Source of the DNA: Desulfovibrio sp. MES5
GTDB taxonomy: Bacteria > Desulfobacterota > Desulfovibrionia > Desulfovibrionales > Desulfovibrionaceae
NCBI RefSeq assembly: GCF_002237645.1
Contig: NZ_MJUZ01000022.1
Location: 1-64,000 of the forward strand
Reading direction: 5' to 3'
DNA length: 64,000 bases
A program made the position numbers and the translations under genes. Of the stretch, positions 1-64,000 are shown one piece after another; within the stretch, counting starts at the first letter, position 1, and every line of letters begins with the position of its first letter. Below the pieces are notes generated by a model. It was not told the origin of the DNA and did not search any database. It was given only the letters and a program-made list of their open reading frames with translations.

Positions 1-182
1 CGGCGGTTTGTCGTGCTGGTTTCGAATGCCTGGGCGGCATTGGCCAAAAACGTATCTCGCCAGCGGTAGTACATGCTCTGAGTGATTTGATATTCACTGC
101 AAAGGCTTGCCACAGAGCGCCCCTGCATGCCTTCAAGCACGATGCGGGCTTTACTTTTGCTGTCCCAGATACGGCGTTTCAT
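1..182 (-). CDS. IS3-family transposase OrfA, cut by the window edge
   Basis: Reading leftward from an ATG at 182, the frame is open to the window edge for about 60 codons and is not interrupted. The protein begins MKRRIWDSKSKARIVLEGM and continues with SLCSEYQITQSMYYRWRD. This is the helix-turn-helix pattern of IS3-family OrfA (HTH_Tnp_1) proteins, which bind the terminal inverted repeats of the element. A purine-rich ribosome binding site (GGAGGAAAC on the minus strand) precedes the ATG. The rest of OrfA and any OrfB lie outside the window, so intactness is unknown. The element sits just downstream of the ttrA terminator. Confidence 0.8.
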   Translation of the reverse strand, partial: MKRRIWDSKSKARIVLEGMQGRSVASLCSEYQITQSMYYRWRDTFLANAAQAFETSTTNR

Positions 183-292
183 GTTTCCTCCAGAGCTTGA
201 AGAAAACTACCTTAACAGGGCTGCCATGTTAATGGGGGGTAGTATAACGCCATTTCAAAGTTGCTCTGATCCAGAACGCTTGCCACGATACT

Positions 293-336
293 AAAAAAGC
301 CCCAACGGTCGCCGGTTCGGCAGCCGTTGGGGCTTT
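293..336 (-). terminator. Rho-independent terminator after ttrA
   Basis: A perfect 12-bp stem (AAGCCCCAACGG pairing with CCGTTGGGGCTT) around a 15-base loop is followed, on the minus strand, by a run of six T. It lies about 20 bases past the ttrA stop codon and would end the ttrBCA transcript. Confidence 0.9.
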
Positions 337-357
337 ACGCTTTTATGTTCAGGGCAA

Positions 358-3300
358 TCAAGCCAGTTTTTCGATACGCAAAGGGATGCCCTGGCGCACG
401 GCACTGCCTGTATCGCTTTCCGTCAAAGCAGAAAAGCCCTTGCGGCTGGGGTCGTCCGGCACAAGATCATTGAGATTGATGCCCGCAGCAGCCCCTTTGA
501 GCGCGACAATGCGCTCGCCGTCCACCACGATGTCTCCAGCGCCCAGAGCCTTGTGCCCAAAGCCGTGCTCAACCCCCACAACGCCGCGCATGATGCCGTC
601 CGACACGGTGGCCTGCGCTGTTTCCACGCCGCCGGGCGTCACCAGACGCACCATGTCGCCATGGGCAATACCCAGCGCATGGGCATCGTCCTTGTTGACC
701 ATCACCATATTGATCGGCTTGATGGAGCGCAGACGCGGGGAAATGATGGCGTAGGAATTTATGAGGTTGGACTTGAAAGACACCATGAGCAAGGGATACT
801 CCTTGTCTGTCCAGCGCGTGCGCAAGGGAGTTCCGTCTGTGAACTCCGCATCGCGCAGTCGCGGGATACCGCTGTAGTGCCTGCCGGTCTGCGAATGCAC
901 GGCTGTAGCCGCTTCTTCGTTATAAATGCACATGGCCCGCGTCCAGCGGCTCTTGGTCGTGTCGCCTTCATAGCTGTCGGCAGCAGGCTCGTAGCGCCCG
1001 CCACGGCTGTAAAGATAGGCCACAGGCCCCTGCTCTTCGGGCTCAAGCACCTTGATAATATCGGCCATTATGCGACCGATGCCCGAAAGCTTTACGTCCT
1101 GCTCCGTGGGGGAAGGCAGGGTTTTGCCCTTGAAAAAGGCCATGTTCGCGGCAAGGCGCAGATAATAATCCTGCGGCGTGTGCAGCGGGTGCAGTTCGCC
1201 GGAGGCATCAGGAATGGCCTTGTCGCCAAAGCCGGGCAGGTTCATGCGCTTGGCGGCCTCGATCAAAAAAAGCTCCATACACACAGGCTGCCCGGAGGCC
1301 GACTTTTGCTGGCGTGGCTCAATGGCGGGCCAGCGCGCCGTGGACATGCGGGTCAGCACGCCGCTCCATGCTTCTGCAAAGCCGCCCCACACCTCATACA
1401 GACAGGGGTCTGGCACAAGATAGTCCGCATAGGCGTTGGTTTCGTTATGAAAGGCGTCGATGCCCACAATGAGGGGTAGATCCTTGGGGTCTTTCAGCTT
1501 GGCGTCCAGCGCCCGCTTGAGTCCGCCATGGCCGTAAATCACGTTGCCTGTCCAGTTGATCCAGCACTTGAAGGTAAAGGGATAACCGTTGGCGTGGCCC
1601 AGCAGATGCTCGGCGGGCAGATTGGGCGCAGTGAGCGGAAACCACGGCATTGCGGCGGGATACGGAGATTCCCCGGCCTCAACCTTCTGCTTGTAGGCAG
1701 TGGATTTTTCATAAGCGGCCTTACAGCGGTTTGCCGGAAAGCCCTTGGGTTCCTTTTTGCCGGGGAAATCCGCCAGATTATAGCGCGGACCGGGGAAAGC
1801 CGGGTTGTGAAAATTGCCGGGCGCAACACACAAGCCCCCCTTGGCGTTGAGATTGCCAATGAGCGTATTGAGGGTCAGCACGGCAAAGGTGGCGTTCATG
1901 CCAGTGGCGGTCATCATGCCGCCGTGAGCGTCCGCCGCCGCTTTTTTTCCGTGGGCGGTAAACTCCCGCGCCAGATCAATGATGGTCTCGCTGGCAACGC
2001 CGCACAGGGACGCATATCCCTCCAGCGAGTGCGCCAGGGCTTCTTCCTTGAGCAACTGCAGGGTCGTGGCGGCCTGAACCCGTGCGCCGTCCGGCAGCGT
2101 CACTTCGCCGTTGAAAAACAGCGCCGCTTCCGCGCATTTGTCCGCAGGCAGCAACTCGCCAGAGGGCGAAAGTACAAGCGCTTCACCTGGCAGGGGCTTT
2201 CCGTCCGGCCCCTTGCTATCGGCCTGCGGCGGCATGCGCAGTATCTTGCCCTGTTCAGGGCCGGAAAGACACACAAGGTGCGTGGCATTGGAAAAAGCGG
2301 CCTCTCCGGCATCCGTAGCGGCCTTGAGCGTGGGGCGGCAAAGAAAATGCGCGTCATAACGCTCGTTTTCCAATATCCAGCGGATCATGCCCAGTGCCAG
2401 GGCCACATCCATATCGGGCCGTACGGGAATCCAACGGGCCTTGTCGCGTACGGCATCGGTGGTGGAAAGCCGCAGTACCGGATCCACCACGGCGTAGTGC
2501 AGCTTGCCATTGGTGCGGGCCTCCGCCACCATGCGCGCCGAATGCTTGAAGGGATTGCCCGCCTGCGCGGGCGCGGTGCCCCAGAACAGGGCAAACTCGC
2601 AATTTTCAAAATCCGGTTTTGCGTGCGCGTTGGTAGCCATATCATTCAGCACAAGGCCGGAGCCCATGCGGAACGACAGCCCGCAGTACGCGCCGTGCTT
2701 GCCGAAATTGCGCGTACCATACGACTGTACGCCAAAACGCTGAAAGAAAAAGCGTTCGCGGCCATCATCCAAGGCATAGGTCAGCAGCAGCCGGTTGGAG
2801 TGCGGCCCGAATTCCGGGTTCTCGGGACTGGCCGGGCCGGGGGTTTCACGGATGGCCCGCAGCCCGTCCACATGGCCTTCGCCAAAAAGGTCGCCGCCCT
2901 CAACCACTTCTTCAACAAGCTGCTCAAAGGGAATGGTCTTCCAGCGGCCTTCACCACGCTTGCCCACCCGCTTGAGGCAGTGGGTAATGCGAAAAGGGCT
3001 TGCCGAGGCGTCAATCATTGCTGCGCCGCGCCCGCAAACGGTAGAGCGGCGTTCATGCCCTGTGGACTCTTCGTCGCCCGCCCCTCTGGCGGAAAGCCCT
3101 ACGAGAGCCTCGCGCACAGGCATGCTCATAGGCACGGCGTGCGATGCGGAAAGCGGATTGTAAGGATTGCCCGCCACGCGAACGACCTTATCCTGCGCCT
3201 CGTCAATGTGCAGGCGCACGCCGCACATGGTGCAGCAGCCCCAGCAATGGTTAAAGGCGACGCGGCTGCCCTTGCTCAGAGCCACAGCGCCGTCTTCGGC

Positions 3301-3480
3301 CACCGTAAATTCCGGCTGCAGGGCGTTTTTGTTGATGGGGTCGCGCACCGGTTCACCGGCGGTGCCGTCCACGATGCCATTAATAATTTTTTTGCCGGCG
3401 CCCGCAGTGGCGGCGGCCACCGCCCCCGCGCCAATAATCACCGCGCCTGCGCCCAAAAGTTTACGTTTTTTGGTATCCAT
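358..3480 (-). CDS. ttrA: Tetrathionate reductase molybdopterin subunit TtrA
   Basis: This is the catalytic molybdopterin subunit of tetrathionate reductase, which reduces tetrathionate to thiosulfate outside the cytoplasmic membrane. At 1040 residues it has the usual family length. The [4Fe-4S] ligands are C79, C82, C86 and C149 (CWGCCTMC, then STVCGRG). The HGAYCGLSFR segment with C266 matches the Mo-ligand region of known TtrA proteins, as do RVGKRGEGRW and VEEVVEGGDLFGEGHVDGLR. The N-terminus has a hydrophobic stretch after KKRKLLGAG, which has Lys-Arg where Tat signals normally have Arg-Arg. It may therefore be exported by a variant Tat signal or carried by TtrB. It is the last gene of ttrBCA, 12 bases after ttrC, and has its own terminator. 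No ttrRS sensor genes are adjacent. Confidence 0.95.
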   Translation of the reverse strand: MDTKKRKLLGAGAVIIGAGAVAAATAGAGKKIINGIVDGTAGEPVRDPINKNALQPEFTVAEDGAVALSKGSRVAFNHCWGCCTMCGVRLHIDEAQDKVVRVAGNPYNPLSASHAVPMSMPVREALVGLSARGAGDEESTGHERRSTVCGRGAAMIDASASPFRITHCLKRVGKRGEGRWKTIPFEQLVEEVVEGGDLFGEGHVDGLRAIRETPGPASPENPEFGPHSNRLLLTYALDDGRERFFFQRFGVQSYGTRNFGKHGAYCGLSFRMGSGLVLNDMATNAHAKPDFENCEFALFWGTAPAQAGNPFKHSARMVAEARTNGKLHYAVVDPVLRLSTTDAVRDKARWIPVRPDMDVALALGMIRWILENERYDAHFLCRPTLKAATDAGEAAFSNATHLVCLSGPEQGKILRMPPQADSKGPDGKPLPGEALVLSPSGELLPADKCAEAALFFNGEVTLPDGARVQAATTLQLLKEEALAHSLEGYASLCGVASETIIDLAREFTAHGKKAAADAHGGMMTATGMNATFAVLTLNTLIGNLNAKGGLCVAPGNFHNPAFPGPRYNLADFPGKKEPKGFPANRCKAAYEKSTAYKQKVEAGESPYPAAMPWFPLTAPNLPAEHLLGHANGYPFTFKCWINWTGNVIYGHGGLKRALDAKLKDPKDLPLIVGIDAFHNETNAYADYLVPDPCLYEVWGGFAEAWSGVLTRMSTARWPAIEPRQQKSASGQPVCMELFLIEAAKRMNLPGFGDKAIPDASGELHPLHTPQDYYLRLAANMAFFKGKTLPSPTEQDVKLSGIGRIMADIIKVLEPEEQGPVAYLYSRGGRYEPAADSYEGDTTKSRWTRAMCIYNEEAATAVHSQTGRHYSGIPRLRDAEFTDGTPLRTRWTDKEYPLLMVSFKSNLINSYAIISPRLRSIKPINMVMVNKDDAHALGIAHGDMVRLVTPGGVETAQATVSDGIMRGVVGVEHGFGHKALGAGDIVVDGERIVALKGAAAGINLNDLVPDDPSRKGFSALTESDTGSAVRQGIPLRIEKLA

Positions 3481-3492
3481 CAGTATATCCGT

Positions 3493-4485
3493 CTAAATTT
3501 GTTTGGCTTTGGAGGAGGAAGGCAGCAGAACAGGCAGGACCGTCGCCAGAACAACCATCAGACCAACGGTGCCACCAAAAGCGGCCAGCGCGTCCAGCGT
3601 GAGGAGGTCGGCAAAAGCTTCACGCGCGGGATACAGCGACGCATTGCGCCCGAATATTTCGCCCATATGAATGATCTTCCACAACAGCAATGTGGCGGAA
3701 AACAGCGCAAACGAGCCTCTGGTCGCAAGGCGGGCCAGACTGCCGCTGCCGAGCAGCAGCGTGCAGAGGGCCAGCAGGGCCGACAGAGTCTCCGGCGCAT
3801 GCCACCACATATCCACAAAGGCGGCATACCCCTGCGGAGCGCGCACCAACAGGGCCAGCACTGCGCACAGCAATTGCAACATCAGGCACACGCTCCCAAG
3901 CTTCAGTATTGGTACAGTGTGACTGCCCCCGCGATCAAAGTCATCAAAACGCAGACGCAGCCAGATCAGCAGGACCAGGCCGCTGGCAGCTGCAAGCCCG
4001 GCAGCAGTCAGCACCACCGACGACCAGTATCCGACCCAGAGAACCCGGCCCACACAGGCCCGGACTTCGCCCGTGGCATAGGCCATGGCCAAAATGCCCA
4101 GGGCTGCCGCAGCAAGGGCCACGGCACGATTGACGGTCTGTTCCCTGCCGCTCTGCCAGAGCAACGTCAGAACGCACACAAGGCACAGGGGCAGAATATA
4201 GGCCCCCCAGGCGGTCCAGGAGCTGAATGAAGGATGTGCGGCAAATTCCCACACGCGCAAGGGCTGTTCAAGCGGCACAAATACGCCCATAAGCCCGCAG
4301 GCCAGAGAAATGCAGCTTGCCAGAGCCAGCACATGCACCATAAAGGGCTTTGCCCGGCGCAGAGCGGCCAGCCCCGCACCAAAAGCACTCACGCCGCCTG
4401 CAAGAATCATGGTCAGAGCCAGAGGTTCCCACGCGCCCCACTCCGGCCTGTTGACAAAGGGCACAAGGTCAAGAATGTCGTGCAT
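3493..4485 (-). CDS. ttrC: Tetrathionate reductase membrane subunit TtrC
   Basis: This NrfD/PsrC-type integral membrane quinol-oxidising subunit anchors the TtrAB complex and passes electrons from menaquinol to TtrB. The frame is open further upstream, but that extension overlaps ttrB. The chosen ATG at 4485 lies one base after the ttrB stop, with GAGAGGACG upstream as ribosome binding site, and gives 330 residues. Nine or so hydrophobic segments are visible, for example PLALTMILAGGVSAFGAGLA near the start and GLMVVLATVLPVLL near the end. The NRPEWGAWEPLAL opening is typical of TtrC/NrfD proteins. The position between ttrB and ttrA matches the ttrBCA order of Salmonella. Confidence 0.92.
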   Translation of the reverse strand: MHDILDLVPFVNRPEWGAWEPLALTMILAGGVSAFGAGLAALRRAKPFMVHVLALASCISLACGLMGVFVPLEQPLRVWEFAAHPSFSSWTAWGAYILPLCLVCVLTLLWQSGREQTVNRAVALAAAALGILAMAYATGEVRACVGRVLWVGYWSSVVLTAAGLAAASGLVLLIWLRLRFDDFDRGGSHTVPILKLGSVCLMLQLLCAVLALLVRAPQGYAAFVDMWWHAPETLSALLALCTLLLGSGSLARLATRGSFALFSATLLLWKIIHMGEIFGRNASLYPAREAFADLLTLDALAAFGGTVGLMVVLATVLPVLLPSSSKAKQI

Positions 4486-4486
4486 G

Positions 4487-5200
4487 CTACGTCCTCTCCA
4501 GCGGTTTGATAGGCATTGGCTGCGGAATGGAATCCGAGCGGGTAAAGAACCTGTCCAACCCAAGATAAAACACATGAGGATCGGTAGATTTTTCGGGATA
4601 CAAAACAACAACCTTGCCCTTATACGCGGCCAGCATTTTGCTGACAGCACTTTTGGGATCGCGCAGATCGCCAAAAATTCGCGCGCCCCCAACACAGTTT
4701 TCTACACAGGCGGGCAGAAGCCCGGCGGCAGTCCGGTGAGCGCAAAAGGTGCACTTGTCCGCAGTGTGGGTTTCCCGGTTCAGAAAGCGGGCGTCGTACG
4801 GGCAGGCCTGCACGCAGAACCCGCAGCCGATACAGGTTGTGGCGTCGATCAAGACGAGGCCGTCTGCCCGCTTGAACGTGGCCCCCACAGGACACACGGG
4901 CACGCACGGGGGATTTTCGCAATGGTTGCACAGGCGGGGGATGACGGCCACCGAGGGCTCTTTGTGCTCCGAAGGGTCGCCGCCCATGGCGTATTCACTC
5001 ACTGTGGTGCGAAAGTTCCCCAGTGGCACGACGTTTTCCGCCCCGCACGAGACCGTGCACGACTGACAGCCCACACAGCGCCTCAAATCAATCACCATGA
5101 CGTATCGGGATTTACTCTCACCTGCCTCAGCAAACGCGCTGCCCGGAAGCAGCGAAGCTGCGCTGACGCAGCAGAGAGAAAGAAATGTTCGACGTTGCAT
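4487..5200 (-). CDS. ttrB: Tetrathionate reductase iron-sulfur subunit TtrB
   Basis: This polyferredoxin subunit wires TtrC to TtrA. It opens with a twin-arginine type signal (MQRRTFLSLCC, then a hydrophobic core ending SAFA). The mature part has four cysteine clusters: CVGCQSCTVSC, CNHCENPPCVPVCP, CIGCGFCVQACP and CTFCAHR with a later C..NC, as expected for four [4Fe-4S] centres. The ATG at 5200 is chosen over a TTG three bases earlier because GGAG lies five bases upstream of the ATG. It is the first gene of the operon. The promoter must lie in the hairpin-rich spacer beyond 5200. Confidence 0.95.
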   Translation of the reverse strand: MQRRTFLSLCCVSAASLLPGSAFAEAGESKSRYVMVIDLRRCVGCQSCTVSCGAENVVPLGNFRTTVSEYAMGGDPSEHKEPSVAVIPRLCNHCENPPCVPVCPVGATFKRADGLVLIDATTCIGCGFCVQACPYDARFLNRETHTADKCTFCAHRTAAGLLPACVENCVGGARIFGDLRDPKSAVSKMLAAYKGKVVVLYPEKSTDPHVFYLGLDRFFTRSDSIPQPMPIKPLERT

Positions 5201-5239
5201 CAAGTCTCCAATTTTTACATCTTGATATGCTATTCCAGG

Positions 5240-5383
5240 TTAGAGCATTTCAATTTATTTCAAAGTTAAGATGCTCTAACGCTGCACGCAAGTGCAGCGC
5301 GCCACAATGTGGCGTGGATTCTGTCGAAAATCGCATTTCCGGCAGAATGACAACTTTGAAATGTAAAACATTTCAAAGTTAAT
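5240..5383 (+). repeat. Hairpin-array dispersed repeat, copy A
   Basis: A run of adjoining inverted repeats is visible: TTAGAGCAT/ATGCTCTAA (5240-5279), GCTGCAC/GTGCAGC (5281-5298), CGCCAC/GTGGCG (5300-5314), ATTCTGTCG/CGGCAGAAT (5318-5348) and a perfect 13-bp stem AACTTTGAAATGT/ACATTTCAAAGTT (5352-5380). The part from 5299 to 5383 is clearly related to the complement of 56221-56304. This is a dispersed non-coding element, lying upstream of ttrB. Confidence 0.75.
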
Positions 5384-6127
5384 CTAATCTAGTCGCTATT
5401 ATACATGCGAACCCATTCTGACGCATAATAGTATAACTTAGTCTTGTATGGAGAGGGGTTTGCCGTGTCAATATTGGTATTTTGTGCACAATCATGAAGC
5501 TATGGGCGTTAGCATTGCGTCACCCTCACTCATTTTGTCATAAAATACAGATCCGCCTATGCGCTCAGGACGGTTACGCAAATATTTTATCTGTATTCCC
5601 AGATGGATATAAACAGCGCCCAGTGCTGACGACGAGGGCAAATTGCTACCTGCAACAACATTCTTCTTGTGACATTGATCGCTAGCAAGGGATGCCGTTC
5701 CTTCTTTGCCGGATTATTTTGATGGCAGGCCCAGGCTCGCGCCACATCCAGCCATAGCTCTGGCCGCAGGTTCACGTTGCATCCGCCGCACCATTTATCC
5801 CCGGCTAAAAACCGGCAAGTTGGCATTCTTATGATTGTTTACCCTTTCCTTCACTCGGCCTGCAGGTGCGTGGCATCTCCGGTTTTACCGCTCAGAGGCG
5901 AGTGGACAATTTGCTAAAGCAGTACAATCAGCGCTGGTTCAAGGTACAGTTCCCGCTCCTCCGCTCAGATAAATACGTATCGCCGAAATGGAGGCTCTTC
6001 ATTGGCGGTTTGGCCCCCCGCAATTTAAGACGAATTTAATACCATCTGCCCTAATTTAACACCAATTTCATGCTGTTTTTCATAACGTGCTTCTGCGGGA
6101 AAGGTTCCCTGTCCGCAGGAGGGTTTT
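5384..6127. other. Spacer between ttr and kdp operons, with possible coding debris
   Basis: No convincing gene was found. It must contain the kdpA promoter and probably upstream signals, but no clear -35/-10 pair could be assigned. A plus-strand frame from about 5809 to 6033 is open without a good start and encodes a plausible peptide containing FTAQRRVDNLLKQYNQRW and SPKWRLFIGGLAP. I do not recognise it, and it may be the tail of a decayed gene. Confidence 0.4.
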
Positions 6128-7879
6128 ATGGAAAATGTCATTCTTCAATGCGCATTGTACCTTCTATTGTTGGCTGCGCTTGCGTGCCCTTTGGGGATAT
6201 ACATGGGCAAGGTCATGGACGGAGAGCCATTAGGGATCCTCTCCTTCCTTGCGCCCTGTGAACGCGCATTGTACCGGATTCTGGGAGCGAACCCCACGGA
6301 ACAAATGGGCTGGAAGCGGTATCTGGGCTGCCTGCTGGCCTTTAGCGCTGTCAGTTCCGTGATTCTTGTTCTTCTGCTTATGGTGCAGCACGCTCTGCCC
6401 CTGAATCCGCAAGGCATACCCGACACAAGCTGGGACCTTGCCCTGAATACCGCCGTAAGCTTTGTCACCAACACCAACTGGCAGGCCTACTCCGGCGAAA
6501 GCTCCATGAGCTATCTGGCGCAGATGGCAGGGCTTACAGTGCAGAACTTCGCTTCCGCCGCTGTGGGTATTGCCGTCCTGTTCGCGTTAATACGAGGCCT
6601 GCGTTCTTCAGGAACTGCGGCATTGGGAAATTTTTGGGCTGACGTCACCAGGGGCACTCTGTATATCCTTTTGCCGTTTTCTCTGGTGCTGTCGCTTCTG
6701 CTTGTGTGGCAGGGCGTGCCGCAAAATTTCTCAGACTACAAAACTGTTGCTCTGCTGGAACCGCTTTCCACAGAGGACGGAACAGCCGTTACCGAGCAAA
6801 TGGTTCCTATGGGACCGCAGGCTTCGCAGGTAGCGCCCAAACAGCTGGGAACCAACGGCGGCGGTTATAACGGCGTCAACTCTGCCCACCCGCACGAAAA
6901 CCCCACTCCCCTGTCGAATATGCTGGAGATGTTGAGTCTTTTGCTCATTCCCGCCGGGTTGTGCTTCACCTTTGGTCAGAAAGTAGGCGACATGCGCCAG
7001 GGCTTCGCCGTGTTTGCCGCCATGTTTCTGCTATTGACAATGGCTGTGAGCTTCACGGCATGGGCCGAGCAGGAAGCGACGCCGCAGCTTGCGCAAAACG
7101 AACGGATAAATCTGTCCCCGCAAGGCGGCTCCATTGCCCAGCCCGGCGGCAATATGGAAGGCAAGGAAGCGCGTTTCGGCATAGTAAACAGCGCCGTATG
7201 GGCGGCCGCGACCACCGCCGCGTCCAACGGCGCGGTCAATGCCATGCACGACAGCCTCACGCCCATAGGCGGTCTTGTACCCATGGTGCTCATGCAACTG
7301 GGAGAAGTTGTGTACGGCGGCGTGGGCAGCGGACTTTACGGCATGTTGGCCTTTGTATTGCTGACCGTGTTCCTGGCCGGACTTATGGTGGGCCGCACAC
7401 CGGAATACCTGGGCAAAAAGGTTGAACCTTTTGAAATGAAGATGGCTGCAGTGGTTTGCCTGGCGACTCCCGTGATCATCCTGATCGGCAGCGGCATCAT
7501 GTGCCTTGCGCCGCAGGTTGTGGAAAGCCTCAACAACCCTCTGCCGCACGGATTCAGCGAAATCCTCTACGCAGCCACATCCGCCGGGGCCAACAATGGC
7601 TCGGCGTTTGCCGGATTAAACGCCAACACGCCGTTCCTCAATGTTCTGTTCAGTGCGCTCATGCTGGCCAGCCGGTTTGTGCCCATTGCCGCCAGTCTCG
7701 CGGTCGCGGAAAGCCTGGCGCACAAAAAAAAGGTGGCCGCCAGCGCTGGCACACTTTCGACCAGCAACGGCATATTTGTTTTCCTGCTGGTTTTTGTGGT
7801 GCTGCTTGTGGGCGCACTGAGCTTTTTCCCCGCGCTGGCTCTCGGGCCTGTGGCCGAACATTTACAAATGGCGCGCTAG
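6128..7879 (+). CDS. kdpA: Potassium-transporting ATPase subunit KdpA
   Basis: KdpA is the K+-selective channel-like subunit of the Kdp P-type ATPase in the cytoplasmic membrane. The 583 residues are close to the usual length. Diagnostic pieces are NTAVSFVTNTNWQAYSGE with MAGLTVQNFASAAVG, the selectivity-filter region GTNGGGYNGVNSAHPHENP, and SAGANNGSAFAGLNAN. About ten membrane segments are evident. A strong AGGAGG site lies six bases before the ATG. It begins the kdpABCDE operon. No kdpF-like peptide could be found upstream. Confidence 0.97.
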   Translation: MENVILQCALYLLLLAALACPLGIYMGKVMDGEPLGILSFLAPCERALYRILGANPTEQMGWKRYLGCLLAFSAVSSVILVLLLMVQHALPLNPQGIPDTSWDLALNTAVSFVTNTNWQAYSGESSMSYLAQMAGLTVQNFASAAVGIAVLFALIRGLRSSGTAALGNFWADVTRGTLYILLPFSLVLSLLLVWQGVPQNFSDYKTVALLEPLSTEDGTAVTEQMVPMGPQASQVAPKQLGTNGGGYNGVNSAHPHENPTPLSNMLEMLSLLLIPAGLCFTFGQKVGDMRQGFAVFAAMFLLLTMAVSFTAWAEQEATPQLAQNERINLSPQGGSIAQPGGNMEGKEARFGIVNSAVWAAATTAASNGAVNAMHDSLTPIGGLVPMVLMQLGEVVYGGVGSGLYGMLAFVLLTVFLAGLMVGRTPEYLGKKVEPFEMKMAAVVCLATPVIILIGSGIMCLAPQVVESLNNPLPHGFSEILYAATSAGANNGSAFAGLNANTPFLNVLFSALMLASRFVPIAASLAVAESLAHKKKVAASAGTLSTSNGIFVFLLVFVVLLVGALSFFPALALGPVAEHLQMAR

Positions 7880-7908
7880 CCTGAATATTGCGCATCAAGG
7901 ATACTGGT

Positions 7909-9987
7909 ATGTCCACAAAATCAGAACAAAACATGAATGGCAGCCGCATGCTGCAAGCGGCGTTGGCAAGCTCCTTCGCCAAGCTGGCCCCGCGCTCCCA
8001 GGCCCGGAACTTTGTCATGTTTACCGTGTATATTTCCGCCATCATGACAACGATTCTGGCCGTTCTGGGCGGTTCTGGCACGATTTCTGTCCACACCGTG
8101 CAAGCCGGATTTGCTGGTGCCGTGGCCGTCATCTTGTGGTTCACGGTACTGTTCGCAAACTTTGCCGAGGCCATAGCCGAGGGGCGTGGCAAGGCCCAGG
8201 CAGACAGCTTGCGCAAAGCGCGTAAAAACGTCACCGCCCGCCGGCTGCCGAATCCCGCCACGCGCGCTTCGCACGTCATGACGCCATCCACCGACCTGAA
8301 GCCCGGCGACTACGTGCTGGTATACGCCGGAGAACAGATCCCCGCCGACGGCGATGTTGCTGAAGGCGCGGCATCTGTTGATGAAAGCGCCATCACAGGA
8401 GAATCCGCTCCTGTCATCCGTGAAAGCGGCGGAGACCGCAGCGCCGTTACCGGCGGCACCACGGTTCTTTCCGACTGGCTTGTGATTCGCGTTACCAGCG
8501 AGGTGGGACGCAGCTTTCTGGACAGGATGATCGCCATGGTTGAAGGGGCCGCCCGGCAAAAAACCCCCAACGAAATAGCCCTGAACATCCTGCTGGTGGC
8601 GCTTACCATTATTTTTCTGCTGGTTTCGGGTTCTTTGTGGTCCTTCGCGCGCTTTGCCGCGGAACAGGGGCACGCCGCCAACCCTGCTGACCTTACTTCG
8701 CTGGTGGCGCTGTATGTGTGCCTGGCCCCGACCACTATCGGCGCGCTGCTTTCGTCCATAGGGATTGCGGGCATGAGTCGTCTGAACCGGGCAAATGTTC
8801 TCGCCATGAGCGGACGCGCCATTGAAGCGGCGGGCGATGTGGATGTGCTTTTGCTGGACAAAACGGGCACCATCACTCTTGGCAACCGACAGGCCGTGGC
8901 TTTCAAACCCGTGGATGGGCACAGTGAACAGTATCTGGCCCAGGCGGCGCAGCTTGCTTCATTGGCGGACGAAACTCCTGAGGGGCGCAGCATTGTGCAG
9001 CTTGCTGAAACCATGTCGCCCCGGCGCACCACAGAGCAACATGTCGGCCATATGACTTTTGTGCCTTTTACAGCCCAAACCCGCATGAGCGGCGTTGACG
9101 TGCAGGATTCTTCCATCCGCAAAGGGGCGGCCGATGCTGTTGGCCGCTTTGTTGAAAGCATGGGCGGACACATCAGCTCGCGCTGTGCGGAAGAAGTCAA
9201 CGCCATTGCCCGCCAGGGCGGGACGCCGCTGGTGGTGGCCCGTGACGCCGCGGTGCTTGGCGTTGTTCATCTCAAGGATGTCATCAAGGACGACGTCCGG
9301 GAAAAATTTGGCGAACTGCGCCGCATGGGCATAAAAACGGTCATGATTACCGGCGACAATCCGCTTACTGCGGCTGCCATTGCCGCAGAGGCCGGCGTGG
9401 ACGACTTTTTGGCCGAAGCCACCCCGGAAGCCAAACTGGCGCTTATCCGCGAGTTTCAGGCAAAAGGACATCTGGTGGCGATGACCGGCGACGGAACCAA
9501 CGATGCCCCGGCTCTGGCGCAGGCAGATGTGGCCGTTGCCATGAATACGGGAACCCAGGCGGCCAAAGAAGCGGGCAATATGGTGGACCTTGATTCATCG
9601 CCCACAAAATTGCTGGACATCGTGCGCATCGGCAAGCAGTTGCTCATGACGCGCGGCAGCCTCACAACCTTTTCCCTGGCCAACGACGCGGCCAAATATT
9701 TTGCCATCATCCCTGCCCTGTTTATGGGGTTATACCCCGGTCTGGGCGCGCTTAACATCATGGGTCTGCACAGTCCGTTCAGCGCCATCCTTGCCGCCAC
9801 CATTTACAATGCGCTTATTATTGTGGCGCTTATTCCCCTGGCCCTGCGGGGCGTGAAGTACCGTGAGGAATGTTCCGAGCACCTGCTGCGCCGTAACCTT
9901 TTCATTTACGGATTGGGGGGACTGGCCGCACCCTTTGTGGCCATCAAGCTTATTGACCTGTGTCTGGTCGGCCTTGGGCTGGCCTGA
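7909..9987 (+). CDS. kdpB: Potassium-transporting ATPase ATP-binding subunit KdpB
   Basis: KdpB is the P-type ATPase subunit that is phosphorylated and energises K+ uptake through KdpA. The ATG at 7909 has AAGGA eight bases upstream and gives 692 residues, the normal length. A TTG seven codons earlier is less likely. The phosphorylation site DKTGT has its Asp at about residue 317. Also seen are the actuator motif ITGES, the hinge [21 protein letters not shown] and the membrane-domain motif [15 protein letters not shown]. The gene is 29 bases after kdpA and 10 bases before kdpC. Confidence 0.97.
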
Positions 9988-9997
9988 GGAGAAAATC

Positions 9998-10663
9998 ATG
10001 CACACCTTGGCAGTACTACGCCGCGCTGTGGTTTTTCTGGCGCTTCTGACCATTCTTACATGTGCTTACACCGTGATTGTCACGGCTGCAGGCAAGGCTC
10101 TTTTTCCCTTTCAGGTCGGAGGCAGCATTATAACAATCAACGGCAAGACATACAGCACCCTGCTAGGCCAGCCCTTCAACGCCCCCAATCATTTGTGGGG
10201 CCGCCCCGTCAGTGTGGACGTTTCTACATATTCCGCCAACCATAAGCCGCTGCTCTATGCCGGGCCGAGCAACAAAAGCCCTGCCACCGCAGAATACGCG
10301 GCAAATCTGCGAACCCGGCTTGACCACGTCAGGAACGCCCACCCTGAAAAAGCGGGCATACCTGTTCCGGTTGATCTCGTGACGGAATCTGCCAGCGGCC
10401 TTGACCCGCACATTTCGCCCGCCGCAGCAGAATATCAGGTGGAAAGGCTGGCCCGCGCCACGGGCTTTACGCGTGATGAGGTACGCCGTACCATTGCCAT
10501 GTATACTGAAGGGCGCACCCTGGGACTGTTGGGTGAACCCAGGGTGAATGTGCTCAAGGTCAATCTGGCGCTTGACGGGCTGCTGCCCAGTGGGTGCGCC
10601 GCTTCCGGCGATGGCGATACTTCGCCGCAAACTGGGGCTAGGGCGACGGCGTTTGCGCGCTAA
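9998..10663 (+). CDS. kdpC: Potassium-transporting ATPase subunit KdpC
   Basis: KdpC is the small single-span subunit that stabilises the KdpAB complex. The ATG at 9998 is preceded by GAGGAG and gives 221 residues. One N-terminal membrane segment (VVFLALLTILTCAYTVIVTA) is followed by the family motifs LWGRPVS, SNKSPAT and SASGLDPHISPAAAEYQVERLA. The C-terminal tail after LLPSG is slightly longer than in E. coli KdpC and of low complexity. Confidence 0.96.
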   Translation: MHTLAVLRRAVVFLALLTILTCAYTVIVTAAGKALFPFQVGGSIITINGKTYSTLLGQPFNAPNHLWGRPVSVDVSTYSANHKPLLYAGPSNKSPATAEYAANLRTRLDHVRNAHPEKAGIPVPVDLVTESASGLDPHISPAAAEYQVERLARATGFTRDEVRRTIAMYTEGRTLGLLGEPRVNVLKVNLALDGLLPSGCAASGDGDTSPQTGARATAFAR

Positions 10664-10696
10664 CCCTTTCACCCTTCAGCCATCAATGGAAAAACC

Positions 10697-13603
10697 ATGG
10701 CAGATAGCTATTCCCGTCCATCCCCAGACGCATTACTGGCACAACTGCAACAAACGGCGCTGACCGGCGCCTCATTCAGCGCAGTGGGCGACGCACTGCA
10801 TGGAGGCGCTTTTCCACCACGCGGGACGCTCAAGATATTTTTCGGCTACGCTGCGGGGGTAGGCAAAACATATGCGATGCTCCGTGCGGCTCACGCCGCC
10901 GCAGAGCAAGGGCAGAACGTGGTTGTGGGATATGTTGAACCGCATCCCCGGCCTGAAACTGCGGCCCTGCTTGATGGGCTGAAAATTGTTCCGCCGCTGG
11001 TTCTGCCTTACCGGAATATGTCGCTCAATGAGCTGGACGTGGACGCAGTGCTGGCCCTCAGACCGGAAATAGCCCTAGTGGATGAGCTGGCGCATTCCAA
11101 TGCCGAAGGTTGCCGCAACCGCAAACGGCATCAGGATGTGGAAGAGCTGCTGCAAGCTGGCATATCCGTCTGGACAACCGTCAACGTGCAGCATCTGGAA
11201 AGCCTCAATGATGTGGTGGCCGCCATGACCGGCGTTATGGTGCGCGAACGCGTGCCAGACAGCGTGTTGGACGGCGCTGATCATGTGGAACTGGTGGATC
11301 TTGAGCCAGACGAACTCATGGCTCGGCTGCGAGAAGGCAAAATCTATGCGGAAGCCCAGGTGCAGCGCGCACTGGGACACTTTTTCCTGCCCGCCAACCT
11401 CATAGCCCTGCGTGAACTGGCGCTGCGGCGCATGGCCGACCGCATCAACCGGCGGGCACTGCCCGCCGACAGCAACGGGGGTGAGGCAAAACGACAGATC
11501 AAGGAACATATTCTCATCTGTCTTTCGGGCGCGCCCAGCAACGCCCGCGTCATCCGCACCGCCGCGCGCATGGCGGAGGCTTTTCACGCCGATTTTACCG
11601 CCCTGTTCGTGCAAAACGAATCCGCAAGCCGTAACAGCGCCAAAAGCCAAAAGACCCTACGAGAAAACACCCGCTTGGCCGAAGACCTGGGCGCGGCCAT
11701 CATTACCTTGCAGGGCGAGGACATCCCAACGCAAATTGCAGAATACGCCCGCCTGAGCGGCGTGAGCAAAATTGTGGTGGGGCGCTCCCCCACTGGTGGC
11801 TGGCCCCCACGCAGAGGAAAAACCCTGGTGGAGCGCATGGCCGAACTCGCCCCGGAAATGGAAACCTACATCATTCCCGACGCAAAAAAGGCTGAGAACG
11901 GACGGCAGCACAACAGCCCACTGTATCTGGCCCTGCGCACCCTGCGAAACACCATCCCCTACTCGTGGCGGCAATGGGCAGTTACGGCGCTCCTGCTCTC
12001 TGTATGCACCAGCGCGGGTTTTTTGATATTTTCATTGGGCATGCCCAGTTCCAGCATTGCAGGGCTGTACATGCTGGGCGTGCTGGGCGTTTCCATTCTT
12101 ACTTCCGGGCCATGGTACGGTGTGGCCGCATCCATTGCTGGCGTGGGCCTTTTTGATTTTCTGTTTGTAGCTCCACGATTCAGTTTTACTGTGTACGATG
12201 TGGACTATCTGAGCCTTTTCATAGCCATGCTCATGGTTTCAGTGGCAACCAGCGCCATTACCACCCGAGCCAGAAGTCAGGCCCGGCGCAGCGCGGCCAG
12301 GGCGCTGCATACAGAACTGCTTTTGGGCAATAGCCGCAGACTGCAAAAAGCCGCAAATGAAGAAGACATCCTTGCGGAAGCCGCCCGTCAGTTCAGCTCT
12401 CTGCTTGCTTGCGAGGCCACAATATACCCCGTGCGCAATGGCCGCTTGGCGTCAGGAATCAACTTTTCACATGGCATGAATGCAGCCCCCTACCTCGAAA
12501 AAAAAGCTCTCAATAACGATCAAAAATGCCGCCATGACAAGGCGGCAAGCGCAGATAAAAGCCTGATGTACGGTAAAGATGAGCGAGCCGTGGCGGAATG
12601 GGTCGCTAAAAATGGACGCCCTGCGGGAGCAGGAACAGATTCCTTGCCCGGTGCGCAACGGAGCTTTGTTCCCATCCGCAGTCAGACAGAGGTCCTTGCC
12701 GTTGCCGCGCTGGATTTCCACGCGGGCAATGCAGGATCATTTGCGGATGCGGCCAGCAAAAATCTCGTTTTGGCATTGGCGGGCGAATGCGCCATGGCTC
12801 TGGAAAAGGAGCGTCTTGGACGCGCCAACGCAAAAATTGCAGCCCAGGCGCAACAAGAAAAGCTGCGGGCGGATGTGCTGCGCTCCATTTCGCACGATCT
12901 GCGCACGCCTTTGACCAGTATTTGCGGCAATGCGGCTATTCTGTCAGGACAAGACCTCGTGATGGAAAACCCGGAACAACGCGCGCAACTGGCAACTGCC
13001 ATTGAGGAGGACGCTCGCTATCTTGTGGGTATGGTGGAAAACTTGCTGGCTCTGACACGCCTTGAGCAACAGGGCTTTACCTTGCGCCTTGAGCCCGAAT
13101 TGCTTGAGGACGTTATTTACGAGGCAATGAACATAACTAGTCGCCGCGCCGCACGGCACGAGCTGCGGGCGGAAATTCCCGACACGCTGCTTATGGCCCG
13201 TATGGATGCGCGACTTATGGTGCAAGTACTTGTCAACCTGCTGGACAACGCGGTCAAATACACTCCTGAAGGCACCGCCATACAGGTACGCGCGCTGGCC
13301 GACGGGCCATGGGCGCGTATAGCAGTGGCGGATGACGGGCCGGGCATTTCCGATGAAGAAAAAAACCATATCTTTGACATGTTCCATGCCGCAGCAGTAA
13401 AAAAAGGCGACGGCAGGCGGGGCATGGGGCTTGGGCTGGCTTTGTGTCGCAGTATTGTCCGGGCTCATGGCGGCGACATAGAGGTGTTTGACAATACGCC
13501 CCGTGGCGCCGTGTTTTCTCTTACGCTGCCACGAGAAACGGACTATGGCGGACAAACGACAGATTCCGTCCCGCCGCTTGCAACAGAACACAAACAGGGC
13601 TGA
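10697..13603 (+). CDS. kdpD: Osmosensitive K+ channel sensor histidine kinase KdpD
   Basis: KdpD senses K+ limitation and phosphorylates KdpE. Its 968 residues show the full domain order. The N-terminal KdpD domain has Walker A GYAAGVGKT at residues 50-58 and DELAHSN. It is followed by a universal-stress-protein-like domain (about 265-395), four membrane segments (about 425-520), a GAF-like region, the HisKA phospho-acceptor SISHDLRTPLTSI with His at about 733, and a HATPase domain with NLLDNAVKYTPEG and GRRGMGLGLALCRSIV. It starts 33 bases after kdpC and ends three bases before kdpE, so the two regulator genes are probably translated together. Confidence 0.96.
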   Translation: MADSYSRPSPDALLAQLQQTALTGASFSAVGDALHGGAFPPRGTLKIFFGYAAGVGKTYAMLRAAHAAAEQGQNVVVGYVEPHPRPETAALLDGLKIVPPLVLPYRNMSLNELDVDAVLALRPEIALVDELAHSNAEGCRNRKRHQDVEELLQAGISVWTTVNVQHLESLNDVVAAMTGVMVRERVPDSVLDGADHVELVDLEPDELMARLREGKIYAEAQVQRALGHFFLPANLIALRELALRRMADRINRRALPADSNGGEAKRQIKEHILICLSGAPSNARVIRTAARMAEAFHADFTALFVQNESASRNSAKSQKTLRENTRLAEDLGAAIITLQGEDIPTQIAEYARLSGVSKIVVGRSPTGGWPPRRGKTLVERMAELAPEMETYIIPDAKKAENGRQHNSPLYLALRTLRNTIPYSWRQWAVTALLLSVCTSAGFLIFSLGMPSSSIAGLYMLGVLGVSILTSGPWYGVAASIAGVGLFDFLFVAPRFSFTVYDVDYLSLFIAMLMVSVATSAITTRARSQARRSAARALHTELLLGNSRRLQKAANEEDILAEAARQFSSLLACEATIYPVRNGRLASGINFSHGMNAAPYLEKKALNNDQKCRHDKAASADKSLMYGKDERAVAEWVAKNGRPAGAGTDSLPGAQRSFVPIRSQTEVLAVAALDFHAGNAGSFADAASKNLVLALAGECAMALEKERLGRANAKIAAQAQQEKLRADVLRSISHDLRTPLTSICGNAAILSGQDLVMENPEQRAQLATAIEEDARYLVGMVENLLALTRLEQQGFTLRLEPELLEDVIYEAMNITSRRAARHELRAEIPDTLLMARMDARLMVQVLVNLLDNAVKYTPEGTAIQVRALADGPWARIAVADDGPGISDEEKNHIFDMFHAAAVKKGDGRRGMGLGLALCRSIVRAHGGDIEVFDNTPRGAVFSLTLPRETDYGGQTTDSVPPLATEHKQG

Positions 13604-13606
13604 CCC

Positions 13607-14374
13607 ATGCCGCACAATACGCCTTTTCAGGCTGCCTCACACGAACAACAGGGTATTGAAACTCCAGAACGTATCCTTGTGGTGGAAGACGACAAGGCCA
13701 TTCGCTCTCTTGTAACGGCCACCCTTGAGAGCCACGACATGTTCTTTCTTGCCGCCGCGACGGGACGCGAAGCCATTGCAGCGGCCTCTGCCGCGAATCC
13801 TGATGTGATCCTGCTTGATCTGGGGCTGCCCGATATGGATGGCGTGGATATTATTCGCACTGTGCGGCAGTGGTCTATGACGCCCATTATTGTGCTCAGC
13901 GCCCGCAGCGAAGACGACGATAAAGTGGCTGCCCTGGATGCTGGCGCCGACGACTACCTGACAAAACCTTTCAGTGTTGATGAACTGTTGGCACGCCTTC
14001 GGGCCACCCTGCGCCGCATACGCTATGAACGCGGCAACATGAACCGCGACCAAAGCATATTTGAAAACGGCCCCCTGCACATTGACTTCGCGGCAGGCTG
14101 TGTGACCGTCGAAGGGCAGGAAGTGCATCTTGCCCCCACGGAGTACAAACTGCTGTGCCTGCTGGCGCGCAACGCAGGCAAGGTGCTGACGCACAGAACA
14201 ATCCTCCAGGCCGTCTGGGGCACTATCCTCCCCCAGAATTTACCCTCCCTGCGTGTATTCATGGCTACCCTGCGCAAAAAGCTGGAAGCGGCTTCTCCAC
14301 AATGCAACTGCATTCATACCCATGTTGGGGTTGGGTACCGCATGGGCCGTCTTGAAACCCCGCCGGAAATTTAG
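13607..14374 (+). CDS. kdpE: Kdp operon response regulator KdpE
   Basis: KdpE is an OmpR/PhoB-type response regulator that activates the kdp promoter when phosphorylated by KdpD. The 255-residue protein has a receiver domain with acidic pocket VVEDD, phospho-acceptor Asp71 in ILLDLGLPDMDG and LTKPFSVDEL. The winged-helix domain has LAPTEYKLLCLLARNAGKVLTH and ends in THVGVGYRM. The N-terminus carries about 20 residues before the receiver fold. It closes the operon. No obvious terminator follows. Confidence 0.95.
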   Translation: MPHNTPFQAASHEQQGIETPERILVVEDDKAIRSLVTATLESHDMFFLAAATGREAIAAASAANPDVILLDLGLPDMDGVDIIRTVRQWSMTPIIVLSARSEDDDKVAALDAGADDYLTKPFSVDELLARLRATLRRIRYERGNMNRDQSIFENGPLHIDFAAGCVTVEGQEVHLAPTEYKLLCLLARNAGKVLTHRTILQAVWGTILPQNLPSLRVFMATLRKKLEAASPQCNCIHTHVGVGYRMGRLETPPEI

Positions 14375-14406
14375 CTATCCACCCAACAAATCCGTTACAG
14401 CGGCAT

Positions 14407-14551
14407 AGACAGTGCCGCCACGAGATGAATTTTCAGTCATATCAAGGAGAATGAGCCCTTTATGCAGAGAGTGCACTCTGATGGTACTCGACCGGAATAA
14501 AAGGCGAAGTTCGACGCAAAAATAACTGGAAAGGCACTCGTACGACACTGT
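14407..14551 (-). repeat. Diverged 145-bp repeat, copy 1
   Basis: Read on the minus strand, this segment aligns over its full length with 51191-51337 on the plus strand, with scattered substitutions and one-base indels. The best-conserved core is GCGTCGAACTTCGCCTTTTA followed by a GGTCGAGTACCATCAGA block, and later CTCCTTGATATGACTGAAAA. The copy is bounded by AGACAGTG (14407-14414) and CACTGTCT (14545-14552), a perfect 8-bp inverted repeat. It lies between kdpE and a decayed transposase. The indels break any shared reading frame, so it is treated as non-coding or decayed. Confidence 0.75.
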
Positions 14552-14554
14552 CTA

Positions 14555-15050
14555 GTACCCCACCCAGCTCGGCAAGATAGCGGCACCCCAGCCCCCCATA
14601 AACGGCACTCGGTATAAGTCGGGCAATTTCCTGCATCAGGGTGAAGTTGCGCGCCGACTTGCCCGTTCTTTCATAGTGCAAGCTGTAACGACATGCCTAG
14701 AGCAGGCCGCATTGCCGCACAATACTGCGCTTAGTATGCCGGAATCGACCATGCCTTGCCTGCGGGGTACGCTCACCGCTTCACCCAGCCTTTGACAAAA
14801 AAACCGTGCCCTCCCCGCAAGTTGGCCAATTGGGGAATGCAGTTCATGCAAATCCTTCGCTTGCTGACCTCATCAGGCTTGATTTCACCGGCAAAAACTC
14901 CAGTGGCCACCCCTTTGAGTTACTTCACCCATTTTACGGATGCGCGTTTGATGGACGCCAACTTCTGAACTGATTTCGGCTATGTTCTTCCCCCAGAATG
15001 GCTGCCAAAGTCACCTTGACCTTAAACGCAGGAGCAAGATTTTCGCCTGG
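14555..15050 (-). pseudogene. Decayed IS3-family transposase (OrfA plus start of OrfB)
   Basis: Several minus-strand frames together give IS3-family pieces in the right order. The OrfA pieces are PAFKVKVTLAAILGEE, then after a frameshift IAEISSEVGVHQTRIRKMGE. The OrfB pieces are RSIVRQCGLL, then SLHYERTGKSARNFTLMQE and a broken YGSRRM-like stretch (VYGGLGCRYLAELGG). Stops and frameshifts are frequent, and the DDE catalytic part is missing. This is a dead remnant at the left border of the glycan island. Confidence 0.8.
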
Positions 15051-15692
15051 ATATGGGGCTCTCCTCCGGTGCGTGAGCAGCTATCCTACCTTTCCGAATT
15101 TTGGGGCGCACCGCCCTGCAGGACAGAAGAAGGAAAACATCTATGACATAGGTCTGTTAGCGATTATACCTTAGTCGGACAGTAATGAATGCAACCATCT
15201 TTTCGGATGCGTTGCGCATGAGCGATCAGGGGCTTTACAACTATGATGTTAAGGGGTTATTGATATTTTGAGTATGTTTATATAATAATTCGCTATCATG
15301 ACGCTTTCTGGATATGGTCATTTGCGAACCTCATGCAGAAGTCCAATGATGTGCATGTAAATAATGTTATAGTGATACCACGATAATGAGAATGCTATAC
15401 GGATAGACATTTAGATTGAAAAATTAAAGGGCCGGACTCCGAATTGACGATACACAAATTCTGAAAAGTAAAGTAGCGTCATGACGTTCACGTACGAGGC
15501 ATCCCTTTGGGGCCTGTTAAAAACAACTATATTTTATCCAGATCATTGATGTAGCATTTATGCATTTTCAAAGAATATGCACACTGTTAATTTTATCTCT
15601 GACAGCCTGTGCTCACAGGGTAATGATAAAATTTTAACGGCGGGCAATTTGATGGGAGCATACCATTGTCATATAAAAAGAGATAACACCCG
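15051..15692. other. AT-rich spacer before the glycan island
   Basis: No gene was found in about 640 bases. From about 15170 the base composition drops to clearly AT-rich. The promoter of the following plus-strand block should lie here. TATAATAATT occurs at 15280-15289, but no confident -35/-10 pair could be assigned. Confidence 0.5.
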
Positions 15693-16979
15693 ATGCCATT
15701 TCCTCCTATTAATATAGCCGTTTTCCCCAGTGAAGCCGAAAATGCATTCGAGTTGCAAAAATCTTTGCGCTATGCCTCCGGCTTCAAAGTGTTCGGCGCA
15801 TCCAGTCGTTCGGGACACGCTCGTTTTGTCTTTGAAAATCAATACGATCTCCTCCCAACTATTCAAGATGACAAGTTTATTCCTGCATTCAATCATTTTT
15901 TGGTAGAAAAACGTATTGATCTCATTTTTCCCACACATGATACGGTAGTCGTATTTTTTAAGGAAAATGAATCGCGCTTGCGTGCAAATGTTGTTTCTTC
16001 TTGCCTCGAAACAGCCAGACTTTGCAGAGAAAAGCGATTGCTGTACGCATTGCTGGCTGATGAAGATTTTTGTCCCGCCGTTTATCCGGACGCCTTGGCG
16101 ATTCCCCACTACCCGGTATTTATAAAGCCCAATATGGGACAAGGCGCGCAAGGCTGTCTGAAGGTCAGTTCAGCAGACGGACTCTACCTGGCCCTTGCAG
16201 GGCAGTCTGACAGCATCATTACGGAGTATTTACCCGGTCTGGAGTGTACAGTTGACTGTTTCACAGACAGGCATGGCAAATTGCTTTTTGTCGGACCGCG
16301 TAGCCGTGATGTTGTCAAAATGGGGATCGCCTTTGCGTCTTCATCCGTAGACATCACCCCTGAAATAAAACAGATCGCTGAAACGCTGAACAAGCGCATC
16401 CGTTTTCGGGGCCTCTGGTTTTTCCAGATAAAACAAGACAGTTCTGGACGCTGGAAATTGCTGGAAACATCCACCCGCATAGCGGGAACCATGGGGCTTT
16501 ACCGGCAAACGGGCGTGAACTTTGCCTTGCTTGCGGCGTATGACGCTCTGGGGATGGATGTGGAAATTGTGAAAAATGATGTTCCTGTCACCCTCAGTCG
16601 TTCTCTTGCAGAACGCTTCAGCATGCCCCTGGACTATGACTACATATATATGGATTTGGACGACACCCTCATCGTCAGGGGAAAAGTCAACCTTTGCGCC
16701 ATCGCCTTCATCTATCAATGTCTGAACAACGGCAAGTCCGTCATTTTGCTGACCAGACACGATGGCGAACCGGAATCATACCTGCGCTCTTTCTGCATCC
16801 CCCCTTTCCTGTTTGAATCAATCATACATATTTCGCCAGACAAGTTGAAATCCGACTACATCAACCAAGAAAAGGCCATCTTTATCGATAATCTCTTTGT
16901 GGAACGCCGCGAAGTACGTGCACGCCTGGGGATTCCTGTTTTTGACGTGGACGCAGTGGAAGCTCTTTTACGTTTATAA
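15693..16979 (+). CDS. ATP-grasp / HAD-type phosphatase fusion protein
   Basis: Residues 1-300 look like a PylC/carbamoyl-phosphate-synthase-like ATP-grasp ligase. They include a pre-grasp domain with LIFPTHDTVVV, the glycine loop FIKPNMGQGAQGCLKV (about 143-158), TEYLPGLECTVDCF and ETSTRIAGTMGLY, with Glu/Arg in the metal- and ATP-binding positions. Residues 315-428 are a HAD-fold domain with the nucleophile motif MDLDDT (D321, D323), the threonine motif ILLTRH, and FIDNLFVERREV near the end. Such a fusion could join two building blocks with ATP and dephosphorylate a precursor. The substrate is unknown. It leads the plus-strand block of the island, 17 bases before the radical-SAM gene. Confidence 0.75.
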   Translation: MPFPPINIAVFPSEAENAFELQKSLRYASGFKVFGASSRSGHARFVFENQYDLLPTIQDDKFIPAFNHFLVEKRIDLIFPTHDTVVVFFKENESRLRANVVSSCLETARLCREKRLLYALLADEDFCPAVYPDALAIPHYPVFIKPNMGQGAQGCLKVSSADGLYLALAGQSDSIITEYLPGLECTVDCFTDRHGKLLFVGPRSRDVVKMGIAFASSSVDITPEIKQIAETLNKRIRFRGLWFFQIKQDSSGRWKLLETSTRIAGTMGLYRQTGVNFALLAAYDALGMDVEIVKNDVPVTLSRSLAERFSMPLDYDYIYMDLDDTLIVRGKVNLCAIAFIYQCLNNGKSVILLTRHDGEPESYLRSFCIPPFLFESIIHISPDKLKSDYINQEKAIFIDNLFVERREVRARLGIPVFDVDAVEALLRL

Positions 16980-16996
16980 ACCCAAAAGGATTTGCC

Positions 16997-18040
16997 ATGC
17001 GAGTATGTCGCCGCCCTTTCAATTACATATACTTTGACCATTTCAATGGAAAAGTCTGGCTATGCCCGTGGATGACAACAGAAGGCATTATTGGAAATAT
17101 ATTTGAATCTGATCTTCTTTCGCTATGGCATGGGGATAAAGCCACAGCCATACGCGCAAAAATAGCCTCTGGGGACTTTTCCGTATGTCGCCCAGAAGCC
17201 TGTCCATTAGTTCAGAACGACAGTATCCCCAACATAAGCGACGAAGAATTACCGCAGATAACCACAGTGACCGATTCTCCGGAATATATAAATCTCGCAT
17301 ATGATTTTTTGTGCAACCAGACGTGCGAAACCTGCCGCAAACAAAAATTCAGGCCGCTGCCGGACTACCGGAAAAAAGTCACTGAAATTGGCCGAAAAGT
17401 ACTGCCCTACATTAACAAAGCGGGCCGTATTTCCATGTCCGGTCATGGTGACCCTTTTGCCAGCCCATATATGATGCAACTCCTCATGGGCATCGAACCG
17501 CAAGCCGCAAACCCGATCATAGAAATAGAAACGAATGGGGTCTATTTTGACAAAAAACATTGGAAAAAAATTTCTCATCTAAGTGGTCGAATAGGCGTTT
17601 TCAACGTCACGGTGAACAGCTTTGACCCGTTCACCTACTCCCACATCAGCAAGGGCGGCAACTACAAGAAACTGATGGAAAACCTGGCCTTTGCCGCGCA
17701 ACTTCATGACGAGGGGCATATCGGGGCATTCCTCATTGGCATGGTCTACCAGGATCGCAATTTCAGGGAGATCCCCACCTTCATCCGTCGAGCCCGAGAA
17801 GAATTCCGCTGTGACAGGGTTATCCTCAAGCCAGTATACCAATGGGGCACCATGGCGGAGGATGTTTTCTGGTTCAAGGACGTGCTTAATCCGATGCATC
17901 CCTACCATGCGGAATGGCTTGAGATTATGGCCGACCCCATACTTCGGGAAGATTATGTATACGACTTCGGCGGTGGGACTGCCCACCCGGCCCGCCCCTT
18001 TCCCGGCCACAGCAAAACAGCATCCGGTGAACGCTCATGA
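16997..18040 (+). CDS. Radical SAM protein with N-terminal SPASM-like cysteines (first)
   Basis: The radical-SAM cluster motif is CNQTCETC (C106, C110, C113), followed by SMSGHGDPFASP and TNGVYF motifs of a SAM-radical barrel. Before it, residues 1-75 carry C4, C23, C64 and C69 in a setting (WLCPW, GNIFESDLLSLWHGD, GDFSVCRPEACP) that resembles a SPASM auxiliary-cluster domain. SPASM is normally C-terminal, so the order is inverted. AAAAGGATTTGCC precedes the ATG. The stop overlaps the start of the GT2 gene (ATGA), so the two are probably co-translated. The reaction is unknown. A sugar or peptide modification is the likely class. Confidence 0.8.
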   Translation: MRVCRRPFNYIYFDHFNGKVWLCPWMTTEGIIGNIFESDLLSLWHGDKATAIRAKIASGDFSVCRPEACPLVQNDSIPNISDEELPQITTVTDSPEYINLAYDFLCNQTCETCRKQKFRPLPDYRKKVTEIGRKVLPYINKAGRISMSGHGDPFASPYMMQLLMGIEPQAANPIIEIETNGVYFDKKHWKKISHLSGRIGVFNVTVNSFDPFTYSHISKGGNYKKLMENLAFAAQLHDEGHIGAFLIGMVYQDRNFREIPTFIRRAREEFRCDRVILKPVYQWGTMAEDVFWFKDVLNPMHPYHAEWLEIMADPILREDYVYDFGGGTAHPARPFPGHSKTASGERS

Positions 18041-20163
18041 ACTCGGCAAAACCTCTGGTCTCAATTCTCATGATGACTTACAACCACGCCGCCTTTATAC
18101 GGGAGGCTCTGGATAGTTGCCTTGGCCAGAAAACAGAATACCCATTTGAAATAATTGTTTGTGACGATGCCTCCACTGACGGTACGGTGGAGATTTTGCA
18201 GGCATACGCCCACAAGCACCCCTCGGTTGTCCTCTCGCTGCAGTCGAGAAATACTAAGGGCGCAAAAAACCTTATGGACGGCATGCAAAAAGTGCGCGGC
18301 GTCTATGTGGCCTTGTGTGAAGGGGACGACTACTGGACAAACCCCGGCAAGCTGCAAAAACAGGTAAGCTTTATGGAGGCTAACCCGGATTTTTCCGTAT
18401 GCTGCCACCGCGTTGAAATCATGTTCGACCCGCCCCTTCCAGCAGGGCGCAAGCAATACGTATACAAAAACTGCAAGTCGGAAGAAGCCCGCATTCGTGA
18501 AGGCGTTTTTTATGCGGATGAGGCCATTGCCAATTACTTTTTCCACACCAGTTCTTTTGTTTTTCGCTGGCGCTTTCCTAATGGCTTGCCAGAGTGGTTT
18601 ACCCCGAGCATGACGTGGGATCAATTTTTGTTCATGTTGCATGCCGTGCAAGGCAAAATAAAATATTTTGATGACGACATGAGCGTCTGGCGCAGACATG
18701 AAAGCGGGTACTCTTGGCTGCAAACCATAGACAAAAAATTGTTCTTTGCACAAAAGGGACTGGACTGGCTTGCCGTTTTCAAACAGATGGACGCTTTTTT
18801 CTCATATCGCTTTACCCTCCAGATTCGGGAACGGGTACTTCTGGCCTTACGGAATACGGTTGATTTGCTGGTCAGTAACGGCAAGCTTGATACTGTGCGT
18901 AACGTGGTGGAGGGATATAGCGAATACTTTGAGAAACCTGTTTTGGAAAATGCGTCCATGCTGGACGCCTTGCGGCTGGCCTTTCCTGAAAAAAACGAAT
19001 TTTGTCCGCCCTGGGCCGCTCCCCGGGTTTTGCCCCAAAGCGGGGACGAGCCTGCAAAAACCGCAGAATCTCCGCCCGCCGTGCAGGAACCTGAGTATAC
19101 AGAGCAATGTCGCCCTATCGGCGGTATGTTCGAACCCGCGATAACCCTTTTTCCCGAATCGCCGGAAAGTGTGTGGAACACCTGGACAGACGGACGGGAA
19201 TACGCTTGTTTTACAAACCCGGATCAGGCTGTGCTGACGTGGCTGTGGGAAAAGGCCGCCAGTCGCCGAGTCTGGGTGCCCAGCTACTACCCCCATTCCA
19301 CGCGGGATGCTCTCAACCAAGTGGGCATTGGCGAATTTCTGTACGAATGCCGCGCTGACATGACGCTCTCCCACGACTTTCTCGCCTTCGTGGAGCCCGG
19401 CGATGCGGTTATTTCTATGACCTATATGGGAAAAAGCGTTTCGCCGGAATTTGAGCAAGCCCTATTGGCACGCCCTGATATTCTATGGCTTGAAGATCGA
19501 AGACATGCCCTTTTGCCGGAACGACCATCAAAAGCGCAAGCCGTGCTTTACGACCCGACGGAATTTCTCGGCGTACCCGATGGAGCTATTTTGGTCGGAG
19601 CGGGCGTGGCCTGTCTGCAACCGGCCCGCCCTGCCGCAAGCAGTGATTTTTTCGACGAACGGGTCATAAACGGCCTGCGCCGATTCGACCTTGTGTACGA
19701 CATGAAAAAGGCTTTGCTGGAACAGGCCAAAACAGAAAAACAGTGGGAACTGCCTTCCCAGGCATGCAGCCGCCTTACTCGGGAAACCCTCAAGCGTGTG
19801 CCTGTCAGAGAGATGGCCGACCGGAGCAAAGCCAACTGGCGCTACCTGGCCCGCCATTTGGCAACATTCGCTTTCTTCCCGGAGGCGGATGTTGATTTTG
19901 CGCCTTGGGGTTTTCCCGTCCGTGTTCCGTTCGCCCAGTCCGCCGCAGTAATTTACACGGCACTGCAAGCACAGGGAATATTTTGTCGAAAAAATTTCAC
20001 CCCTTATAAAAAAAGCAACCACTCCATAGCCAATATGTTCGCAGCCCGTCTGCTTATACTTCCTTGCGATCATCGCTATGGAAGAGCTGACATGGAAAAA
20101 GTGGTCTATTTTGCCAACAGATTCCTGAATGGCACTATTACCCCGGCTGACGTGCAAGCATAG
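18037..20163 (+). CDS. GT2 glycosyltransferase fused to a DegT-fold domain lacking its lysine
   Basis: Residues 1-230 form a GT-A family 2 glycosyltransferase with SILMMTYNHAAFIREAL, CDDASTDGT (UDP-sugar and metal binding) and CEGDDYW, then HTSSFVFRWRFPNGLPEWF. Residues about 370-700 resemble the separate 331-residue protein encoded at 20956-21951. Its segment SPRKFFGVPDGG corresponds here to DPTEFLGVPDGA, so the expected pyridoxal-phosphate lysine is Glu at about residue 509. The second half is probably a non-catalytic aminotransferase-fold domain, perhaps for binding a nucleotide sugar. The ATG overlaps the preceding stop. Confidence 0.8.
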   Translation: MNSAKPLVSILMMTYNHAAFIREALDSCLGQKTEYPFEIIVCDDASTDGTVEILQAYAHKHPSVVLSLQSRNTKGAKNLMDGMQKVRGVYVALCEGDDYWTNPGKLQKQVSFMEANPDFSVCCHRVEIMFDPPLPAGRKQYVYKNCKSEEARIREGVFYADEAIANYFFHTSSFVFRWRFPNGLPEWFTPSMTWDQFLFMLHAVQGKIKYFDDDMSVWRRHESGYSWLQTIDKKLFFAQKGLDWLAVFKQMDAFFSYRFTLQIRERVLLALRNTVDLLVSNGKLDTVRNVVEGYSEYFEKPVLENASMLDALRLAFPEKNEFCPPWAAPRVLPQSGDEPAKTAESPPAVQEPEYTEQCRPIGGMFEPAITLFPESPESVWNTWTDGREYACFTNPDQAVLTWLWEKAASRRVWVPSYYPHSTRDALNQVGIGEFLYECRADMTLSHDFLAFVEPGDAVISMTYMGKSVSPEFEQALLARPDILWLEDRRHALLPERPSKAQAVLYDPTEFLGVPDGAILVGAGVACLQPARPAASSDFFDERVINGLRRFDLVYDMKKALLEQAKTEKQWELPSQACSRLTRETLKRVPVREMADRSKANWRYLARHLATFAFFPEADVDFAPWGFPVRVPFAQSAAVIYTALQAQGIFCRKNFTPYKKSNHSIANMFAARLLILPCDHRYGRADMEKVVYFANRFLNGTITPADVQA

Positions 20164-20180
20164 AAGGGGAAGGATATCTT

Positions 20181-20912
20181 ATGCGCCTGGCACTGATGCA
20201 GCCCTATTTTTTTCCCTACATCGGCTACTTTCAGCTTATCGCCAACACTGATCTCTGGGTTGTTTTCGATACCGCCCAGTTTTCCCTGCAAAGCTGGATG
20301 TACCGCAACCGCATCCTCCACCCAAGCCATGGGTGGCAATATATCAGCCTGGACTTGAACAAAGCCTCTCCCAATAAATGCATACTGGAGACAGAACTGC
20401 TTGACCGCAAAAAAAGCGAAGAGAAATTGCTCGGCCAATTGGGGCACTACCGCAAGAGAAGCCCATGGTTCAATAAAGTAAAAGAGCTCGTGCAGGAAAG
20501 CTTTGCGACCACGCCCGACAACTCGCTGAGCAGACTGAATGTGATCACGCTTGCCTCTGTGTGCGCGTATCTCAATATTCCTTTCAACTACCGTTTTCTC
20601 TCCGAGCTTGCCCTGGAAATCCCGCCTGTGGCCTATCCCGGTCAGTGGCCATTGGAGGTATCTACCCAGCTTCAGGCAAAATGCTACATCAACGCGCCTG
20701 GAGGAAAGGCGCTTTTCCATCCCGATGACTTCGCCGCTCGCAACATCGACCTCAAGTTTTTGCCCATGCCGGAATTTGTCTATGAATGCCACCCATACAG
20801 CTACCAGCCGCATCTTTCCATCTTGGATGTCCTTATGTGGAACAGCCCAGAATGCATACGGGAATACCTGTTGGCGCCCGTAGCGCTTGAGGAAGCGCCG
20901 TCCCCGGCGTAA
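20181..20912 (+). CDS. WbqC-like family protein
   Basis: The protein opens LALMQPYFFPYIGYFQLI, the signature of the WbqC family (PF08889). It also has YRNRILHPSHGWQYISL and RLNVITLASVCAYLNIPF. Its 243 residues match the family length. Members occur in O-antigen and other glycan clusters and are thought to act in sugar or amino-acid N-acyl modification, but the reaction is not established. AAGGGAAGGA lies a few bases upstream of the ATG. It sits 17 bases after the GT2 fusion gene. Confidence 0.88.
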   Translation: MRLALMQPYFFPYIGYFQLIANTDLWVVFDTAQFSLQSWMYRNRILHPSHGWQYISLDLNKASPNKCILETELLDRKKSEEKLLGQLGHYRKRSPWFNKVKELVQESFATTPDNSLSRLNVITLASVCAYLNIPFNYRFLSELALEIPPVAYPGQWPLEVSTQLQAKCYINAPGGKALFHPDDFAARNIDLKFLPMPEFVYECHPYSYQPHLSILDVLMWNSPECIREYLLAPVALEEAPSPA

Positions 20913-20955
20913 GTGGTTGAAGCGGCGAGTGTGCCGGAAAAGAAGGAACCTCGGC

Positions 20956-21951
20956 ATGAATCGTGAAATCGGCGGATATATGGACATCAGCGGTAACGCT
21001 CCAGCGGAAATGGAAATACTTCCCGGAGCGCTATCTTTCAACTCATGCCGAAATGCGCTGGAATTCCTGATCCGAGAACGCAGGTACAAACGCATTCGAC
21101 TGCCGGTATACGTATGTGCCGATGTTTTTCAAGCCGTGGAACGTGCTGGCGCCAAGGCACTGCTGTATCACATGGATGAAAACCTCATGCCCGTCGACGT
21201 AAGCTTGGATGATATTCCGCTTGTATACGTTAATTATTTCGGTCTGGCTGAGGCGAACGTACACACCCTTGCCCGCCTGAGGCATCCTCTAGTAGTGGAT
21301 AACGCTCAGGCTTTTTTTTCGCGGCCTCTCCCGAAAGTTGATTGCCTGTATTCTCCCCGAAAATTTTTTGGCGTGCCGGATGGGGGTTTGCTTTGTCCGG
21401 GCGAGCCCTTCTCAAACGAGTCATTGGCAAATTTTAACGGCATGCCCCGGGCCGTTTCTTTTGAGCACGGAACATGGCTGTTCAAGCGGGCGGATTGCGG
21501 CGCATCGGCGGCCTACGCTGACAGACAAGCCAACGAAGAGCGCATCCGAGGGCTCCCTCCCCTGCGTATGTCCGAATCCACCCGCCATCTACTGGCGGCG
21601 TGCAATATAGAATATGCGCACAAGCGGCGGCAGGCGAACTGGCGCACTCTGCACAGGGCGCTCGCCCCTTCCAACTTGGCGCCATCCGTACTGTTGACTG
21701 CGGGGGATAGCGGAGCGGCGGCACTTTGCTACCCCTACCTGAACAAAAACGCTGCGTGGCTTCGAGAACGCCTTGCCGAAAAAAAAATTTATATTCCACA
21801 TTATTGGCCCGGACTTGAAACGATTATCAAGTCTGGCTCGATAGAACATCTTTTGCTGGAAAAACTGCTCCCACTCCCCATTGACCAACGCTATGGAGCG
21901 AATGACATGACATATATGCTGGATGTCCTTCGCGGCGTCATAAACACCTGA
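20956..21951 (+). CDS. DegT-like PLP-dependent aminotransferase-fold protein
   Basis: The protein has the DegT/DnrJ/EryC1-type fold-I pattern: LSFNSCRNALEFLI, YVCADVFQAVERAGAK, LVVDNAQAFFS (cofactor-ring Asp and Gln) and SPRKFFGVPDGG with Lys136 as the likely Schiff-base residue. The 331-residue length is slightly short for the family. The ATG at 20956 has AAGGAA seven bases upstream. An upstream extension of the frame overlaps the WbqC-like gene and is unlikely. The fold is that of the C-terminal half of the GT2 fusion encoded at 18037-20163, but here the lysine is present. A nucleotide-sugar aminotransferase role is inferred. Confidence 0.7.
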   Translation: MNREIGGYMDISGNAPAEMEILPGALSFNSCRNALEFLIRERRYKRIRLPVYVCADVFQAVERAGAKALLYHMDENLMPVDVSLDDIPLVYVNYFGLAEANVHTLARLRHPLVVDNAQAFFSRPLPKVDCLYSPRKFFGVPDGGLLCPGEPFSNESLANFNGMPRAVSFEHGTWLFKRADCGASAAYADRQANEERIRGLPPLRMSESTRHLLAACNIEYAHKRRQANWRTLHRALAPSNLAPSVLLTAGDSGAAALCYPYLNKNAAWLRERLAEKKIYIPHYWPGLETIIKSGSIEHLLLEKLLPLPIDQRYGANDMTYMLDVLRGVINT

Positions 21952-21965
21952 CGCGTACGGAGACC

Positions 21966-24023
21966 ATGTTTATGCAACAGCGCATAGTTTTTTATTCAGG
22001 GCATATGTGGCCGGTATGGCAAAATACCTTCTTCGCCAACAACCATGACACGCTTAATAAAGCGGGCGTGGCTCTCATGGGTGAAAGGGATCTGAATACT
22101 TTTTCAAACGTCAGAGACTATCTTCTCGCAACGGATGACCCAGCCAAACTCGCTGAAGAAATGCAATCGCTTTTGACCGGGCCTGCGCAAACGGTGCTGG
22201 TGCCAGCCTATGAATATATTTTTCAACCGCAAAAGCTGCAAAGCCTATTATATTTAACCCGCAAAAAAAATCCATCGGCCGAAATTATTCTGTGCCATGA
22301 AATGGCCAACCTTGCATACACTTTTTTGTATGAGCTTTCTATCTGTTATACGATGCATTTTTACCCTCAGATGTATGACGATATCATTGAACACCAAATT
22401 AATTGCATAAAAGGCAAAACAACGAGCTACAGGCATTTTTTGCAAAGATTGAGTACTGGCAGTATAAATTTTTTTAATAATATAGATGTGTTTCCAGTAT
22501 ATTCCAGTCCTGCAGGAATGGAAGAAGGAGTAAAGCACCTGCTGCGGCTTGCGGGACTGGATGAAGAGCTTTTTACAACCTTTGATTTTACGCCTCCCCT
22601 TATGGGTGCCCCCCTGGCAGACAAAACAAGAGCCTGGATATACACACTCAAGCAGCTTTTCCGGCGCTTCGGCGCAGCATTTTCTTCCTGGGATCACGAG
22701 CAGCGTTTGCTCAATGCGGATGGGGAACGCACGGTTCCTTTCAATGAAGAGTCTCTCGTAAAGCTATATGAAGTGTACGCCGAAGACAAAAAATTATTTC
22801 CAGACTTTCCTGTTTGGGGTGACTACGCCCAAAACTTTCGGCTCAAAAAACGAAGGGCCTTGCCTGCCCTTGTTCCTGATGATGCAGCGCAAATGCTCAC
22901 GCTCCACTCTCAGGGCTGCTCCACGATCCTGACTGAGTATTTTTCAAAGCTTACCCCCCGATACCTCACCGTAGAAGAAAGGGAACTTCTGGCTCCCTGG
23001 TTAAAGGGCAGTGCTTATCCAATTTCTTCTCCTGTATCCGGCTCCAAAAAACAAGAGAACGAGTTTACCTACATTGGCGGCACACAGACCACGCAGGCAA
23101 AGGTAGCCGTCATAACAGCCACATATAACCATGTGCAGTATATTCGAGAATGCATAGAAAGCGTTCTCGCACAAAACGCGCCTTTTCCCATTGAACATAT
23201 CATAGCAGATGATGGCTCCACTGACGGAACAGCGGAAATCATCAGGGACTACGCAGCCCGTTACCCTCATATTATACCGATATTGCATAATCCCCACGCA
23301 GGTGGAGCTATCAACCATGAAGACCTGTACACCATGACCAGGTCGCCTTATGTGGCGGTATGCGAAGGAGATGATTACTTCAGCGACACGACAAAGCTTC
23401 GAACCCAAGCGGAATTTTTAGATAAAAACAAAGATATGGCCTTGTGCTTTCACCCGGTACGGGTTGCTTACGAAAACAATCAATATGAAGACCGCTTTTA
23501 TCCTCCTTCCTCTATGTTCCCAACTGGGCCAGACTTCTGCTACGACCTCGAAGACCTGCTACGCGGCAACATGATTCAGACCAACGCTGTCATGTACCGC
23601 TGGCGCTTTACAAACGGACTGCCGGAATGGTTCCAGTGCGGCTTGCTCCCCGGAGACTGGTACTTGCATCTTCTCCATGCCGAAAAGGGGAAAATCGGAT
23701 TTATTGACAAAGTGATGAGCGTGTATCGGCGGCATGGTCAGGGCACCTACTGGTCAGCCGAAGTGGACCGACTCGAGCACCGCGCCGCAACTGGCATGAA
23801 AGAACTTGAAGTATATGATGTCGTCAACAAACATTTTAACAGACGCTACGAATCCATCCTGTTGGATCTCGTCAACGGCGTCTTCGTGGACTGCCTGCTC
23901 TACGATTCAGAACGCGGACAAGACGAGGAGCCGATACTTAATACGCTTACCGACAAGCATCCGCATTTCGCCAGGCATTTTCTGGATTCACTCAAAAATC
24001 TCAGTTCGCCTAAAGAAAGCTAA
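21966..24023 (+). CDS. Large protein with unknown N-terminal domain and C-terminal GT2
   Basis: Residues about 380-610 are a family 2 glycosyltransferase: VAVITATYNHVQYIRECIES, ADDGSTDGT, CEGDDYFSD and MYRWRFTNGLPEWFQ, very like the GT2 of the 18037-20163 protein. Residues 1-370 are not recognised. They begin RIVFYSGHMWPVWQNTFF and may be a second, GT-B-like or glycan-binding domain. GGAG stands 3 bases before the ATG at 21966 and 9 before a second ATG at 21972, so the latter may be the true start. It is the last gene of the plus block and converges on the next gene. Confidence 0.75.
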   Translation: MFMQQRIVFYSGHMWPVWQNTFFANNHDTLNKAGVALMGERDLNTFSNVRDYLLATDDPAKLAEEMQSLLTGPAQTVLVPAYEYIFQPQKLQSLLYLTRKKNPSAEIILCHEMANLAYTFLYELSICYTMHFYPQMYDDIIEHQINCIKGKTTSYRHFLQRLSTGSINFFNNIDVFPVYSSPAGMEEGVKHLLRLAGLDEELFTTFDFTPPLMGAPLADKTRAWIYTLKQLFRRFGAAFSSWDHEQRLLNADGERTVPFNEESLVKLYEVYAEDKKLFPDFPVWGDYAQNFRLKKRRALPALVPDDAAQMLTLHSQGCSTILTEYFSKLTPRYLTVEERELLAPWLKGSAYPISSPVSGSKKQENEFTYIGGTQTTQAKVAVITATYNHVQYIRECIESVLAQNAPFPIEHIIADDGSTDGTAEIIRDYAARYPHIIPILHNPHAGGAINHEDLYTMTRSPYVAVCEGDDYFSDTTKLRTQAEFLDKNKDMALCFHPVRVAYENNQYEDRFYPPSSMFPTGPDFCYDLEDLLRGNMIQTNAVMYRWRFTNGLPEWFQCGLLPGDWYLHLLHAEKGKIGFIDKVMSVYRRHGQGTYWSAEVDRLEHRAATGMKELEVYDVVNKHFNRRYESILLDLVNGVFVDCLLYDSERGQDEEPILNTLTDKHPHFARHFLDSLKNLSSPKES

Positions 24024-24065
24024 CGCGCGCACGCCAACAATGCTGCCACGCCCAAATGCTGCACA

Positions 24066-25196
24066 CTACGAATTTGATAGACGCCCTTGGCGATGTTGGC
24101 GCATCATTTCTACAAGTTTTTCAAATTTTCGTTCCAATTCGGCTCGCATAAAGGTTGAGTAAAGACGCAAACTTTCACGCTCATTGCACGAAAATGCATA
24201 TACTTTATGCAGTAAATCAGGGAAATGCTTCCAGTCATAACTGAGCAAATCCGGTCGCATCATATGTGCAAACATATCCTGCAATTTTGTTAAAGGGGCA
24301 CTATGTATTATGGCAGCGGGCTTTCCTGCGGCCAAAGCAGTCATGGCGCAATGCAGAGAACTGCCAACATAATATCGTGCGCCGCACAGCACGCTTCCCA
24401 CTTCCCAAACGTTCAATCCTTCCAGAAGAGTGCATCCATCCAAAAGCGGACATAATGTTTTCATGACAGTATACCGCGTGGGCCCGACAGGCAGCAGCAC
24501 AACTTCAAGGCCGGACCTTTCTTTAAAATTCTGCAACTCATCATGTATAATCGGCAGCATTTCCTGAGGAATTGAAGTCCAATTGCCATTGAATACAATA
24601 TACTGATCTTTCTCAAGATTTTTAAGCCGGTTAGCTTTGGCTATTGATTGGAGTTGTCGCTCGTAATCAGGAAAAAGCAGCGGAAAGCACCAACCTATAT
24701 CCGGAACAAGGTCAACATGCAGATTCATAAAGCACGTCCTTCCCTCAAGCAGCTTTTTACTAAGTAAACCCCGCACTCCAACGTATTCGAGGTGCTCAAG
24801 CTCTTGGCGCGGAATTTCGGGGGGCGCTTGCGGAAGAGTTAACACACCAACAGAAAACCAGGCTTTAAATACATCCTTTCTTTTTAGCCAACCCCAGAAC
24901 GTATCAGACGGAAGCCTTTCCATAGATGAAAGATCATACATCTCACTCCAGACTTCTTTGTCATAGCGGTGGATTACCTCACCACCTACAACAACAATAG
25001 CATCGGGTGAAAAAGCATCAAGTGCCTCTTCGGAATACTGATAAAACTGCTCATCGCCTATTGTAGTGGCAGACGGACAGAAAAAACGAAACTCGGCATG
25101 GGGTTCCAGGCGGGAAATATACTCGCGGGCAGCAAAGGAAAACAGTATATCACCATAATTTCCAATATCGGCAACAGACATCAAAGCGATTTTCAT
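24066..25196 (-). CDS. Polysaccharide pyruvyl transferase family protein
   Basis: The protein starts MKIALMSVADIGNYGDILF, the usual family opening (GNxGD). It has VVVGGEVIHRYD and, near the end, ARYYVGSSLHCAMTALAAGKP. These are the hallmarks of PF04230, which transfers pyruvate ketals to sugars or acts as a related transferase. The 376 residues are normal. It is the last gene of the minus-strand block and converges with the plus block, with no clear terminator between them. The acceptor is unknown. Confidence 0.85.
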   Translation of the reverse strand: MKIALMSVADIGNYGDILFSFAAREYISRLEPHAEFRFFCPSATTIGDEQFYQYSEEALDAFSPDAIVVVGGEVIHRYDKEVWSEMYDLSSMERLPSDTFWGWLKRKDVFKAWFSVGVLTLPQAPPEIPRQELEHLEYVGVRGLLSKKLLEGRTCFMNLHVDLVPDIGWCFPLLFPDYERQLQSIAKANRLKNLEKDQYIVFNGNWTSIPQEMLPIIHDELQNFKERSGLEVVLLPVGPTRYTVMKTLCPLLDGCTLLEGLNVWEVGSVLCGARYYVGSSLHCAMTALAAGKPAAIIHSAPLTKLQDMFAHMMRPDLLSYDWKHFPDLLHKVYAFSCNERESLRLYSTFMRAELERKFEKLVEMMRQHRQGRLSNS

Positions 25197-25277
25197 GAGT
25201 AAGCATTCTCTTTTTATTCGTATGCCCTACTTTCAGAGGCAAGGGGTACCTCGCACCATTCCGTCTGCTGGAAACTA

Positions 25278-26291
25278 TCACTTGCAAGCATGTTTGAGAT
25301 ACGACATGGATTCCGGGTCCAGCCAGCACAGGGGAGTTTTGAGTGCCGGATGTTGAAGCATGTGGGCGAATTCTTTAAAATCAGGGTTCTTTTCATCAAA
25401 AATGGTTACTTCATCATCATAGTGGAGCGTATTTTTGTCGCGATACCGCCTGGTAAACCTGACCTCTATATCCATAGATCCTGCCCATTCGCTGAATTCA
25501 GCCATCTCCTTATAATTTGATTTTTGTATCACAAAGGAAAAAAAGATTTTTTTCAGAAGTCCTTTTTCTCTGCACGCGAGAAGGAAATCAAGATTTTTTA
25601 TGAGCGTTTTCCACCGGGCGCCACACATGATACGTTCATATGTATTCTCGCGTGCAGCGTTTATTGAAACGATCACTGAATGAATATTTGAAAGAAGATC
25701 CAGCTCACGACAATGCTTTTCATTACATAATTGACCGTTTGTATGGAGGAGAAAAAGCTTGTCGGGATAGACTGCTCGGATTCTCTTTATAAGGGTGCGG
25801 TAATGACGACTGAAAAAAGGATCGCCATCTCCTGCCATATAGACTGCCTTGGCGTTTTTGACCATCGGCAAAAATACGCTGTCAATTTTGCTATTTAAAA
25901 ATGCAAGCTTATGATCAGAATTGATAATTCTACTATCCCTGCACATAGTGCAATGAATATTACACTCTTTATCATGGCAAAATTTGACTATAACAGGCGC
26001 AGACGGCGCTTCACTATATTCAACACTATGCTCTTCAAGAAAGTCGACAGAGGATATATATCGCCCCTTCGTTGCGCAAACATTCAGATTGCATAACGAG
26101 TAGTCGCCCCGGAGCAACATACGCCTGATGGATCGTGCTTGCTCAGAGTTCCAGACATCTTCAAACGGAGAGTCCTCATCAACCGTCCCAAACGGTTTGG
26201 CAAGATCCACAGGGCAGCATGCAAAGGCGACAATATCTAAACCATTGTGGCAATACACATGAGTATGCGTAAAAGGAAGTGGACATATCAT
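25278..26291 (-). CDS. Radical SAM protein with N-terminal SPASM-like cysteines (second)
   Basis: The cluster motif is CNIHCTMC (C110, C114, C117), with MAGDGDPFFSRHY and HTNGQLCNEKH of the barrel. Residues 1-75 carry C3, C14, C25, C26, C67 and C72 in a SPASM-like pattern (GTVDEDSPFEDVWNSEQARSI, GDYSLCNLNVC). It shares the inverted order and GDPF motif of the 16997-18040 protein. The pair are therefore diverged paralogues within one island. The start ATG at 26291 has GGTGAT nearby. Confidence 0.8.
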   Translation of the reverse strand: MICPLPFTHTHVYCHNGLDIVAFACCPVDLAKPFGTVDEDSPFEDVWNSEQARSIRRMLLRGDYSLCNLNVCATKGRYISSVDFLEEHSVEYSEAPSAPVIVKFCHDKECNIHCTMCRDSRIINSDHKLAFLNSKIDSVFLPMVKNAKAVYMAGDGDPFFSRHYRTLIKRIRAVYPDKLFLLHTNGQLCNEKHCRELDLLSNIHSVIVSINAARENTYERIMCGARWKTLIKNLDFLLACREKGLLKKIFFSFVIQKSNYKEMAEFSEWAGSMDIEVRFTRRYRDKNTLHYDDEVTIFDEKNPDFKEFAHMLQHPALKTPLCWLDPESMSYLKHACK

Positions 26292-26334
26292 AACATCACC
26301 ATTTAATCATTACATACCAGATAGAGAATCATCC

Positions 26335-27867
26335 TTAACACAAGCCGCAAATGATAACCTTGTGGTTGTAATATTCTGGAAATTCTTTCTTCAAGTAATC
26401 CAGCATACGCGGAACATGAACATCTCTGGCAAAAATAACAATTGGTACAGGCTCTTTATTGGGCAATTCTAATTCTGGATGGACAAGATCAAGCCCATCA
26501 ACTTTCCTGCGTTCATTGCTGGACGCAGGAGCAAGGTTGTCAAGCATGGCTATAGGATGGTTTGCTCTGAACACATGTTTATAGTTTTCGTAGGCAATAC
26601 CGTGCCCCCAAAAATATATGGGAGTGTTCCCGATGCGTTGCGATTCCCGTTTCAGGGCGGCAAGGCGAAGACTGGTCAGCCTTTCGGCATAGTATTTTTC
26701 TATATCTGTTGCAGAAAGAGGTGCATTCACAAGTTGAGAAAACTCCTGCTCACTCACTAATGCTCTTATTCTGACTAATTGTGCACGGCGACAATATTCT
26801 TCATAATTACAATCGGCGGAACTCTCTGCAAAAGAAGAAAAAATGAGTGGATGCCCTGCGCCATAAGAGATGTAATCGGCAGAAATATTCATAATTCGCT
26901 CTATCGACACAGTAAACGCTGCGCTAGAGTGAATGTCAAAGCCAGAAAAGCCCGTTTCGTTCAAAGTTTCTGCAGGGTCTACCCCCAAATAGGATGTAGG
27001 AAGTGAAATCGGTTGAGTTTGGGCGTGGCGTGTGCAGGCTGCTTCATACAATGTGCTGGCCTGTTCGGAGTAGTATTTGCGAAGCAGCGCTCCGGTTTGA
27101 GTCAGAATTTTTTCTGGAGGGGTATAATACCAATCGAGAAAAAGCATATTCAACACATTGCCAATCTGCTCAAACGCCATTTTTTTATCAATAACAACAC
27201 AGCCCATGTTTGGTATTGGGGCATAAGAAAAATATTTATGCTTCTGCATAATGGCAGAAAACAGCAATAAATTGCAATATGATTTTTTTTCTATCTCTGG
27301 CAATACAGTGGAATATAGGTTTGAAATCGAACTAAGAGCGATATCATGAATCATCAGCACTGCGTTATTGGCAACAAAAGGCAAAAATGACAGATAGCTT
27401 AAAAATTCTCCAGGCAATAAATGGACTGTATCAAGAAGAATAAAGTCGATTTCACCACCGATCTCTTCGATGCAATCGCTGATGTCACAGCCAAAATAGG
27501 TTTTCCATGCCGCATGCTTTGAAGCGTCATGGTAGGTTTTTGCAAGATACCCCACTTCAAACTTCGCTTCACAGCCGCGAGAGGTTGCAAGAGCGTCAGG
27601 AATTTCTAAAACAGTGTTATAGTCCACCGAATAAAGCGTCGCGTCTGAATGTAGACAATCAAAGAAATGACAAGCACTCCCACCAGCAGCAACGCCTATT
27701 TCAAGAACCTTTTTCGGCTTCTTTAATTGTAAAAAAAACTTGAGCAATTGTACGTCAGCATGTGACATAAAAGCGTGTTCATTACCGTTTGACAGAGGTT
27801 CTTTTTCTATGCCTGGCACGGTAAAAAGATCTTTTGTATCCGCCAAAAATTGTTCAAAATCGGACAT
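26335..27867 (-). CDS. SAM-dependent methyltransferase fused to a Rossmann-like domain
   Basis: Residues about 40-190 are a class I methyltransferase (Methyltransf_24/CmcI-like) with KKVLEIGVAAGGSACHFFD, LYSVDY and IDFILLDTVHLLPGEF. Residues about 410-510 look like a second Rossmann-type domain (PIYFWGHGIAYENYKHVF, VPIVIFARDVHVPRMLDYL). A similar arrangement occurs in sugar-modifying methyltransferase fusions. The protein has 510 residues. It is second in the minus block, 46 bases after the DegT gene. The substrate is unknown. Confidence 0.75.
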   Translation of the reverse strand: MSDFEQFLADTKDLFTVPGIEKEPLSNGNEHAFMSHADVQLLKFFLQLKKPKKVLEIGVAAGGSACHFFDCLHSDATLYSVDYNTVLEIPDALATSRGCEAKFEVGYLAKTYHDASKHAAWKTYFGCDISDCIEEIGGEIDFILLDTVHLLPGEFLSYLSFLPFVANNAVLMIHDIALSSISNLYSTVLPEIEKKSYCNLLLFSAIMQKHKYFSYAPIPNMGCVVIDKKMAFEQIGNVLNMLFLDWYYTPPEKILTQTGALLRKYYSEQASTLYEAACTRHAQTQPISLPTSYLGVDPAETLNETGFSGFDIHSSAAFTVSIERIMNISADYISYGAGHPLIFSSFAESSADCNYEEYCRRAQLVRIRALVSEQEFSQLVNAPLSATDIEKYYAERLTSLRLAALKRESQRIGNTPIYFWGHGIAYENYKHVFRANHPIAMLDNLAPASSNERRKVDGLDLVHPELELPNKEPVPIVIFARDVHVPRMLDYLKKEFPEYYNHKVIICGLC

Positions 27868-27913
27868 AACAGCTTCCCATTCATAGCTATGACATGTTTT
27901 TTACCGTGCCAAT

Positions 27914-29020
27914 TTACCTAATATTGCGAGCCAGTATTTCGGCAATGCGTTGAACATCACCTTTTTGCAGCCCCGGATATAATGGTAGACTGAGTACGCG
28001 AGGCGCGATGGAATCAGCAATGGGGCACAAGCATTTTTTACTGATTTCAGGCAAATAGGGCAATGTTGTCAGACTTGGATAAAAATAGCGCCGTGGAAAA
28101 ATGTTGGCCTCTTCCAACGCGCTTTTGATGAGAAGAAGTTCTGCCTCGGAAGAAAAGAGCACTGGAAAGTACGCATAGTTGTACTGAAGACCGTCTTGTA
28201 AAGTCGGGCGGGCTACCCCTTCTTTGGGCAAGAATTCCTCATAATAACCAAAGACTTCACTCCGTGACTGCATTATTTCGCCAATATACGGCAACACTGC
28301 AAGCCCCATGGCTGCGTGCAGTTCAGACAATTTGCCATTTATGCCAAGCGAATAATGTTGGTCACCGATATGCCCAAAGGCGTGGAGCAGCTCAATGGCG
28401 TGCTCCTGCTCCTCACTATGAGAGACAATACAACCGCCCTCTACCGTATGAAAAAGCTTGGTGGCGTGGAAGCTGCACACGGCATAATCGCCGTAATCCA
28501 GCAGGCTGCGCCCTTTATAACGAGCTCCGAAGGCATGGGCTGCGTCATAAATACATACGAGGCTATGATCACTGCAGATACGTTCAATCTCTTCAATGTC
28601 GCAAGCATTTCCATAGACATGAACAGGCATAATTCCTGCCGCGTCAGGGTGCCTCTGTAATGTTTCAAGGATTGATTTCGGCGAAAGGCATAATGTATCT
28701 TGGTCTATGTCGGCAAAAACAGGAGTGCACCCTTCCCACAGCAGCGAAGAAACCGTAGCGACATAACTGAAAGGTGTTGTGACTACCTTTTTGCCACCGA
28801 GCCCTGCTTGCCGTATTGCAAGCATCAGAGCTAAGGTTCCATTTGAGACAGGGTGCAAAAAATCAAGGTTGAGATATTTCTTTAATTCTTTGGTCAATTG
28901 CTGACAAAAAGGGCCACGATTGGTGAGGTGCGCTGACTCAAATACTTGCTTGGCATACAGCTCATATTTATCCCACGGGGGTAGAAAAGATTTTGTCACA
29001 TGAATCGGGGATTCATCCAT
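27914..29020 (-). CDS. DegT/DnrJ/EryC1/StrS aminotransferase
   Basis: This is a PLP-dependent nucleotide-sugar aminotransferase, which makes amino sugars from keto-sugar nucleotides. Motifs are PVSNGTLALMLAIRQAG, TPFSYVATVSSLLWEGC, CIYDAAHAFGARYKG (Asp/His of the cofactor site) and SFHATKLFHTVEGG with the Schiff-base Lys. It also has GINGKLSELHAAMGL. The 368 residues and the motif set are those of an active VioA/FdtB-like enzyme. It is the first gene of the minus block. Its promoter should lie within 29021-29400. Confidence 0.92.
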   Translation of the reverse strand: MDESPIHVTKSFLPPWDKYELYAKQVFESAHLTNRGPFCQQLTKELKKYLNLDFLHPVSNGTLALMLAIRQAGLGGKKVVTTPFSYVATVSSLLWEGCTPVFADIDQDTLCLSPKSILETLQRHPDAAGIMPVHVYGNACDIEEIERICSDHSLVCIYDAAHAFGARYKGRSLLDYGDYAVCSFHATKLFHTVEGGCIVSHSEEQEHAIELLHAFGHIGDQHYSLGINGKLSELHAAMGLAVLPYIGEIMQSRSEVFGYYEEFLPKEGVARPTLQDGLQYNYAYFPVLFSSEAELLLIKSALEEANIFPRRYFYPSLTTLPYLPEISKKCLCPIADSIAPRVLSLPLYPGLQKGDVQRIAEILARNIR

Positions 29021-29409
29021 ATCCGTGTTCCCTGACCCTTCTGCATCTTTTGTGCGTAAAATATTCAGTCAATATGCCAAGCCGACACCTATTATGCAAT
29101 GCAACAGAATGGGCAACAGACTAATAAATTATCTACCCCAATGGCTACTGGCAGAGCGAAAAAACCATCACAGTAAGATAAGTCAATAATCTTAAAATAA
29201 TTTTTCTTCAAGCTCTGATAGTCATCCCCAAGTATGAACATGCTTTAATCTTTAAACAAACACCCTCATTACTGCCCGGTTGAGAGCATAAAAAAACAAA
29301 ATCTCCACAGCCTGTGGCATGAGGCATTTACGTAACCCCATACCGCACGAGGAGATCCTGGACCTGAATTACCATGCCCCCGCCAGACGCCATCTCTGAA
29401 TCCCAGGCA
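29021..29409. other. AT-rich spacer upstream of the DegT gene
   Basis: No gene was found. The first 200 bases are AT-rich and are the likely promoter region of the minus-strand glycan block. No specific site could be assigned. Confidence 0.4.
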
Positions 29410-29720
29410 TGTTTTCATAATTTTGCATGACGGCACAAAACAAGTACCACCTCGGCCCACAAGATTGAAGTCGTGAGCAAGACAGAAGCCCGCAGACGCG
29501 CCACATCGTTTACCACGAACCGGAAGTGGCAATCGGTAAGAGTTTTTTTAACCGCTTTCAGCTTGCGCCCAAAACCAAGGGCGACATTTGCAACGACCCT
29601 TGGCGGGTCAAAATTTTCTTCAGGGCGATCAAGGAAAGTCTACACCCAAAAAAGTTCGCTGGCGATGCAACATATACCGTTTGCATTCAGCCAGATACGG
29701 CCAGACAGCTTTTTTAAGAC
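29410..29720 (+). pseudogene. Decayed IS4-family transposase, C-terminal part
   Basis: The plus strand encodes IVYHEPEVAIGKSFFNRF followed by DICNDPWRVKIFFRAIKES and LHPKKFAGDATYTVCIQ. This matches the IS4-family pattern around the catalytic Glu (RWQVELFFKWIKQ, then a KxFxGTSENA-like stretch). The catalytic Glu position is Lys here, stops interrupt both ends, and no N-terminal part is visible. It is a dead remnant at the right border of the glycan island. Confidence 0.65.
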
Positions 29721-29898
29721 CTCATAAATCAAACAGTCTTTGAAAAGAGAATTATTCCGTTTTTCCAGCCTGCTGATGCACACATTGCGTAGTATTCCAG
29801 CCGAGCGCGGGGCTTGTGGCGGCAAAGAAGCTCTATCCACTCTGAGAGCGCAATGGAGGGGGCAGCGTACCACTGTGTCCTACGCTTCCTGGGAGATT

Positions 29899-32800
29899 CT
29901 ACCTCGCCCAATGATGTATATCATTAATTATATCTCTGTTTTTTTGTAAGTAGAAGGTAAGCGCGCTTGAAAATTCACTTCCCAATAGCCCTTTAAGGAT
30001 AAGAGTGCTCACAACTTTTTCCAACGAAAGCAAATTAAACAGTCCCAAGATAGTATTTTGCTCTTCTGGTGGCGTTGCCAGCATCTTTTTCCAGAACACG
30101 TCTCTAGCCCTTGGCTGATAATACCACATGTACATTATATCCAACAGGTGAGCCATCAGCTGGTTGGCCACTGCAGGATTTTTTTCATTCAGGCTGCACC
30201 AGAATGCATATGGATCACGAATCATGCTGTTAAGGCTTTGTTGGGGAAAAATAAGCTCCTGGCGAGTAATATTTTTATATAATTGAATAAATTTACCTTC
30301 AAAATCTCGTTTCCGCATCTTCAGGTACATATTCCTGTCTGCAAATCCTTCTATAACGGCAGCAACAGCATCTGAGGAGCACTTTGCAACAATTGCAGCG
30401 CAATTTTGCAGAAGCATAATTGGATCTGGCAATCCCATTGTCACAAATCCATACAATAATAATTTCCCCATAACCATAGAAAGCGGTATTGATAATGCGC
30501 TTCTGAACAAATTTCCGATAACAGCTTCTTTTGGCAATCCTCTGTAGATATTATGCCCTGAAATATAGGCGCTATTAACCACTGCTATCACTGAATAAAC
30601 CATAAGCGCATCGTTTTCTACAGTAATTCCCAATAGATTTTGCAGAATCCACAGTCGCACAACCACTTCTAATAATGGAACAGATATGCCGGTGTACAAC
30701 AATGAATCCGCCATACGATTCCAGCTGACATAATACTTCCATGTTACAAGCATGGATGAAGTGATGCCTCCACCAGCCACGACGGATTGTCCAACATTGC
30801 GAACCGCCGTGATTGCAAACCACAACAAGGCCCCAAACCAGGTTAACACCCACCAGTTGCCCACATACCAAAATGCCCATTGAGCGGGTATAAAGCCAGC
30901 CAATACCTTAAGGATATTGACAAGATTGCTATTCACCAAGGTGTAGTCATGCGTCCCAATCTGTTCTGGCTCAGCAGCGTCATTGGGGCGCACGTCGCGT
31001 CCGACCCCTTGCGAGTCAACACCACCCAAGGTCACAAGATTGCCGTCGTTGCACACTCTGGTTGTTTTCTTCTCCAGCCCCCATCCTCGGGTCACCTGCC
31101 CCGATCCCACCCCCATGACGCTTTTCAGCACACGCAAGTACCAAGGCAATGAATGCGGGGGCTCATGATAGTGCACAAATCTATAAACATCTGTGTAAAT
31201 TGGCAAAGTAAGCCGCTGTGCGTTTTTTTCGCGATGCAGCGACCTGCGGGCCTGCACGGGCAATGTTTCTACAAAAACAATTCCCATCCCATGCGTGCGA
31301 TGCGAACGGCTGGTTGAGTCTGTTCCAATGCGGGAACCCAGACGTGTGATGGCATAAAGTTCCTGAAACTGCTGGATATTATCTAAAATTTTCTGAAAAA
31401 GCCTCTGCCGGTCCGGCGGGCTTTCTTCTCCGTCTATAATCTGCCGGATCACTTGCTTTAAGCGAGGAATGCTGCCCTCATTGATGGCCCGCTGCAGAGA
31501 ATTGATGGCGCTGAGATGCGCAAGCTCGCCATGGCTCCACTGCCGAAGGTTAAAAAGCTCCAGGTGGGTTATACGCCCGCGACCGCGCCACAAAAGTTCA
31601 AGAACATCCTGCGCGGTCAAACCAGCAAGATTAAGCACCATTTGGCAAGGGTGCAGAGGAACGAGGCGCTCCAAAAGAGATTCTGGGGAATGCAGCATGA
31701 CAGCCGGCAACCTGGAATCCGGCTGCGTTGGAAACACGACATCCGGGTTTGCAGCTGGCGTTAGCCACGTTTCAAGAACATCATCCGGTACAAGCCCCTC
31801 GAGTTTCTTTTGAACAGCGCCCAGGCTTTCTGCACGCTCCTGGTCTCCTGCCGCAACGGCGGCAGTCTTTGCCGTATCGCACTGTCGCTGCATCAACGGC
31901 AGCCATTCATGACAAATGTATTCTGCAAGATGGAGTGAAGAAGGCTGCCGTTGCCCCATATAGGTAAAAAAGTTTTCTTCCTTCAATGGCGGCACAGGGT
32001 CGAGCCCCCACAGCAAGGCCAGCCCCGGCGCATGAACTGAATTCCAGGCGCGCAGCAGCTCAAGCAGATATTTGCCCATCCACTCGTTAACGACAGCATA
32101 TTCTCCAAGTATAGCGGCAATGTCGGGTCTGTGGGTAAGCTCGGCAAAAGATTTGGGCGCTTCTGTGTTGAGTGGAGACCAAATGAATTCTACAAGCTTG
32201 CCCCTAAGCGATGCTTTAAACTCTATGCCGATACGTACCGTAATCTCCATAATACGGGCAGCGCGCAACAATTCGTTTGCCACATCACTATCAACCGTAT
32301 TGTAATAAATAACAGTGAGAAACCTTATCCCCTTCACCCAAGCGTCCATTACCAGATGCGTGGGAGTTTTGCGCCCCTTGGTGCTTGCATCGTGAACATG
32401 ATGGTCGAATGCGTGCTGATTCCATTCCTCCGGCATTTCGAGCAGATGATACGCGCCAAGCAATTTTCTTATGATGCGGGGGGTTCCACGTACCGCCCTA
32501 TGAAATTCGTGCGCAAGGGGCAGTTGCCTGGCCCGGTCTGGGCTTGCCCGCACAAGATCTTTCATGATTTGTATAAGCACCCTGGCCGTATTATGCTGCA
32601 GGGGAGAATACACAGAATACAGCACCTCATCATGCAGCCGTCGAAGTGCCTGCAACCTCTCTTCAGCCCCTCCATTTTTGAGGCTTTCGAGCAAAATCAT
32701 GACAGCCTTTGCCATGCGCAGGCCAGGCGCTGAGGTCATTTCAATAATACCATGCGGGTGCAAGCCAGAATCGGGCTGAAACAGGGCCTTGCTGTGCGTG

Positions 32801-32940
32801 CGCGCCTCCACAATAGTATTGACGAGATTAACAAGTTTGTAATCCTGCGCGTCAAAAAACCATGCAGGATACCGTTCTTCGCTTTGAGATGCAGTCTTGG
32901 CGCGCGGTTCTGTTTCATTGGAAGATAATTTATTTTGCAT
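29899..32940 (-). CDS. Large membrane protein with PHP-like motif region
   Basis: The protein has about 1013 residues from the ATG at 32940; a TTG at 32958 is an alternative. I do not recognise the whole. Around residue 180 the sequence DHHVHDASTKGRKTPTHLVM, then AWVKGIRFLTVIYYNT and later RIGIEF, resembles the opening of PHP-type phosphoesterases (HxH, then normally a TDHNT stretch). TDHNT is replaced by IYYNT, so metal binding is doubtful. The C-terminal third has several hydrophobic spans (about 690-860), for example PAQWAFWYVGNWWVLTWFGA. It follows the porin on the same strand and precedes the envelope pyrophosphate locus. Function is unknown. Confidence 0.6.
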   Translation of the reverse strand: MQNKLSSNETEPRAKTASQSEERYPAWFFDAQDYKLVNLVNTIVEARTHSKALFQPDSGLHPHGIIEMTSAPGLRMAKAVMILLESLKNGGAEERLQALRRLHDEVLYSVYSPLQHNTARVLIQIMKDLVRASPDRARQLPLAHEFHRAVRGTPRIIRKLLGAYHLLEMPEEWNQHAFDHHVHDASTKGRKTPTHLVMDAWVKGIRFLTVIYYNTVDSDVANELLRAARIMEITVRIGIEFKASLRGKLVEFIWSPLNTEAPKSFAELTHRPDIAAILGEYAVVNEWMGKYLLELLRAWNSVHAPGLALLWGLDPVPPLKEENFFTYMGQRQPSSLHLAEYICHEWLPLMQRQCDTAKTAAVAAGDQERAESLGAVQKKLEGLVPDDVLETWLTPAANPDVVFPTQPDSRLPAVMLHSPESLLERLVPLHPCQMVLNLAGLTAQDVLELLWRGRGRITHLELFNLRQWSHGELAHLSAINSLQRAINEGSIPRLKQVIRQIIDGEESPPDRQRLFQKILDNIQQFQELYAITRLGSRIGTDSTSRSHRTHGMGIVFVETLPVQARRSLHREKNAQRLTLPIYTDVYRFVHYHEPPHSLPWYLRVLKSVMGVGSGQVTRGWGLEKKTTRVCNDGNLVTLGGVDSQGVGRDVRPNDAAEPEQIGTHDYTLVNSNLVNILKVLAGFIPAQWAFWYVGNWWVLTWFGALLWFAITAVRNVGQSVVAGGGITSSMLVTWKYYVSWNRMADSLLYTGISVPLLEVVVRLWILQNLLGITVENDALMVYSVIAVVNSAYISGHNIYRGLPKEAVIGNLFRSALSIPLSMVMGKLLLYGFVTMGLPDPIMLLQNCAAIVAKCSSDAVAAVIEGFADRNMYLKMRKRDFEGKFIQLYKNITRQELIFPQQSLNSMIRDPYAFWCSLNEKNPAVANQLMAHLLDIMYMWYYQPRARDVFWKKMLATPPEEQNTILGLFNLLSLEKVVSTLILKGLLGSEFSSALTFYLQKNRDIINDIHHWAR

Positions 32941-33170
32941 ATGGCTGTAAAAGCGCAAATCGATCCGGCAACAGACCGATTTGCGCTTGGAAAGAGGTTA
33001 CAGGCATGCCCATTGAGAATCGGAAGGACCAACTAAACACTGATGGCGCCGATCTTTCTGAATTCTTATCCCAGCTGCCATGACATCAGACGAACCTTGC
33101 AGAATAGAACTGAACGATGTTTTCAGGCTAACAGCGCAAGCATATGGCAGCTCATAAAATGTGAAGCATT

Positions 33171-34814
33171 CTAGAAAGTATAGTGGAAGTTGAGCCCGAC
33201 CTTAAAGATATTCGGATTATCAGGCCGCTGTGCCCACTGCCGTCCATAGCTTTTTCCGTTGGGCGCAGTGTAACTCCATGTATCTTTGTCAAAATCAACA
33301 TAGAGATATGAAGTTTCCAAAACCAACTTGAGGTTTTGGTAGATCTTGTACTCGGTATCAAGGTTTACTTCCATCGCCCAGTCGTTGGTTGTCAGATACG
33401 AACCAATGGCGCCAGTTGGAGAAATACCGTCCACGTCCAAACCAAGGCGGTACTGCGATTCAGCGATCTTCTTGGGCATTTCGGCAGAGTTTGTTCCACG
33501 CATGTAAAGAATCTTTAAGCTGTTTTTCAGATCTTTGATAAACGAGATGTCAGTAACTTGCAGCGCCACGCCCCATAATCCAAGGGGCTGATAGGCAAAC
33601 AATCCGTCGTATGCGCCAGAGGCCAACGTTCCCTTAAAGCCGGTATGCGTATATTCCCAGTTGCCAGAAATGGCTGGCATGCGTTCAGAACCGTTTTTCA
33701 GGTTGTCGTCGTCGCCAGAGCTGTACCAGCCAAAAACGCCGGGCTTGCCCCAATCAAGGACATATTCGGCGAGCACGCTGGCAAACCAGCCCTTGCGGTC
33801 ATATCTACTGGCGTCCAATCCGCCATAACTTGCGGGAAGTTTTTTTACGTCCCCGTTATCTTTCATGTAGTTAAGACTTTGCGCAGAACCGTTGCCAAGT
33901 TTACTGCCATACATAAAGTCAAACGCTATAAGAATCGGGTCAAGCTTGGTAAGTTTTGCAGAAAGCCCACCCCACCAGGAGTAGGTTTCCCCGCCGCCAT
34001 ACTCCTGCAGCATGGGCGCCTTGCCCGTTCCGGTGTAAACCCCCATGCCTTCCTGAAATTTTTTGCGCGACGTGCTGACGAAATACTCATCATAGTCTTT
34101 GCTCGGGTTGCGTGCCACGCCGTCGCCCATGGCCAGCATGCCAGCCCACGGGGTCAACCGCAGTCCATCAAATTTCATGGGCAGCAGTAAGCCGAAAAAG
34201 TCCATCGCGTCATTATCCGGCTCGTCACGATTATAGGTATTTCCGTTAAGATATTTGGTAAATTTGGCGTCTGCCACAAGCGGGTTGTCGTTCAGCAACC
34301 GTGCCCACAAGGCAGTAATGGCCAGGTTTTCATTAATCGGCTTGGACGCAACAATGCCTGCCGCATCGTCATCAAGCACAAAGTTGCCGCCAGAGGCGAA
34401 AAGAGGGAGCGACATGCCTTGAATGCCCATGCGCACCTTGAAATCCGTATGGGGCATGACCCAGTCAAGATACGCACGCTTCAGTTCGACAATTGAACCA
34501 TCCGCGCCCAATGCCCCGCCATTGGGAAGGCCCTTCTTTGATGCCAGGCCGTAATAAATATCGCCAATTTCAAAATAAACCGTGCCGGACAAAGCCTCTG
34601 AGGCAATCGCCTCCAGTTGCAGACGAATACGGGCGCCTGCCGAGAACTGATCATCATTGGCTGCACCGGCGTTTGTGTTGGCAAATTTGTTATTTGTGGC
34701 AACTTCGAATGAATAGCTCCAATAGCCCTTTGCTTTAAAATCGACGGCGTAGGTGCTGCTTACCCCCCCCAAGAGTAAGGCCGCACTTAACAATAGTGTC
34801 GTCAGTCGTTTCAT
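33171..34814 (-). CDS. Outer membrane homotrimeric-type porin
   Basis: A signal peptide (MKRLTTLLLSAALLLGGVSS, cut after TYA) is followed by a 16-strand-barrel-like sequence rich in alternating aromatic and polar residues, ending in NIFKVGLNFHYTF with the C-terminal Phe typical of outer-membrane barrels. The 547 residues and DFKAKGYWSYSFE opening match the Desulfovibrio homotrimeric porin family. It would let small, probably anionic or neutral, solutes into the periplasm. AAAGGAGGAG stands just before the ATG. It is divergent from the lysR gene, which may control it. Confidence 0.88.
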   Translation of the reverse strand: MKRLTTLLLSAALLLGGVSSTYAVDFKAKGYWSYSFEVATNNKFANTNAGAANDDQFSAGARIRLQLEAIASEALSGTVYFEIGDIYYGLASKKGLPNGGALGADGSIVELKRAYLDWVMPHTDFKVRMGIQGMSLPLFASGGNFVLDDDAAGIVASKPINENLAITALWARLLNDNPLVADAKFTKYLNGNTYNRDEPDNDAMDFFGLLLPMKFDGLRLTPWAGMLAMGDGVARNPSKDYDEYFVSTSRKKFQEGMGVYTGTGKAPMLQEYGGGETYSWWGGLSAKLTKLDPILIAFDFMYGSKLGNGSAQSLNYMKDNGDVKKLPASYGGLDASRYDRKGWFASVLAEYVLDWGKPGVFGWYSSGDDDNLKNGSERMPAISGNWEYTHTGFKGTLASGAYDGLFAYQPLGLWGVALQVTDISFIKDLKNSLKILYMRGTNSAEMPKKIAESQYRLGLDVDGISPTGAIGSYLTTNDWAMEVNLDTEYKIYQNLKLVLETSYLYVDFDKDTWSYTAPNGKSYGRQWAQRPDNPNIFKVGLNFHYTF

Positions 34815-35139
34815 CCTGCTCCTCCTTTACAGAAATGTGTGTGGCCAGTTTTTTCGACATGTTTATAGCATTATACATAACAACCTGATGCCCACTGCGA
34901 TTATGTCCGAACTTTAAAGCGCATAACTACTGTTACAGTGATTGTGCGCCTTATTGGAAATAATAATTTGAAATAAAGAATATAACGAAACGTTATTTTA
35001 AGTGCTCCCTTAAAAGAAAATTACCAGTGGCAACATTATGTATGGATTATTGACTTGGCTCATGCCATACTTACACAGAGATTATTGGCAGAACAGCAGA
35101 CTGTTTGTACAATGAATTTTTTTCAAAATTGAATTCCTC
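34815..35139. promoter_or_regulatory. Divergent porin / lysR promoter region
   Basis: This 325-base AT-rich spacer separates the leftward porin gene from the rightward LysR regulator gene. Divergent arrangement is typical of LysR-controlled targets, which makes it the likely operator region. No exact T-N11-A box was assigned. Confidence 0.45.
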
Positions 35140-36066
35140 ATGAATATCGACCATCTGAAATCTTTTCATCGTGTAGCCCTTACGGGCAACTTCAGCCAGG
35201 CGGCTCGCGATCTGTTTTTGACCCAGCCAGCTGTCAGTATGCAGGTGCAGAGTCTGGAGCACTCCCTTGGCGCAGCGCTTTTTGATAGGTCACGACGCAA
35301 GGTCTGCCTGACAAGCGAGGGCAAGGTTCTTTTTGAATACACCCAAAAAATTTTCGGAATTGTTGAACAGATACAAGATGAGTTTTTACGCCTGAGCGCA
35401 TTGGATTCGGGCAGGCTTGTGCTTGGGGCGTCAGCCATAATGAGCGCGTATTACCTGCCGACATATCTGGTGGCCTTTCATCAGCGCTATCCCCGGGTGT
35501 CCATTGACCTTGCCGTGCATAATTCGCACGTCATTGCAGAAAAGGTATACAAAAACGAATTCGAAATTGGCTTCTGCGGGTCATCGCCAGCGCACCCCAG
35601 CCTGCGCAGCCAGTTTTTGCATCGGGAACCGCTTATCGTCGTCGCAGGCAACAAATCCGAACTGTCAAAACATAAATCTGCCATAACGGCTAACGAACTG
35701 GCTGGATATCCTTTTATCTTGCGTGAGAAAGGCACGAGGGTCACCAATAAAGTGCGTGACTGGTTCAAGGCCAATGCCAAGAATACAGAGCAAGTGCCAT
35801 TTATGACTGTAGATAATATGGAAGTAGCCAAGCAGCTCGTGATTAATGGAATGGGTGTTACGGCTTTGCCGCGATATGCTGCAACGCTTGAGCTGTCATC
35901 CGGACTTTTACGGCAGGTGCAGCTTGAAAATTTTGACCTTCATGTAGACTACTCGCTTGTCTACCTTGAGGGACAGAGGCTCAGCCGCACCACAGAACGT
36001 TTTCTTGCCCTGCTGTTCGAGCTGGGTGTCCCCTTGCCGGACGACATCCTGTCGCGCCTCAAGTAA
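35140..36066 (+). CDS. LysR-family transcriptional regulator
   Basis: An N-terminal winged helix (residues 1-60: FHRVALTGNFSQAARDLFLT, QPAVSMQVQSLEHSLGAALF) precedes a substrate-binding domain (about 90-300) with GRLVLGASAIMSAYYLPTYL and LVINGMGVTALPRYAA. The 308-residue length is standard, and the sequence is closest in style to CysB/CbbR-type regulators. The inducer is unknown. Divergence from the porin gene points to that gene as a target. Confidence 0.92.
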   Translation: MNIDHLKSFHRVALTGNFSQAARDLFLTQPAVSMQVQSLEHSLGAALFDRSRRKVCLTSEGKVLFEYTQKIFGIVEQIQDEFLRLSALDSGRLVLGASAIMSAYYLPTYLVAFHQRYPRVSIDLAVHNSHVIAEKVYKNEFEIGFCGSSPAHPSLRSQFLHREPLIVVAGNKSELSKHKSAITANELAGYPFILREKGTRVTNKVRDWFKANAKNTEQVPFMTVDNMEVAKQLVINGMGVTALPRYAATLELSSGLLRQVQLENFDLHVDYSLVYLEGQRLSRTTERFLALLFELGVPLPDDILSRLK

Positions 36067-36169
36067 AGGGAGCCTGCGGAGCCTGGCGACAACTGCCGTT
36101 TGTGTACAGACGCTTCAGCCTTTGCCAGTGCGCATGTCTTACTGACGTTGTCGCCGTTTGTGATATGAA

Positions 36170-36199
36170 AAGGGCCGTCCGCTGTAGCGGACGGCCCTT
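36170..36199 (+). terminator. Bidirectional terminator between lysR and chemoreceptor genes
   Basis: A perfect 13-bp stem (AAGGGCCGTCCGC with GCGGACGGCCCTT) around a TGTA loop is flanked by A on one side and TATATA on the other. It serves the lysR gene and perhaps the convergent chemoreceptor gene. Confidence 0.85.
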
Positions 36200-36242
36200 A
36201 TATATGGCGAACCCGGCACTGATCCGCCTTTTCCATGGTGGC

Positions 36243-38282
36243 TTATACAGAAACGCCGTTCTTCATTTGCACTATGAGCCCCTGCAGAATATCAGTCTGC
36301 GCTGCAAGATCCTTTACAGATTCTGCCGAGAGACGCATTGCATCAAACGTTTCCGCAGCGATACGGTTTACGCCTGTGAGAGATCTATTAATCTCTTCGC
36401 TTGTTTGGGATTGTTGTTCGGCCGCGGCAGCGATGGCATGCACCTGGCTTGCCGTTGATTCCACCAGGGCGACTATCCCCCCCAGGGCTTCGCCCGATAC
36501 GCTGGCCAACTGCGTTGCTTTGCCAATGATATTATAAACATGCTCCGCGTGCTCCACGTTTCGACGCGTCCCGCTGCGGATGCCGTCTATGGCCTGTCCC
36601 ACTTGCAAGGTGGCCGCCATAGTTTTTTCTGCCAACTTGCGAACTTCGTCTGCCACCACAGCAAAACCACGCCCAACGTCCCCTGCGCGTGCAGCCTCAA
36701 TGGCCGCATTGAGCGCGAGCAGGTTGGTTTGATCCGCGATATCGCTGATAACTCCAAGTATTTCGCCCGTGCTCTCGGCCTGGCTACCCAGCGCGGCCAT
36801 GTCCGTGCGCAAGTCCAGGGCCCGCTGTTGCGCCACACCTATGCCCTGCACCACCTCTTTTACCGCATGCTCGCCTTCCAGAGCCTGAGTTTTGGCATCT
36901 TCAGCCGCTTCGGCCGCCTGGGCGGCGCTTCGTGCGACCTCTAAAACGGTTATATTCATTTCTTCCATCGCCGTAGCCGTTTCAGATGCCCGAACAGTCT
37001 GCTCCTGCGCGCCATTGCTGGACAGCTTTACCTGCTTGGAAATGTCGCAGGACGCGCCAGTAACGCTGGCAACAATTTCTTCCAGACACGATGCAGCCTG
37101 CAGCATGCCCTCAGCCCGCGCAGATTCTGCTTTTTTGCGGGCATCGTTCGCCTCGGCCATGGCTTCTACAGCTTTTGCAGATTCTTGTTTGGCGAGTTTT
37201 GAATTTTCATCCGCCTCGGATATTTTTTCTTTAAGATTTGCCACCATGCATTTGAGGCTTGCGGCAAGCTTGCCTATTTCATTACCCAGGCTCAGATCAA
37301 GGTTCAAATCCAACTGCCCTTCCGCTACTGCCGAGGCATACGATTCCAATCGAAAAAGAGGCCGAACGACAATTCTGTCAACTGCAAAAAGGCTGATGCC
37401 GGTGAGTATGACCATTACAGAAAGTGCGAGACCAGCCAGAATGTTACGCATCTGGAGGGCAGGCTTTTCAATTTCTTCCATATCCCTGCTAAAAACCACA
37501 GTCCAGTTCCAACCGGGAACACGAGCCCACGCAAGCATTATTTCATTTGCCTGCTCAATGATTGTTGTTCCAACCTTTTCGTTCAGTATTTGCTTTACCC
37601 ATGGCTTGTCGCTCATATCACGCATCAGCTGGCCTTCATCCTTGTGGCCGATAATCAGCCCCTTGGGAGAAAGAATAAATGGATGACCACTTTTGCCGAT
37701 GCCGACATTTTTGATGTAGTCAGTTACCAGCCTGTCGATGTCGTAAGACAGGCAAACGCCGCCAAGCACGATGCCCTCGTCACTCCTGACAGGAACAGCA
37801 ACACTGACGATAAGCTTTTGTGTTGATGCGCTTTTTGCAGGAGCGTCGCTGAAGCCGTCATGCCCTGCCAGCGCGTCCCGTATGTAGGGGCGATCTCCCC
37901 GGTCCTTCAGCTCTCCTGACTGGCCGTGGGCAAAGGTAAGACGCTGTTTGCCATTATGATCAAACACATAGATGGCGTTTATTTCAGGCCCCGCTTTGGA
38001 CATGGCCGCAACGGTTTTTTTCACCGCAGCTTCATTTTGCCCATCCGCAAGGTATTCCAGCAATAGGGGCGTCTGGGCAACTGCATGCACCAAAAGGCTT
38101 TGCTGTTGCGCAAAATTTGCAAGAGATTTGACAATGGTTTCCGTCATCATTGTCATTTCTCGCTGACTGGACTCTATATTGGAATCATAGCTTATTTTTG
38201 TAATCACCATTGCAAATGCCGACAGCATGGCAAAAACAATAACTGCCAATAGCAACAGAATGGTAGCCCTGATGCTTCGCAT
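36243..38282 (-). CDS. Methyl-accepting chemotaxis protein with periplasmic Cache domain
   Basis: The ATG at 38282 gives 679 residues; an upstream extension lacks a signal. A first membrane span (about 6-28) is followed by a dCache-like periplasmic domain (about 40-280) with [29 protein letters not shown] and [19 protein letters not shown]. Next come a second span near 290-310, HAMP, and a signalling domain with the hairpin tip [20 protein letters not shown] and [20 protein letters not shown]. It would couple an external small-molecule signal to CheA/CheW, which are not in the window. The ligand is unknown, but organic or inorganic anions fit the neighbours. Confidence 0.93.
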
Positions 38283-38449
38283 AAACACTTTGCCCCTTGC
38301 AGCTATAGTTGATGGGCAACCGAAGAATAAAAATAAACGGGGCGTATCAGGGCGCAAGAGTAGACTCAAGGTCAGTGTCAACCTTGTTGGCGGATGCCCC
38401 GGAAAAGCGCCAAGGAGCTATTCCGGGGCAATGGCCGTGGCTGAGAAAC

Positions 38450-39202
38450 CTAGTCGCCTATGTTACGCGCCTGGGGAGAAAAAAATACGTACGGGTTGCC
38501 GTTGGGATCCAGCTTGGGCTTGTCGGCCTCGCTGACATGAGACCTTTCATACAACAACGCGGCGTCGCCAATCTTTCGGATTGCGTCAGGCTTTTCCTGA
38601 ACGCCGCCACTGCTCAGCAAGGGATTTCCGGCCTTGTCCTTGCCGCTGCTGGACACAAACCATGTTTGAAGAATCTGCAGTACGCCGGGGAACTGGTCAT
38701 CAAGACCCTTGAGACTGTGGATTTTTTCAAAAGGCGAACCAACGGCGGCAAGCACAATCTTGCTGTTCACGCTGCCGTGTTCGTTGAAATTCAGCACGCC
38801 CAGAGGGCGCGCCTTGATCACGGCGCCGCGGGGAACAGCACTTCCAAGCACAATTGCGCTCAGGGGGTTGCCGTTGCCGCCGAATTCTTTGGCCAGCATC
38901 GTACGGGGAATAAAGCCATAGTTTCCAGGATAGGGCAGATACTGCAGATACTTGGGATTGCCCTGCTGCTGCTCAAGAGCCATAAGGCCGCTCTTCTGAT
39001 CCACGCTGTATTGCCCGGTGGTTCCTGCCGGCATTTCCACAATCACATTTACGGTTCCGTCCAAATTGTGGGTAGGGTACTCGGTAATAAAATTCTTTTC
39101 ACCCTTAAGTACCAACTGCTGCGTCTGCACGCCTGTTCCACCCAGAGCGATTACTGGAAAAACCATGATGCTCAGGAACATAAGAAAAATATATTTCTTC
39201 AT
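38450..39202 (-). CDS. Exported family I inorganic pyrophosphatase-fold protein lacking catalytic aspartates
   Basis: The ATG at 39202 has AGGAG nine bases upstream and opens a signal peptide (KYIFLMFLSIMVFPVIALGG). The 250-residue protein aligns with E. coli pyrophosphatase through VNVIVEMPAG, LPYPGNYGFIPRT, GNPLSAIVLG and VIKARPLGVL. The active-site positions are changed: D65, D67 and D70 become N110, N112 and S115; D97 becomes E141; D102 becomes N146; K29 and E31 become Gln and Ser. The E20, Tyr51/Tyr55 and K104 equivalents remain. It is therefore probably a binding or structural protein in the periplasm rather than a normal pyrophosphatase. It ends the minus-strand block. Confidence 0.8.
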   Translation of the reverse strand: MKKYIFLMFLSIMVFPVIALGGTGVQTQQLVLKGEKNFITEYPTHNLDGTVNVIVEMPAGTTGQYSVDQKSGLMALEQQQGNPKYLQYLPYPGNYGFIPRTMLAKEFGGNGNPLSAIVLGSAVPRGAVIKARPLGVLNFNEHGSVNSKIVLAAVGSPFEKIHSLKGLDDQFPGVLQILQTWFVSSSGKDKAGNPLLSSGGVQEKPDAIRKIGDAALLYERSHVSEADKPKLDPNGNPYVFFSPQARNIGD

Positions 39203-39326
39203 GTAGTTGCTCTCCTGAAGATGCGCTGTTGTGGCGCGCCCCTGCTGCAAAGCCGTCAGAGGGCAGCGCACGCCCGATTAAAAACGGACGGTGTGACATC
39301 AAACCCAGGTTGATGCCCCCTGACTT

Positions 39327-40166
39327 CTACGATGGGTCATCATTGTAAGCCGCTTTTTCAGGCTTTTGCGTGGCCTTTTTTTCCACAGGGGCATCAGGCT
39401 TGGGCGTACTTTGCTGCAGTTCTCCTTCATGTACATCATCCAGAGAAAGGTGCTTGTAGGGAGGGGTAGTGAACTTGGGAAAACTGCCGCCAGGCGTCAG
39501 CAATATATGAGCGTTTTTCTTGCTTCCCTCATCCTCGTACTTCATTTCGGGGCTTTGCCGCAGCGCCTTGCTCACATAATCAGGTGCATAACCAAGCAGA
39601 TATACCGCAGACGGGCACCAGGGTTGCCCCCCCGGATCCGTCACGCCCTGAATGAGAATAAAGGCGTTGAGAAGCTGCTCTGGCGTACGGTCAATGTTGC
39701 GCTTCGAATAGCGACCAGACTTGTTGTTTACCAGCCAGCAGTGGTTTTTATTGTCATTGATGACTTCGCCGCTAATTCTCCCGGGCCCGCCGGCGGTTCC
39801 CGAAACATGCCCGTAGTTTTCGGTGGTTCCGGGCTTGCGCTTGGACTTGTCTTCAGGTCTGAAAAACCCCTGGGGGTAGGTGCGTCCGAATGGGTGGGGC
39901 GCTTCCTCGATAAATGCGACGCTGCCTTCAGACGTGACCACATAGTTGTAAATGGGACGCTTGGGATCGAGAACTGCCGGAAAATCCTTGGTTCCGACCT
40001 GCAGATATGGATTCAGCATAACGTTGCCTTTTTTATCGGCCTCGTAATGCTTTATATATGACGGACGATTGGCGACGCCATACAGGGCATCAAGATTACT
40101 GTCTGCCTGAGCCATCACAGGCATCAAGAAAACCGTTCCAATGATACTCAAAAAAAACTTTTTCAT
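39327..40166 (-). CDS. Exported protein of unknown function
   Basis: A clear signal peptide (MKKFFLSIIGTVFLMPVMAQA) is followed by a soluble 258-residue protein. No family was recognised. Visible landmarks are NHCWLVNNKSGRYSKRNIDR followed by TPEQLLNAF, a pair of cysteines (in HCW and WCPSAVY), PGGSFPKFTTPPY and a Pro/Lys-rich tail. It lies 21 bases after the exported CYTH-like gene and 124 before the pyrophosphatase-fold gene, so it probably acts with them. Confidence 0.7.
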   Translation of the reverse strand: MKKFFLSIIGTVFLMPVMAQADSNLDALYGVANRPSYIKHYEADKKGNVMLNPYLQVGTKDFPAVLDPKRPIYNYVVTSEGSVAFIEEAPHPFGRTYPQGFFRPEDKSKRKPGTTENYGHVSGTAGGPGRISGEVINDNKNHCWLVNNKSGRYSKRNIDRTPEQLLNAFILIQGVTDPGGQPWCPSAVYLLGYAPDYVSKALRQSPEMKYEDEGSKKNAHILLTPGGSFPKFTTPPYKHLSLDDVHEGELQQSTPKPDAPVEKKATQKPEKAAYNDDPS

Positions 40167-40187
40167 AGCTGTGCTCCCAGATGGATA

Positions 40188-41120
40188 TTACAAAGGCTGG
40201 TTAAGCAACATGCGAACCTTGGAGCCGTTCCAACGCCAAGCATTTTGTACGCCCAGGGAGTCTCCAAGCTTTTTGTAAAGCGCCAGCGTGAGCTTTTCAC
40301 CAGCCTTGTGGGCCACCGCCTGTTGGGAAAAGTCGCCATCATAGCCAAACGAAAAGTCATACACAAAAGGAGCGCCGCCTTCCGTACGCGACCATGCCTC
40401 CACAGAAACAGCCAGGGGTTGTTCCAGTCCGTCCAGTTTGATGAAGCCAGGGCGGCATCGCACGCCAAAAGCGGGGATGGCCTGGAGCTTGGTATCAGCA
40501 GGAAGGCCCAGCTTGAGCAGTTCCGGCACGTATGCGCCAAACTCCGCCAGGTTCATCTCTCCGAGCTCCGCACGACCCAGATTAAAATTGACGCCCTTTT
40601 CAACGTAGCCTGAAAGCTGACCGTCCTTGCCGATGCACACGTTGTCCTCGGCGGAAGCCTTGCCCGCAACGCCCTTGGTTTCCAGCTTGGCCCCAAGTAC
40701 CTTGGTAAAGGTGCCATTTATGCTTTTAACGGCGATGCGCATGGGGCTGACAGGATAGCCATTCTTAAAGTTTGTCGTAACGCGGACCAGGTAACCCTTC
40801 TTCCACAGGTCCAACGAGGGCGTATCAAAAAATGTTTTTACGGTTGGGCTGAGTTCAAAGGGCTTTTTTTCCCTTTCTGTCATGGTTATGCCCATTTCTG
40901 CGGCAACACTTTTGGCTTTCGCCCAAATATCTTTAAAAGCCGCACTCATGTCAGGGTTTGTTTTGGCAGGATCAATCAGAATCTTGTATTCTCTGCCAGT
41001 GATTTCTTTGGTCTGCCCTTTCCAAACAGACTGGTTTTGCTGGTAAAGGTCGGCAGCTGCCGTTGGGATTCCGCTGGCCAGCCCGTATACCAGAATCAAG
41101 GCCACAAAAATTTTGCGCAT
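40188..41120 (-). CDS. Exported CYTH-like protein (minus-strand block)
   Basis: A perfect AGGAGG site precedes the ATG at 41120. A signal peptide (RKIFVALILVYGLASGIP, cut near TAAA) leads a 310-residue protein. It has a CYTH/triphosphate-tunnel core: GREYKILID near the N-terminus (where ExExK is expected; the first Glu is Gly), then KTFFDTPSLDLWKKGYLVRV and MRIAVKS. It is a diverged paralogue of the exported protein encoded at 44217-45137. CYTH proteins bind triphosphates with Mg2+ or Mn2+. An extracellular triphosphate or polyphosphate substrate is inferred. Confidence 0.7.
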   Translation of the reverse strand: MRKIFVALILVYGLASGIPTAAADLYQQNQSVWKGQTKEITGREYKILIDPAKTNPDMSAAFKDIWAKAKSVAAEMGITMTEREKKPFELSPTVKTFFDTPSLDLWKKGYLVRVTTNFKNGYPVSPMRIAVKSINGTFTKVLGAKLETKGVAGKASAEDNVCIGKDGQLSGYVEKGVNFNLGRAELGEMNLAEFGAYVPELLKLGLPADTKLQAIPAFGVRCRPGFIKLDGLEQPLAVSVEAWSRTEGGAPFVYDFSFGYDGDFSQQAVAHKAGEKLTLALYKKLGDSLGVQNAWRWNGSKVRMLLNQPL

Positions 41121-41189
41121 GAAAACCTCCTGACGGTTTGGTCGCAACGCGGAACAGTGCGACTCACATATTGTACAACATTACCATTA

Positions 41190-42752
41190 TCACCAAAGTT
41201 TGCTGTTAAATCCCATCAGCGGCATCACATACTGTGTCCACAATATCAGCATGATCAGGCAGGCGCCCATTTGAATAATGCCGAATTTAAATGATTCCCA
41301 GCTGCTGTATTGATTTGTCAGGTAGCTGATATTGGCGGGTTTTGAATTGAAATACAGGACATAGACCTGGTTTATAAGAAACGCCATTGGCAGGCAGAAT
41401 CCGATGACATCCCAATTGTAATTTTTTGCCACAGAAATAATAATTGGGAACAGCACAATCGTTCTGGCCGTTTTGCTCTCGCTGATAAGGGTCGTTAAGG
41501 CAAAGAGCGCTGCCAGTATGGCAAAGACGCTGACTTTGGGCATTGACGCCGCGTTCCAAGAATCAAGCGAATAATGCATCCACAGCCCTACGATGTCGGT
41601 CTTGTCCACCAGCCCGCCCAGCACATAGGCTCCCCAGCTGAACATAAGCATGTGCCACGGTATGTCGGCGTCATTCCACTTGATAACGCCTATGGCGGGC
41701 AGCTTGCAGACAGAGGGCATAAGTACTGTTATGGCGCCCATAAGCGCCACAACCTCGGCGCGAATACCGTGATACCGGTCTGTGGCCCAAAGAACGAGAA
41801 CACACAGAAAAACAATGCCCGCGCGCAGTTCCTTGGCCGTAAGCGGCCCCAGCTTTGACAGCTCCTGCTGCAAGCGTTCGTGCCCGCCTTCAAGTTTTGG
41901 CGAGGCGTCTTCCTTGCGGATGGGAAAAATCCAGCGAGTGCCAGAGTACCAGGAAAAGGCGCATTGAATGATGGCCAGGGGCAGCAAGGCCATAAGCCAG
42001 TCGCTGTAATAAACCTTGTAGCCGGCGTTTTCCAAAAGCTGGGCTGCCAGCAAATTTGCCGCAGACCCCGTGATAAAAGCCGATGCAGAAACATTGTTGG
42101 CCAAAAGATTCTGCAAGACCATGTTCTTGCCGACGTTGTTGCGGCTTTCGCTTCCTGTTGAGCCATACATGGCAGATATAACCATGAACAAAGGCAGCAA
42201 AAGGGCGGTTTTTGCCGAGGTAGCGCTGACAAAAGCGCCAAGAAGAATATTTATTGCGATGAAGCATGCCAGAATATAGGTAACGTTTTTTCCCATGGCC
42301 AAGACAAGATAAAGGCATATCCTTTTGGCCAGGCCCGTAACCATGAGTGCGCTTGCCATGATAAAGCTGGCGATGTTCAGCACCATTACGGGTTCGCCAA
42401 GAATGGCGAAGGTCGGGCGCATATTCATGATGCCCGTCATTATTGTTGCAACAATAATAAGAAATGAAGTAAGATAATTAGGAATAGCCTCAGTAAGCCA
42501 CAGTATCAGCGATGAGGCGAATATTCCAAGAGCCGCATAACAGTGCTCTGCAGGAACTTTTGATTGTGATTCAAAAACCTCGATTGGGCCGCACCATTGC
42601 AAATAAAAATATAAAAATAAAAAAATACCCAGCGGCAAACCAATAAACTTGACTCTGTCCATCCAAACGCTGCCCTTGATATCTGGCAGCTTTTCAAGGG
42701 AATAATTGCTGACATCCAGTGGATCAAAAGGTTGGGTTTTTGCCTGGGACAT
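41190..42752 (-). CDS. DASS/SLC13-family anion transporter
   Basis: The 520-residue protein has about twelve membrane spans and the features of sodium/dicarboxylate-sulfate (DASS) carriers: LILWLTEAIPNYLTSFLII, the first hairpin with VSASAFITGSAANLLAAQLL, and the second hairpin ALTTLISESKTARTIVLFPI. Substrates in this family are dicarboxylates, tricarboxylates, sulfate or phosphate-like anions. The gene stands between cytoplasmic and exported CYTH-like genes in one co-directional block, so an anion made or bound by those proteins is the likely cargo. Confidence 0.88.
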   Translation of the reverse strand: MSQAKTQPFDPLDVSNYSLEKLPDIKGSVWMDRVKFIGLPLGIFLFLYFYLQWCGPIEVFESQSKVPAEHCYAALGIFASSLILWLTEAIPNYLTSFLIIVATIMTGIMNMRPTFAILGEPVMVLNIASFIMASALMVTGLAKRICLYLVLAMGKNVTYILACFIAINILLGAFVSATSAKTALLLPLFMVISAMYGSTGSESRNNVGKNMVLQNLLANNVSASAFITGSAANLLAAQLLENAGYKVYYSDWLMALLPLAIIQCAFSWYSGTRWIFPIRKEDASPKLEGGHERLQQELSKLGPLTAKELRAGIVFLCVLVLWATDRYHGIRAEVVALMGAITVLMPSVCKLPAIGVIKWNDADIPWHMLMFSWGAYVLGGLVDKTDIVGLWMHYSLDSWNAASMPKVSVFAILAALFALTTLISESKTARTIVLFPIIISVAKNYNWDVIGFCLPMAFLINQVYVLYFNSKPANISYLTNQYSSWESFKFGIIQMGACLIMLILWTQYVMPLMGFNSKLW

Positions 42753-42856
42753 GGTGTCTCCTTATGGGCGCTTTCCAAAAAGTGTTTTCTCTTTTCAGAA
42801 AGCGCCCGACGCTCAATCAAATGGGTATAGTTTGGCAAGCGTTCTGCTTATGAGCT

Positions 42857-43495
42857 CTACTCCATCCCAACCACACGGCGAGCGGCCTTGAGATAATTGG
42901 TGTTCGGCATGCTGGATATCCCAAGCGCTTCAACAGCCTTTTTCATCCCTTCGTAGTTTTCACTTTCGCAGCAGGCGGATTCGACCAGTGCGCCATTAAA
43001 CCACACCTGAGCGTATTCGCAGATGATGCCTTCAACTGTGAACCCGTAGCGCATTTTTTCAACCTGAACAGGAACCATTTCGGGGTGACGACGCGCCATT
43101 TCAATAAATTCATCGATAGAATAGCTGTCTTTGTCCAGAGACATCTCTACCTTGAGGTGACCGATGATAGTGGCAAGGTCTTCCTTCGGAACCGGAAACT
43201 GAAACTTCCCGCGAGGCTGAAAGATTTCGTACCCTTCGGGGGTTTCGCCAACCTTGGTCTTGATATCAAGCAGGCCGTCACGAACCTTGACATTGGCCTC
43301 AGTTGTGCGCGCGGACAAAAAATACGTTTCAACAGGCATCTTGCGGGCCTTGTGCAGCACGGCGCCGCAATTCCACATACTGGCCTTTACCTTTTCAATA
43401 ACATCCGTCCCGAACACCCGAAATTCGGCACGGGGAATGATCTTTGCGGCTTCTTCTGCAGTTGTGGACACATTTTTGGCAAATACGTCGGCCAT
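42857..43495 (-). CDS. Cytoplasmic CYTH-like protein of unknown function
   Basis: The 212-residue protein has no signal peptide. RAEFRVFG near the N-terminus stands where CYTH proteins have ExExK. ETYFLSARTTEANVKVRDGL followed by LDIKTKVG, and VEKMRYGFTVEGIICEYAQV followed by FNGALVESACCES, follow the alternating strand pattern of the triphosphate tunnel fold. Key charged residues are only partly kept. It begins 18 bases after the canonical CYTH gene and probably shares its message. Confidence 0.6.
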   Translation of the reverse strand: MADVFAKNVSTTAEEAAKIIPRAEFRVFGTDVIEKVKASMWNCGAVLHKARKMPVETYFLSARTTEANVKVRDGLLDIKTKVGETPEGYEIFQPRGKFQFPVPKEDLATIIGHLKVEMSLDKDSYSIDEFIEMARRHPEMVPVQVEKMRYGFTVEGIICEYAQVWFNGALVESACCESENYEGMKKAVEALGISSMPNTNYLKAARRVVGME

Positions 43496-43513
43496 GAGAT
43501 GATCTCCTAGGGG

Positions 43514-43978
43514 TTACCAGCGGGTAAATGGGGTTTTGATGAGGTTGGAATTGAAGTAACGGGGGTCGCCAGTTACCTCCGCACCTATCCATGCGGGCTT
43601 GTCGAACTTTTGATCTTCGCTGGTCAGTTCAATCTCGGCTACAATAAGACCCTGGTTTTCGCCGAAAAATTCATCGATTTCCCAGGTAAACTCGCCCTGT
43701 TTGATCTTGTAACGCTTCTTTTCGATAAGAGGCTTTTCTGCAAGGTTGTCCAAAAGGGCGTTGCAGTCGTCAAACGGAATTTCATACTCGTATTCCGCCC
43801 GTGTAGCTCCAACGGTAATGCCCTTTATAGTCAAAAAGGCCTTTTCCCCTACCGTGCGAACGCGCACAGTGCGTTCCTTGGCGCTGTTGAGATACCCCTG
43901 CCGGTACATGGTTCCTTCAGCCAGCATGCGCCACGCATCGCCATTTATAAGGAACTTGCGTTCAATTTCTTTTCCCAT
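43514..43978 (-). CDS. CYTH-domain protein (triphosphate tunnel metalloenzyme)
   Basis: This compact 154-residue CYTH protein has the signature EIERKFLI (residues 4-11, ExExK), YRQGYLNSAKERTVRVRTVG, AFLTIKG, EYEYEIP, IEKKRYKI and WEIDEFFGENQGLIVAEIEL. It belongs to the short bacterial triphosphatase/NeuTTM-like group, which hydrolyses tripolyphosphate or nucleoside triphosphates with a divalent metal. It is cytoplasmic and is the first gene of the minus-strand block. AAGGAGGATTAA lies just before the ATG. Confidence 0.9.
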   Translation of the reverse strand: MGKEIERKFLINGDAWRMLAEGTMYRQGYLNSAKERTVRVRTVGEKAFLTIKGITVGATRAEYEYEIPFDDCNALLDNLAEKPLIEKKRYKIKQGEFTWEIDEFFGENQGLIVAEIELTSEDQKFDKPAWIGAEVTGDPRYFNSNLIKTPFTRW

Positions 43979-44216
43979 TTAATCCTCCTTGATTGGCCAT
44001 GGACTTGCCATGTGCTCTTGCAGAAACATATCCAAGCGGGCTTTTTGTGCCAAATCAGAAGTTCCTTTGCTGACAATAAGACCTGCTTATATATTACCTG
44101 AAGATGCAAATAATTTTCTATTATGAACATCATTCTTCATTTTTATTGTACTTCGCATTTTCGTCATAGTAATAAAAATTCAGGATAGCTATTACAGACA
44201 CTTATTTGGAGGAGTT
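43979..44216. promoter_or_regulatory. Divergent promoter region of the envelope pyrophosphate locus
   Basis: This 238-base AT-rich spacer lies between the leftward CYTH block and the rightward exported CYTH and pyrophosphatase genes, so it must hold both promoters. No box could be assigned with confidence. Confidence 0.45.
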
Positions 44217-45137
44217 ATGCGTAAGACCATTTTTTTTATGCTGTTGACCCTGGGCATGCTGTCAGTCGGCCTCCAGGCATCGGCCCAATCCCGTTATGAG
44301 GCCAATGTCGCCGCCTGGAAACCTTTTGGGGCTGTTGACAGCTTTGAATACAAGGTCGCGTTGAAACCAGAGTTGTTCCAGTCTGGCAAGGCACTGGCGT
44401 CATTTGCGACAATATGGGAAGCGCTGCAAAACCAGGCCAGTCAGAAGGGCTTTGCGCTCAAAGCGGGCAAAGGCAAAATACGCGAACGAACCAAAAGTTA
44501 CTTTGATACAGCCGATCTGACATTGAAAAAGGCCGGATTCATTATCCGGGTCAACGAAACGTACAAGGATGGCCGCCCCAACGATGAAGTGCGCTTTAGC
44601 GTTAAAGTGTCTGGCAAAAGCCCGGATTTCATTCTTGGCGCGCCGCTGAAATCCGCTATCGGCAGAGGCAAGGTCAGCACGGAAGACAACCCGTACGAAG
44701 CCGACGGCAAGATAATGAGCAGGCTTGAAAAATCGCTGGACATAAAGATTGACAGCGCAGCGCTTGGCAACCTTCGTAGCCCCACCCTGCAGCAGTTTTC
44801 ACGCATTGCGCCCATCCTGGAAAAAAGCGGTCTTTCTCCCTCGACGCAGCTGAAGCCGGTGGTGGCGTACAGTTATTCCGCGAAAATGGGCACTGTTAAT
44901 CTTGGCGGAGTTGATGCCGAGGTATCCCTGGAAGCGTGGACAAATGGCTGGAACGGGGAAACCCTGGTTCTGGAGTTGTCCTTGGGCGTCGAAGATCAGG
45001 ACTACTATGCAATTCCCAAAGTCGTGGCCGCTGGAGACGCTTTCTTTCAAGATGTCATGATCAAGGGGCTTTCAGACTTTCGACCAAAAGATGAAAAATT
45101 CAGCGGTTCCAAGCTGCTCTTGCTGCGCGGCCTTTAA
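44217..45137 (+). CDS. Exported CYTH-like protein (plus-strand block)
   Basis: A signal peptide (RKTIFFMLLTLGMLSVGLQA, cut near SAQS) opens a 306-residue protein. The CYTH-like core shows DSFEYKVALK (ExExK position with the first Glu replaced by Ser), KSYFDTADLTLKKAGFIIRV and EVRFSVKVSG. It also has AEVSLEAWTNGW, mirroring AVSVEAWSR in its paralogue encoded at 40188-41120. TTGGAGGAG stands just before the ATG. It is followed by the exported family II pyrophosphatase, which suggests that the two act in sequence on a triphosphate and its pyrophosphate product. Confidence 0.72.
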   Translation: MRKTIFFMLLTLGMLSVGLQASAQSRYEANVAAWKPFGAVDSFEYKVALKPELFQSGKALASFATIWEALQNQASQKGFALKAGKGKIRERTKSYFDTADLTLKKAGFIIRVNETYKDGRPNDEVRFSVKVSGKSPDFILGAPLKSAIGRGKVSTEDNPYEADGKIMSRLEKSLDIKIDSAALGNLRSPTLQQFSRIAPILEKSGLSPSTQLKPVVAYSYSAKMGTVNLGGVDAEVSLEAWTNGWNGETLVLELSLGVEDQDYYAIPKVVAAGDAFFQDVMIKGLSDFRPKDEKFSGSKLLLLRGL

Positions 45138-45259
45138 CCTTTAAGGAGGCAACAAGTCGTCACTGATGGGATGCGGTGTGGCTCAAAATTTCCACAGCGC
45201 AATTCGCCCTCAAAGTGCCTTGTCACCCATTTGCCCTCTAACCACACGAAGGTGCGTGT

Positions 45260-46291
45260 ATGCTTAACATTGCGGCAACATTAATCAAGAAAAGCTGCTG
45301 CGCTCTGATTGCAGCCATGTTGGCGGCAACCTTGTCAGCCGGGTACACGCTGGCAGCCCAATCGCCCGATCCCATCCTTGTATTCGGGCACAAAAACCCT
45401 GATACCGACAGCATTGTCGGCGCCATTGCGACGGCTCACCTGCTCAATGCCAGAGGAAAAACCGCAAAAGCCATGGCGCAAGGACAGGCAAACCCCGAAA
45501 CGCAGTTTGTGCTCAACAAATTCAACCTGCAAATGCCCGCCATACTTGGGCCTGTGGCTGGAAAAGAAGTCGCGCTTGTAGATTTTAACGATGCCGCCCA
45601 AGGGCCGGACGACCTCAAGGACGCCACGCTGGTGTTTATGGTAGACCATCACAAGCTCGGCGGCCTGAAAACATCTGCGCCGCTGGAGGCATGGCTGCTG
45701 CCGCTCGGGAGCAGCAATACGGCGTTATACGAGATGATGAAGTTCTATAATGTCGCGATTCCCAAAAACCTTGCCGGCGGCATGCTGTGCGCCATTCTTT
45801 CCGACACTCTTATGTACCAGTCCGTCACAACCACCGAGCGCGACAAGGCCGCAGGCGCAGCACTTGCAAAAATTGCCCAGGTAAAGGACCAAAAGGCTCT
45901 TGCTTACGACCTTTTCAAGGCAAAATCGGCTGTTGAAGGCGTATCCGCGCGTGATCTTGTATTGCGCGACTGCAAAAAGTTTGAAATGAGCGGTATGGGC
46001 GTTGGGGTTGGACAGATCGAGGTACTTTCCCTGAACATGCTGGACGGAAAAAAAGAAGGCCTCCTGGAAGCAATGCGCCAGATCAAGCAGGAGAGCAAAC
46101 TTCACAGCATCTTTCTTATGCTCACAGACATCAGCAAACAGGGAACGGAGATGCTGGCTATCTCCGATGATCCTTCATTGCCCGCGACCGCCTTTAAAGC
46201 AACATTTAAGGATTCGTCAGCATGGTTGCCCGGCGTAATGAGCCGCAAAAAGCAGGTTATCCCCGTATTGGAAAACATCCTGAAAAAATAG
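45260..46291 (+). CDS. ppaC: Exported family II (Mn/Co-dependent) inorganic pyrophosphatase
   Basis: This DHH-family enzyme hydrolyses pyrophosphate to phosphate. The family II motifs are present: GHKNPDTDS (H44, D48, D50), VDFND (D108, usually followed by His; here Phe), VDHH (D129, H130, H131), ILSDTLMYQS (D182) and SRKKQVIP near the end. The unusual feature is an N-terminal signal peptide (KKSCCALIAAMLAATLSAGY, then TLAAQ), since family II enzymes are normally cytoplasmic. The rest of the 343 residues match the family length. AAGGTG precedes the ATG, and a terminator follows at 46478. Confidence 0.9.
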   Translation: MLNIAATLIKKSCCALIAAMLAATLSAGYTLAAQSPDPILVFGHKNPDTDSIVGAIATAHLLNARGKTAKAMAQGQANPETQFVLNKFNLQMPAILGPVAGKEVALVDFNDAAQGPDDLKDATLVFMVDHHKLGGLKTSAPLEAWLLPLGSSNTALYEMMKFYNVAIPKNLAGGMLCAILSDTLMYQSVTTTERDKAAGAALAKIAQVKDQKALAYDLFKAKSAVEGVSARDLVLRDCKKFEMSGMGVGVGQIEVLSLNMLDGKKEGLLEAMRQIKQESKLHSIFLMLTDISKQGTEMLAISDDPSLPATAFKATFKDSSAWLPGVMSRKKQVIPVLENILKK

Positions 46292-46477
46292 TGTAAAAAT
46301 GCATTCCAGATCGCGCGCTGCCAGCCCCGGCATAGACTCGCGACTGCCTGTTGCAAGACAAAACGTTTTGGACACACCGCTGCCCCTCACAACATGACAT
46401 GCTCAACCTCACGGCAACGGCGACCCACGGCCAGCTTCTGCGGCGTAACCCCAAAGAAGCTGGCCGAACAATTTTTT

Positions 46478-46514
46478 ACAACTCGCTGCACACGGTAAAG
46501 CGAGTTGTTTTAAA
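46478..46514 (+). terminator. Rho-independent terminator after the pyrophosphatase gene
   Basis: A perfect 10-bp stem (ACAACTCGCT with AGCGAGTTGT) is followed by a short T-run (TTTTAAAC) on the plus strand, 187 bases past the pyrophosphatase stop. Confidence 0.75.
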
Positions 46515-46949
46515 CAAAACAGCGTAATGCAGAATACAGGGCAAGCCCCAAAGCCCTGACTGTCATGCTGACAGTTTACCCGCCCTCCTCTGGTCGTGAA
46601 GCCGAGGGACGCGAAACATATTGCCGCGCCACATCCCAGTGGGGCGGCATTCTTGCGTGAAAAAATTGGCGCGTTCGCGTCAGGCACGTTTTTCCTCGCA
46701 GGATAGCAACGCGATCGTTACGCCCCGCGCTGCCCTGCCCCTTCCCGCTCGTGCCGCCGCAAACGGCTGCTCAGCCCCACGCCGGAGCGCCATAACCTGC
46801 CGTAGTCCAGCGGTGACCATGCCCGCGTTATCCCTCAAGGCACAAATTTTGCTTACAAAGCTGCGCAAGACCCGAGTGGTCAATTTTGCCGCCCGTCGTT
46901 TCCGTAGTGCCCCGGCAGAACAGGAAACGTCAGCATAAGGAGAAAGCCT
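46515..46949. other. Spacer without a supported gene
   Basis: Open frames exist on both strands, but they are arginine- and alanine-rich frames typical of GC-rich non-coding DNA, with no ribosome binding site or family signature. The promoter of the 98-codon gene that follows should be here. Confidence 0.4.
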
Positions 46950-47246
46950 GTGGAACTGGAATTCCGTTTTCGCAATAATGACATGGGAATGTTGTTTCCT
47001 ACATTTCAGGAAAGGGTAAACGCCATGCTGCCCGCCCAAAAGGCGGAAGCCGAAACCGCAGCATCCGCCGCGCGCGAACTGGACCCGCCTGTTACGGATA
47101 CGCCGCACATGCTCAACAATGAAGAAATGACCCAGGCGCTTGCCCAGGTGGAAGAAGAAGCCGCCCAGCACAGCCAGGAAATGATACAGGCGCACTCCGG
47201 CCTGAATGAACAGCGTGTGGCGCGTCTTTTGGGGCTGCTCGACTAG
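46950..47246 (+). CDS. Small hypothetical protein
   Basis: A GTG start has AAGGAG seven bases upstream and gives a 98-residue acidic, alanine- and glutamate-rich protein with a likely coiled helix (EMTQALAQVEEEAAQHSQEM) and an N-terminal ELEFRFRNNDMGMLFPTF. No family is recognised. The good ribosome binding site, codon use and separate transcription (terminators on both sides) support a real gene. Confidence 0.65.
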   Translation: MELEFRFRNNDMGMLFPTFQERVNAMLPAQKAEAETAASAARELDPPVTDTPHMLNNEEMTQALAQVEEEAAQHSQEMIQAHSGLNEQRVARLLGLLD

Positions 47247-47479
47247 ACTGGATCACCGTTGAGCGTGTATGCCCTCAAAGTTTCATGCACGCCAGCCTCT
47301 GTGCCTAACAGCGCGGATAGACAGCACTTGTACCTTCGAGCGGACCTCTGCCCACACAGCCGCCGCGCGTATAGAAGCAACAAGCTCTGGGTATTGGGCT
47401 CCAGCCCGCCGCCCCTGCCCTGCTCTCGCGTTCAGAAGTCCATTTTTTGACGGCGCGCTTGCTCTGCTCTGAACGCAAG

Positions 47480-47530
47480 AACCGCCTTTGCCTCCCCTTT
47501 TATACGGGGAGAACAAAGGCGGTTTTTTTT
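47480..47530 (+). terminator. Rho-independent terminator
   Basis: An 11-bp stem (AACCGCCTTTG with CAAAGGCGGTT) encloses a second CTCCCC/GGGGAG hairpin and ends in eight T on the plus strand. It would terminate the 46950-47246 gene or an untranslated RNA across 47247-47479. Confidence 0.85.
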
Positions 47531-47840
47531 CGCGGCCCTTTCGCGGTGGACTGCCGCCCCAGATACTGGCAGCGGACAACGCTCAGACCGCGTAGGGCAT
47601 ACGCTCGACGGACTGGCCGGACTGCGCGAACTGGCCGGACTAGCAATACTGCCTGAACGAGCAGGACAGGCGTTATCCGTGATCCGCGTCAGGGGCAGAC
47701 CACCAAAAACCACGCCTCGTGCCGCAGCATGCCGCACTGAGACAGGCATGGGCGCAACAGCCGCGTCGCATCAGCGGCCAAGACGTAACGGCCCCATCAC
47801 AGCAGCCGGGGCCGCCTGGCGCTATCCCTTTCGGGCAGCC
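47531..47840. other. GC-rich spacer, nothing recognised
   Basis: About 310 bases between a terminator and the 3' end of the exonuclease gene hold no supported gene or clear signal. Confidence 0.4.
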
Positions 47841-48647
47841 CTACACCTCAAGGCTCAGGCCCACAGGGCAATGGTCCGAGCCGTAAACGTCCTGCTCGAT
47901 CCAGGCGTCACGGATGGCGGACGCAAGCTCCTGCGACACAAAAAAGTAGTCAATGCGCCAGCCCACGTTCTTTTCGCGCGCACGGCTCTTGTACGACCAC
48001 CACGAATAGTTGTCGGGCGCGTCGCCGTGCACGTGGCGGAACGTGTCCACATACCCCATAGCAACAAAGCGGTCCATAAAAGCCCGCTCTTCGGGCAGAA
48101 AACCCGTATTTTTTTCATTCTGCTTGGGCCGGGCCAGATCAATGGGCCGGTGCGCGATATTGAAATCGCCGCAAACAACGATGGGTTTTGTTTTACGGCA
48201 CTCTTCAGCATAGGCCAAAAAAGCCTCGAAATATCCCATTTTATAGGGCACCCGCTTGAATGCGCCAGTGGGTTTGCCGTTTTCGTCCAGCTCTTCGCCG
48301 CCGCCATTGGGGAAATAGCCGTTGAAAAAATGAAATGCCGGGTATTCCAGATGCAGCAGACGCCCCTCGCCCTGATACTCGGGCTGCGGCAGTTCTGCGC
48401 TGCAAGACAAAAAAGGTCTGCGGCTGTACACGGCCACGCCGGAATAACCTTTTTTCACAACGCTGGACGCCCAGCGGGACTCCCATCCCGCTGGCTCACG
48501 CACTGTCTCGTCCAGCTGTTCGGGGTGGGCCTTGGTTTCTTGCAGGGCCACCACATCCGCATCGGTCTGCGTGAACCAGTCCCATTCAGCCTTGGCGGAT
48601 ACCGCGCGCAGGCCGTTGACGTTCCAGGATACAAGTTTGAACTGCAT
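47841..48647 (-). CDS. xth: Exodeoxyribonuclease III / AP endonuclease
   Basis: This EEP-superfamily DNA-repair nuclease cuts at abasic sites and degrades 3' ends. The 268-residue protein starts MQFKLVSWNVNGLRAV. It has ALQETKAHPEQL (metal Glu), GEGRLLHLEY, CGDFNIAHRPIDL, and the C-terminal RIDYFFVSQEL and GSDHCPVGL with the catalytic Asp-His. CGGAGG precedes the ATG at 48647. It is divergent from the purH-like gene. Confidence 0.95.
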   Translation of the reverse strand: MQFKLVSWNVNGLRAVSAKAEWDWFTQTDADVVALQETKAHPEQLDETVREPAGWESRWASSVVKKGYSGVAVYSRRPFLSCSAELPQPEYQGEGRLLHLEYPAFHFFNGYFPNGGGEELDENGKPTGAFKRVPYKMGYFEAFLAYAEECRKTKPIVVCGDFNIAHRPIDLARPKQNEKNTGFLPEERAFMDRFVAMGYVDTFRHVHGDAPDNYSWWSYKSRAREKNVGWRIDYFFVSQELASAIRDAWIEQDVYGSDHCPVGLSLEV

Positions 48648-48821
48648 AAAACCTCCGAGCATAGCATAGCCTTGGTGGCCCGGCCCCGCAAGCTCGCAGG
48701 TAACGGACGCGCTGTTGCCGATTGCGCAAAAAGAAGCTTTGCTGTAGTAATAAGCCAGGGTTGCATTACGCAGCGCCGGGCTTTCCGGCGCAAGAGCCCA
48801 TGAAATTTTAGGAGTCGCTTC

Positions 48822-49412
48822 ATGGAAATTTTGCCCATCAGACGCGCCATATTAAGCGTCACGGACAAAAGCGGCCTTGTGGAATTCGCCACTTTTCTGA
48901 CAGCCCGCGGCGTGGAGCTTATCTCCACCGGCGGCACCCAGAAAGTGCTGGAGGCGGCGGGGCTGCCCGTCACCGCGGTGAGCACGGTAACCGGTTTCCC
49001 CGAAGTTCTCGGAGGCCGGGTAAAAACCCTGCACCCCAAGATTCACGCAGGCATTCTGGCCAACAAGGACGAAGAATCCCACATGCAGACCCTGACCGAA
49101 AAAGGCATACGCCCTTTTGATCTCGTCTGCGTCAACCTCTACGACTTTGCGGGCGCAGTGGAGCGGCACCTTTCGCTTGAGGAAGCCGTGGAAGAAATCG
49201 ACATCGGCGGCCCATGTATGCTGCGGGCGGCTGCCAAGAACTTCCACAGCGTTCTTGTCCTGCCCTCGCCCCAGTGGTATCCTGTAGCCATGGACGAAAT
49301 GCGCGCCAACAATAACGGCGTTGGCCTGGAATTTCGCCAGATCATGGCCTCGAGGGCCTTTGAGGCCACTTCGCGCTACGACGCCCTCATCACGTCCTAT
49401 CTTCGTCCTTAA
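48822..49412 (+). CDS. purH: Stand-alone IMP cyclohydrolase (PurH N-terminal domain)
   Basis: This enzyme closes FAICAR to IMP, the last step of purine synthesis. The 196 residues match only the N-terminal MGS-like domain of bifunctional PurH: RAILSVTDKSGLVEFATFL, GVELISTGGTQKVLEAAG, VTGFPEVLGGRVKTLHPKIH, NLYDF and EIDIGGPCMLRAAAKN. It stops cleanly at a TAA followed by a terminator. The AICAR transformylase must therefore be supplied elsewhere. AGGAG stands seven bases before the ATG. Confidence 0.92.
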   Translation: MEILPIRRAILSVTDKSGLVEFATFLTARGVELISTGGTQKVLEAAGLPVTAVSTVTGFPEVLGGRVKTLHPKIHAGILANKDEESHMQTLTEKGIRPFDLVCVNLYDFAGAVERHLSLEEAVEEIDIGGPCMLRAAAKNFHSVLVLPSPQWYPVAMDEMRANNNGVGLEFRQIMASRAFEATSRYDALITSYLRP

Positions 49413-49423
49413 CCGTCATGCCA

Positions 49424-49450
49424 CGGGGCGGCCCGGCCGCCCCGTTTTTT
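49424..49450 (+). terminator. Rho-independent terminator after the IMP cyclohydrolase gene
   Basis: An 8-bp GC stem (CGGGGCGG with CCGCCCCG) around a CCCGG loop is followed by six T. It lies 12 bases after the stop. It also excludes the ATG at 49418 as a useful start for hflX. Confidence 0.9.
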
Positions 49451-49522
49451 CCGTGCACGGTCGCCGCGCCAGTCGCACCGGCCACTGGACATTCAACGAT
49501 ACACGCCCGTCAGGAGCCGACC

Positions 49523-51190
49523 ATTCCAAAACCAGAAGGCAATGTACAGGGGCTGAAACCGAGCCAGCTTACCGCCCTCAACCGTTTGTTCAACCGCCGT
49601 TTTCCGGCGGAAGACGTCTATACGGTGGAGCAGGCGCGTGAACTGGCGCTGCTTTCACGCTCCGTAGGACGGCAGGTTGGCCTGCTCATAGACCGCAAGG
49701 GCCGCGTGCAGATGGTCATTGTGGGCGAGCCGGGCAGCATATTGATTCCCGAACTGCCCAGAGGCCGCAGCGGCAACGAGCGCCTGCGCGGCCTGCGTCT
49801 TTTGCACACGCACCTGACCCCCGGCGGCATCAGCCAGGAAGACCTTATGGATATGCTCTTCCTGCGGCTGGACGCCGTCATAGCGCTCACGGTCAACCCC
49901 GTGGGCGACCCTGTGCAGTGGCAGGCGGCGCATTTGCTGCCCTCCAGCGTCAACGGTCAGGCCTACCATCTTGACCAGCCACGCCCCTGGGACCGCACGG
50001 CAGCCCATATGACGGACACTGCCGAAGCGCTGGAAGAAGAGCTTTCCCGCAGGGCCGAAGACGCCAAGGAGGCGGACGGCAGCCCGCGAGTCCTGCTGGT
50101 TTCCGTGGCTGCTGTGCCCCGCATTATTCAGGAGCGCAACCTGGACGAACTGGGCGAGCTTGCGCGCACCGCCGGGCTGACCGTGGCCGGGCGCATGGTG
50201 CAGCGCGTGACCCAGGTGAACCCGCGCCTTATCATGGGCCGGGGCAAGGTGGCGGAGCTTGAAGTGCTGGCCCTGCAAGGCAGGGCGGGCATGCTGGTCT
50301 TTGACGGCGAGCTTTCGCCCTCGCAACTGCACAATCTGGCTGACATCACCGAACGCAAGGTCATAGACCGCACCCAGCTTATTCTTGATATCTTTGCCCA
50401 GCACGCCGTAAGCCGCGCGGGCAAGTTGCAGGTGGAACTGGCCCAGTTGCGCTACACCCAGCCGCGCCTTGTGGGCAAAAACCGCGCCATGGACCGCCTC
50501 ATGGGCGGCATCGGCGGACGCGGCCCAGGCGAAACCAAGCTTGAGACTGACCGCCGCAAAATACGCGACCGCATGGCCCGCATCCGCAAGGATCTTGATC
50601 AGTTGCGTCGCCAGCGCTCCTTTACCAGAGCGCGCCGCTCACGTCAGGGCATCCCCCTGGCCGCCCTTGTGGGTTATACCAATGCTGGCAAGTCCACGCT
50701 GCTCAATACGCTCACCCGCTCCGAGGTACTGGCGGAGAACAAGCTTTTCGCCACTCTTGACCCCACCACGCGGCGGCTGCGCTTTCCCGCAGAAAAAGAG
50801 CTTATTCTGGCCGACACCGTAGGGTTCATCCGCAATCTGCCCAAGGAGCTCATGGACGCTTTTCGCGCCACTCTTGAAGAACTGGAGGCAGCCCAGCTGC
50901 TTCTGCATGTGGCCGACGCCTCGCATCCCGACCTTTTGCAGCAGATCAACGCCGTGGAAACCATACTGGCCGAAATGGAGCTTGACCGTGTGCCGCGCCT
51001 GCTCATCCTCAATAAATGGGATCAGTTGGAAGCCCCCGCCAGGGCGGAACTGGCCGACGCCTTTCCCCTTGCCCTGCCCATCACCGCCAAAACAGGCGAG
51101 GGCTGCAAGGTGCTGCTGGAAGAGCTTGAAATGCGTCTGCTGCACGAGGCCACAACCATTGTTGAAGATGTCCCCTACAGCCTCAACTAA
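49523..51190 (+). CDS. hflX: Ribosome-associated GTPase HflX, apparent ATT start
   Basis: HflX is a GTPase that rescues or splits stalled ribosomes. It has the N-terminal HflX domain (LVSVAAVPRIIQERNLDEL, RLIMGRGKVAELE), the linker GGRGPGETKLETDRRKIRDR, and the G domain with GYTNAGKSTLLN (G1), DPTTRRLR (G2), ADTVGFIRNLP (G3) and NKWD (G4). The only in-frame ATG upstream (49418) lies at a terminator hairpin without a ribosome binding site. CAGGAG at 49511-49516 sits six bases before ATT at 49523, which gives 555 residues and a family-like N-terminus. Initiation at ATT is inferred. A CTG further in is another option. The N-terminal region is longer than in E. coli HflX. Confidence 0.88.
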   Translation: MPKPEGNVQGLKPSQLTALNRLFNRRFPAEDVYTVEQARELALLSRSVGRQVGLLIDRKGRVQMVIVGEPGSILIPELPRGRSGNERLRGLRLLHTHLTPGGISQEDLMDMLFLRLDAVIALTVNPVGDPVQWQAAHLLPSSVNGQAYHLDQPRPWDRTAAHMTDTAEALEEELSRRAEDAKEADGSPRVLLVSVAAVPRIIQERNLDELGELARTAGLTVAGRMVQRVTQVNPRLIMGRGKVAELEVLALQGRAGMLVFDGELSPSQLHNLADITERKVIDRTQLILDIFAQHAVSRAGKLQVELAQLRYTQPRLVGKNRAMDRLMGGIGGRGPGETKLETDRRKIRDRMARIRKDLDQLRRQRSFTRARRSRQGIPLAALVGYTNAGKSTLLNTLTRSEVLAENKLFATLDPTTRRLRFPAEKELILADTVGFIRNLPKELMDAFRATLEELEAAQLLLHVADASHPDLLQQINAVETILAEMELDRVPRLLILNKWDQLEAPARAELADAFPLALPITAKTGEGCKVLLEELEMRLLHEATTIVEDVPYSLN

Positions 51191-51337
51191 ACAGTATCGT
51201 CCCGAGCGCCTTTCCAATTATTTCTGCGTCGAACTTCGCCTTTTATTTCGGTCGAGTACCATCAGAAGTACACGCCCTGTATAAAAAGCTCGTTCTCCTT
51301 GATATGACTGAAAATTCATCTCGTGACGACACTGTCT
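51191..51337 (+). repeat. Diverged 147-bp repeat, copy 2
   Basis: This segment starts at the hflX stop and aligns with the complement of 14407-14551. Shared blocks include GCGTCGAACTTCGCCTTTTA, the GGTCGAGTACCATCAGA block and CTCCTTGATATGACTGAAAA. This copy keeps an open frame to a TGA near 51346 (ending DMTENSSRDDTVWN), while copy 1 does not. It may be the 3' end of a decayed mobile gene or a non-coding repeat. Confidence 0.7.
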
Positions 51338-51450
51338 GGAACATTTGAAATGCCCACATACGGCGGGCATGCATTTTCAGTTCTTGCCCAAACAAGCATC
51401 CCCTGACCAGAAGCCTTGCGCGCCAGAACACCGGGGCTCCGACCATGCAC

Positions 51451-51490
51451 AAAAAAACCCCGCACGCCGAAGCATGGGGGGCTTTTTATT
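51451..51490. terminator. Probable bidirectional terminator between hflX and lipoprotein genes
   Basis: A run of seven A, CCCC, a short internal sequence, GGGG and a run of five T form an imperfect stem flanked by A and T tracts, between two converging genes. The stem is short, so the call is moderate. Confidence 0.5.
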
Positions 51491-51557
51491 TTCATACACT
51501 ACGCCCTGCACTCTCGTGCAGCGTTGGAGCATGTGCTCTTTCAAAAGGTAACATGCC

Positions 51558-52259
51558 CTAAATTTTGGTAACGCCCTGCGTATCGCCAGCCATCGTGTCC
51601 TGCCCGGGAGCAGGTTTTTCCGGCGCGGGCTGCGGCTTGGGTTCACCAGGCGCAGCGGGGGCGGCAGGAGGGACGGCAGGAGCAGAAGGCACGCTTTTTC
51701 CGGCGGCATACTCGCGGGCCGTGCTTTCCATAACGGCCCGTCCCACCACCAGCCACCTGTCGCCAACCTTGCGCAAGGCAAGCCAGCTTGTCATGCGGGC
51801 GGGAGTGGTCACCTGGGCCACGGCGGCGTCGGAGCCTATTTCCGTAATCTTGGCGTTATTCAGGCTTTCGGGCACCCAGGGGCAGTTGGGCGTCTCGGCC
51901 TCACGGCATTGGGCCATAAGTTCCCCCGTGCTGACGCCACGGTTGAACTGGCTGTGCAGGCGCGACTCCATATCCACGATGCTGCCCAGAATCTCATCCA
52001 TACCGCCAATGCCGAGCGAGCGGCCCAGGTTGTCCAAAAACCCCAGTGGGGCCTCTTCTCTGGCAAGATTCTTCATTTCATTGTTGGCAAAGCTCTTCAT
52101 GTCCATACCAGCCAAAAAGGCGGCACTGTCATTCTTTTTCAAGGCCTCGGCCATGCCGTTAAGCGCTTTTTGCGGCCCGGAGGATACGCAGGCGGCCACC
52201 AGCGCCGCCAGGATAATCAATACGAAGAAATAACGTGAAGAACGGCTACCCAATTTCAT
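51558..52259 (-). CDS. Putative lipoprotein of unknown function
   Basis: The ATG at 52259 has AGAGG five bases upstream. A signal peptide with a lipobox (ILAALVAAC, Cys as lipid site) leads a 233-residue protein. The central part has NNEMKNLAREEAPLGFLDNL, a Cys pair (AQCREAETPNCPW) and MTSWLALRKVGDRWLVVGRA, which resembles DUF4878/NTF2-like lipoproteins. The tail is a Pro/Ala-rich linker. It likely sits in the periplasm or outer membrane. No specific role can be given. Confidence 0.75.
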   Translation of the reverse strand: MKLGSRSSRYFFVLIILAALVAACVSSGPQKALNGMAEALKKNDSAAFLAGMDMKSFANNEMKNLAREEAPLGFLDNLGRSLGIGGMDEILGSIVDMESRLHSQFNRGVSTGELMAQCREAETPNCPWVPESLNNAKITEIGSDAAVAQVTTPARMTSWLALRKVGDRWLVVGRAVMESTAREYAAGKSVPSAPAVPPAAPAAPGEPKPQPAPEKPAPGQDTMAGDTQGVTKI

Positions 52260-52761
52260 ACACACCTCTTGGCAAATCTACAGCATTTCAACTTTGAGAA
52301 CAGACATCCCCAAAGGTTCACATCGTTCACCTTACTGCGCAACAACGCCAGAAAAGAGCGCTCGCGCCTTTGAGACTGTTGCCTGCGTGAACATGCCACA
52401 GGCAATGTCTTTGCGAGATTGCCCCGGCCACACGCCAGACTGCATCAACGGCGAATCTGGAACGCCACAAGCTTTCTATACCCTTTCGCGCGCGCCAGAG
52501 CAAATCAACTTTACGAATTTATCTCCGCAACGTCAGAATATGGTCGCCACGGCATGCAACAGCGCGGGCCCGCCGTGATTGCGCAGCCACGGCACGCCCT
52601 GCGCACGCGGCGGCCGGGCGGCTTCACAAGGTGAACGCGCTCCAACGCAAGGGGGCCGCCGCTCCGCCACAGGGCTTTTTTTCCTCACGGCCTTCTGCTA
52701 CACATGGGCCACGAGCAGCGCACGGCATTGTGACTGAGGCGCAGCGTCAGGAGGCACTTAC
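52260..52761. other. Spacer before the CDP-glucose operon
   Basis: About 500 bases hold no supported gene. A CATTTCAACTTTGA string at 52282-52295 resembles the arm of the dispersed hairpin repeat. The rfbF promoter should be in the last 200 bases, but was not assigned. Confidence 0.4.
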
Positions 52762-53526
52762 ATGAAAGTCATTATTATGTGTGGCGGCAAGGGCACGCGT
52801 TTGCGCGAAGAAACCTCGGTCAAACCCAAGCCTATGGTCGAGATCGGCGGACGGCCCGTGCTGTGGCACATCATGTCCATTTATGCCCGCTTCGGCTTCA
52901 AGGATTTTGTGCTGCCGCTGGGTTACAAAGGGCAGGTCATAAAGCAGTATTTTCATGACTACAATATCCGCAACACGGATTTCACCGTGGATCTGAAAAA
53001 CGGGAACATCACCACCTACCCGAGTCACATTGAGGACTGGCGCGTCACCCTGTGCGACACCGGCGAGGACACCCTCAAAGGCGGCCGTCTCAAACGCGTG
53101 GCCAAGTATATTGACACCGACCGCTTCATGGTCACCTATGGCGACGGCGTGGCGGACATCGACCTGCACAAGCTTATCGAATTCCACAAGCAGTCCGGCA
53201 GCATCGGCACCTTCACGGGCGTACGCATGCCCTCGCGCTTCGGCACCGTGCGCACCGACGATCAGGGCAAAATCCTTTCATGGGAAGAAAAACCCGTGCT
53301 GGACGAGTACATCAACTGCGGCTTTTTTGTCTTCAAGCGCGAATTTCTGGACTACCTCAGCGAGGATGAAAGCTGCGACCTTGAAAAAGAACCCCTGCAA
53401 AGGCTTGCGGCTGAGGGGCAGCTTTCGATGTACCCGCATCCCGGCCAGTGGCAGTGCATGGACACGCTGCGCGACTCCATCAAGCTCAACGAGCTTTGGG
53501 ATTCCGGCCGCGCTTTTTGGGTGTAG
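52762..53526 (+). CDS. rfbF: Glucose-1-phosphate cytidylyltransferase
   Basis: The enzyme makes CDP-glucose from CTP and glucose-1-phosphate. The 254-residue protein starts MKVIIMCGGKGTRLREET (nucleotide-binding loop), then SVKPKPMVEIGGRPVLWHIM, FMVTYGDGVADIDL (metal-binding Asp), VLDEYINCGFFVFKREF and GQWQCMDTLRDSIKLNELW. AGGAGG stands eight bases before the ATG. It opens an operon of CDP-sugar genes. Confidence 0.96.
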   Translation: MKVIIMCGGKGTRLREETSVKPKPMVEIGGRPVLWHIMSIYARFGFKDFVLPLGYKGQVIKQYFHDYNIRNTDFTVDLKNGNITTYPSHIEDWRVTLCDTGEDTLKGGRLKRVAKYIDTDRFMVTYGDGVADIDLHKLIEFHKQSGSIGTFTGVRMPSRFGTVRTDDQGKILSWEEKPVLDEYINCGFFVFKREFLDYLSEDESCDLEKEPLQRLAAEGQLSMYPHPGQWQCMDTLRDSIKLNELWDSGRAFWV

Positions 53527-53550
53527 GCCCGCGTTTTACGTCAGGCGCGT

Positions 53551-53590
53551 CAGGACGGAGCGGAGCACAGTTGCGCCAGCCTCCGTCCTG
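53551..53590 (+). other. Intercistronic stem-loop between rfbF and rfbG
   Basis: A perfect 10-bp inverted repeat (CAGGACGGAG with CTCCGTCCTG) has a 20-base loop and no T-run. It could stabilise or attenuate the message between the two genes. Confidence 0.55.
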
Positions 53591-53622
53591 TCGCGCTGCA
53601 ACCATTTCTGAAGGAGCAAACC

Positions 53623-54738
53623 ATGTTTGCCAACGCATATAAAGGACGCCGGGTTTTCGTAACCGGGCACACGGGCTTTAAAGGCTCCTGGCTGGCGGCA
53701 TGGCTGAGCCAGATGGGCGCTGTGGTGGGCGGCTTTTCCGACGACGTGCCCACCGAACCCTCGCATTACAGCGCCATGAACCTTGGCGCGCACCTTGAGG
53801 CCGACCTGCGCGGCGACATACGCGACCGCGATGCCCTGGTGCAGGCCGTGCGCCAGTTCCGCCCGGACGCGGTCTTTCATCTGGCCGCCCAGGCTCTGGT
53901 GCGTAAATCCTATGACGATCCTGCGCTCACCTTCGAGTCCAACATGATGGGCACGCTCAACATGCTGGAGGCCGTGCGCGCCTGCCCCGATGTCGGCGCT
54001 GTGGTCATGATTACCTCGGACAAGTGCTACCGCAATGACGAATGGGTGTGGGGCTACCGTGAAACCGACCACCTTGGCGGGCACGACCCCTACTCCGCTT
54101 CCAAAAGCTGCGCCGAAATCATCGCGCATTCCTATTTTGAGAGCTTTTTCAAGGACGGCCCGGCCTGCGCCACTGTGCGCGCGGGCAACGTCATAGGCGG
54201 CGGCGACTGGGCCACAGACCGCATAGTGCCCGACTGCGCCCGTGCCTGGGCCGCAGGCCAGCCGGTGCAGATCCGCAGCCCCTGGGCCACCCGCCCCTGG
54301 CAGCTGGTTCTGGAACCCCTTTCGGGCTACCTGTGGCTGGGCGCGCGGCTCCTTCTCGGCCAGAACAGCCCCTTTGACCTGCGCGGCCAGGCGTACAACT
54401 TCGGCCCCGCCGCTGATGTGAACAATACCGTGGCCGAAGTGGTTGAAGCCCTGGCCATGCACTGGCCCGGCTTTAACAGCGAAATGGACAAGGCCGGGCA
54501 GGCTGGCATGAAGGAATGCACCCTGCTCAAGCTTTGCTGCGACAAGGCCCTGGCCCACCTGGGCTGGAAGGCCACGCTCAATTTTGAAGAAACCATCCGC
54601 TACACTGCGGAATGGTACCATTGCTTCTATCAGGGCGAAGGCGGGAAAAAACCGCAGAACATGCTGGACTTCACGCTGGGCCAGATTTCGGCCTATGTGA
54701 ACGCCGCCGAACAGCGCGGGCAGGTGTGGGTAAAATAA
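53623..54738 (+). CDS. rfbG: CDP-glucose 4,6-dehydratase
   Basis: This short-chain dehydrogenase converts CDP-glucose to CDP-4-keto-6-deoxyglucose, the entry to 3,6-dideoxy- and other 6-deoxy-sugars. It has GHTGFKGSWLAAWL (NAD loop), FHLAAQALVRKSY, MITSDKCY and YSASKSCAEII (catalytic Tyr and Lys), and RAGNVIGGGDWATDRIVPD. The 371 residues are slightly longer than usual. AAGGAG precedes the ATG, and its TAA overlaps the next ATG by one base. Confidence 0.95.
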   Translation: MFANAYKGRRVFVTGHTGFKGSWLAAWLSQMGAVVGGFSDDVPTEPSHYSAMNLGAHLEADLRGDIRDRDALVQAVRQFRPDAVFHLAAQALVRKSYDDPALTFESNMMGTLNMLEAVRACPDVGAVVMITSDKCYRNDEWVWGYRETDHLGGHDPYSASKSCAEIIAHSYFESFFKDGPACATVRAGNVIGGGDWATDRIVPDCARAWAAGQPVQIRSPWATRPWQLVLEPLSGYLWLGARLLLGQNSPFDLRGQAYNFGPAADVNNTVAEVVEALAMHWPGFNSEMDKAGQAGMKECTLLKLCCDKALAHLGWKATLNFEETIRYTAEWYHCFYQGEGGKKPQNMLDFTLGQISAYVNAAEQRGQVWVK

Positions 54739-55235
54739 TGGAAGCTTCAGAAAGCATGGCGCAGGATGTGGGCATTGAAGGCGCATTGCTGCAACCGCTG
54801 GCGGTGATCCCCACTCCCGGCGGCCCGGTGATGCATATGCTGCGCCCAGAATCCGCCCTGCTGCCCGATTTTCGCCAGTGCTTCGGGGAAATATATTTTT
54901 CCGAAGTTCTGCCCGGCCACGTCAAGGCGTGGAAGCGCCATACCCGCCAGGTACAGCACTTTGCCGTTCCTTCCGGGCTGTTGCGCATTGTGCTGTATGA
55001 TGACAGGCAAGGCTCCGCGACCAGAGGCGTTGTGTGCGAACTGGCCCTGGGCAGGCCGGACAACTACGCCCTGCTGCGCATCCCCACGGGCGTGTGGTAC
55101 GGCTTCTCGGCCATGGGCGACGCGCCTGCCCTCATCTGCAACTGTGCGGACATTCCCCACGATCCGACAGAAGGCCAACGCCTGCCCATGGATGATCCGT
55201 CCATTCCCTACGCCTGGGGCGCGGAAGAGGCATAG
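54738..55235 (+). CDS. RmlC-like dTDP/CDP-4-keto-sugar epimerase family protein
   Basis: The ATG at 54738 overlaps the rfbG stop, giving 165 residues. The cupin pattern VMHMLRPESALLPDF, IYFSEVLPGHVKAWKRHTRQ, FAVPSGLLRIVLYDD, LLRIPTGVWYGFSAMG and CADIPHDPTEGQRLPMDDP is that of the RmlC/dTDP-4-dehydrorhamnose 3,5-epimerase family. In this operon the substrate is likely the CDP-4-keto-6-deoxyglucose made by RfbG. Whether it epimerises at one or both carbons is not visible. No rfbH dehydrase follows. Confidence 0.85.
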   Translation: MEASESMAQDVGIEGALLQPLAVIPTPGGPVMHMLRPESALLPDFRQCFGEIYFSEVLPGHVKAWKRHTRQVQHFAVPSGLLRIVLYDDRQGSATRGVVCELALGRPDNYALLRIPTGVWYGFSAMGDAPALICNCADIPHDPTEGQRLPMDDPSIPYAWGAEEA

Positions 55236-55237
55236 CC

Positions 55238-56215
55238 ATGAAATATAACAGTCTGTTGCGGGCCGCCTGGCAAGGGCGGCCCGACAATGTCCCGCGCCTG
55301 TCGGGCGCAGCGACATTGCGCGCATGGTGGCAGGCCTGCCGACCGCCCTTCTTCATCACGGCGGCCATACCGGTAACCCTGGCTCTGGCCTTTGCCTTTC
55401 GCCTCGAGGGGCAGATCAGCCCACGACAGTGGACTGTTTACGGACTTCTTCTGCTCGGCTGCTTTATGGGGCTGACCATCGCCAACTTTGCCAATGATCT
55501 CTTCGACCATATCCTTGGTGTGGACGGCGGCGACAATATCGGCGGGTCGCGCGTTATTCAGAACGGTTCCATCAGCCCCCGCCAGCTTTCCGTGGCGCTT
55601 ATGCTGCTTACCCCCGCCACGCTGGCTGTGGGCGGGCTGCTCATAGCCTTGGCGCCCGCAGCTTTGCGCTGCGGTTTGTGGGCCGCGAGCCTCTTTGCCG
55701 TGGCCTCGGCCATTTTTTATGTGGCCCCGCCCCTGCGCTACGGGCACAGGGCGCTCGGAGAACTGTTCGTCTGTCTGAATATGGGCTTTATCATGGTCTG
55801 CGCCAGCACGTCCCTGCTGCTGCAAAGCTTTGACCCGCGCAGCATGGCGCTGGCGCTTCCCATAGGTCTTATGGTGGCGGGCGTGCTGTACTATCAGAGC
55901 CTGCCCGAAATCGAAACAGATCTCGCCGCGGGCAAACACACCCTGGCCAACAGGCTGGGCAAGGACAAGGCCGCGCTTGTCTTCCGCCTGTGGTGGCCCG
56001 CCGTATGGCTGCTGCTGCTCAATCTGTGGGCTGCCGGGCTGGCTGGTTGGCCTGTGGCGCTGGCCTTGCTGGGCCTGCCCTTCTATTTGCGGGCCTGCCG
56101 CCATATCGCCGCGGCACAATCCGGCGACTGGCTGCCTCTGGACGCATACGGACACCTGGTGCGCAAATGCTATCTTTTGAGCGGCGCGGCGCTCATTGCC
56201 GGAGTGGCCCTTTAG
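55238..56215 (+). CDS. UbiA-family prenyltransferase (MenA-like)
   Basis: The protein has about eight or nine membrane spans and the UbiA motifs: NFANDLFDHILGVDGGDN (first Asp-rich motif, NDxxD-like) and YYQSLPEIETDLAAGKHTLANRLG (second). It resembles 1,4-dihydroxy-2-naphthoate prenyltransferases. It starts two bases after the epimerase gene, so it is translated with the CDP-sugar operon. A role in menaquinone synthesis is the simplest reading. A role in prenylating a sugar carrier is possible because of the context. Confidence 0.85.
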   Translation: MKYNSLLRAAWQGRPDNVPRLSGAATLRAWWQACRPPFFITAAIPVTLALAFAFRLEGQISPRQWTVYGLLLLGCFMGLTIANFANDLFDHILGVDGGDNIGGSRVIQNGSISPRQLSVALMLLTPATLAVGGLLIALAPAALRCGLWAASLFAVASAIFYVAPPLRYGHRALGELFVCLNMGFIMVCASTSLLLQSFDPRSMALALPIGLMVAGVLYYQSLPEIETDLAAGKHTLANRLGKDKAALVFRLWWPAVWLLLLNLWAAGLAGWPVALALLGLPFYLRACRHIAAAQSGDWLPLDAYGHLVRKCYLLSGAALIAGVAL

Positions 56216-56220
56216 ACCAG

Positions 56221-56304
56221 ATTATCTTTGAAATGCTTCCCATTTCAATTTTCCGTTCTGCCAAAAAATAGAATTTTCGGCTGAATCCATGCCACGTTGC
56301 GGCT
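56221..56304 (-). repeat. Hairpin-array dispersed repeat, copy B
   Basis: On the minus strand this matches the part of copy A from 5299 to 5383: a GTGGCATGGATTCAGCCGAAAA block against GTGGCGTGGATTCTGTCGAAAA, GGCAGAA, and a CATTTCAAAGATAAT end against CATTTCAAAGTTAAT. The inner arms have diverged. It lies just after the UbiA gene. Confidence 0.7.
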
Positions 56305-56481
56305 CGCCGCACTCTCGCCACGGTTGCTGGCATTATTCTCCACCGTGCAAGCCGCGCCGCAAGCAGCATTTGCAGTGCAGCCCCACGCTTACGCCTTTAC
56401 GACAAACGCCTGCCCCCTGCAGCCGCCAGAGCACTTTCCACATGAAATTGCTCCCCGATAGAGGTTTTAGGGGGTGGGGGC

Positions 56482-56522
56482 GTGGGGGAGGAGACCCTTT
56501 TGCAAAAGGGTCCCTCCCCCAC
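56482..56522. repeat. Near-perfect GC-rich palindrome
   Basis: The arms GTGGGGGAGGAGACCC and GGGTCCCTCCCCCAC pair around TTTTGCAAAA with one bulge or mismatch. It sits in the spacer between converging genes and is likely a short dispersed repeat or extra terminator. Confidence 0.65.
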
Positions 56523-56589
56523 AAAACGCCTTTACCTAACCACCCTCCCCCACAAAAATTTTCAAAATAAAATTACCCTGACTCACTGA

Positions 56590-56620
56590 AAAAGGGGCGG
56601 CACAGGCCGCCCCTTTTTTT
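56590..56620. terminator. Bidirectional terminator between UbiA and TPR genes
   Basis: An 8-bp stem (GGGGCGGC with GCCGCCCC) around ACAG is flanked by five A on the left and seven T on the right, so it can stop transcripts from both converging genes. Confidence 0.9.
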
Positions 56621-56657
56621 GTGGAACGCGATATTGAACACGATATTATTTTGCGTC

Positions 56658-59558
56658 TCAGCCCAGCACGGCCCTTGCTTCGGCCAGCCGGGCCTCGTCT
56701 TCACGGTCTAAGGCTCGCAGGGCGCGGGCCAGGGTCTGCCATGCCTCGGGCCTGTCGTGCTGGCCAGCGCTCTTGCGGGCCAGAAGTTCCGCCATGGCCG
56801 GGTCTTCGTTGCCGTCAAGGTAGATATTGGCCAACAGCAGCATGGAGGCAGCATCCTGCGGATTGCGCAGCAATGCCTCATGCAGCAGTTCACGGGCTTC
56901 GCCGCCCTTGCGCTGCCGGGCAGCCACACGGGCCAGATGCCGCCTGGCCACGCCGGGCCGCCCGGGGGCGGCGTCTTCAATGGCGGCGGCCAGTTCGTAA
57001 TAACGGCGGGCTTCGGCTCTTTTGCCGCTTTGCTCGCACAACTGCCCCAGGCGTATATGGGCAAACAGATGGTCAGGCGCAGTCTTGACGCACTGCCGGT
57101 AATAGCGCGCGGCGGCGCGGCGCTCTCCCAGGCTTTGGCAGACATTGCCGAGATTGTAGTTAATCTGCGTGGCTGTGCTTTCATCCGGCTTATGGCGCAG
57201 GGCTTCAAGAAAATGCCTGCGCGCCTCATGCCTGCGCCCCAGGGCCGCCATGCACACGCCAAGAGAATTCCAGGCCATGACGTTGGTTTCGTCCGCCAGC
57301 AGGGCGAGCTTGTATTCTTCAAGCGCGCCGAACACGTCGCCAAGGCTGTAGCGCCGGTCGGCACTGATGTTCAGGGCCAGAGAGTTGCATTGCCCCACTC
57401 TTGGATGCGGCAGAAGAAGAGCATACTCCAGAGCTCTGAGGGCGCAGTCGGGCATTTCGGCCTTGCGATACTGCAAGAAGGGAAAGGCGGCCAGACCCGC
57501 CGCAGCGTCGACGCCCTCGTCATTCAGGGCCGAGCACAGGGCCTCATACAGGGGCACGACGTTCTGCGGCTCTGAACCGGGGTGAAAAAAAATCAGGCTG
57601 TTGCTGCCATAAAGCCCGGCCAGGGGAGTGGAGCCCGGATCATGCGGGGCGGCCTCTCGCAGCAGTTTTTCCCACAAGCGCAGGGCTGTTGCCGCCGTGG
57701 AGCTGGACGCGCCTTCCATGCGAACAATGGCAAGCACAAAGCGGGCGCGGCGCTCGCTTTCCTGCGCAAAACGATTGAGAAAATCACCGTGACCGCACAG
57801 CGTGGCCTGCCCGGCGTCTGCGGCATATGCGGCATTTGCGGCGTCCACGGCATTCAGGGCAGCCACGGTATCTGGCGCAAGGGCGGCGGGTTCGCCCTCA
57901 GCCTGGGCATGCCCTGCCGTGGCGCTTCCTGAAGTTGCCGTAAAGGATGCGGCAAAGGATGCCGCTTTGCCAGCGTCCCGCTCGGGACTGGCCCCCGGGG
58001 CGGGGCTGGCTGCCGGGGCCACGGAATCCGTTTCGACCTGCTGCCGCGCGTGCCCGGGTATTTCGGCAGCCGGAGCAACGTCGGCGTTCTGTTGCCCGGC
58101 AGTAACGGATGGCACGGGCGGTATGGAATGCATACCCTGCGCGTCGGAAAAATGCAGCACGGGATCATGTCCGTCGAGGTCAGGACTGAGCACCGGGCTT
58201 TGCCCAAGAAGCGCCAGACTGTCGCCGGGCGCAGGCAGGAACGTGGTGTCGACCAGATGCAGAATTTCGGCAATGGAATCCCTGTCGCCCACACGCAGCA
58301 GCACGATTTCGCCCTTGTGGCGCGCCTTCTGGTCGGGTTCGGCGCTCCACACGGCAAAGCGCATGCCTTCGCGGGCCTTGGCCTGTCGCCCAAGACTGAT
58401 GCGCAGACGACCCACCGGCAGTGTTTCCAGCACAAGCCCGCCCTCTTGCAGGATGCGCGCAAAAGGCATGACGCGCCCTTCGCAGGAACGGCTGGCTGCT
58501 GCTCCGGCAGCGGTCTGACCCGCAACATCCGCCGCAAGCCGGGCTCTGGCCATGAGCAGCCGGGCCTGCTCATACATGCCAAGCCTCATTTCTGCTCCCT
58601 GCATGTCCTGCGGATACAGGGCGTGCCCGGCGCACAGGCGTGGAGCCACCCCTTGCTTTGTCAGGGGCGGGACGGGACGCAACGCCTGCATGCGGGCCAG
58701 AACGGCGCAGGCCAGCTTGTGGCATGCGCCACGCCCGCTGGCGGAAAGCAAGAGCGCCATCTCGTGCGTTCCCACCCGTGCGGCAAGCACGTCCGAAGGC
58801 AGAACGGCGCGACAGGCGGCGGCAAGCTGGCGCATGACATTCTCGTCAAAGGCATAGCCATACCGCCGAATCATATCAGGCCCGTTGCTCAGGCGCAGCA
58901 GCACGATGCCCATACACATGCGGTACATGGGGGCTGCAAGGCCTTCCGGGGCTGAAGGCTCTTCAAGATGGGCGCGCACCCTTTCAGCCTCGCCTTCCAT
59001 ACGGGCAAACAGGCTTTCCTCCGTGGCAAGACCAGTAACGGCGTCTGTGCGTACGGCCTTGGCGCGGGCCAGATTTTCCAGACACAGGGAGGCAAGGGCA
59101 GGCAACACCTTCAAAAGAGGCCGCACCTCACGGACACGCACGCCGTGCAGCATGACCATGCCAAGCTGACGCCCGCCCCAGTGCAGGGGCAGAAGCAGCC
59201 TGCGCTCGCGCGTCAACAGCCGTGGTTCTTCCGGGGTGTGCTCTCTGGGAAAATAGAGCGCGTGACCGCTGAAGCTCAAGAACGCCGATAACTGGCGGCA
59301 CAGCAGACCTTCCATTTCCATAAGGTCTTCACGGGCCAGCTTTTGTATGGCCACCAGTTCAGACCACTCCCGCGTGAGGCTGCTGTCGCCGTGTGCTTGC
59401 ACGCCCCAAAAATTCTCTGTCCCGCCCGTCCAGTCCAGATGGGGAGCACCGGCGGGCATATCCGCCTGGGCGGCTGTGCCGGGCCTGGAGTCCGCCATGT
59501 CATGAGACCTGCCCTTGGGGCTTGCTCCGGCGATTTTTCGCGTTGTATTCCGGGTCAT
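56658..59558 (-). CDS. GAF / degenerate GGDEF / TPR protein
   Basis: The protein has 966 residues and no signal peptide. An N-terminal GAF-like region (about 60-165) precedes DAVTGLATEESLFARMEGEA, the usual start of a GGDEF domain. Where GGDEF should stand the sequence reads VGTHEMALLL, so cyclase activity is unlikely. A second partial cyclase-like domain (about 590-700, FVLAIVRMEGASSS) follows a Pro/Ala-rich linker. The C-terminal 240 residues are TPR helices (NVMAWNSLGVCMAALGRRHE, INYNLGNVCQSLGERRAAAR, DAASMLLLANIYLDGNED). It is probably a cytoplasmic scaffold or sensor. Function is unknown. Confidence 0.75.
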   Translation of the reverse strand: MTRNTTRKIAGASPKGRSHDMADSRPGTAAQADMPAGAPHLDWTGGTENFWGVQAHGDSSLTREWSELVAIQKLAREDLMEMEGLLCRQLSAFLSFSGHALYFPREHTPEEPRLLTRERRLLLPLHWGGRQLGMVMLHGVRVREVRPLLKVLPALASLCLENLARAKAVRTDAVTGLATEESLFARMEGEAERVRAHLEEPSAPEGLAAPMYRMCMGIVLLRLSNGPDMIRRYGYAFDENVMRQLAAACRAVLPSDVLAARVGTHEMALLLSASGRGACHKLACAVLARMQALRPVPPLTKQGVAPRLCAGHALYPQDMQGAEMRLGMYEQARLLMARARLAADVAGQTAAGAAASRSCEGRVMPFARILQEGGLVLETLPVGRLRISLGRQAKAREGMRFAVWSAEPDQKARHKGEIVLLRVGDRDSIAEILHLVDTTFLPAPGDSLALLGQSPVLSPDLDGHDPVLHFSDAQGMHSIPPVPSVTAGQQNADVAPAAEIPGHARQQVETDSVAPAASPAPGASPERDAGKAASFAASFTATSGSATAGHAQAEGEPAALAPDTVAALNAVDAANAAYAADAGQATLCGHGDFLNRFAQESERRARFVLAIVRMEGASSSTAATALRLWEKLLREAAPHDPGSTPLAGLYGSNSLIFFHPGSEPQNVVPLYEALCSALNDEGVDAAAGLAAFPFLQYRKAEMPDCALRALEYALLLPHPRVGQCNSLALNISADRRYSLGDVFGALEEYKLALLADETNVMAWNSLGVCMAALGRRHEARRHFLEALRHKPDESTATQINYNLGNVCQSLGERRAAARYYRQCVKTAPDHLFAHIRLGQLCEQSGKRAEARRYYELAAAIEDAAPGRPGVARRHLARVAARQRKGGEARELLHEALLRNPQDAASMLLLANIYLDGNEDPAMAELLARKSAGQHDRPEAWQTLARALRALDREDEARLAEARAVLG

Positions 59559-59799
59559 TTACTCAAATCCTTCTGCGGTCGGCAAACTCTGTTTTATGGC
59601 GGCAGTGTAGTGCGCTGACAGAAGCTTGTCTAGAAAATATCTTGAAAAACCGCCTCTGGCGCGTCAAACACTCCACACAGGCTTGCCCAGCGAAAATTAA
59701 GAGGGTAGTATCTGGTCTGCGAAAGTTGTTATCGCGCTGCGGATCCGCAGCGTGCCGCCGACATCCGAACCGCAATCCCCACATACAAGGAAAACCCAC

Positions 59800-60426
59800 A
59801 TGGCAGTTGCTGCTTTTCCCATAGGCCCTTTACAGACCAACAGCTACCTTATCCACACGGCTTCCAAGGCCGTGGCCATTGACGTAGGCGGCGACCCCGC
59901 GCCCATGCTGGAATACATGAATACGCACAACCTGAAGCTTGACGCCATCTGCATAACCCATCGCCACTTCGACCATATGTACGGTGTGGCCGCTCTGGAA
60001 GAAGCCACCGGCGCGCCGATATACATTCCACAGGACGACGACAGCCTCGCGGGTACGGAATCCGGCAAGGGCGGCGTCTGGGGCTTTCCGCCGGTTCCGG
60101 AGTTTACGGCCAGCCCGATGCCTCTGGGCAAAACAATCTTTGGCGACATGGTTTGCGATGTTCTTAAAACGCCTGGTCATACCCCCGGCGGCGTCTCCCT
60201 TTACTTCCCTGACGAGCATGCGGTCTTTTCCGGCGACGCCCTGTTCTACCGCTCCATCGGACGCACGGACTTTCCCGGCGGCGATCACGACACGCTTTTG
60301 CACTCGGTCAAGGATGTGCTCTTCAAACTGCCCGCCGACACCACGGTCTATCCGGGACACGGCCCGGCAAGCAATATCGGCGACGAAATCGCCAATAACC
60401 CCTTTTGTGGTGAGTTCAGACCATGA
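59800..60426 (+). CDS. MBL-fold hydrolase (glyoxalase II-like)
   Basis: This metallo-beta-lactamase-fold enzyme has ICITHRHFDHMYG (THxHxDH metal motif), LKTPGHTPGGVSLYF, VFSGDALFYRSIGRTDFPGG and YPGHGPAS. The ATG at 59800, with AAGGAAAA upstream, gives 208 residues beginning MAVAAFPIGPLQTNSYLIHT, the usual opening. It belongs to the YcbL/GloB-like group that hydrolyses thioesters. It overlaps the following flavin reductase gene by four bases (ATGA), so the two are coupled. Confidence 0.92.
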   Translation: MAVAAFPIGPLQTNSYLIHTASKAVAIDVGGDPAPMLEYMNTHNLKLDAICITHRHFDHMYGVAALEEATGAPIYIPQDDDSLAGTESGKGGVWGFPPVPEFTASPMPLGKTIFGDMVCDVLKTPGHTPGGVSLYFPDEHAVFSGDALFYRSIGRTDFPGGDHDTLLHSVKDVLFKLPADTTVYPGHGPASNIGDEIANNPFCGEFRP

Positions 60427-61118
60427 GCAGGCCGCTAACCCTTCTTTGCAGTCCGCACCCCAATGGGGTGTCTGACACTGTGGCCCGCCTTGTGGTCGAA
60501 GGGGCGGCCGAGGCCGGAGTCGATTGGCAGCTTGTGGCCTTGCGCGACTACGCGTTTGAAGGATGCGTCGATTGTGGCGGCTGTACCAAGCCGCCATACA
60601 AGTGCACGCTGTCGGGACGGGATTACGGCGGCATGAAAGACAGTGCGGATGAAATATTTTCACTTATTGAAGCCGCGCCCCTGCTCTTCATATCCGCGCC
60701 CATCTATTTCTATTCCCTGCCCGCGCATTTCAAGGCGCTCATTGACCGCACCCAGCGCTTCTGGGCCGCCCAAAACCTCAACCCGGCGCCCAAGCCCATA
60801 TTTCCCCGTCCGCCGATCAAGCCCACACTGGTGAGCCTCGTAGCCGGAAGGCCGCGCGGCAACCTGCTGTTCTCGGGCTCCCTGCTGACGCTGCGCTATT
60901 TTCTTTCTCCGCTGAACGCGACAATCAGCGAAACACGGCTGCTGCGCGGGCTTGAAAAGGTGAAGGATCTTGAAGAACGCCCCGCTGTGCGCGCCGCGCT
61001 GCACGCCTGGGGGCACGATTGGGGTTGCAGGCTCATGGCGGGCAAGGTGCCGGGATATGACCCGGCCGCCAGCCCCGGTTCGGGCTGCGCCAAGGACAGC
61101 CCTTCTGCCGTCTGCTGA
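60423..61118 (+). CDS. NAD(P)H-dependent FMN reductase family protein
   Basis: A flavodoxin-like protein of 231 residues with LLCSPHPNGVSDTVARLV (phosphate loop), a Cys cluster (CVDCGGCTKPPYKC) and LLFISAPIYFYSLPAHFKAL (flavin site), typical of iron-sulfur flavoprotein-like or FMN reductases. The Cys cluster could hold an FeS centre. Translationally coupled to the MBL hydrolase. Confidence 0.85.
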   Translation: MSRPLTLLCSPHPNGVSDTVARLVVEGAAEAGVDWQLVALRDYAFEGCVDCGGCTKPPYKCTLSGRDYGGMKDSADEIFSLIEAAPLLFISAPIYFYSLPAHFKALIDRTQRFWAAQNLNPAPKPIFPRPPIKPTLVSLVAGRPRGNLLFSGSLLTLRYFLSPLNATISETRLLRGLEKVKDLEERPAVRAALHAWGHDWGCRLMAGKVPGYDPAASPGSGCAKDSPSAVC

Positions 61119-61193
61119 CCGTGCCGATCCGGGGCCCTGACCCCTTGGCCCCCTTGCTGACCAGGTGGCAAACACAATCGTCAGGTTGCCCGG

Positions 61194-62096
61194 ATGAGCA
61201 TACAATTTACCCGAAAAATCTCCACAGCCGCCCGTTTTCTGGGGCTTGCCCAGGCCCGGTGCTTTCACTGCCTGCGCCCCTTCAGCCCTGACGCGGAAAA
61301 ACGCTCTCCCGACAGTGCTTCGCCGCCTGCGGGTCTTTTCGACCCTGCCGCGTCCCTGTGCCCCTCGTGCCGCAACCTGCTTGCCCCCTACAGAGGCCCG
61401 CGCTGCCCATTGTGCGGCCTGCCCGCCCCTGCGCCCAACGGCCTGCCCGCTCCTGTGCCAGCTGGCGACTGTGAGGCTTCACAGAAAGAATACCAGGGCA
61501 GTTTGTGCGGGCGTTGCCTCACAGATCCGCCACCCTGGACGCAAGCCGCGTTTTATGGGCTTTACCGCGAATCCTTGCGCCATGCGCTTTTGCGGCTCAA
61601 GTTTGACGGGCATATCTACCTGGCCCCGCTGCTTGGCGCATTTCTTCTGGAGGCCGCACGCTGTCTGCCCGGTCCCGACGCCCTGCTGGCTGTGCCCCAG
61701 TATCCGGGGCATCTGCGGCACAGGGGCTACAACCAGGCGCATGAGCTTGCAAAGGCCCTGCATGTGCAAACCGGCCTTGCGCTTGCTCCCGACCTGCTCA
61801 GCCGCACCCGCCCCGGCCCTGCCCAGGTTGGCCTCAACGCCCGCTCGCGGCCTGAAAACGTGCGCCACAGCTTTGCGGCCTCCCCTGAGGTAAAAGGGTT
61901 GCGCCTGTGGCTGGTGGACGACGTCATGACAACGGGCAGCACCCTCCGCGCGGCGGGCCTCGCGCTGCTCAAGGCGGGGGCCAGCCGTGTGGATGTGCTG
62001 GTGGTGGCCCGCACGCCCAAAGAAGATATGGAATTCACCGACAACAGCACGTCAGCAGAGGCAAACTGGCCAAAAAGTCACAGGTCTGCCACATGA
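61194..62096 (+). CDS. comF: ComF-family phosphoribosyltransferase-like protein
   Basis: The N-terminal part has four CxxC pairs (CFHC, CPSC, CPLC, CGRC), likely zinc ligands. The C-terminal domain has DALLAVPQYPGHLRHRGYNQ, AHELAKAL and the PRPP-binding loop LWLVDDVMTTGSTLRAAG. This is the ComF/GntX pattern. In naturally competent bacteria ComF acts in DNA uptake; in others its role is unclear. The ATG at 61194 has only a weak ribosome site. The last bases overlap a possible upstream start of the next gene. Confidence 0.92.
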   Translation: MSIQFTRKISTAARFLGLAQARCFHCLRPFSPDAEKRSPDSASPPAGLFDPAASLCPSCRNLLAPYRGPRCPLCGLPAPAPNGLPAPVPAGDCEASQKEYQGSLCGRCLTDPPPWTQAAFYGLYRESLRHALLRLKFDGHIYLAPLLGAFLLEAARCLPGPDALLAVPQYPGHLRHRGYNQAHELAKALHVQTGLALAPDLLSRTRPGPAQVGLNARSRPENVRHSFAASPEVKGLRLWLVDDVMTTGSTLRAAGLALLKAGASRVDVLVVARTPKEDMEFTDNSTSAEANWPKSHRSAT

Positions 62097-62200
62097 CAAT
62101 GCGAAAACGTTCTGCTATGTTCTCGCAAACGGGACGATCCGCCCCTGGCTCCGGCATATCCGGGGCTGCAGGGCTCACATCCGGCATTGCAGGAGCCTTC

Positions 62201-63349
62201 ATGCCGCGCTTTTCTTTTTCATCCAGCCTGCCCCACACGGTGGGCGCCATTTTGTCCGCTGCCCTGTGGGCTGTTGTGTGCTGCGCCTTTACTGCTGTCT
62301 CAGCCAACGCCCAGGTAACCTTGCTGGTGCCGAGTCAGCCCAGCATCGAGGCTCCGGCCAAAACCGACAAGGCAGACCCATCCGCCAAGCGCGACGACAA
62401 AAAGCAGGAAAGCAAGCAGCCTGCGCCCAAACCGGAAAAAAGCGCTGACACCGGCAAGACCGCTGCCAGCGCCCGCAAGCCGGAAGCAGCAAACGCGCCC
62501 ACAGCCAAAGCCGCTCCCGGCGCTGAACAAGGGGCCGCAAAAGCGCCCGCGCCGCAGGGAACGCCGCCTCAGGCAACTCCCCCACAGGGAACGCCTCCGG
62601 TTGCGGAGGCCCCCGCGCCGCCGCCACCCCCGGAGCTTCCCGCCATCGACGAACAGGTTGATGTGCTTATCACCATGATGCGCCCCTTCCAGTATCAGAG
62701 CATCGTCATGGATATGCCGCAACTGTTTGCCGTGCTGCGCTATGACAACGCCAGCCCGGTCAAGGACGGCCTCATTCAGCCGGAACGCCGCGATCTTCTG
62801 GGCGATGTGGAAGAAATAGGCTACCTTGACCAGAAAGCCTGGGGAGCCAACGTAGCGCTGACCATTCCGGGCCTTTACCAGTTCATCATTGAAGGCCGCC
62901 CCTGGTGGGACGCCGCCCGTGGACAGTTTTTGCAGCACTACGTAAAAACCATGCTGCCAGTACACGGCGTTGAACGCGGGTGGGAGCAGCCCGTTGGTCA
63001 GGTGTTTGAAATCCAGGCCCTTACCCGCCCCTTCGGGCTCACCGCGCCGGCCCTCTTCACTGGCGTCGCCCTGCTGCACGGCAAAGCCCTGCCCAACGCC
63101 CCCGTGCGCATGGTTCGCATCAATACGGAAAAACGCCCCGTCCCCACGCCCTGGCATGAGGAGATGGAGGCGCGCACCGACAAGGCCGGTCAGTTCTCCT
63201 TTATTCTCAACCAGCCCGGCTGGTGGTGCTGTATGGCAATCGCGCCTGGTGACCCCCTCAAGGGGCCGGACGGTCAGCCCAAGCCCCTGAATCTGGGCGC
63301 GCTTTTCTGGCTGTATGTTGATGGCGCCGCCGATGCCCGCAAGCGCTGA
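62201..63349 (+). CDS. Exported DUF4198-domain protein
   Basis: The ATG at 62201 has AGGAG five bases upstream and opens a signal peptide (SLPHTVGAILSAALWAVVCC, cut after SANA). An ATG at 62093 overlapping the comF stop is less likely. After a Lys/Ala/Pro-rich linker (about 45-145) comes a DUF4198-like domain with MMRPFQYQSIVMDMPQLFAV, FLQHYVKTMLPVHGVERGWE, FEIQALTRPFGL and DKAGQFSFILNQPGWWCCMA. Members occur beside nickel or cobalt uptake systems, but no transporter is adjacent. It has 382 residues. Confidence 0.8.
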   Translation: MPRFSFSSSLPHTVGAILSAALWAVVCCAFTAVSANAQVTLLVPSQPSIEAPAKTDKADPSAKRDDKKQESKQPAPKPEKSADTGKTAASARKPEAANAPTAKAAPGAEQGAAKAPAPQGTPPQATPPQGTPPVAEAPAPPPPPELPAIDEQVDVLITMMRPFQYQSIVMDMPQLFAVLRYDNASPVKDGLIQPERRDLLGDVEEIGYLDQKAWGANVALTIPGLYQFIIEGRPWWDAARGQFLQHYVKTMLPVHGVERGWEQPVGQVFEIQALTRPFGLTAPALFTGVALLHGKALPNAPVRMVRINTEKRPVPTPWHEEMEARTDKAGQFSFILNQPGWWCCMAIAPGDPLKGPDGQPKPLNLGALFWLYVDGAADARKR

Positions 63350-63491
63350 TTCAGGGCGGGACGTAACGGCGGCATGACGGTTGGGCGCAGTATGCCAGCG
63401 CCATGGCACATAGAATAAAAAACCGTCAGGGCAACTTCAAAAATAAAATTGTACTGGCCAGCCATAAAAATATTTTTGACGTTTCACTGCA

Positions 63492-63513
63492 GGGCCGGGC
63501 GAAAATCCGGCCC
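63492..63513 (+). terminator. Possible terminator before the last gene
   Basis: A 7-bp GC stem (GGGCCGG with CCGGCCC) with an 8-base loop is followed by TTGCCTTTTCT. The T-run is interrupted, so termination is plausible but not certain. Confidence 0.5.
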
Positions 63514-63610
63514 TTGCCTTTTCTGTCACAATGTTTATGGTAAGTAAGGCTAAACAGAAGGTGCGACTATCGCACCCTGCAACCCAACAACCCCCTCCCG
63601 GGAGCTGTTC

Positions 63611-64000
63611 ATGAAATTAAGTGCCTTTCTGACCATTGTCCTCTTTCTTTGCTGTTCCATCATGCTTGCCGTGCCCGACGCTACTGAAGCCGCCCGCCTG
63701 GGTGGCGGCAGTTCCTTTGGCAGCAAGCCCTTTATGAGCACCCCTGCGCCAAGACCCACCATGCGCCAGGACGCCACGCAAGCGCCACGGCAGTCCATGA
63801 ACCAACCCCAGGCTGCGCCTCAGGCTTCCCGACCCGGCATGTTCGGCGGTATGGGCGGTCTTTTCGGCGGCCTTCTGGCCGGCACCCTGCTTGGCTCGCT
63901 GCTGGGCGGTCACGGTTTTGCTGGCGGCGGCTTTATGGATATCATCATCATTGGCCTCCTGGTCTTTTTTGGGCTCAAGCTCTTTGCCCGGTTTCGCGGT
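63611..64000 (+). CDS. Tim44-like domain protein, N-terminal part, cut by the window edge
   Basis: From the ATG at 63611, with GGGAG six bases upstream, 130 codons are open to the window end. A signal-like segment (KLSAFLTIVLFLCCSIMLAV) is followed by a Pro/Gln/Met-rich linker, then FGGMGGLFGGLLAGTLLGSL and a membrane span (MDIIIIGLLVFFGLKLFARF). This layout is typical of bacterial Tim44-like proteins, whose globular domain would follow outside the window. Confidence 0.8.
   Translation, partial: MKLSAFLTIVLFLCCSIMLAVPDATEAARLGGGSSFGSKPFMSTPAPRPTMRQDATQAPRQSMNQPQAAPQASRPGMFGGMGGLFGGLLAGTLLGSLLGGHGFAGGGFMDIIIIGLLVFFGLKLFARFRG

Follow-up and report, generated by a model that had tools for sequence, protein, structure and literature searches.

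A gene system of TTM-fold proteins, pyrophosphatases and an exchangeable anion transporter that may serve the acquisition of extracellular pyrophosphate or tripolyphosphate

Parts of the gene system described here have counterparts among known systems. SPX-DASS phosphate transporters contain a DASS-type carrier, and in the yeast VTC polyphosphate polymerase a TTM fold that keeps one metal site is associated with inorganic polyphosphate. Bacterial phosphate import of the PiT-DUF47 type pairs its carrier with DUF47, which we take to be PitR, and secreted or periplasmic pyrophosphatases of families I and II have been described. CYTH triphosphatases are represented by the N. europaea enzyme NeuTTM, a specific tripolyphosphatase according to the accessible part of PMC3440374, and Haloferax volcanii grows on exogenous polyphosphate as phosphorus source according to the accessible part of PMC13318637, where a Mn/Co-dependent enzyme is reported as a protein band and its gene is not named.

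The locus compared here with these systems belongs to Desulfovibrio sp. MES5 (assembly GCF_002237645.1, contig NZ_MJUZ01000022.1, positions 1–64,000, forward strand); this 64,000-nt stretch, the whole of the DNA analysed, is hereafter called the window. An initial annotation had recognised eight adjacent genes in a divergent arrangement at 38450–46291, and all eight open reading frames, here named A to H, were found at those positions, with 18–124 bp between the genes of each arm and 238 bp separating the two arms. The limits had been drawn too narrowly, leaving out the neighbouring genes for an outer membrane protein (OMP) and a LysR-type regulator. With a probability of about 0.52, we read A–H as one form of a portable system that would acquire extracellular pyrophosphate and/or tripolyphosphate, with H and F as its presumably competent hydrolases; the gene system itself, present in many unrelated bacteria, is apparently undescribed. 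It shares with VTC and SPX-DASS proteins the TTM fold, a retained metal site, the polyphosphate theme and the DASS-type carrier, but here these would be separate soluble proteins and exported hydrolases encoded in a bacterial operon, and no SPX domain was found among the Pfam matches of the window. Profile searches gave no Pfam or NCBIfam match above cut-off for B, C, E and G, and Sec-like N-termini, judged by hydrophobicity only, predict that A, B, C, G and H are exported.

Gene F (43514–43978, minus strand) is a canonical CYTH gene of the inorganic triphosphatase (NeuTTM) type, with a PF01928 match (5e-20) above the cut-off. Its product matched PDB entries 3typ and 2fbl over most of its length (E 2e-15 to 3e-15), the latter named NE1496, which is presumably NeuTTM. 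As in that enzyme, ExExK (E4-x-E6-x-K8) and the basic and acidic tunnel residues are kept, and they were invariant in 15 of 15 sequences. In contrast to the NeuTTM type, F is encoded together with E and an anion transporter in one conserved operon, and is accompanied by three proteins, E, C and G, which share its fold but apparently not the full metal sites, C and G being predicted to be exported. F was absent from all 10 spirochaete E loci, some of them on short contigs.

The hallmark of the system is gene E (42857–43495, minus strand), which encodes a cytoplasmic TTM-fold protein and was found in 45 loci from many phyla (61–84% identity in the 44 full-length loci), including Parasutterella and a mobilizable Citrobacter plasmid, where it belongs to a run of five genes. 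It is the constant, key element of the gene system. The predicted structure of E (pLDDT 93.8) has the TTM tunnel fold, and its comparison with mouse ThTPase (5a64) gave a Z of 12.9 and an rmsd of 3.8 over 176 residues; matches with Z >8.5 were either TTM/CYTH enzymes or hypothetical proteins, which we take to be of the same kind, and Mediator subunits came next. The ExExK motif is missing from E, whose strand 23–29, preceded by R22, bears E24 and R26 (RxExR), both invariant in 45/45 loci. No Pfam CYTH match was obtained for E in any of the 45 loci at E-values up to 1, and profile–profile comparison (hhalign) of E with F gave no match.

For gene C (40188–41120, minus strand) the fold was computed on a homologue, the C domain of a C–B fusion in locus L044 (38% identity to the window C), whose residues 52–321 were modelled mostly at pLDDT >90. 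Structure comparison with 6yp4 (Z 12.3, rmsd 3.7, 190 residues) indicates that C has, on the model of this homologue, the TTM fold, and by homology to C (30%, 4e-31) the same is predicted for its paralogue G (44217–45137, plus strand), which is also divergent from F in L012, L093 and L094. Strand 1 of both proteins departs from ExExK (GREYK in C, SFEYK in G). None of the 17 members of the C/G family showed a Pfam CYTH match at E-values up to 1, and a profile–profile comparison of C/G with F gave no match either, so the kinship of E, C and G to CYTH proteins is one of fold alone. In our hand alignment C and G have another residue in place of the second AEIE-strand glutamate (metal site 2). Of the three glutamates that form the second metal site of hydrolytic TTMs, two seem to be gone from E, C and G, which argues against a hydrolase role. 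By eye, a third C/G-type paralogue of the same genome (L011) is divergent from a gene for a 2HCT citrate-type carrier, and distant cytoplasmic C/G relatives adjoin chromate-type transporter genes in 5 of 8 loci, so such TTM proteins are not everywhere phosphate-linked. Gene B (39327–40166, minus strand) encodes a predicted exported protein with a C-terminal NDDPS motif. C–B fusions occur in three other genomes, in L044 (L117), L059 (L115) and, on another contig, L049 (L116), and B of L046 and L066 carries a different N-terminal domain that looks CYTH-like by eye.

The predicted exported pyrophosphatase-fold proteins A and H differ in the state of their active sites. H (45260–46291, plus strand) appears to be a complete family II (DHH-DHHA2), Mn-dependent pyrophosphatase, with PF01368 and PF02833, an NF003877 match above cut-off (1e-112), a match to 6ll7 covering the whole domain (1e-89), and HKNPDTDS, DHHK and SRKKQ, which we take to be the active-site motifs of the family. 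A second H-like copy elsewhere in the genome (55% identity) is without the N-terminal extension, which adds support for the export of H. H thus resembles secreted family I/II pyrophosphatases in being complete and in its signal-like N-terminus, but differs from them in its linkage to exported TTM proteins and an anion carrier; A is a degenerate family I homologue. Gene A (38450–39202, minus strand) has the family I profile (PF00719, 2e-20) and 62 matching PDB sequences at E <=1e-3, but in the window GNGNPLS replaces DGDxxD, and in the following loop E and N stand at the positions of D and D of the Helicobacter pylori enzyme. Presuming that DGDxxD and the two loop aspartates are the catalytic aspartates of family I, 4 of 5 positions are not acidic, and the active site of A is, judging from its residues, degraded in this genome; of the 12 aligned rows, the window row among them, 8 retain DGDxxD, as do L093, L094 and L116.

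Most of the families named in the initial annotation were thus borne out. Its four CYTH-like proteins are accounted for by F (PF01928), by the models of E and of the homologous C domain, which do fold as CYTH proteins in the structure prediction it had called for, and by G as a paralogue of C. Its unknown exported protein is B, which represents a new family with no Pfam match in 9/9 members, and its exported family II pyrophosphatase and DASS carrier correspond to H and D. For the exported family I protein A the fold was confirmed, with most catalytic aspartates lost in this genome. As E, C and G appear to retain only in part the metal sites that hydrolysis requires, several of the supposed enzymes may act by binding or sensing instead of cleavage.

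Gene D (41190–42752, minus strand) encodes a DASS/SLC13 anion transporter (PF00939, 6e-51); TIGR00785 matched at 1.8e-53 with 181.8 bits, under the model cut-off of 198.6. The first reference gene within 600 bp downstream of E (n=45) was DASS in 12 loci, DUF4010 in 11, SulP in 6, DUF47 in 5, TctC in 3 and C in 1, with another gene or none in 7, so that one of the first five followed in 37/45. The transporter beside E is therefore exchangeable (DASS, SulP, PiT, tripartite tricarboxylate, DUF4010), which does not single out one transported ion.

The co-conservation that the initial annotation had proposed to look for was found. Only one other genome, that of the Desulfovibrionaceae locus L093, has the whole set A–H in unchanged order together with OMP and LysR; L094 of the same family carries A–G without H, again with OMP and LysR. 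In loci of Holophagaceae, Rhodocyclales and Burkholderiales, C-B-A is found in the neighbourhood of E, F and DASS. B was present in 6 of 288 Desulfovibrionaceae genomes, all 6 among the 11 with E (Fisher 6e-10, shared descent ignored), and in 16 of 77 Holophagaceae genomes (the family of L057), all 16 among the 17 with E (Fisher 1e-15, shared descent ignored); among 32 other E genomes, 20 lack it. In 15 control stretches totalling 277,565 bases, several of them chosen for C/G relatives, no core family besides C/G was present. The gene linkage is real and not due to chance, the exported arm is an optional add-on, and the system extends beyond the window cluster. In 24 of 45 loci, A, H, a PPX1-type DHH protein, PiT or Porin_O_P, at least one of them, was found near E, Porin_O_P, PiT and DUF47 each being assigned from one representative; one spirochaete DHH protein matched the yeast exopolyphosphatase 2qb6 at 7e-38. 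Several E operons share the DUF47-PiT pair, and F-E-D-DUF47-PiT form a single run in L097, L098, L099 and L101. Unlike plain PiT-DUF47 import, the pair is here joined with E, F and D and, in spirochaetes, with a PPX1-type exopolyphosphatase, a combination that the accessible part of PMC13170248 does not mention for PitR.

The porin-like OMP (33171–34814, minus strand, 547 aa; porin by eye) is likely part of the system. A homologue adjoins LysR and the cluster in L093 (69%) and, split into two pieces of 67% and 59%, in L094; in L095 and L096 (36%) a homologue adjoins LysR-F-E-D. At E-values up to 1 the window OMP matched no Pfam family, PF07396 (Porin_O_P) included, whereas 10 of 45 other loci have a PF07396 porin close to gene E (1.5e-46 for L057). 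The LysR-type gene (35140–36066, plus strand; PF03466/PF00126) is likely the regulator of the cluster, with orthologues beside the set at 74–75% identity in L093/L094 and 51–53% in L095/L096; many E loci elsewhere also have LysR-type genes. In the window an MCP gene lies between LysR and A, which is not the case in the relatives. Between the arms, ATAAG-N5-CTTAT (44076–44090, plus strand), an operator candidate of the LysR-like T-N11-A type, is the sole match in the window at up to one mismatch (0.90 expected). Every exact copy found across all 129 loci stands in front of F (window copies, G534, G536, L069 and L071), with recurrences in other Desulfovibrionaceae and Parasutterella. In L012, L095, L096 and L124, 9 of 10 positions agree; the copy on the Citrobacter plasmid agrees at 9 of 10 positions.

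Porin_O_P, PiT, DUF47, PPX1-type exopolyphosphatases and pyrophosphatases beside E in other phyla point to inorganic phosphate polymers. We propose that an outer-membrane porin would admit the polyanion, which periplasmic C (with B) and G would bind; H would cleave pyrophosphate to phosphate, A may be a related binding or accessory protein, and D would import the resulting or leftover anion. In the cytoplasm F would hydrolyse tripolyphosphate, and E, whose tunnel is kept although its second metal site is apparently missing, would bind polyphosphate and then sense it, gate the carrier or hand the polyphosphate on, the LysR protein presumably switching both arms through the shared operator. The dedicated pathway for external pyrophosphate, tripolyphosphate or a nucleotide suggested by the initial annotation is thus favoured by co-conservation and phosphate-polymer neighbours, its nucleotide part being unsupported. 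Uptake of phosphate polymers is at odds with the SulP, tripartite tricarboxylate and DUF4010 genes beside E, which do not suggest phosphate, with the citrate-type neighbour of the third paralogue, the degraded A, the absence of F in spirochaetes, the E genomes without B and an OMP that is not a recognised phosphate porin. A stricter version, in which E binds tri- or polyphosphate and works directly with an exchangeable carrier (DASS, PiT, SulP, TctABC) importing pyro- or tripolyphosphate while the exported TTM-B proteins capture the polymer, strikes us as doubtful.

The alternative that survives best, although we think it unlikely, gives the TTM proteins E, C and G the role of sensors that do not hydrolyse: E would bind an internal triphosphate or polyphosphate signal whose level is set by F and gate or regulate the adjoining anion importer (DASS, PiT, SulP or TctABC), whose ion would depend on the host and need not be a phosphate polymer. 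Eukaryotic SPX domains sense and gate transporters comparably. Such a role would suit the constancy of E next to an exchangeable transporter across 45 loci, the F–E pairs without a transporter in L074 and L075, and the apparent loss from E, C and G of the second metal site, by which hydrolysis is catalysed; phosphate transporters that have a cognate accessory regulator are known (PMC13170248, accessible part). It leaves unexplained the exported pyrophosphatase H, the exported C and G and the nearby phosphate porins and exopolyphosphatases, and D carries three extra basic residues (K427, R430 and K471, invariant in 18/18 aligned rows) that suit a special substrate.

These residues align with G, H and G of 6wtw in the substrate region, and this difference also weighs against an improbable second alternative, that the imported substrate is an organic anion (a di- or tricarboxylate) or a metal or phosphate complex of it, with DASS, TctC and the citrate-type neighbours as its carriers and the pyrophosphatases just clearing released pyrophosphate. 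Several DASS carriers of solved structure are indeed named dicarboxylate or citrate transporters, TctC occurs in 7/45 E loci and the third paralogue faces a citrate-type carrier, but no recognised enzyme of organic-acid metabolism was found among the examined clusters recurring in at least 4 loci, while PiT, Porin_O_P and exopolyphosphatases do recur near E. A role of E, C or G as TTM polymerases of the Vtc4 kind, with polyphosphate made or stored at the envelope and the reaction pulled by the pyrophosphatases, is highly improbable in spite of the match of the C model to the yeast polymerase 3g3r (Z 9.0), as canonical triphosphatase-type folds match it better (Z 12.3), an exported polymerase is not expected to have ATP available beyond the membrane, and both importers and exopolyphosphatases are recurrent neighbours of E. 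The VTC family was absent from the Pfam matches of E and the C/G relatives.

E, B and C/G are three families with no Pfam or NCBIfam match above cut-off, although E is conserved across many phyla. If the acquisition of extracellular pyrophosphate or tripolyphosphate by this system is confirmed, it would provide a genetic handle on the old question of bacterial uptake of these compounds and growth on them, of which tripolyphosphate is a detergent and food additive, and TTM proteins would be seen to function extracellularly and in partnership with transporters. None of the 11 E genomes of Desulfovibrionaceae showed a membrane pyrophosphatase, which leaves no ground for claiming that imported pyrophosphate yields energy there; one was found in 13 of the 17 genomes searched among the 32 E genomes of other families. 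Should E and its carrier work as one module, phosphoanhydrides would be a dedicated bacterial nutrient and, where a membrane pyrophosphatase is present, possibly an energy source.

An ORF check found the eight reading frames that the initial annotation had claimed at 38450-46291, all at the positions given there. Genes A, B, C, D, E and F form a minus-strand arm, and G and H a divergent plus-strand arm; neighbours within each arm are 18-124 bp apart, and 238 bp separate the two arms. Family searches assigned A to the family I pyrophosphatase fold (PF00719, 2e-20) and identified D as a DASS carrier (PF00939, 6e-51), F as a CYTH protein (PF01928, 5e-20) and H as a family II pyrophosphatase (NF003877, 1e-112, exceeding the model cut-off); no family above cut-off was found in Pfam or NCBIfam for B, C, E or G. 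Sec-like signal sequences at the N-termini of A, B, C, G and H, recognised by hydrophobicity only, predict that these five proteins are exported. Another contig of the MES5 genome encodes a second family II pyrophosphatase that is 55% identical to H and lacks the N-terminal extension, and no PF00719 protein besides A was found in this genome. A methyl-accepting chemotaxis protein (MCP) gene occupies 36243-38381, between a LysR gene (35140-36066, plus strand) and A; in some Holophagaceae loci, too, E has MCP-like or Cache genes nearby, which may reflect chemotaxis toward the system's own substrate.

The structure of E was modelled on a 45-row E alignment with a mean pLDDT of 93.8, and its best solved neighbours were proteins of the triphosphate tunnel (TTM, or CYTH) fold, among them mouse thiamine triphosphatase (5a64; Z 12.9, rmsd 3.8, 176 residues) and E. 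coli ygiF with tripolyphosphate (Z 12.2), the top Foldseek row having a value of 2.4e-6. For C we used a homologue from locus L044 (record titled Rhodocyclales), in which C and B form a single 606-residue protein. Its C half was modelled confidently as a TTM fold (6yp4; Z 12.3, rmsd 3.7, 190 residues) that also matches AtTTM3 and ygiF, both with Z > 11; the B half was poorly predicted (pLDDT blocks of 31-81), and the fold lists obtained with this model concern the C half only. E and C/G were assigned to the TTM proteins by fold because sequence profiles alone gave no link to F: profile-profile comparison of E and of C/G with the canonical F yielded no signal (probability 0.5-0.7%). Among PDB sequences the E profile had no match and a mixed C/B profile chance matches only. 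The proposal of four CYTH-like proteins was therefore upheld for F by PF01928 and for E and a C homologue by the modelled fold, G being placed only through its homology to C (30% identity). As for B, none of 9 members matched Pfam and PDB matches stayed at chance level; a resemblance to XopV (NCBIfam, 0.009) fell far under the cut-off and was put down to chance or to a short motif in common. The B C-terminus carries an NDDPS motif, invariant in 9/9 aligned rows.

The ExExK motif of F and its basic and acidic tunnel residues are kept in 15/15 relatives. Two relatives of F have been solved, 3typ and 2fbl; the latter is NE1496, which we take to be NeuTTM. In PMC3440374, NeuTTM, the CYTH enzyme of Nitrosomonas europaea, is described as a specific tripolyphosphatase. 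The first strand reads RxExR in E (E24 and R26 invariant in 45/45), GREYK in C and SFEYK in G. By hand alignment, on the strand matching AEIE of F, the first glutamate is present in E (E172, invariant in 45/45) and in G and is an aspartate in C, and the second is gone from all three. According to PMC4641920, the water-activating metal is bound by three glutamates, Glu-2 and Glu-4 among them, hydrolysis falls strongly when Glu-2, Glu-4 or Glu-169 is mutated, and Vtc4, the polymerase of yeast, has the first metal site only. Since two of the three glutamates of this second site appear, when mapped by eye, to be missing from E, C and G, these proteins are predicted to bind triphosphate and hydrolyse it poorly. 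Regarding the pyrophosphatases, the match of H to 6ll7 spans 303 residues, motifs included. The A protein of the window has GNGNPLS at the position of DGDxxD, and in the next loop E and N replace two aspartates of the H. pylori enzyme, so that A of the MES5 genome is probably not an active pyrophosphatase. DGDxxD is present in 8 of the 12 aligned A rows (the window counted among the 12) and in three further homologues (L093, L094 and L116), and is lost too in L044, L046 and L066, the other three rows. The idea that A lost its active site once H had taken over is not supported, as L093 encodes H together with an intact A.

Linkage of these genes was also seen in other Desulfovibrionaceae. L093 reproduces the exact order of the window without the MCP gene, OMP-LysR-A-B-C-D-E-F|G-H (the outer-membrane protein gene, OMP, lying at 33171-34814 on the minus strand of the window), and L094 has the same order minus H. 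In L094 tblastn recovers the OMP homologue (1939-3539) in two pieces that overlap, which looks like a broken frame. L095 and L096 are arranged LysR-OMP|F-E-D, four loci of another Desulfovibrionaceae genus (L097, L098, L099 and L101) LysR|F-E-D-DUF47-PiT, and L100 contains no more than LysR, F, E and a D fragment. B was found in 6/288 Desulfovibrionaceae genomes, each of them one of the 11 that carry E (Fisher 6e-10, ignoring shared descent), and in 16/77 genomes of the family of L057, all 16 among the 17 with E (Fisher 1e-15, likewise ignoring shared descent). Conversely, of the 32 E genomes to which the named loci led (32 of 45 loci covered), only 12 contain B, and the exported arm is thus an add-on to an E core. 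Three genomes, those of L044, L059 and L049, encode a C-B fusion, which for L049 lies on a different contig; in L046 and L066 B has a different N-terminal domain, CYTH-like by eye.

Neighbourhoods were counted by tblastn labelling at 45 E loci, with flanks of up to 10 kb and many contigs shorter than that. Near E we found F in 28 loci and DASS in 29 (16 best matched by D, 13 by a second type), B in 13, C in 12, A in 12, an H-type pyrophosphatase in 3, PPX1-type DHH in 9, Porin_O_P in 10, DUF47 with PiT in 7, SulP in 6, TctC in 7, DUF4010 in 12 and a divergent second E-type gene in 8. The one spirochaete DHH protein tested matched yeast exopolyphosphatase 2qb6 at 7e-38. With the same references, core families other than C/G were found in 0 of 15 control stretches (277,565 bases), eight of which hold C/G relatives, the reason for their choice. 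Several further genes recur at these loci. The divergent E paralogue (L060:6513-7127, similar in 8/45 loci; 20-30% identity) directly precedes F in Holophagaceae clusters, E24 and R26 of E being common to six aligned paralogues. A protein of cluster c11, without a Pfam match and apparently exported, lies between DASS and E or DUF4010 at L067:9121-9963 and in 13 other loci, and a protein of ~480 aa with an apparent membrane segment directly follows D (L069:12265-13722, L124:11318-12778), recurring in Parasutterella, Cardiobacterium and a Citrobacter plasmid. In genome G003, L013 holds at its contig end (3771-4238 and 4571-5026) a second F-type CYTH gene and, in convergent orientation, the C-terminal portion of a G-type gene, a piece that may continue the G gene begun on the L012 contig.

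E served as the probe in named genomes, in a scan that sees only genomes matching two short peptide patterns. It returned 45 loci, 44 of them full-length and 61-84% identical, mostly from metagenome-assembled genomes, of which some record titles may be wrong; these titles name Desulfovibrio, Gemmatimonadetes, Holophagaceae and other Acidobacteria, Anaerolineales, Spirochaetes, Rhodocyclales, Burkholderiales, Parasutterella, Cardiobacterium and Alphaproteobacteria. Within Desulfovibrionaceae, E is present in 11/288 genomes. Two of 72,556 plasmid records gave a match to E, from Citrobacter (69.7%) and Cupriavidus (32.6%, in a stretch with no annotated features), and neither B nor C was found in plasmids. 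The mobilizable Citrobacter freundii plasmid carries LysR-F-E-D-hypothetical consecutively, with D 69% and E 70% identical to those of the window and E annotated as 'hypothetical protein'. The patchy distribution, the high identity and the plasmid copy suggest that the E system may have spread horizontally. C/G are rare, C being found in 3/149 genomes of the family and the C/G profile in 9/395 of the phylum; this profile has no stretch conserved enough for the named-genome scan, where E is the better probe and where C gave 21 pattern matches and 0 relatives.

Between the divergent arms lies a palindrome, ATAAG-N5-CTTAT (44076-44090), presumably a T-N11-A element of the LysR type. It is the sole match in the window at ≤1 mismatch, 0.90 being expected, and is not significant alone. 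It was retained as a candidate operator because, across all 129 loci, every exact copy precedes F: these are the window copies, one in G536, two in G534 and those of Parasutterella L069 and L071. In a mismatch scan of 24 F-bearing loci in which F heads a run, against a mononucleotide-shuffle background, the element was exact in four (L069, L071, L093, L094) and 9/10 in another four (L012, L095, L096 and the Citrobacter plasmid; an intergenic alignment was also made), and the best site was ≤8/10 in 16/24.

D carries K427, R430 and K471, invariant in 18/18 aligned rows of both DASS types, at positions read by eye as G, H, G in the 6wtw carrier and G, H, I in the plastid carrier 9mcr. This extra positive charge near the putative substrate region would fit a strongly anionic substrate, without proving it. 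In the working model, a porin-like protein would be the outer-membrane component, the exported triphosphate-binding proteins would act together with the active-looking pyrophosphatase, D, with its added positive charge, would import the anion, a tripolyphosphatase and the tunnel protein E would operate in the cytoplasm, and the LysR regulator would control the set. The simplest joint substrate of the cluster is inorganic pyro- or tripolyphosphate, to which we give a probability of about one half; 24/45 E loci contain one or more of A, H, PPX1, PiT and Porin_O_P. The transporter beside E is exchangeable, the first reference gene ≤600 bp downstream of E (n=45) being DASS in 12 loci, DUF4010 in 11, SulP in 6, DUF47 in 5, TctC in 3, C in 1 and other or none in 7. 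For this reason the strongest alternative, albeit a less likely one, is that E has a sensing or gating role for a range of anion importers. That the window organism gains energy from imported pyrophosphate through a membrane pyrophosphatase was rejected, PF03030 being found in 0/11 Desulfovibrionaceae E genomes; a membrane pyrophosphatase is present in 13 of the 17 non-Desulfovibrionaceae E genomes searched (17 out of 32).

C/G relatives also occur beside other carriers. In the MES5 genome, a third exported C/G-type paralogue, 48% identical to G (L011:9698-10693, C22:109698-110693), is transcribed divergently from a gene for a 2HCT citrate-type carrier, behind which lie citrate lyase-like genes (carrier and lyase both by-eye assignments). 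This arrangement suggests that exported TTM proteins are not confined to a single carrier. Cytoplasmic distant relatives of ~300 aa (L029, L030, L032, L033, L035) overlap or adjoin, by eye, chromate (CHR) transporter-like halves in 5/8 loci from other families of the same phylum.

Among the open-licence papers listed on CYTH/TTM proteins, pyrophosphatases and pyrophosphate or polyphosphate uptake, no title or abstract opening describes this gene set; a 2026 study of how Haloferax volcanii uses polyphosphate from outside the cell mentions an enzyme band in its abstract, without naming a gene there (PMC13318637). The cluster is a new, widespread and mobile combination of known folds, probably of the nutrient anion acquisition kind, and includes three protein families unrecognised by Pfam and NCBIfam.
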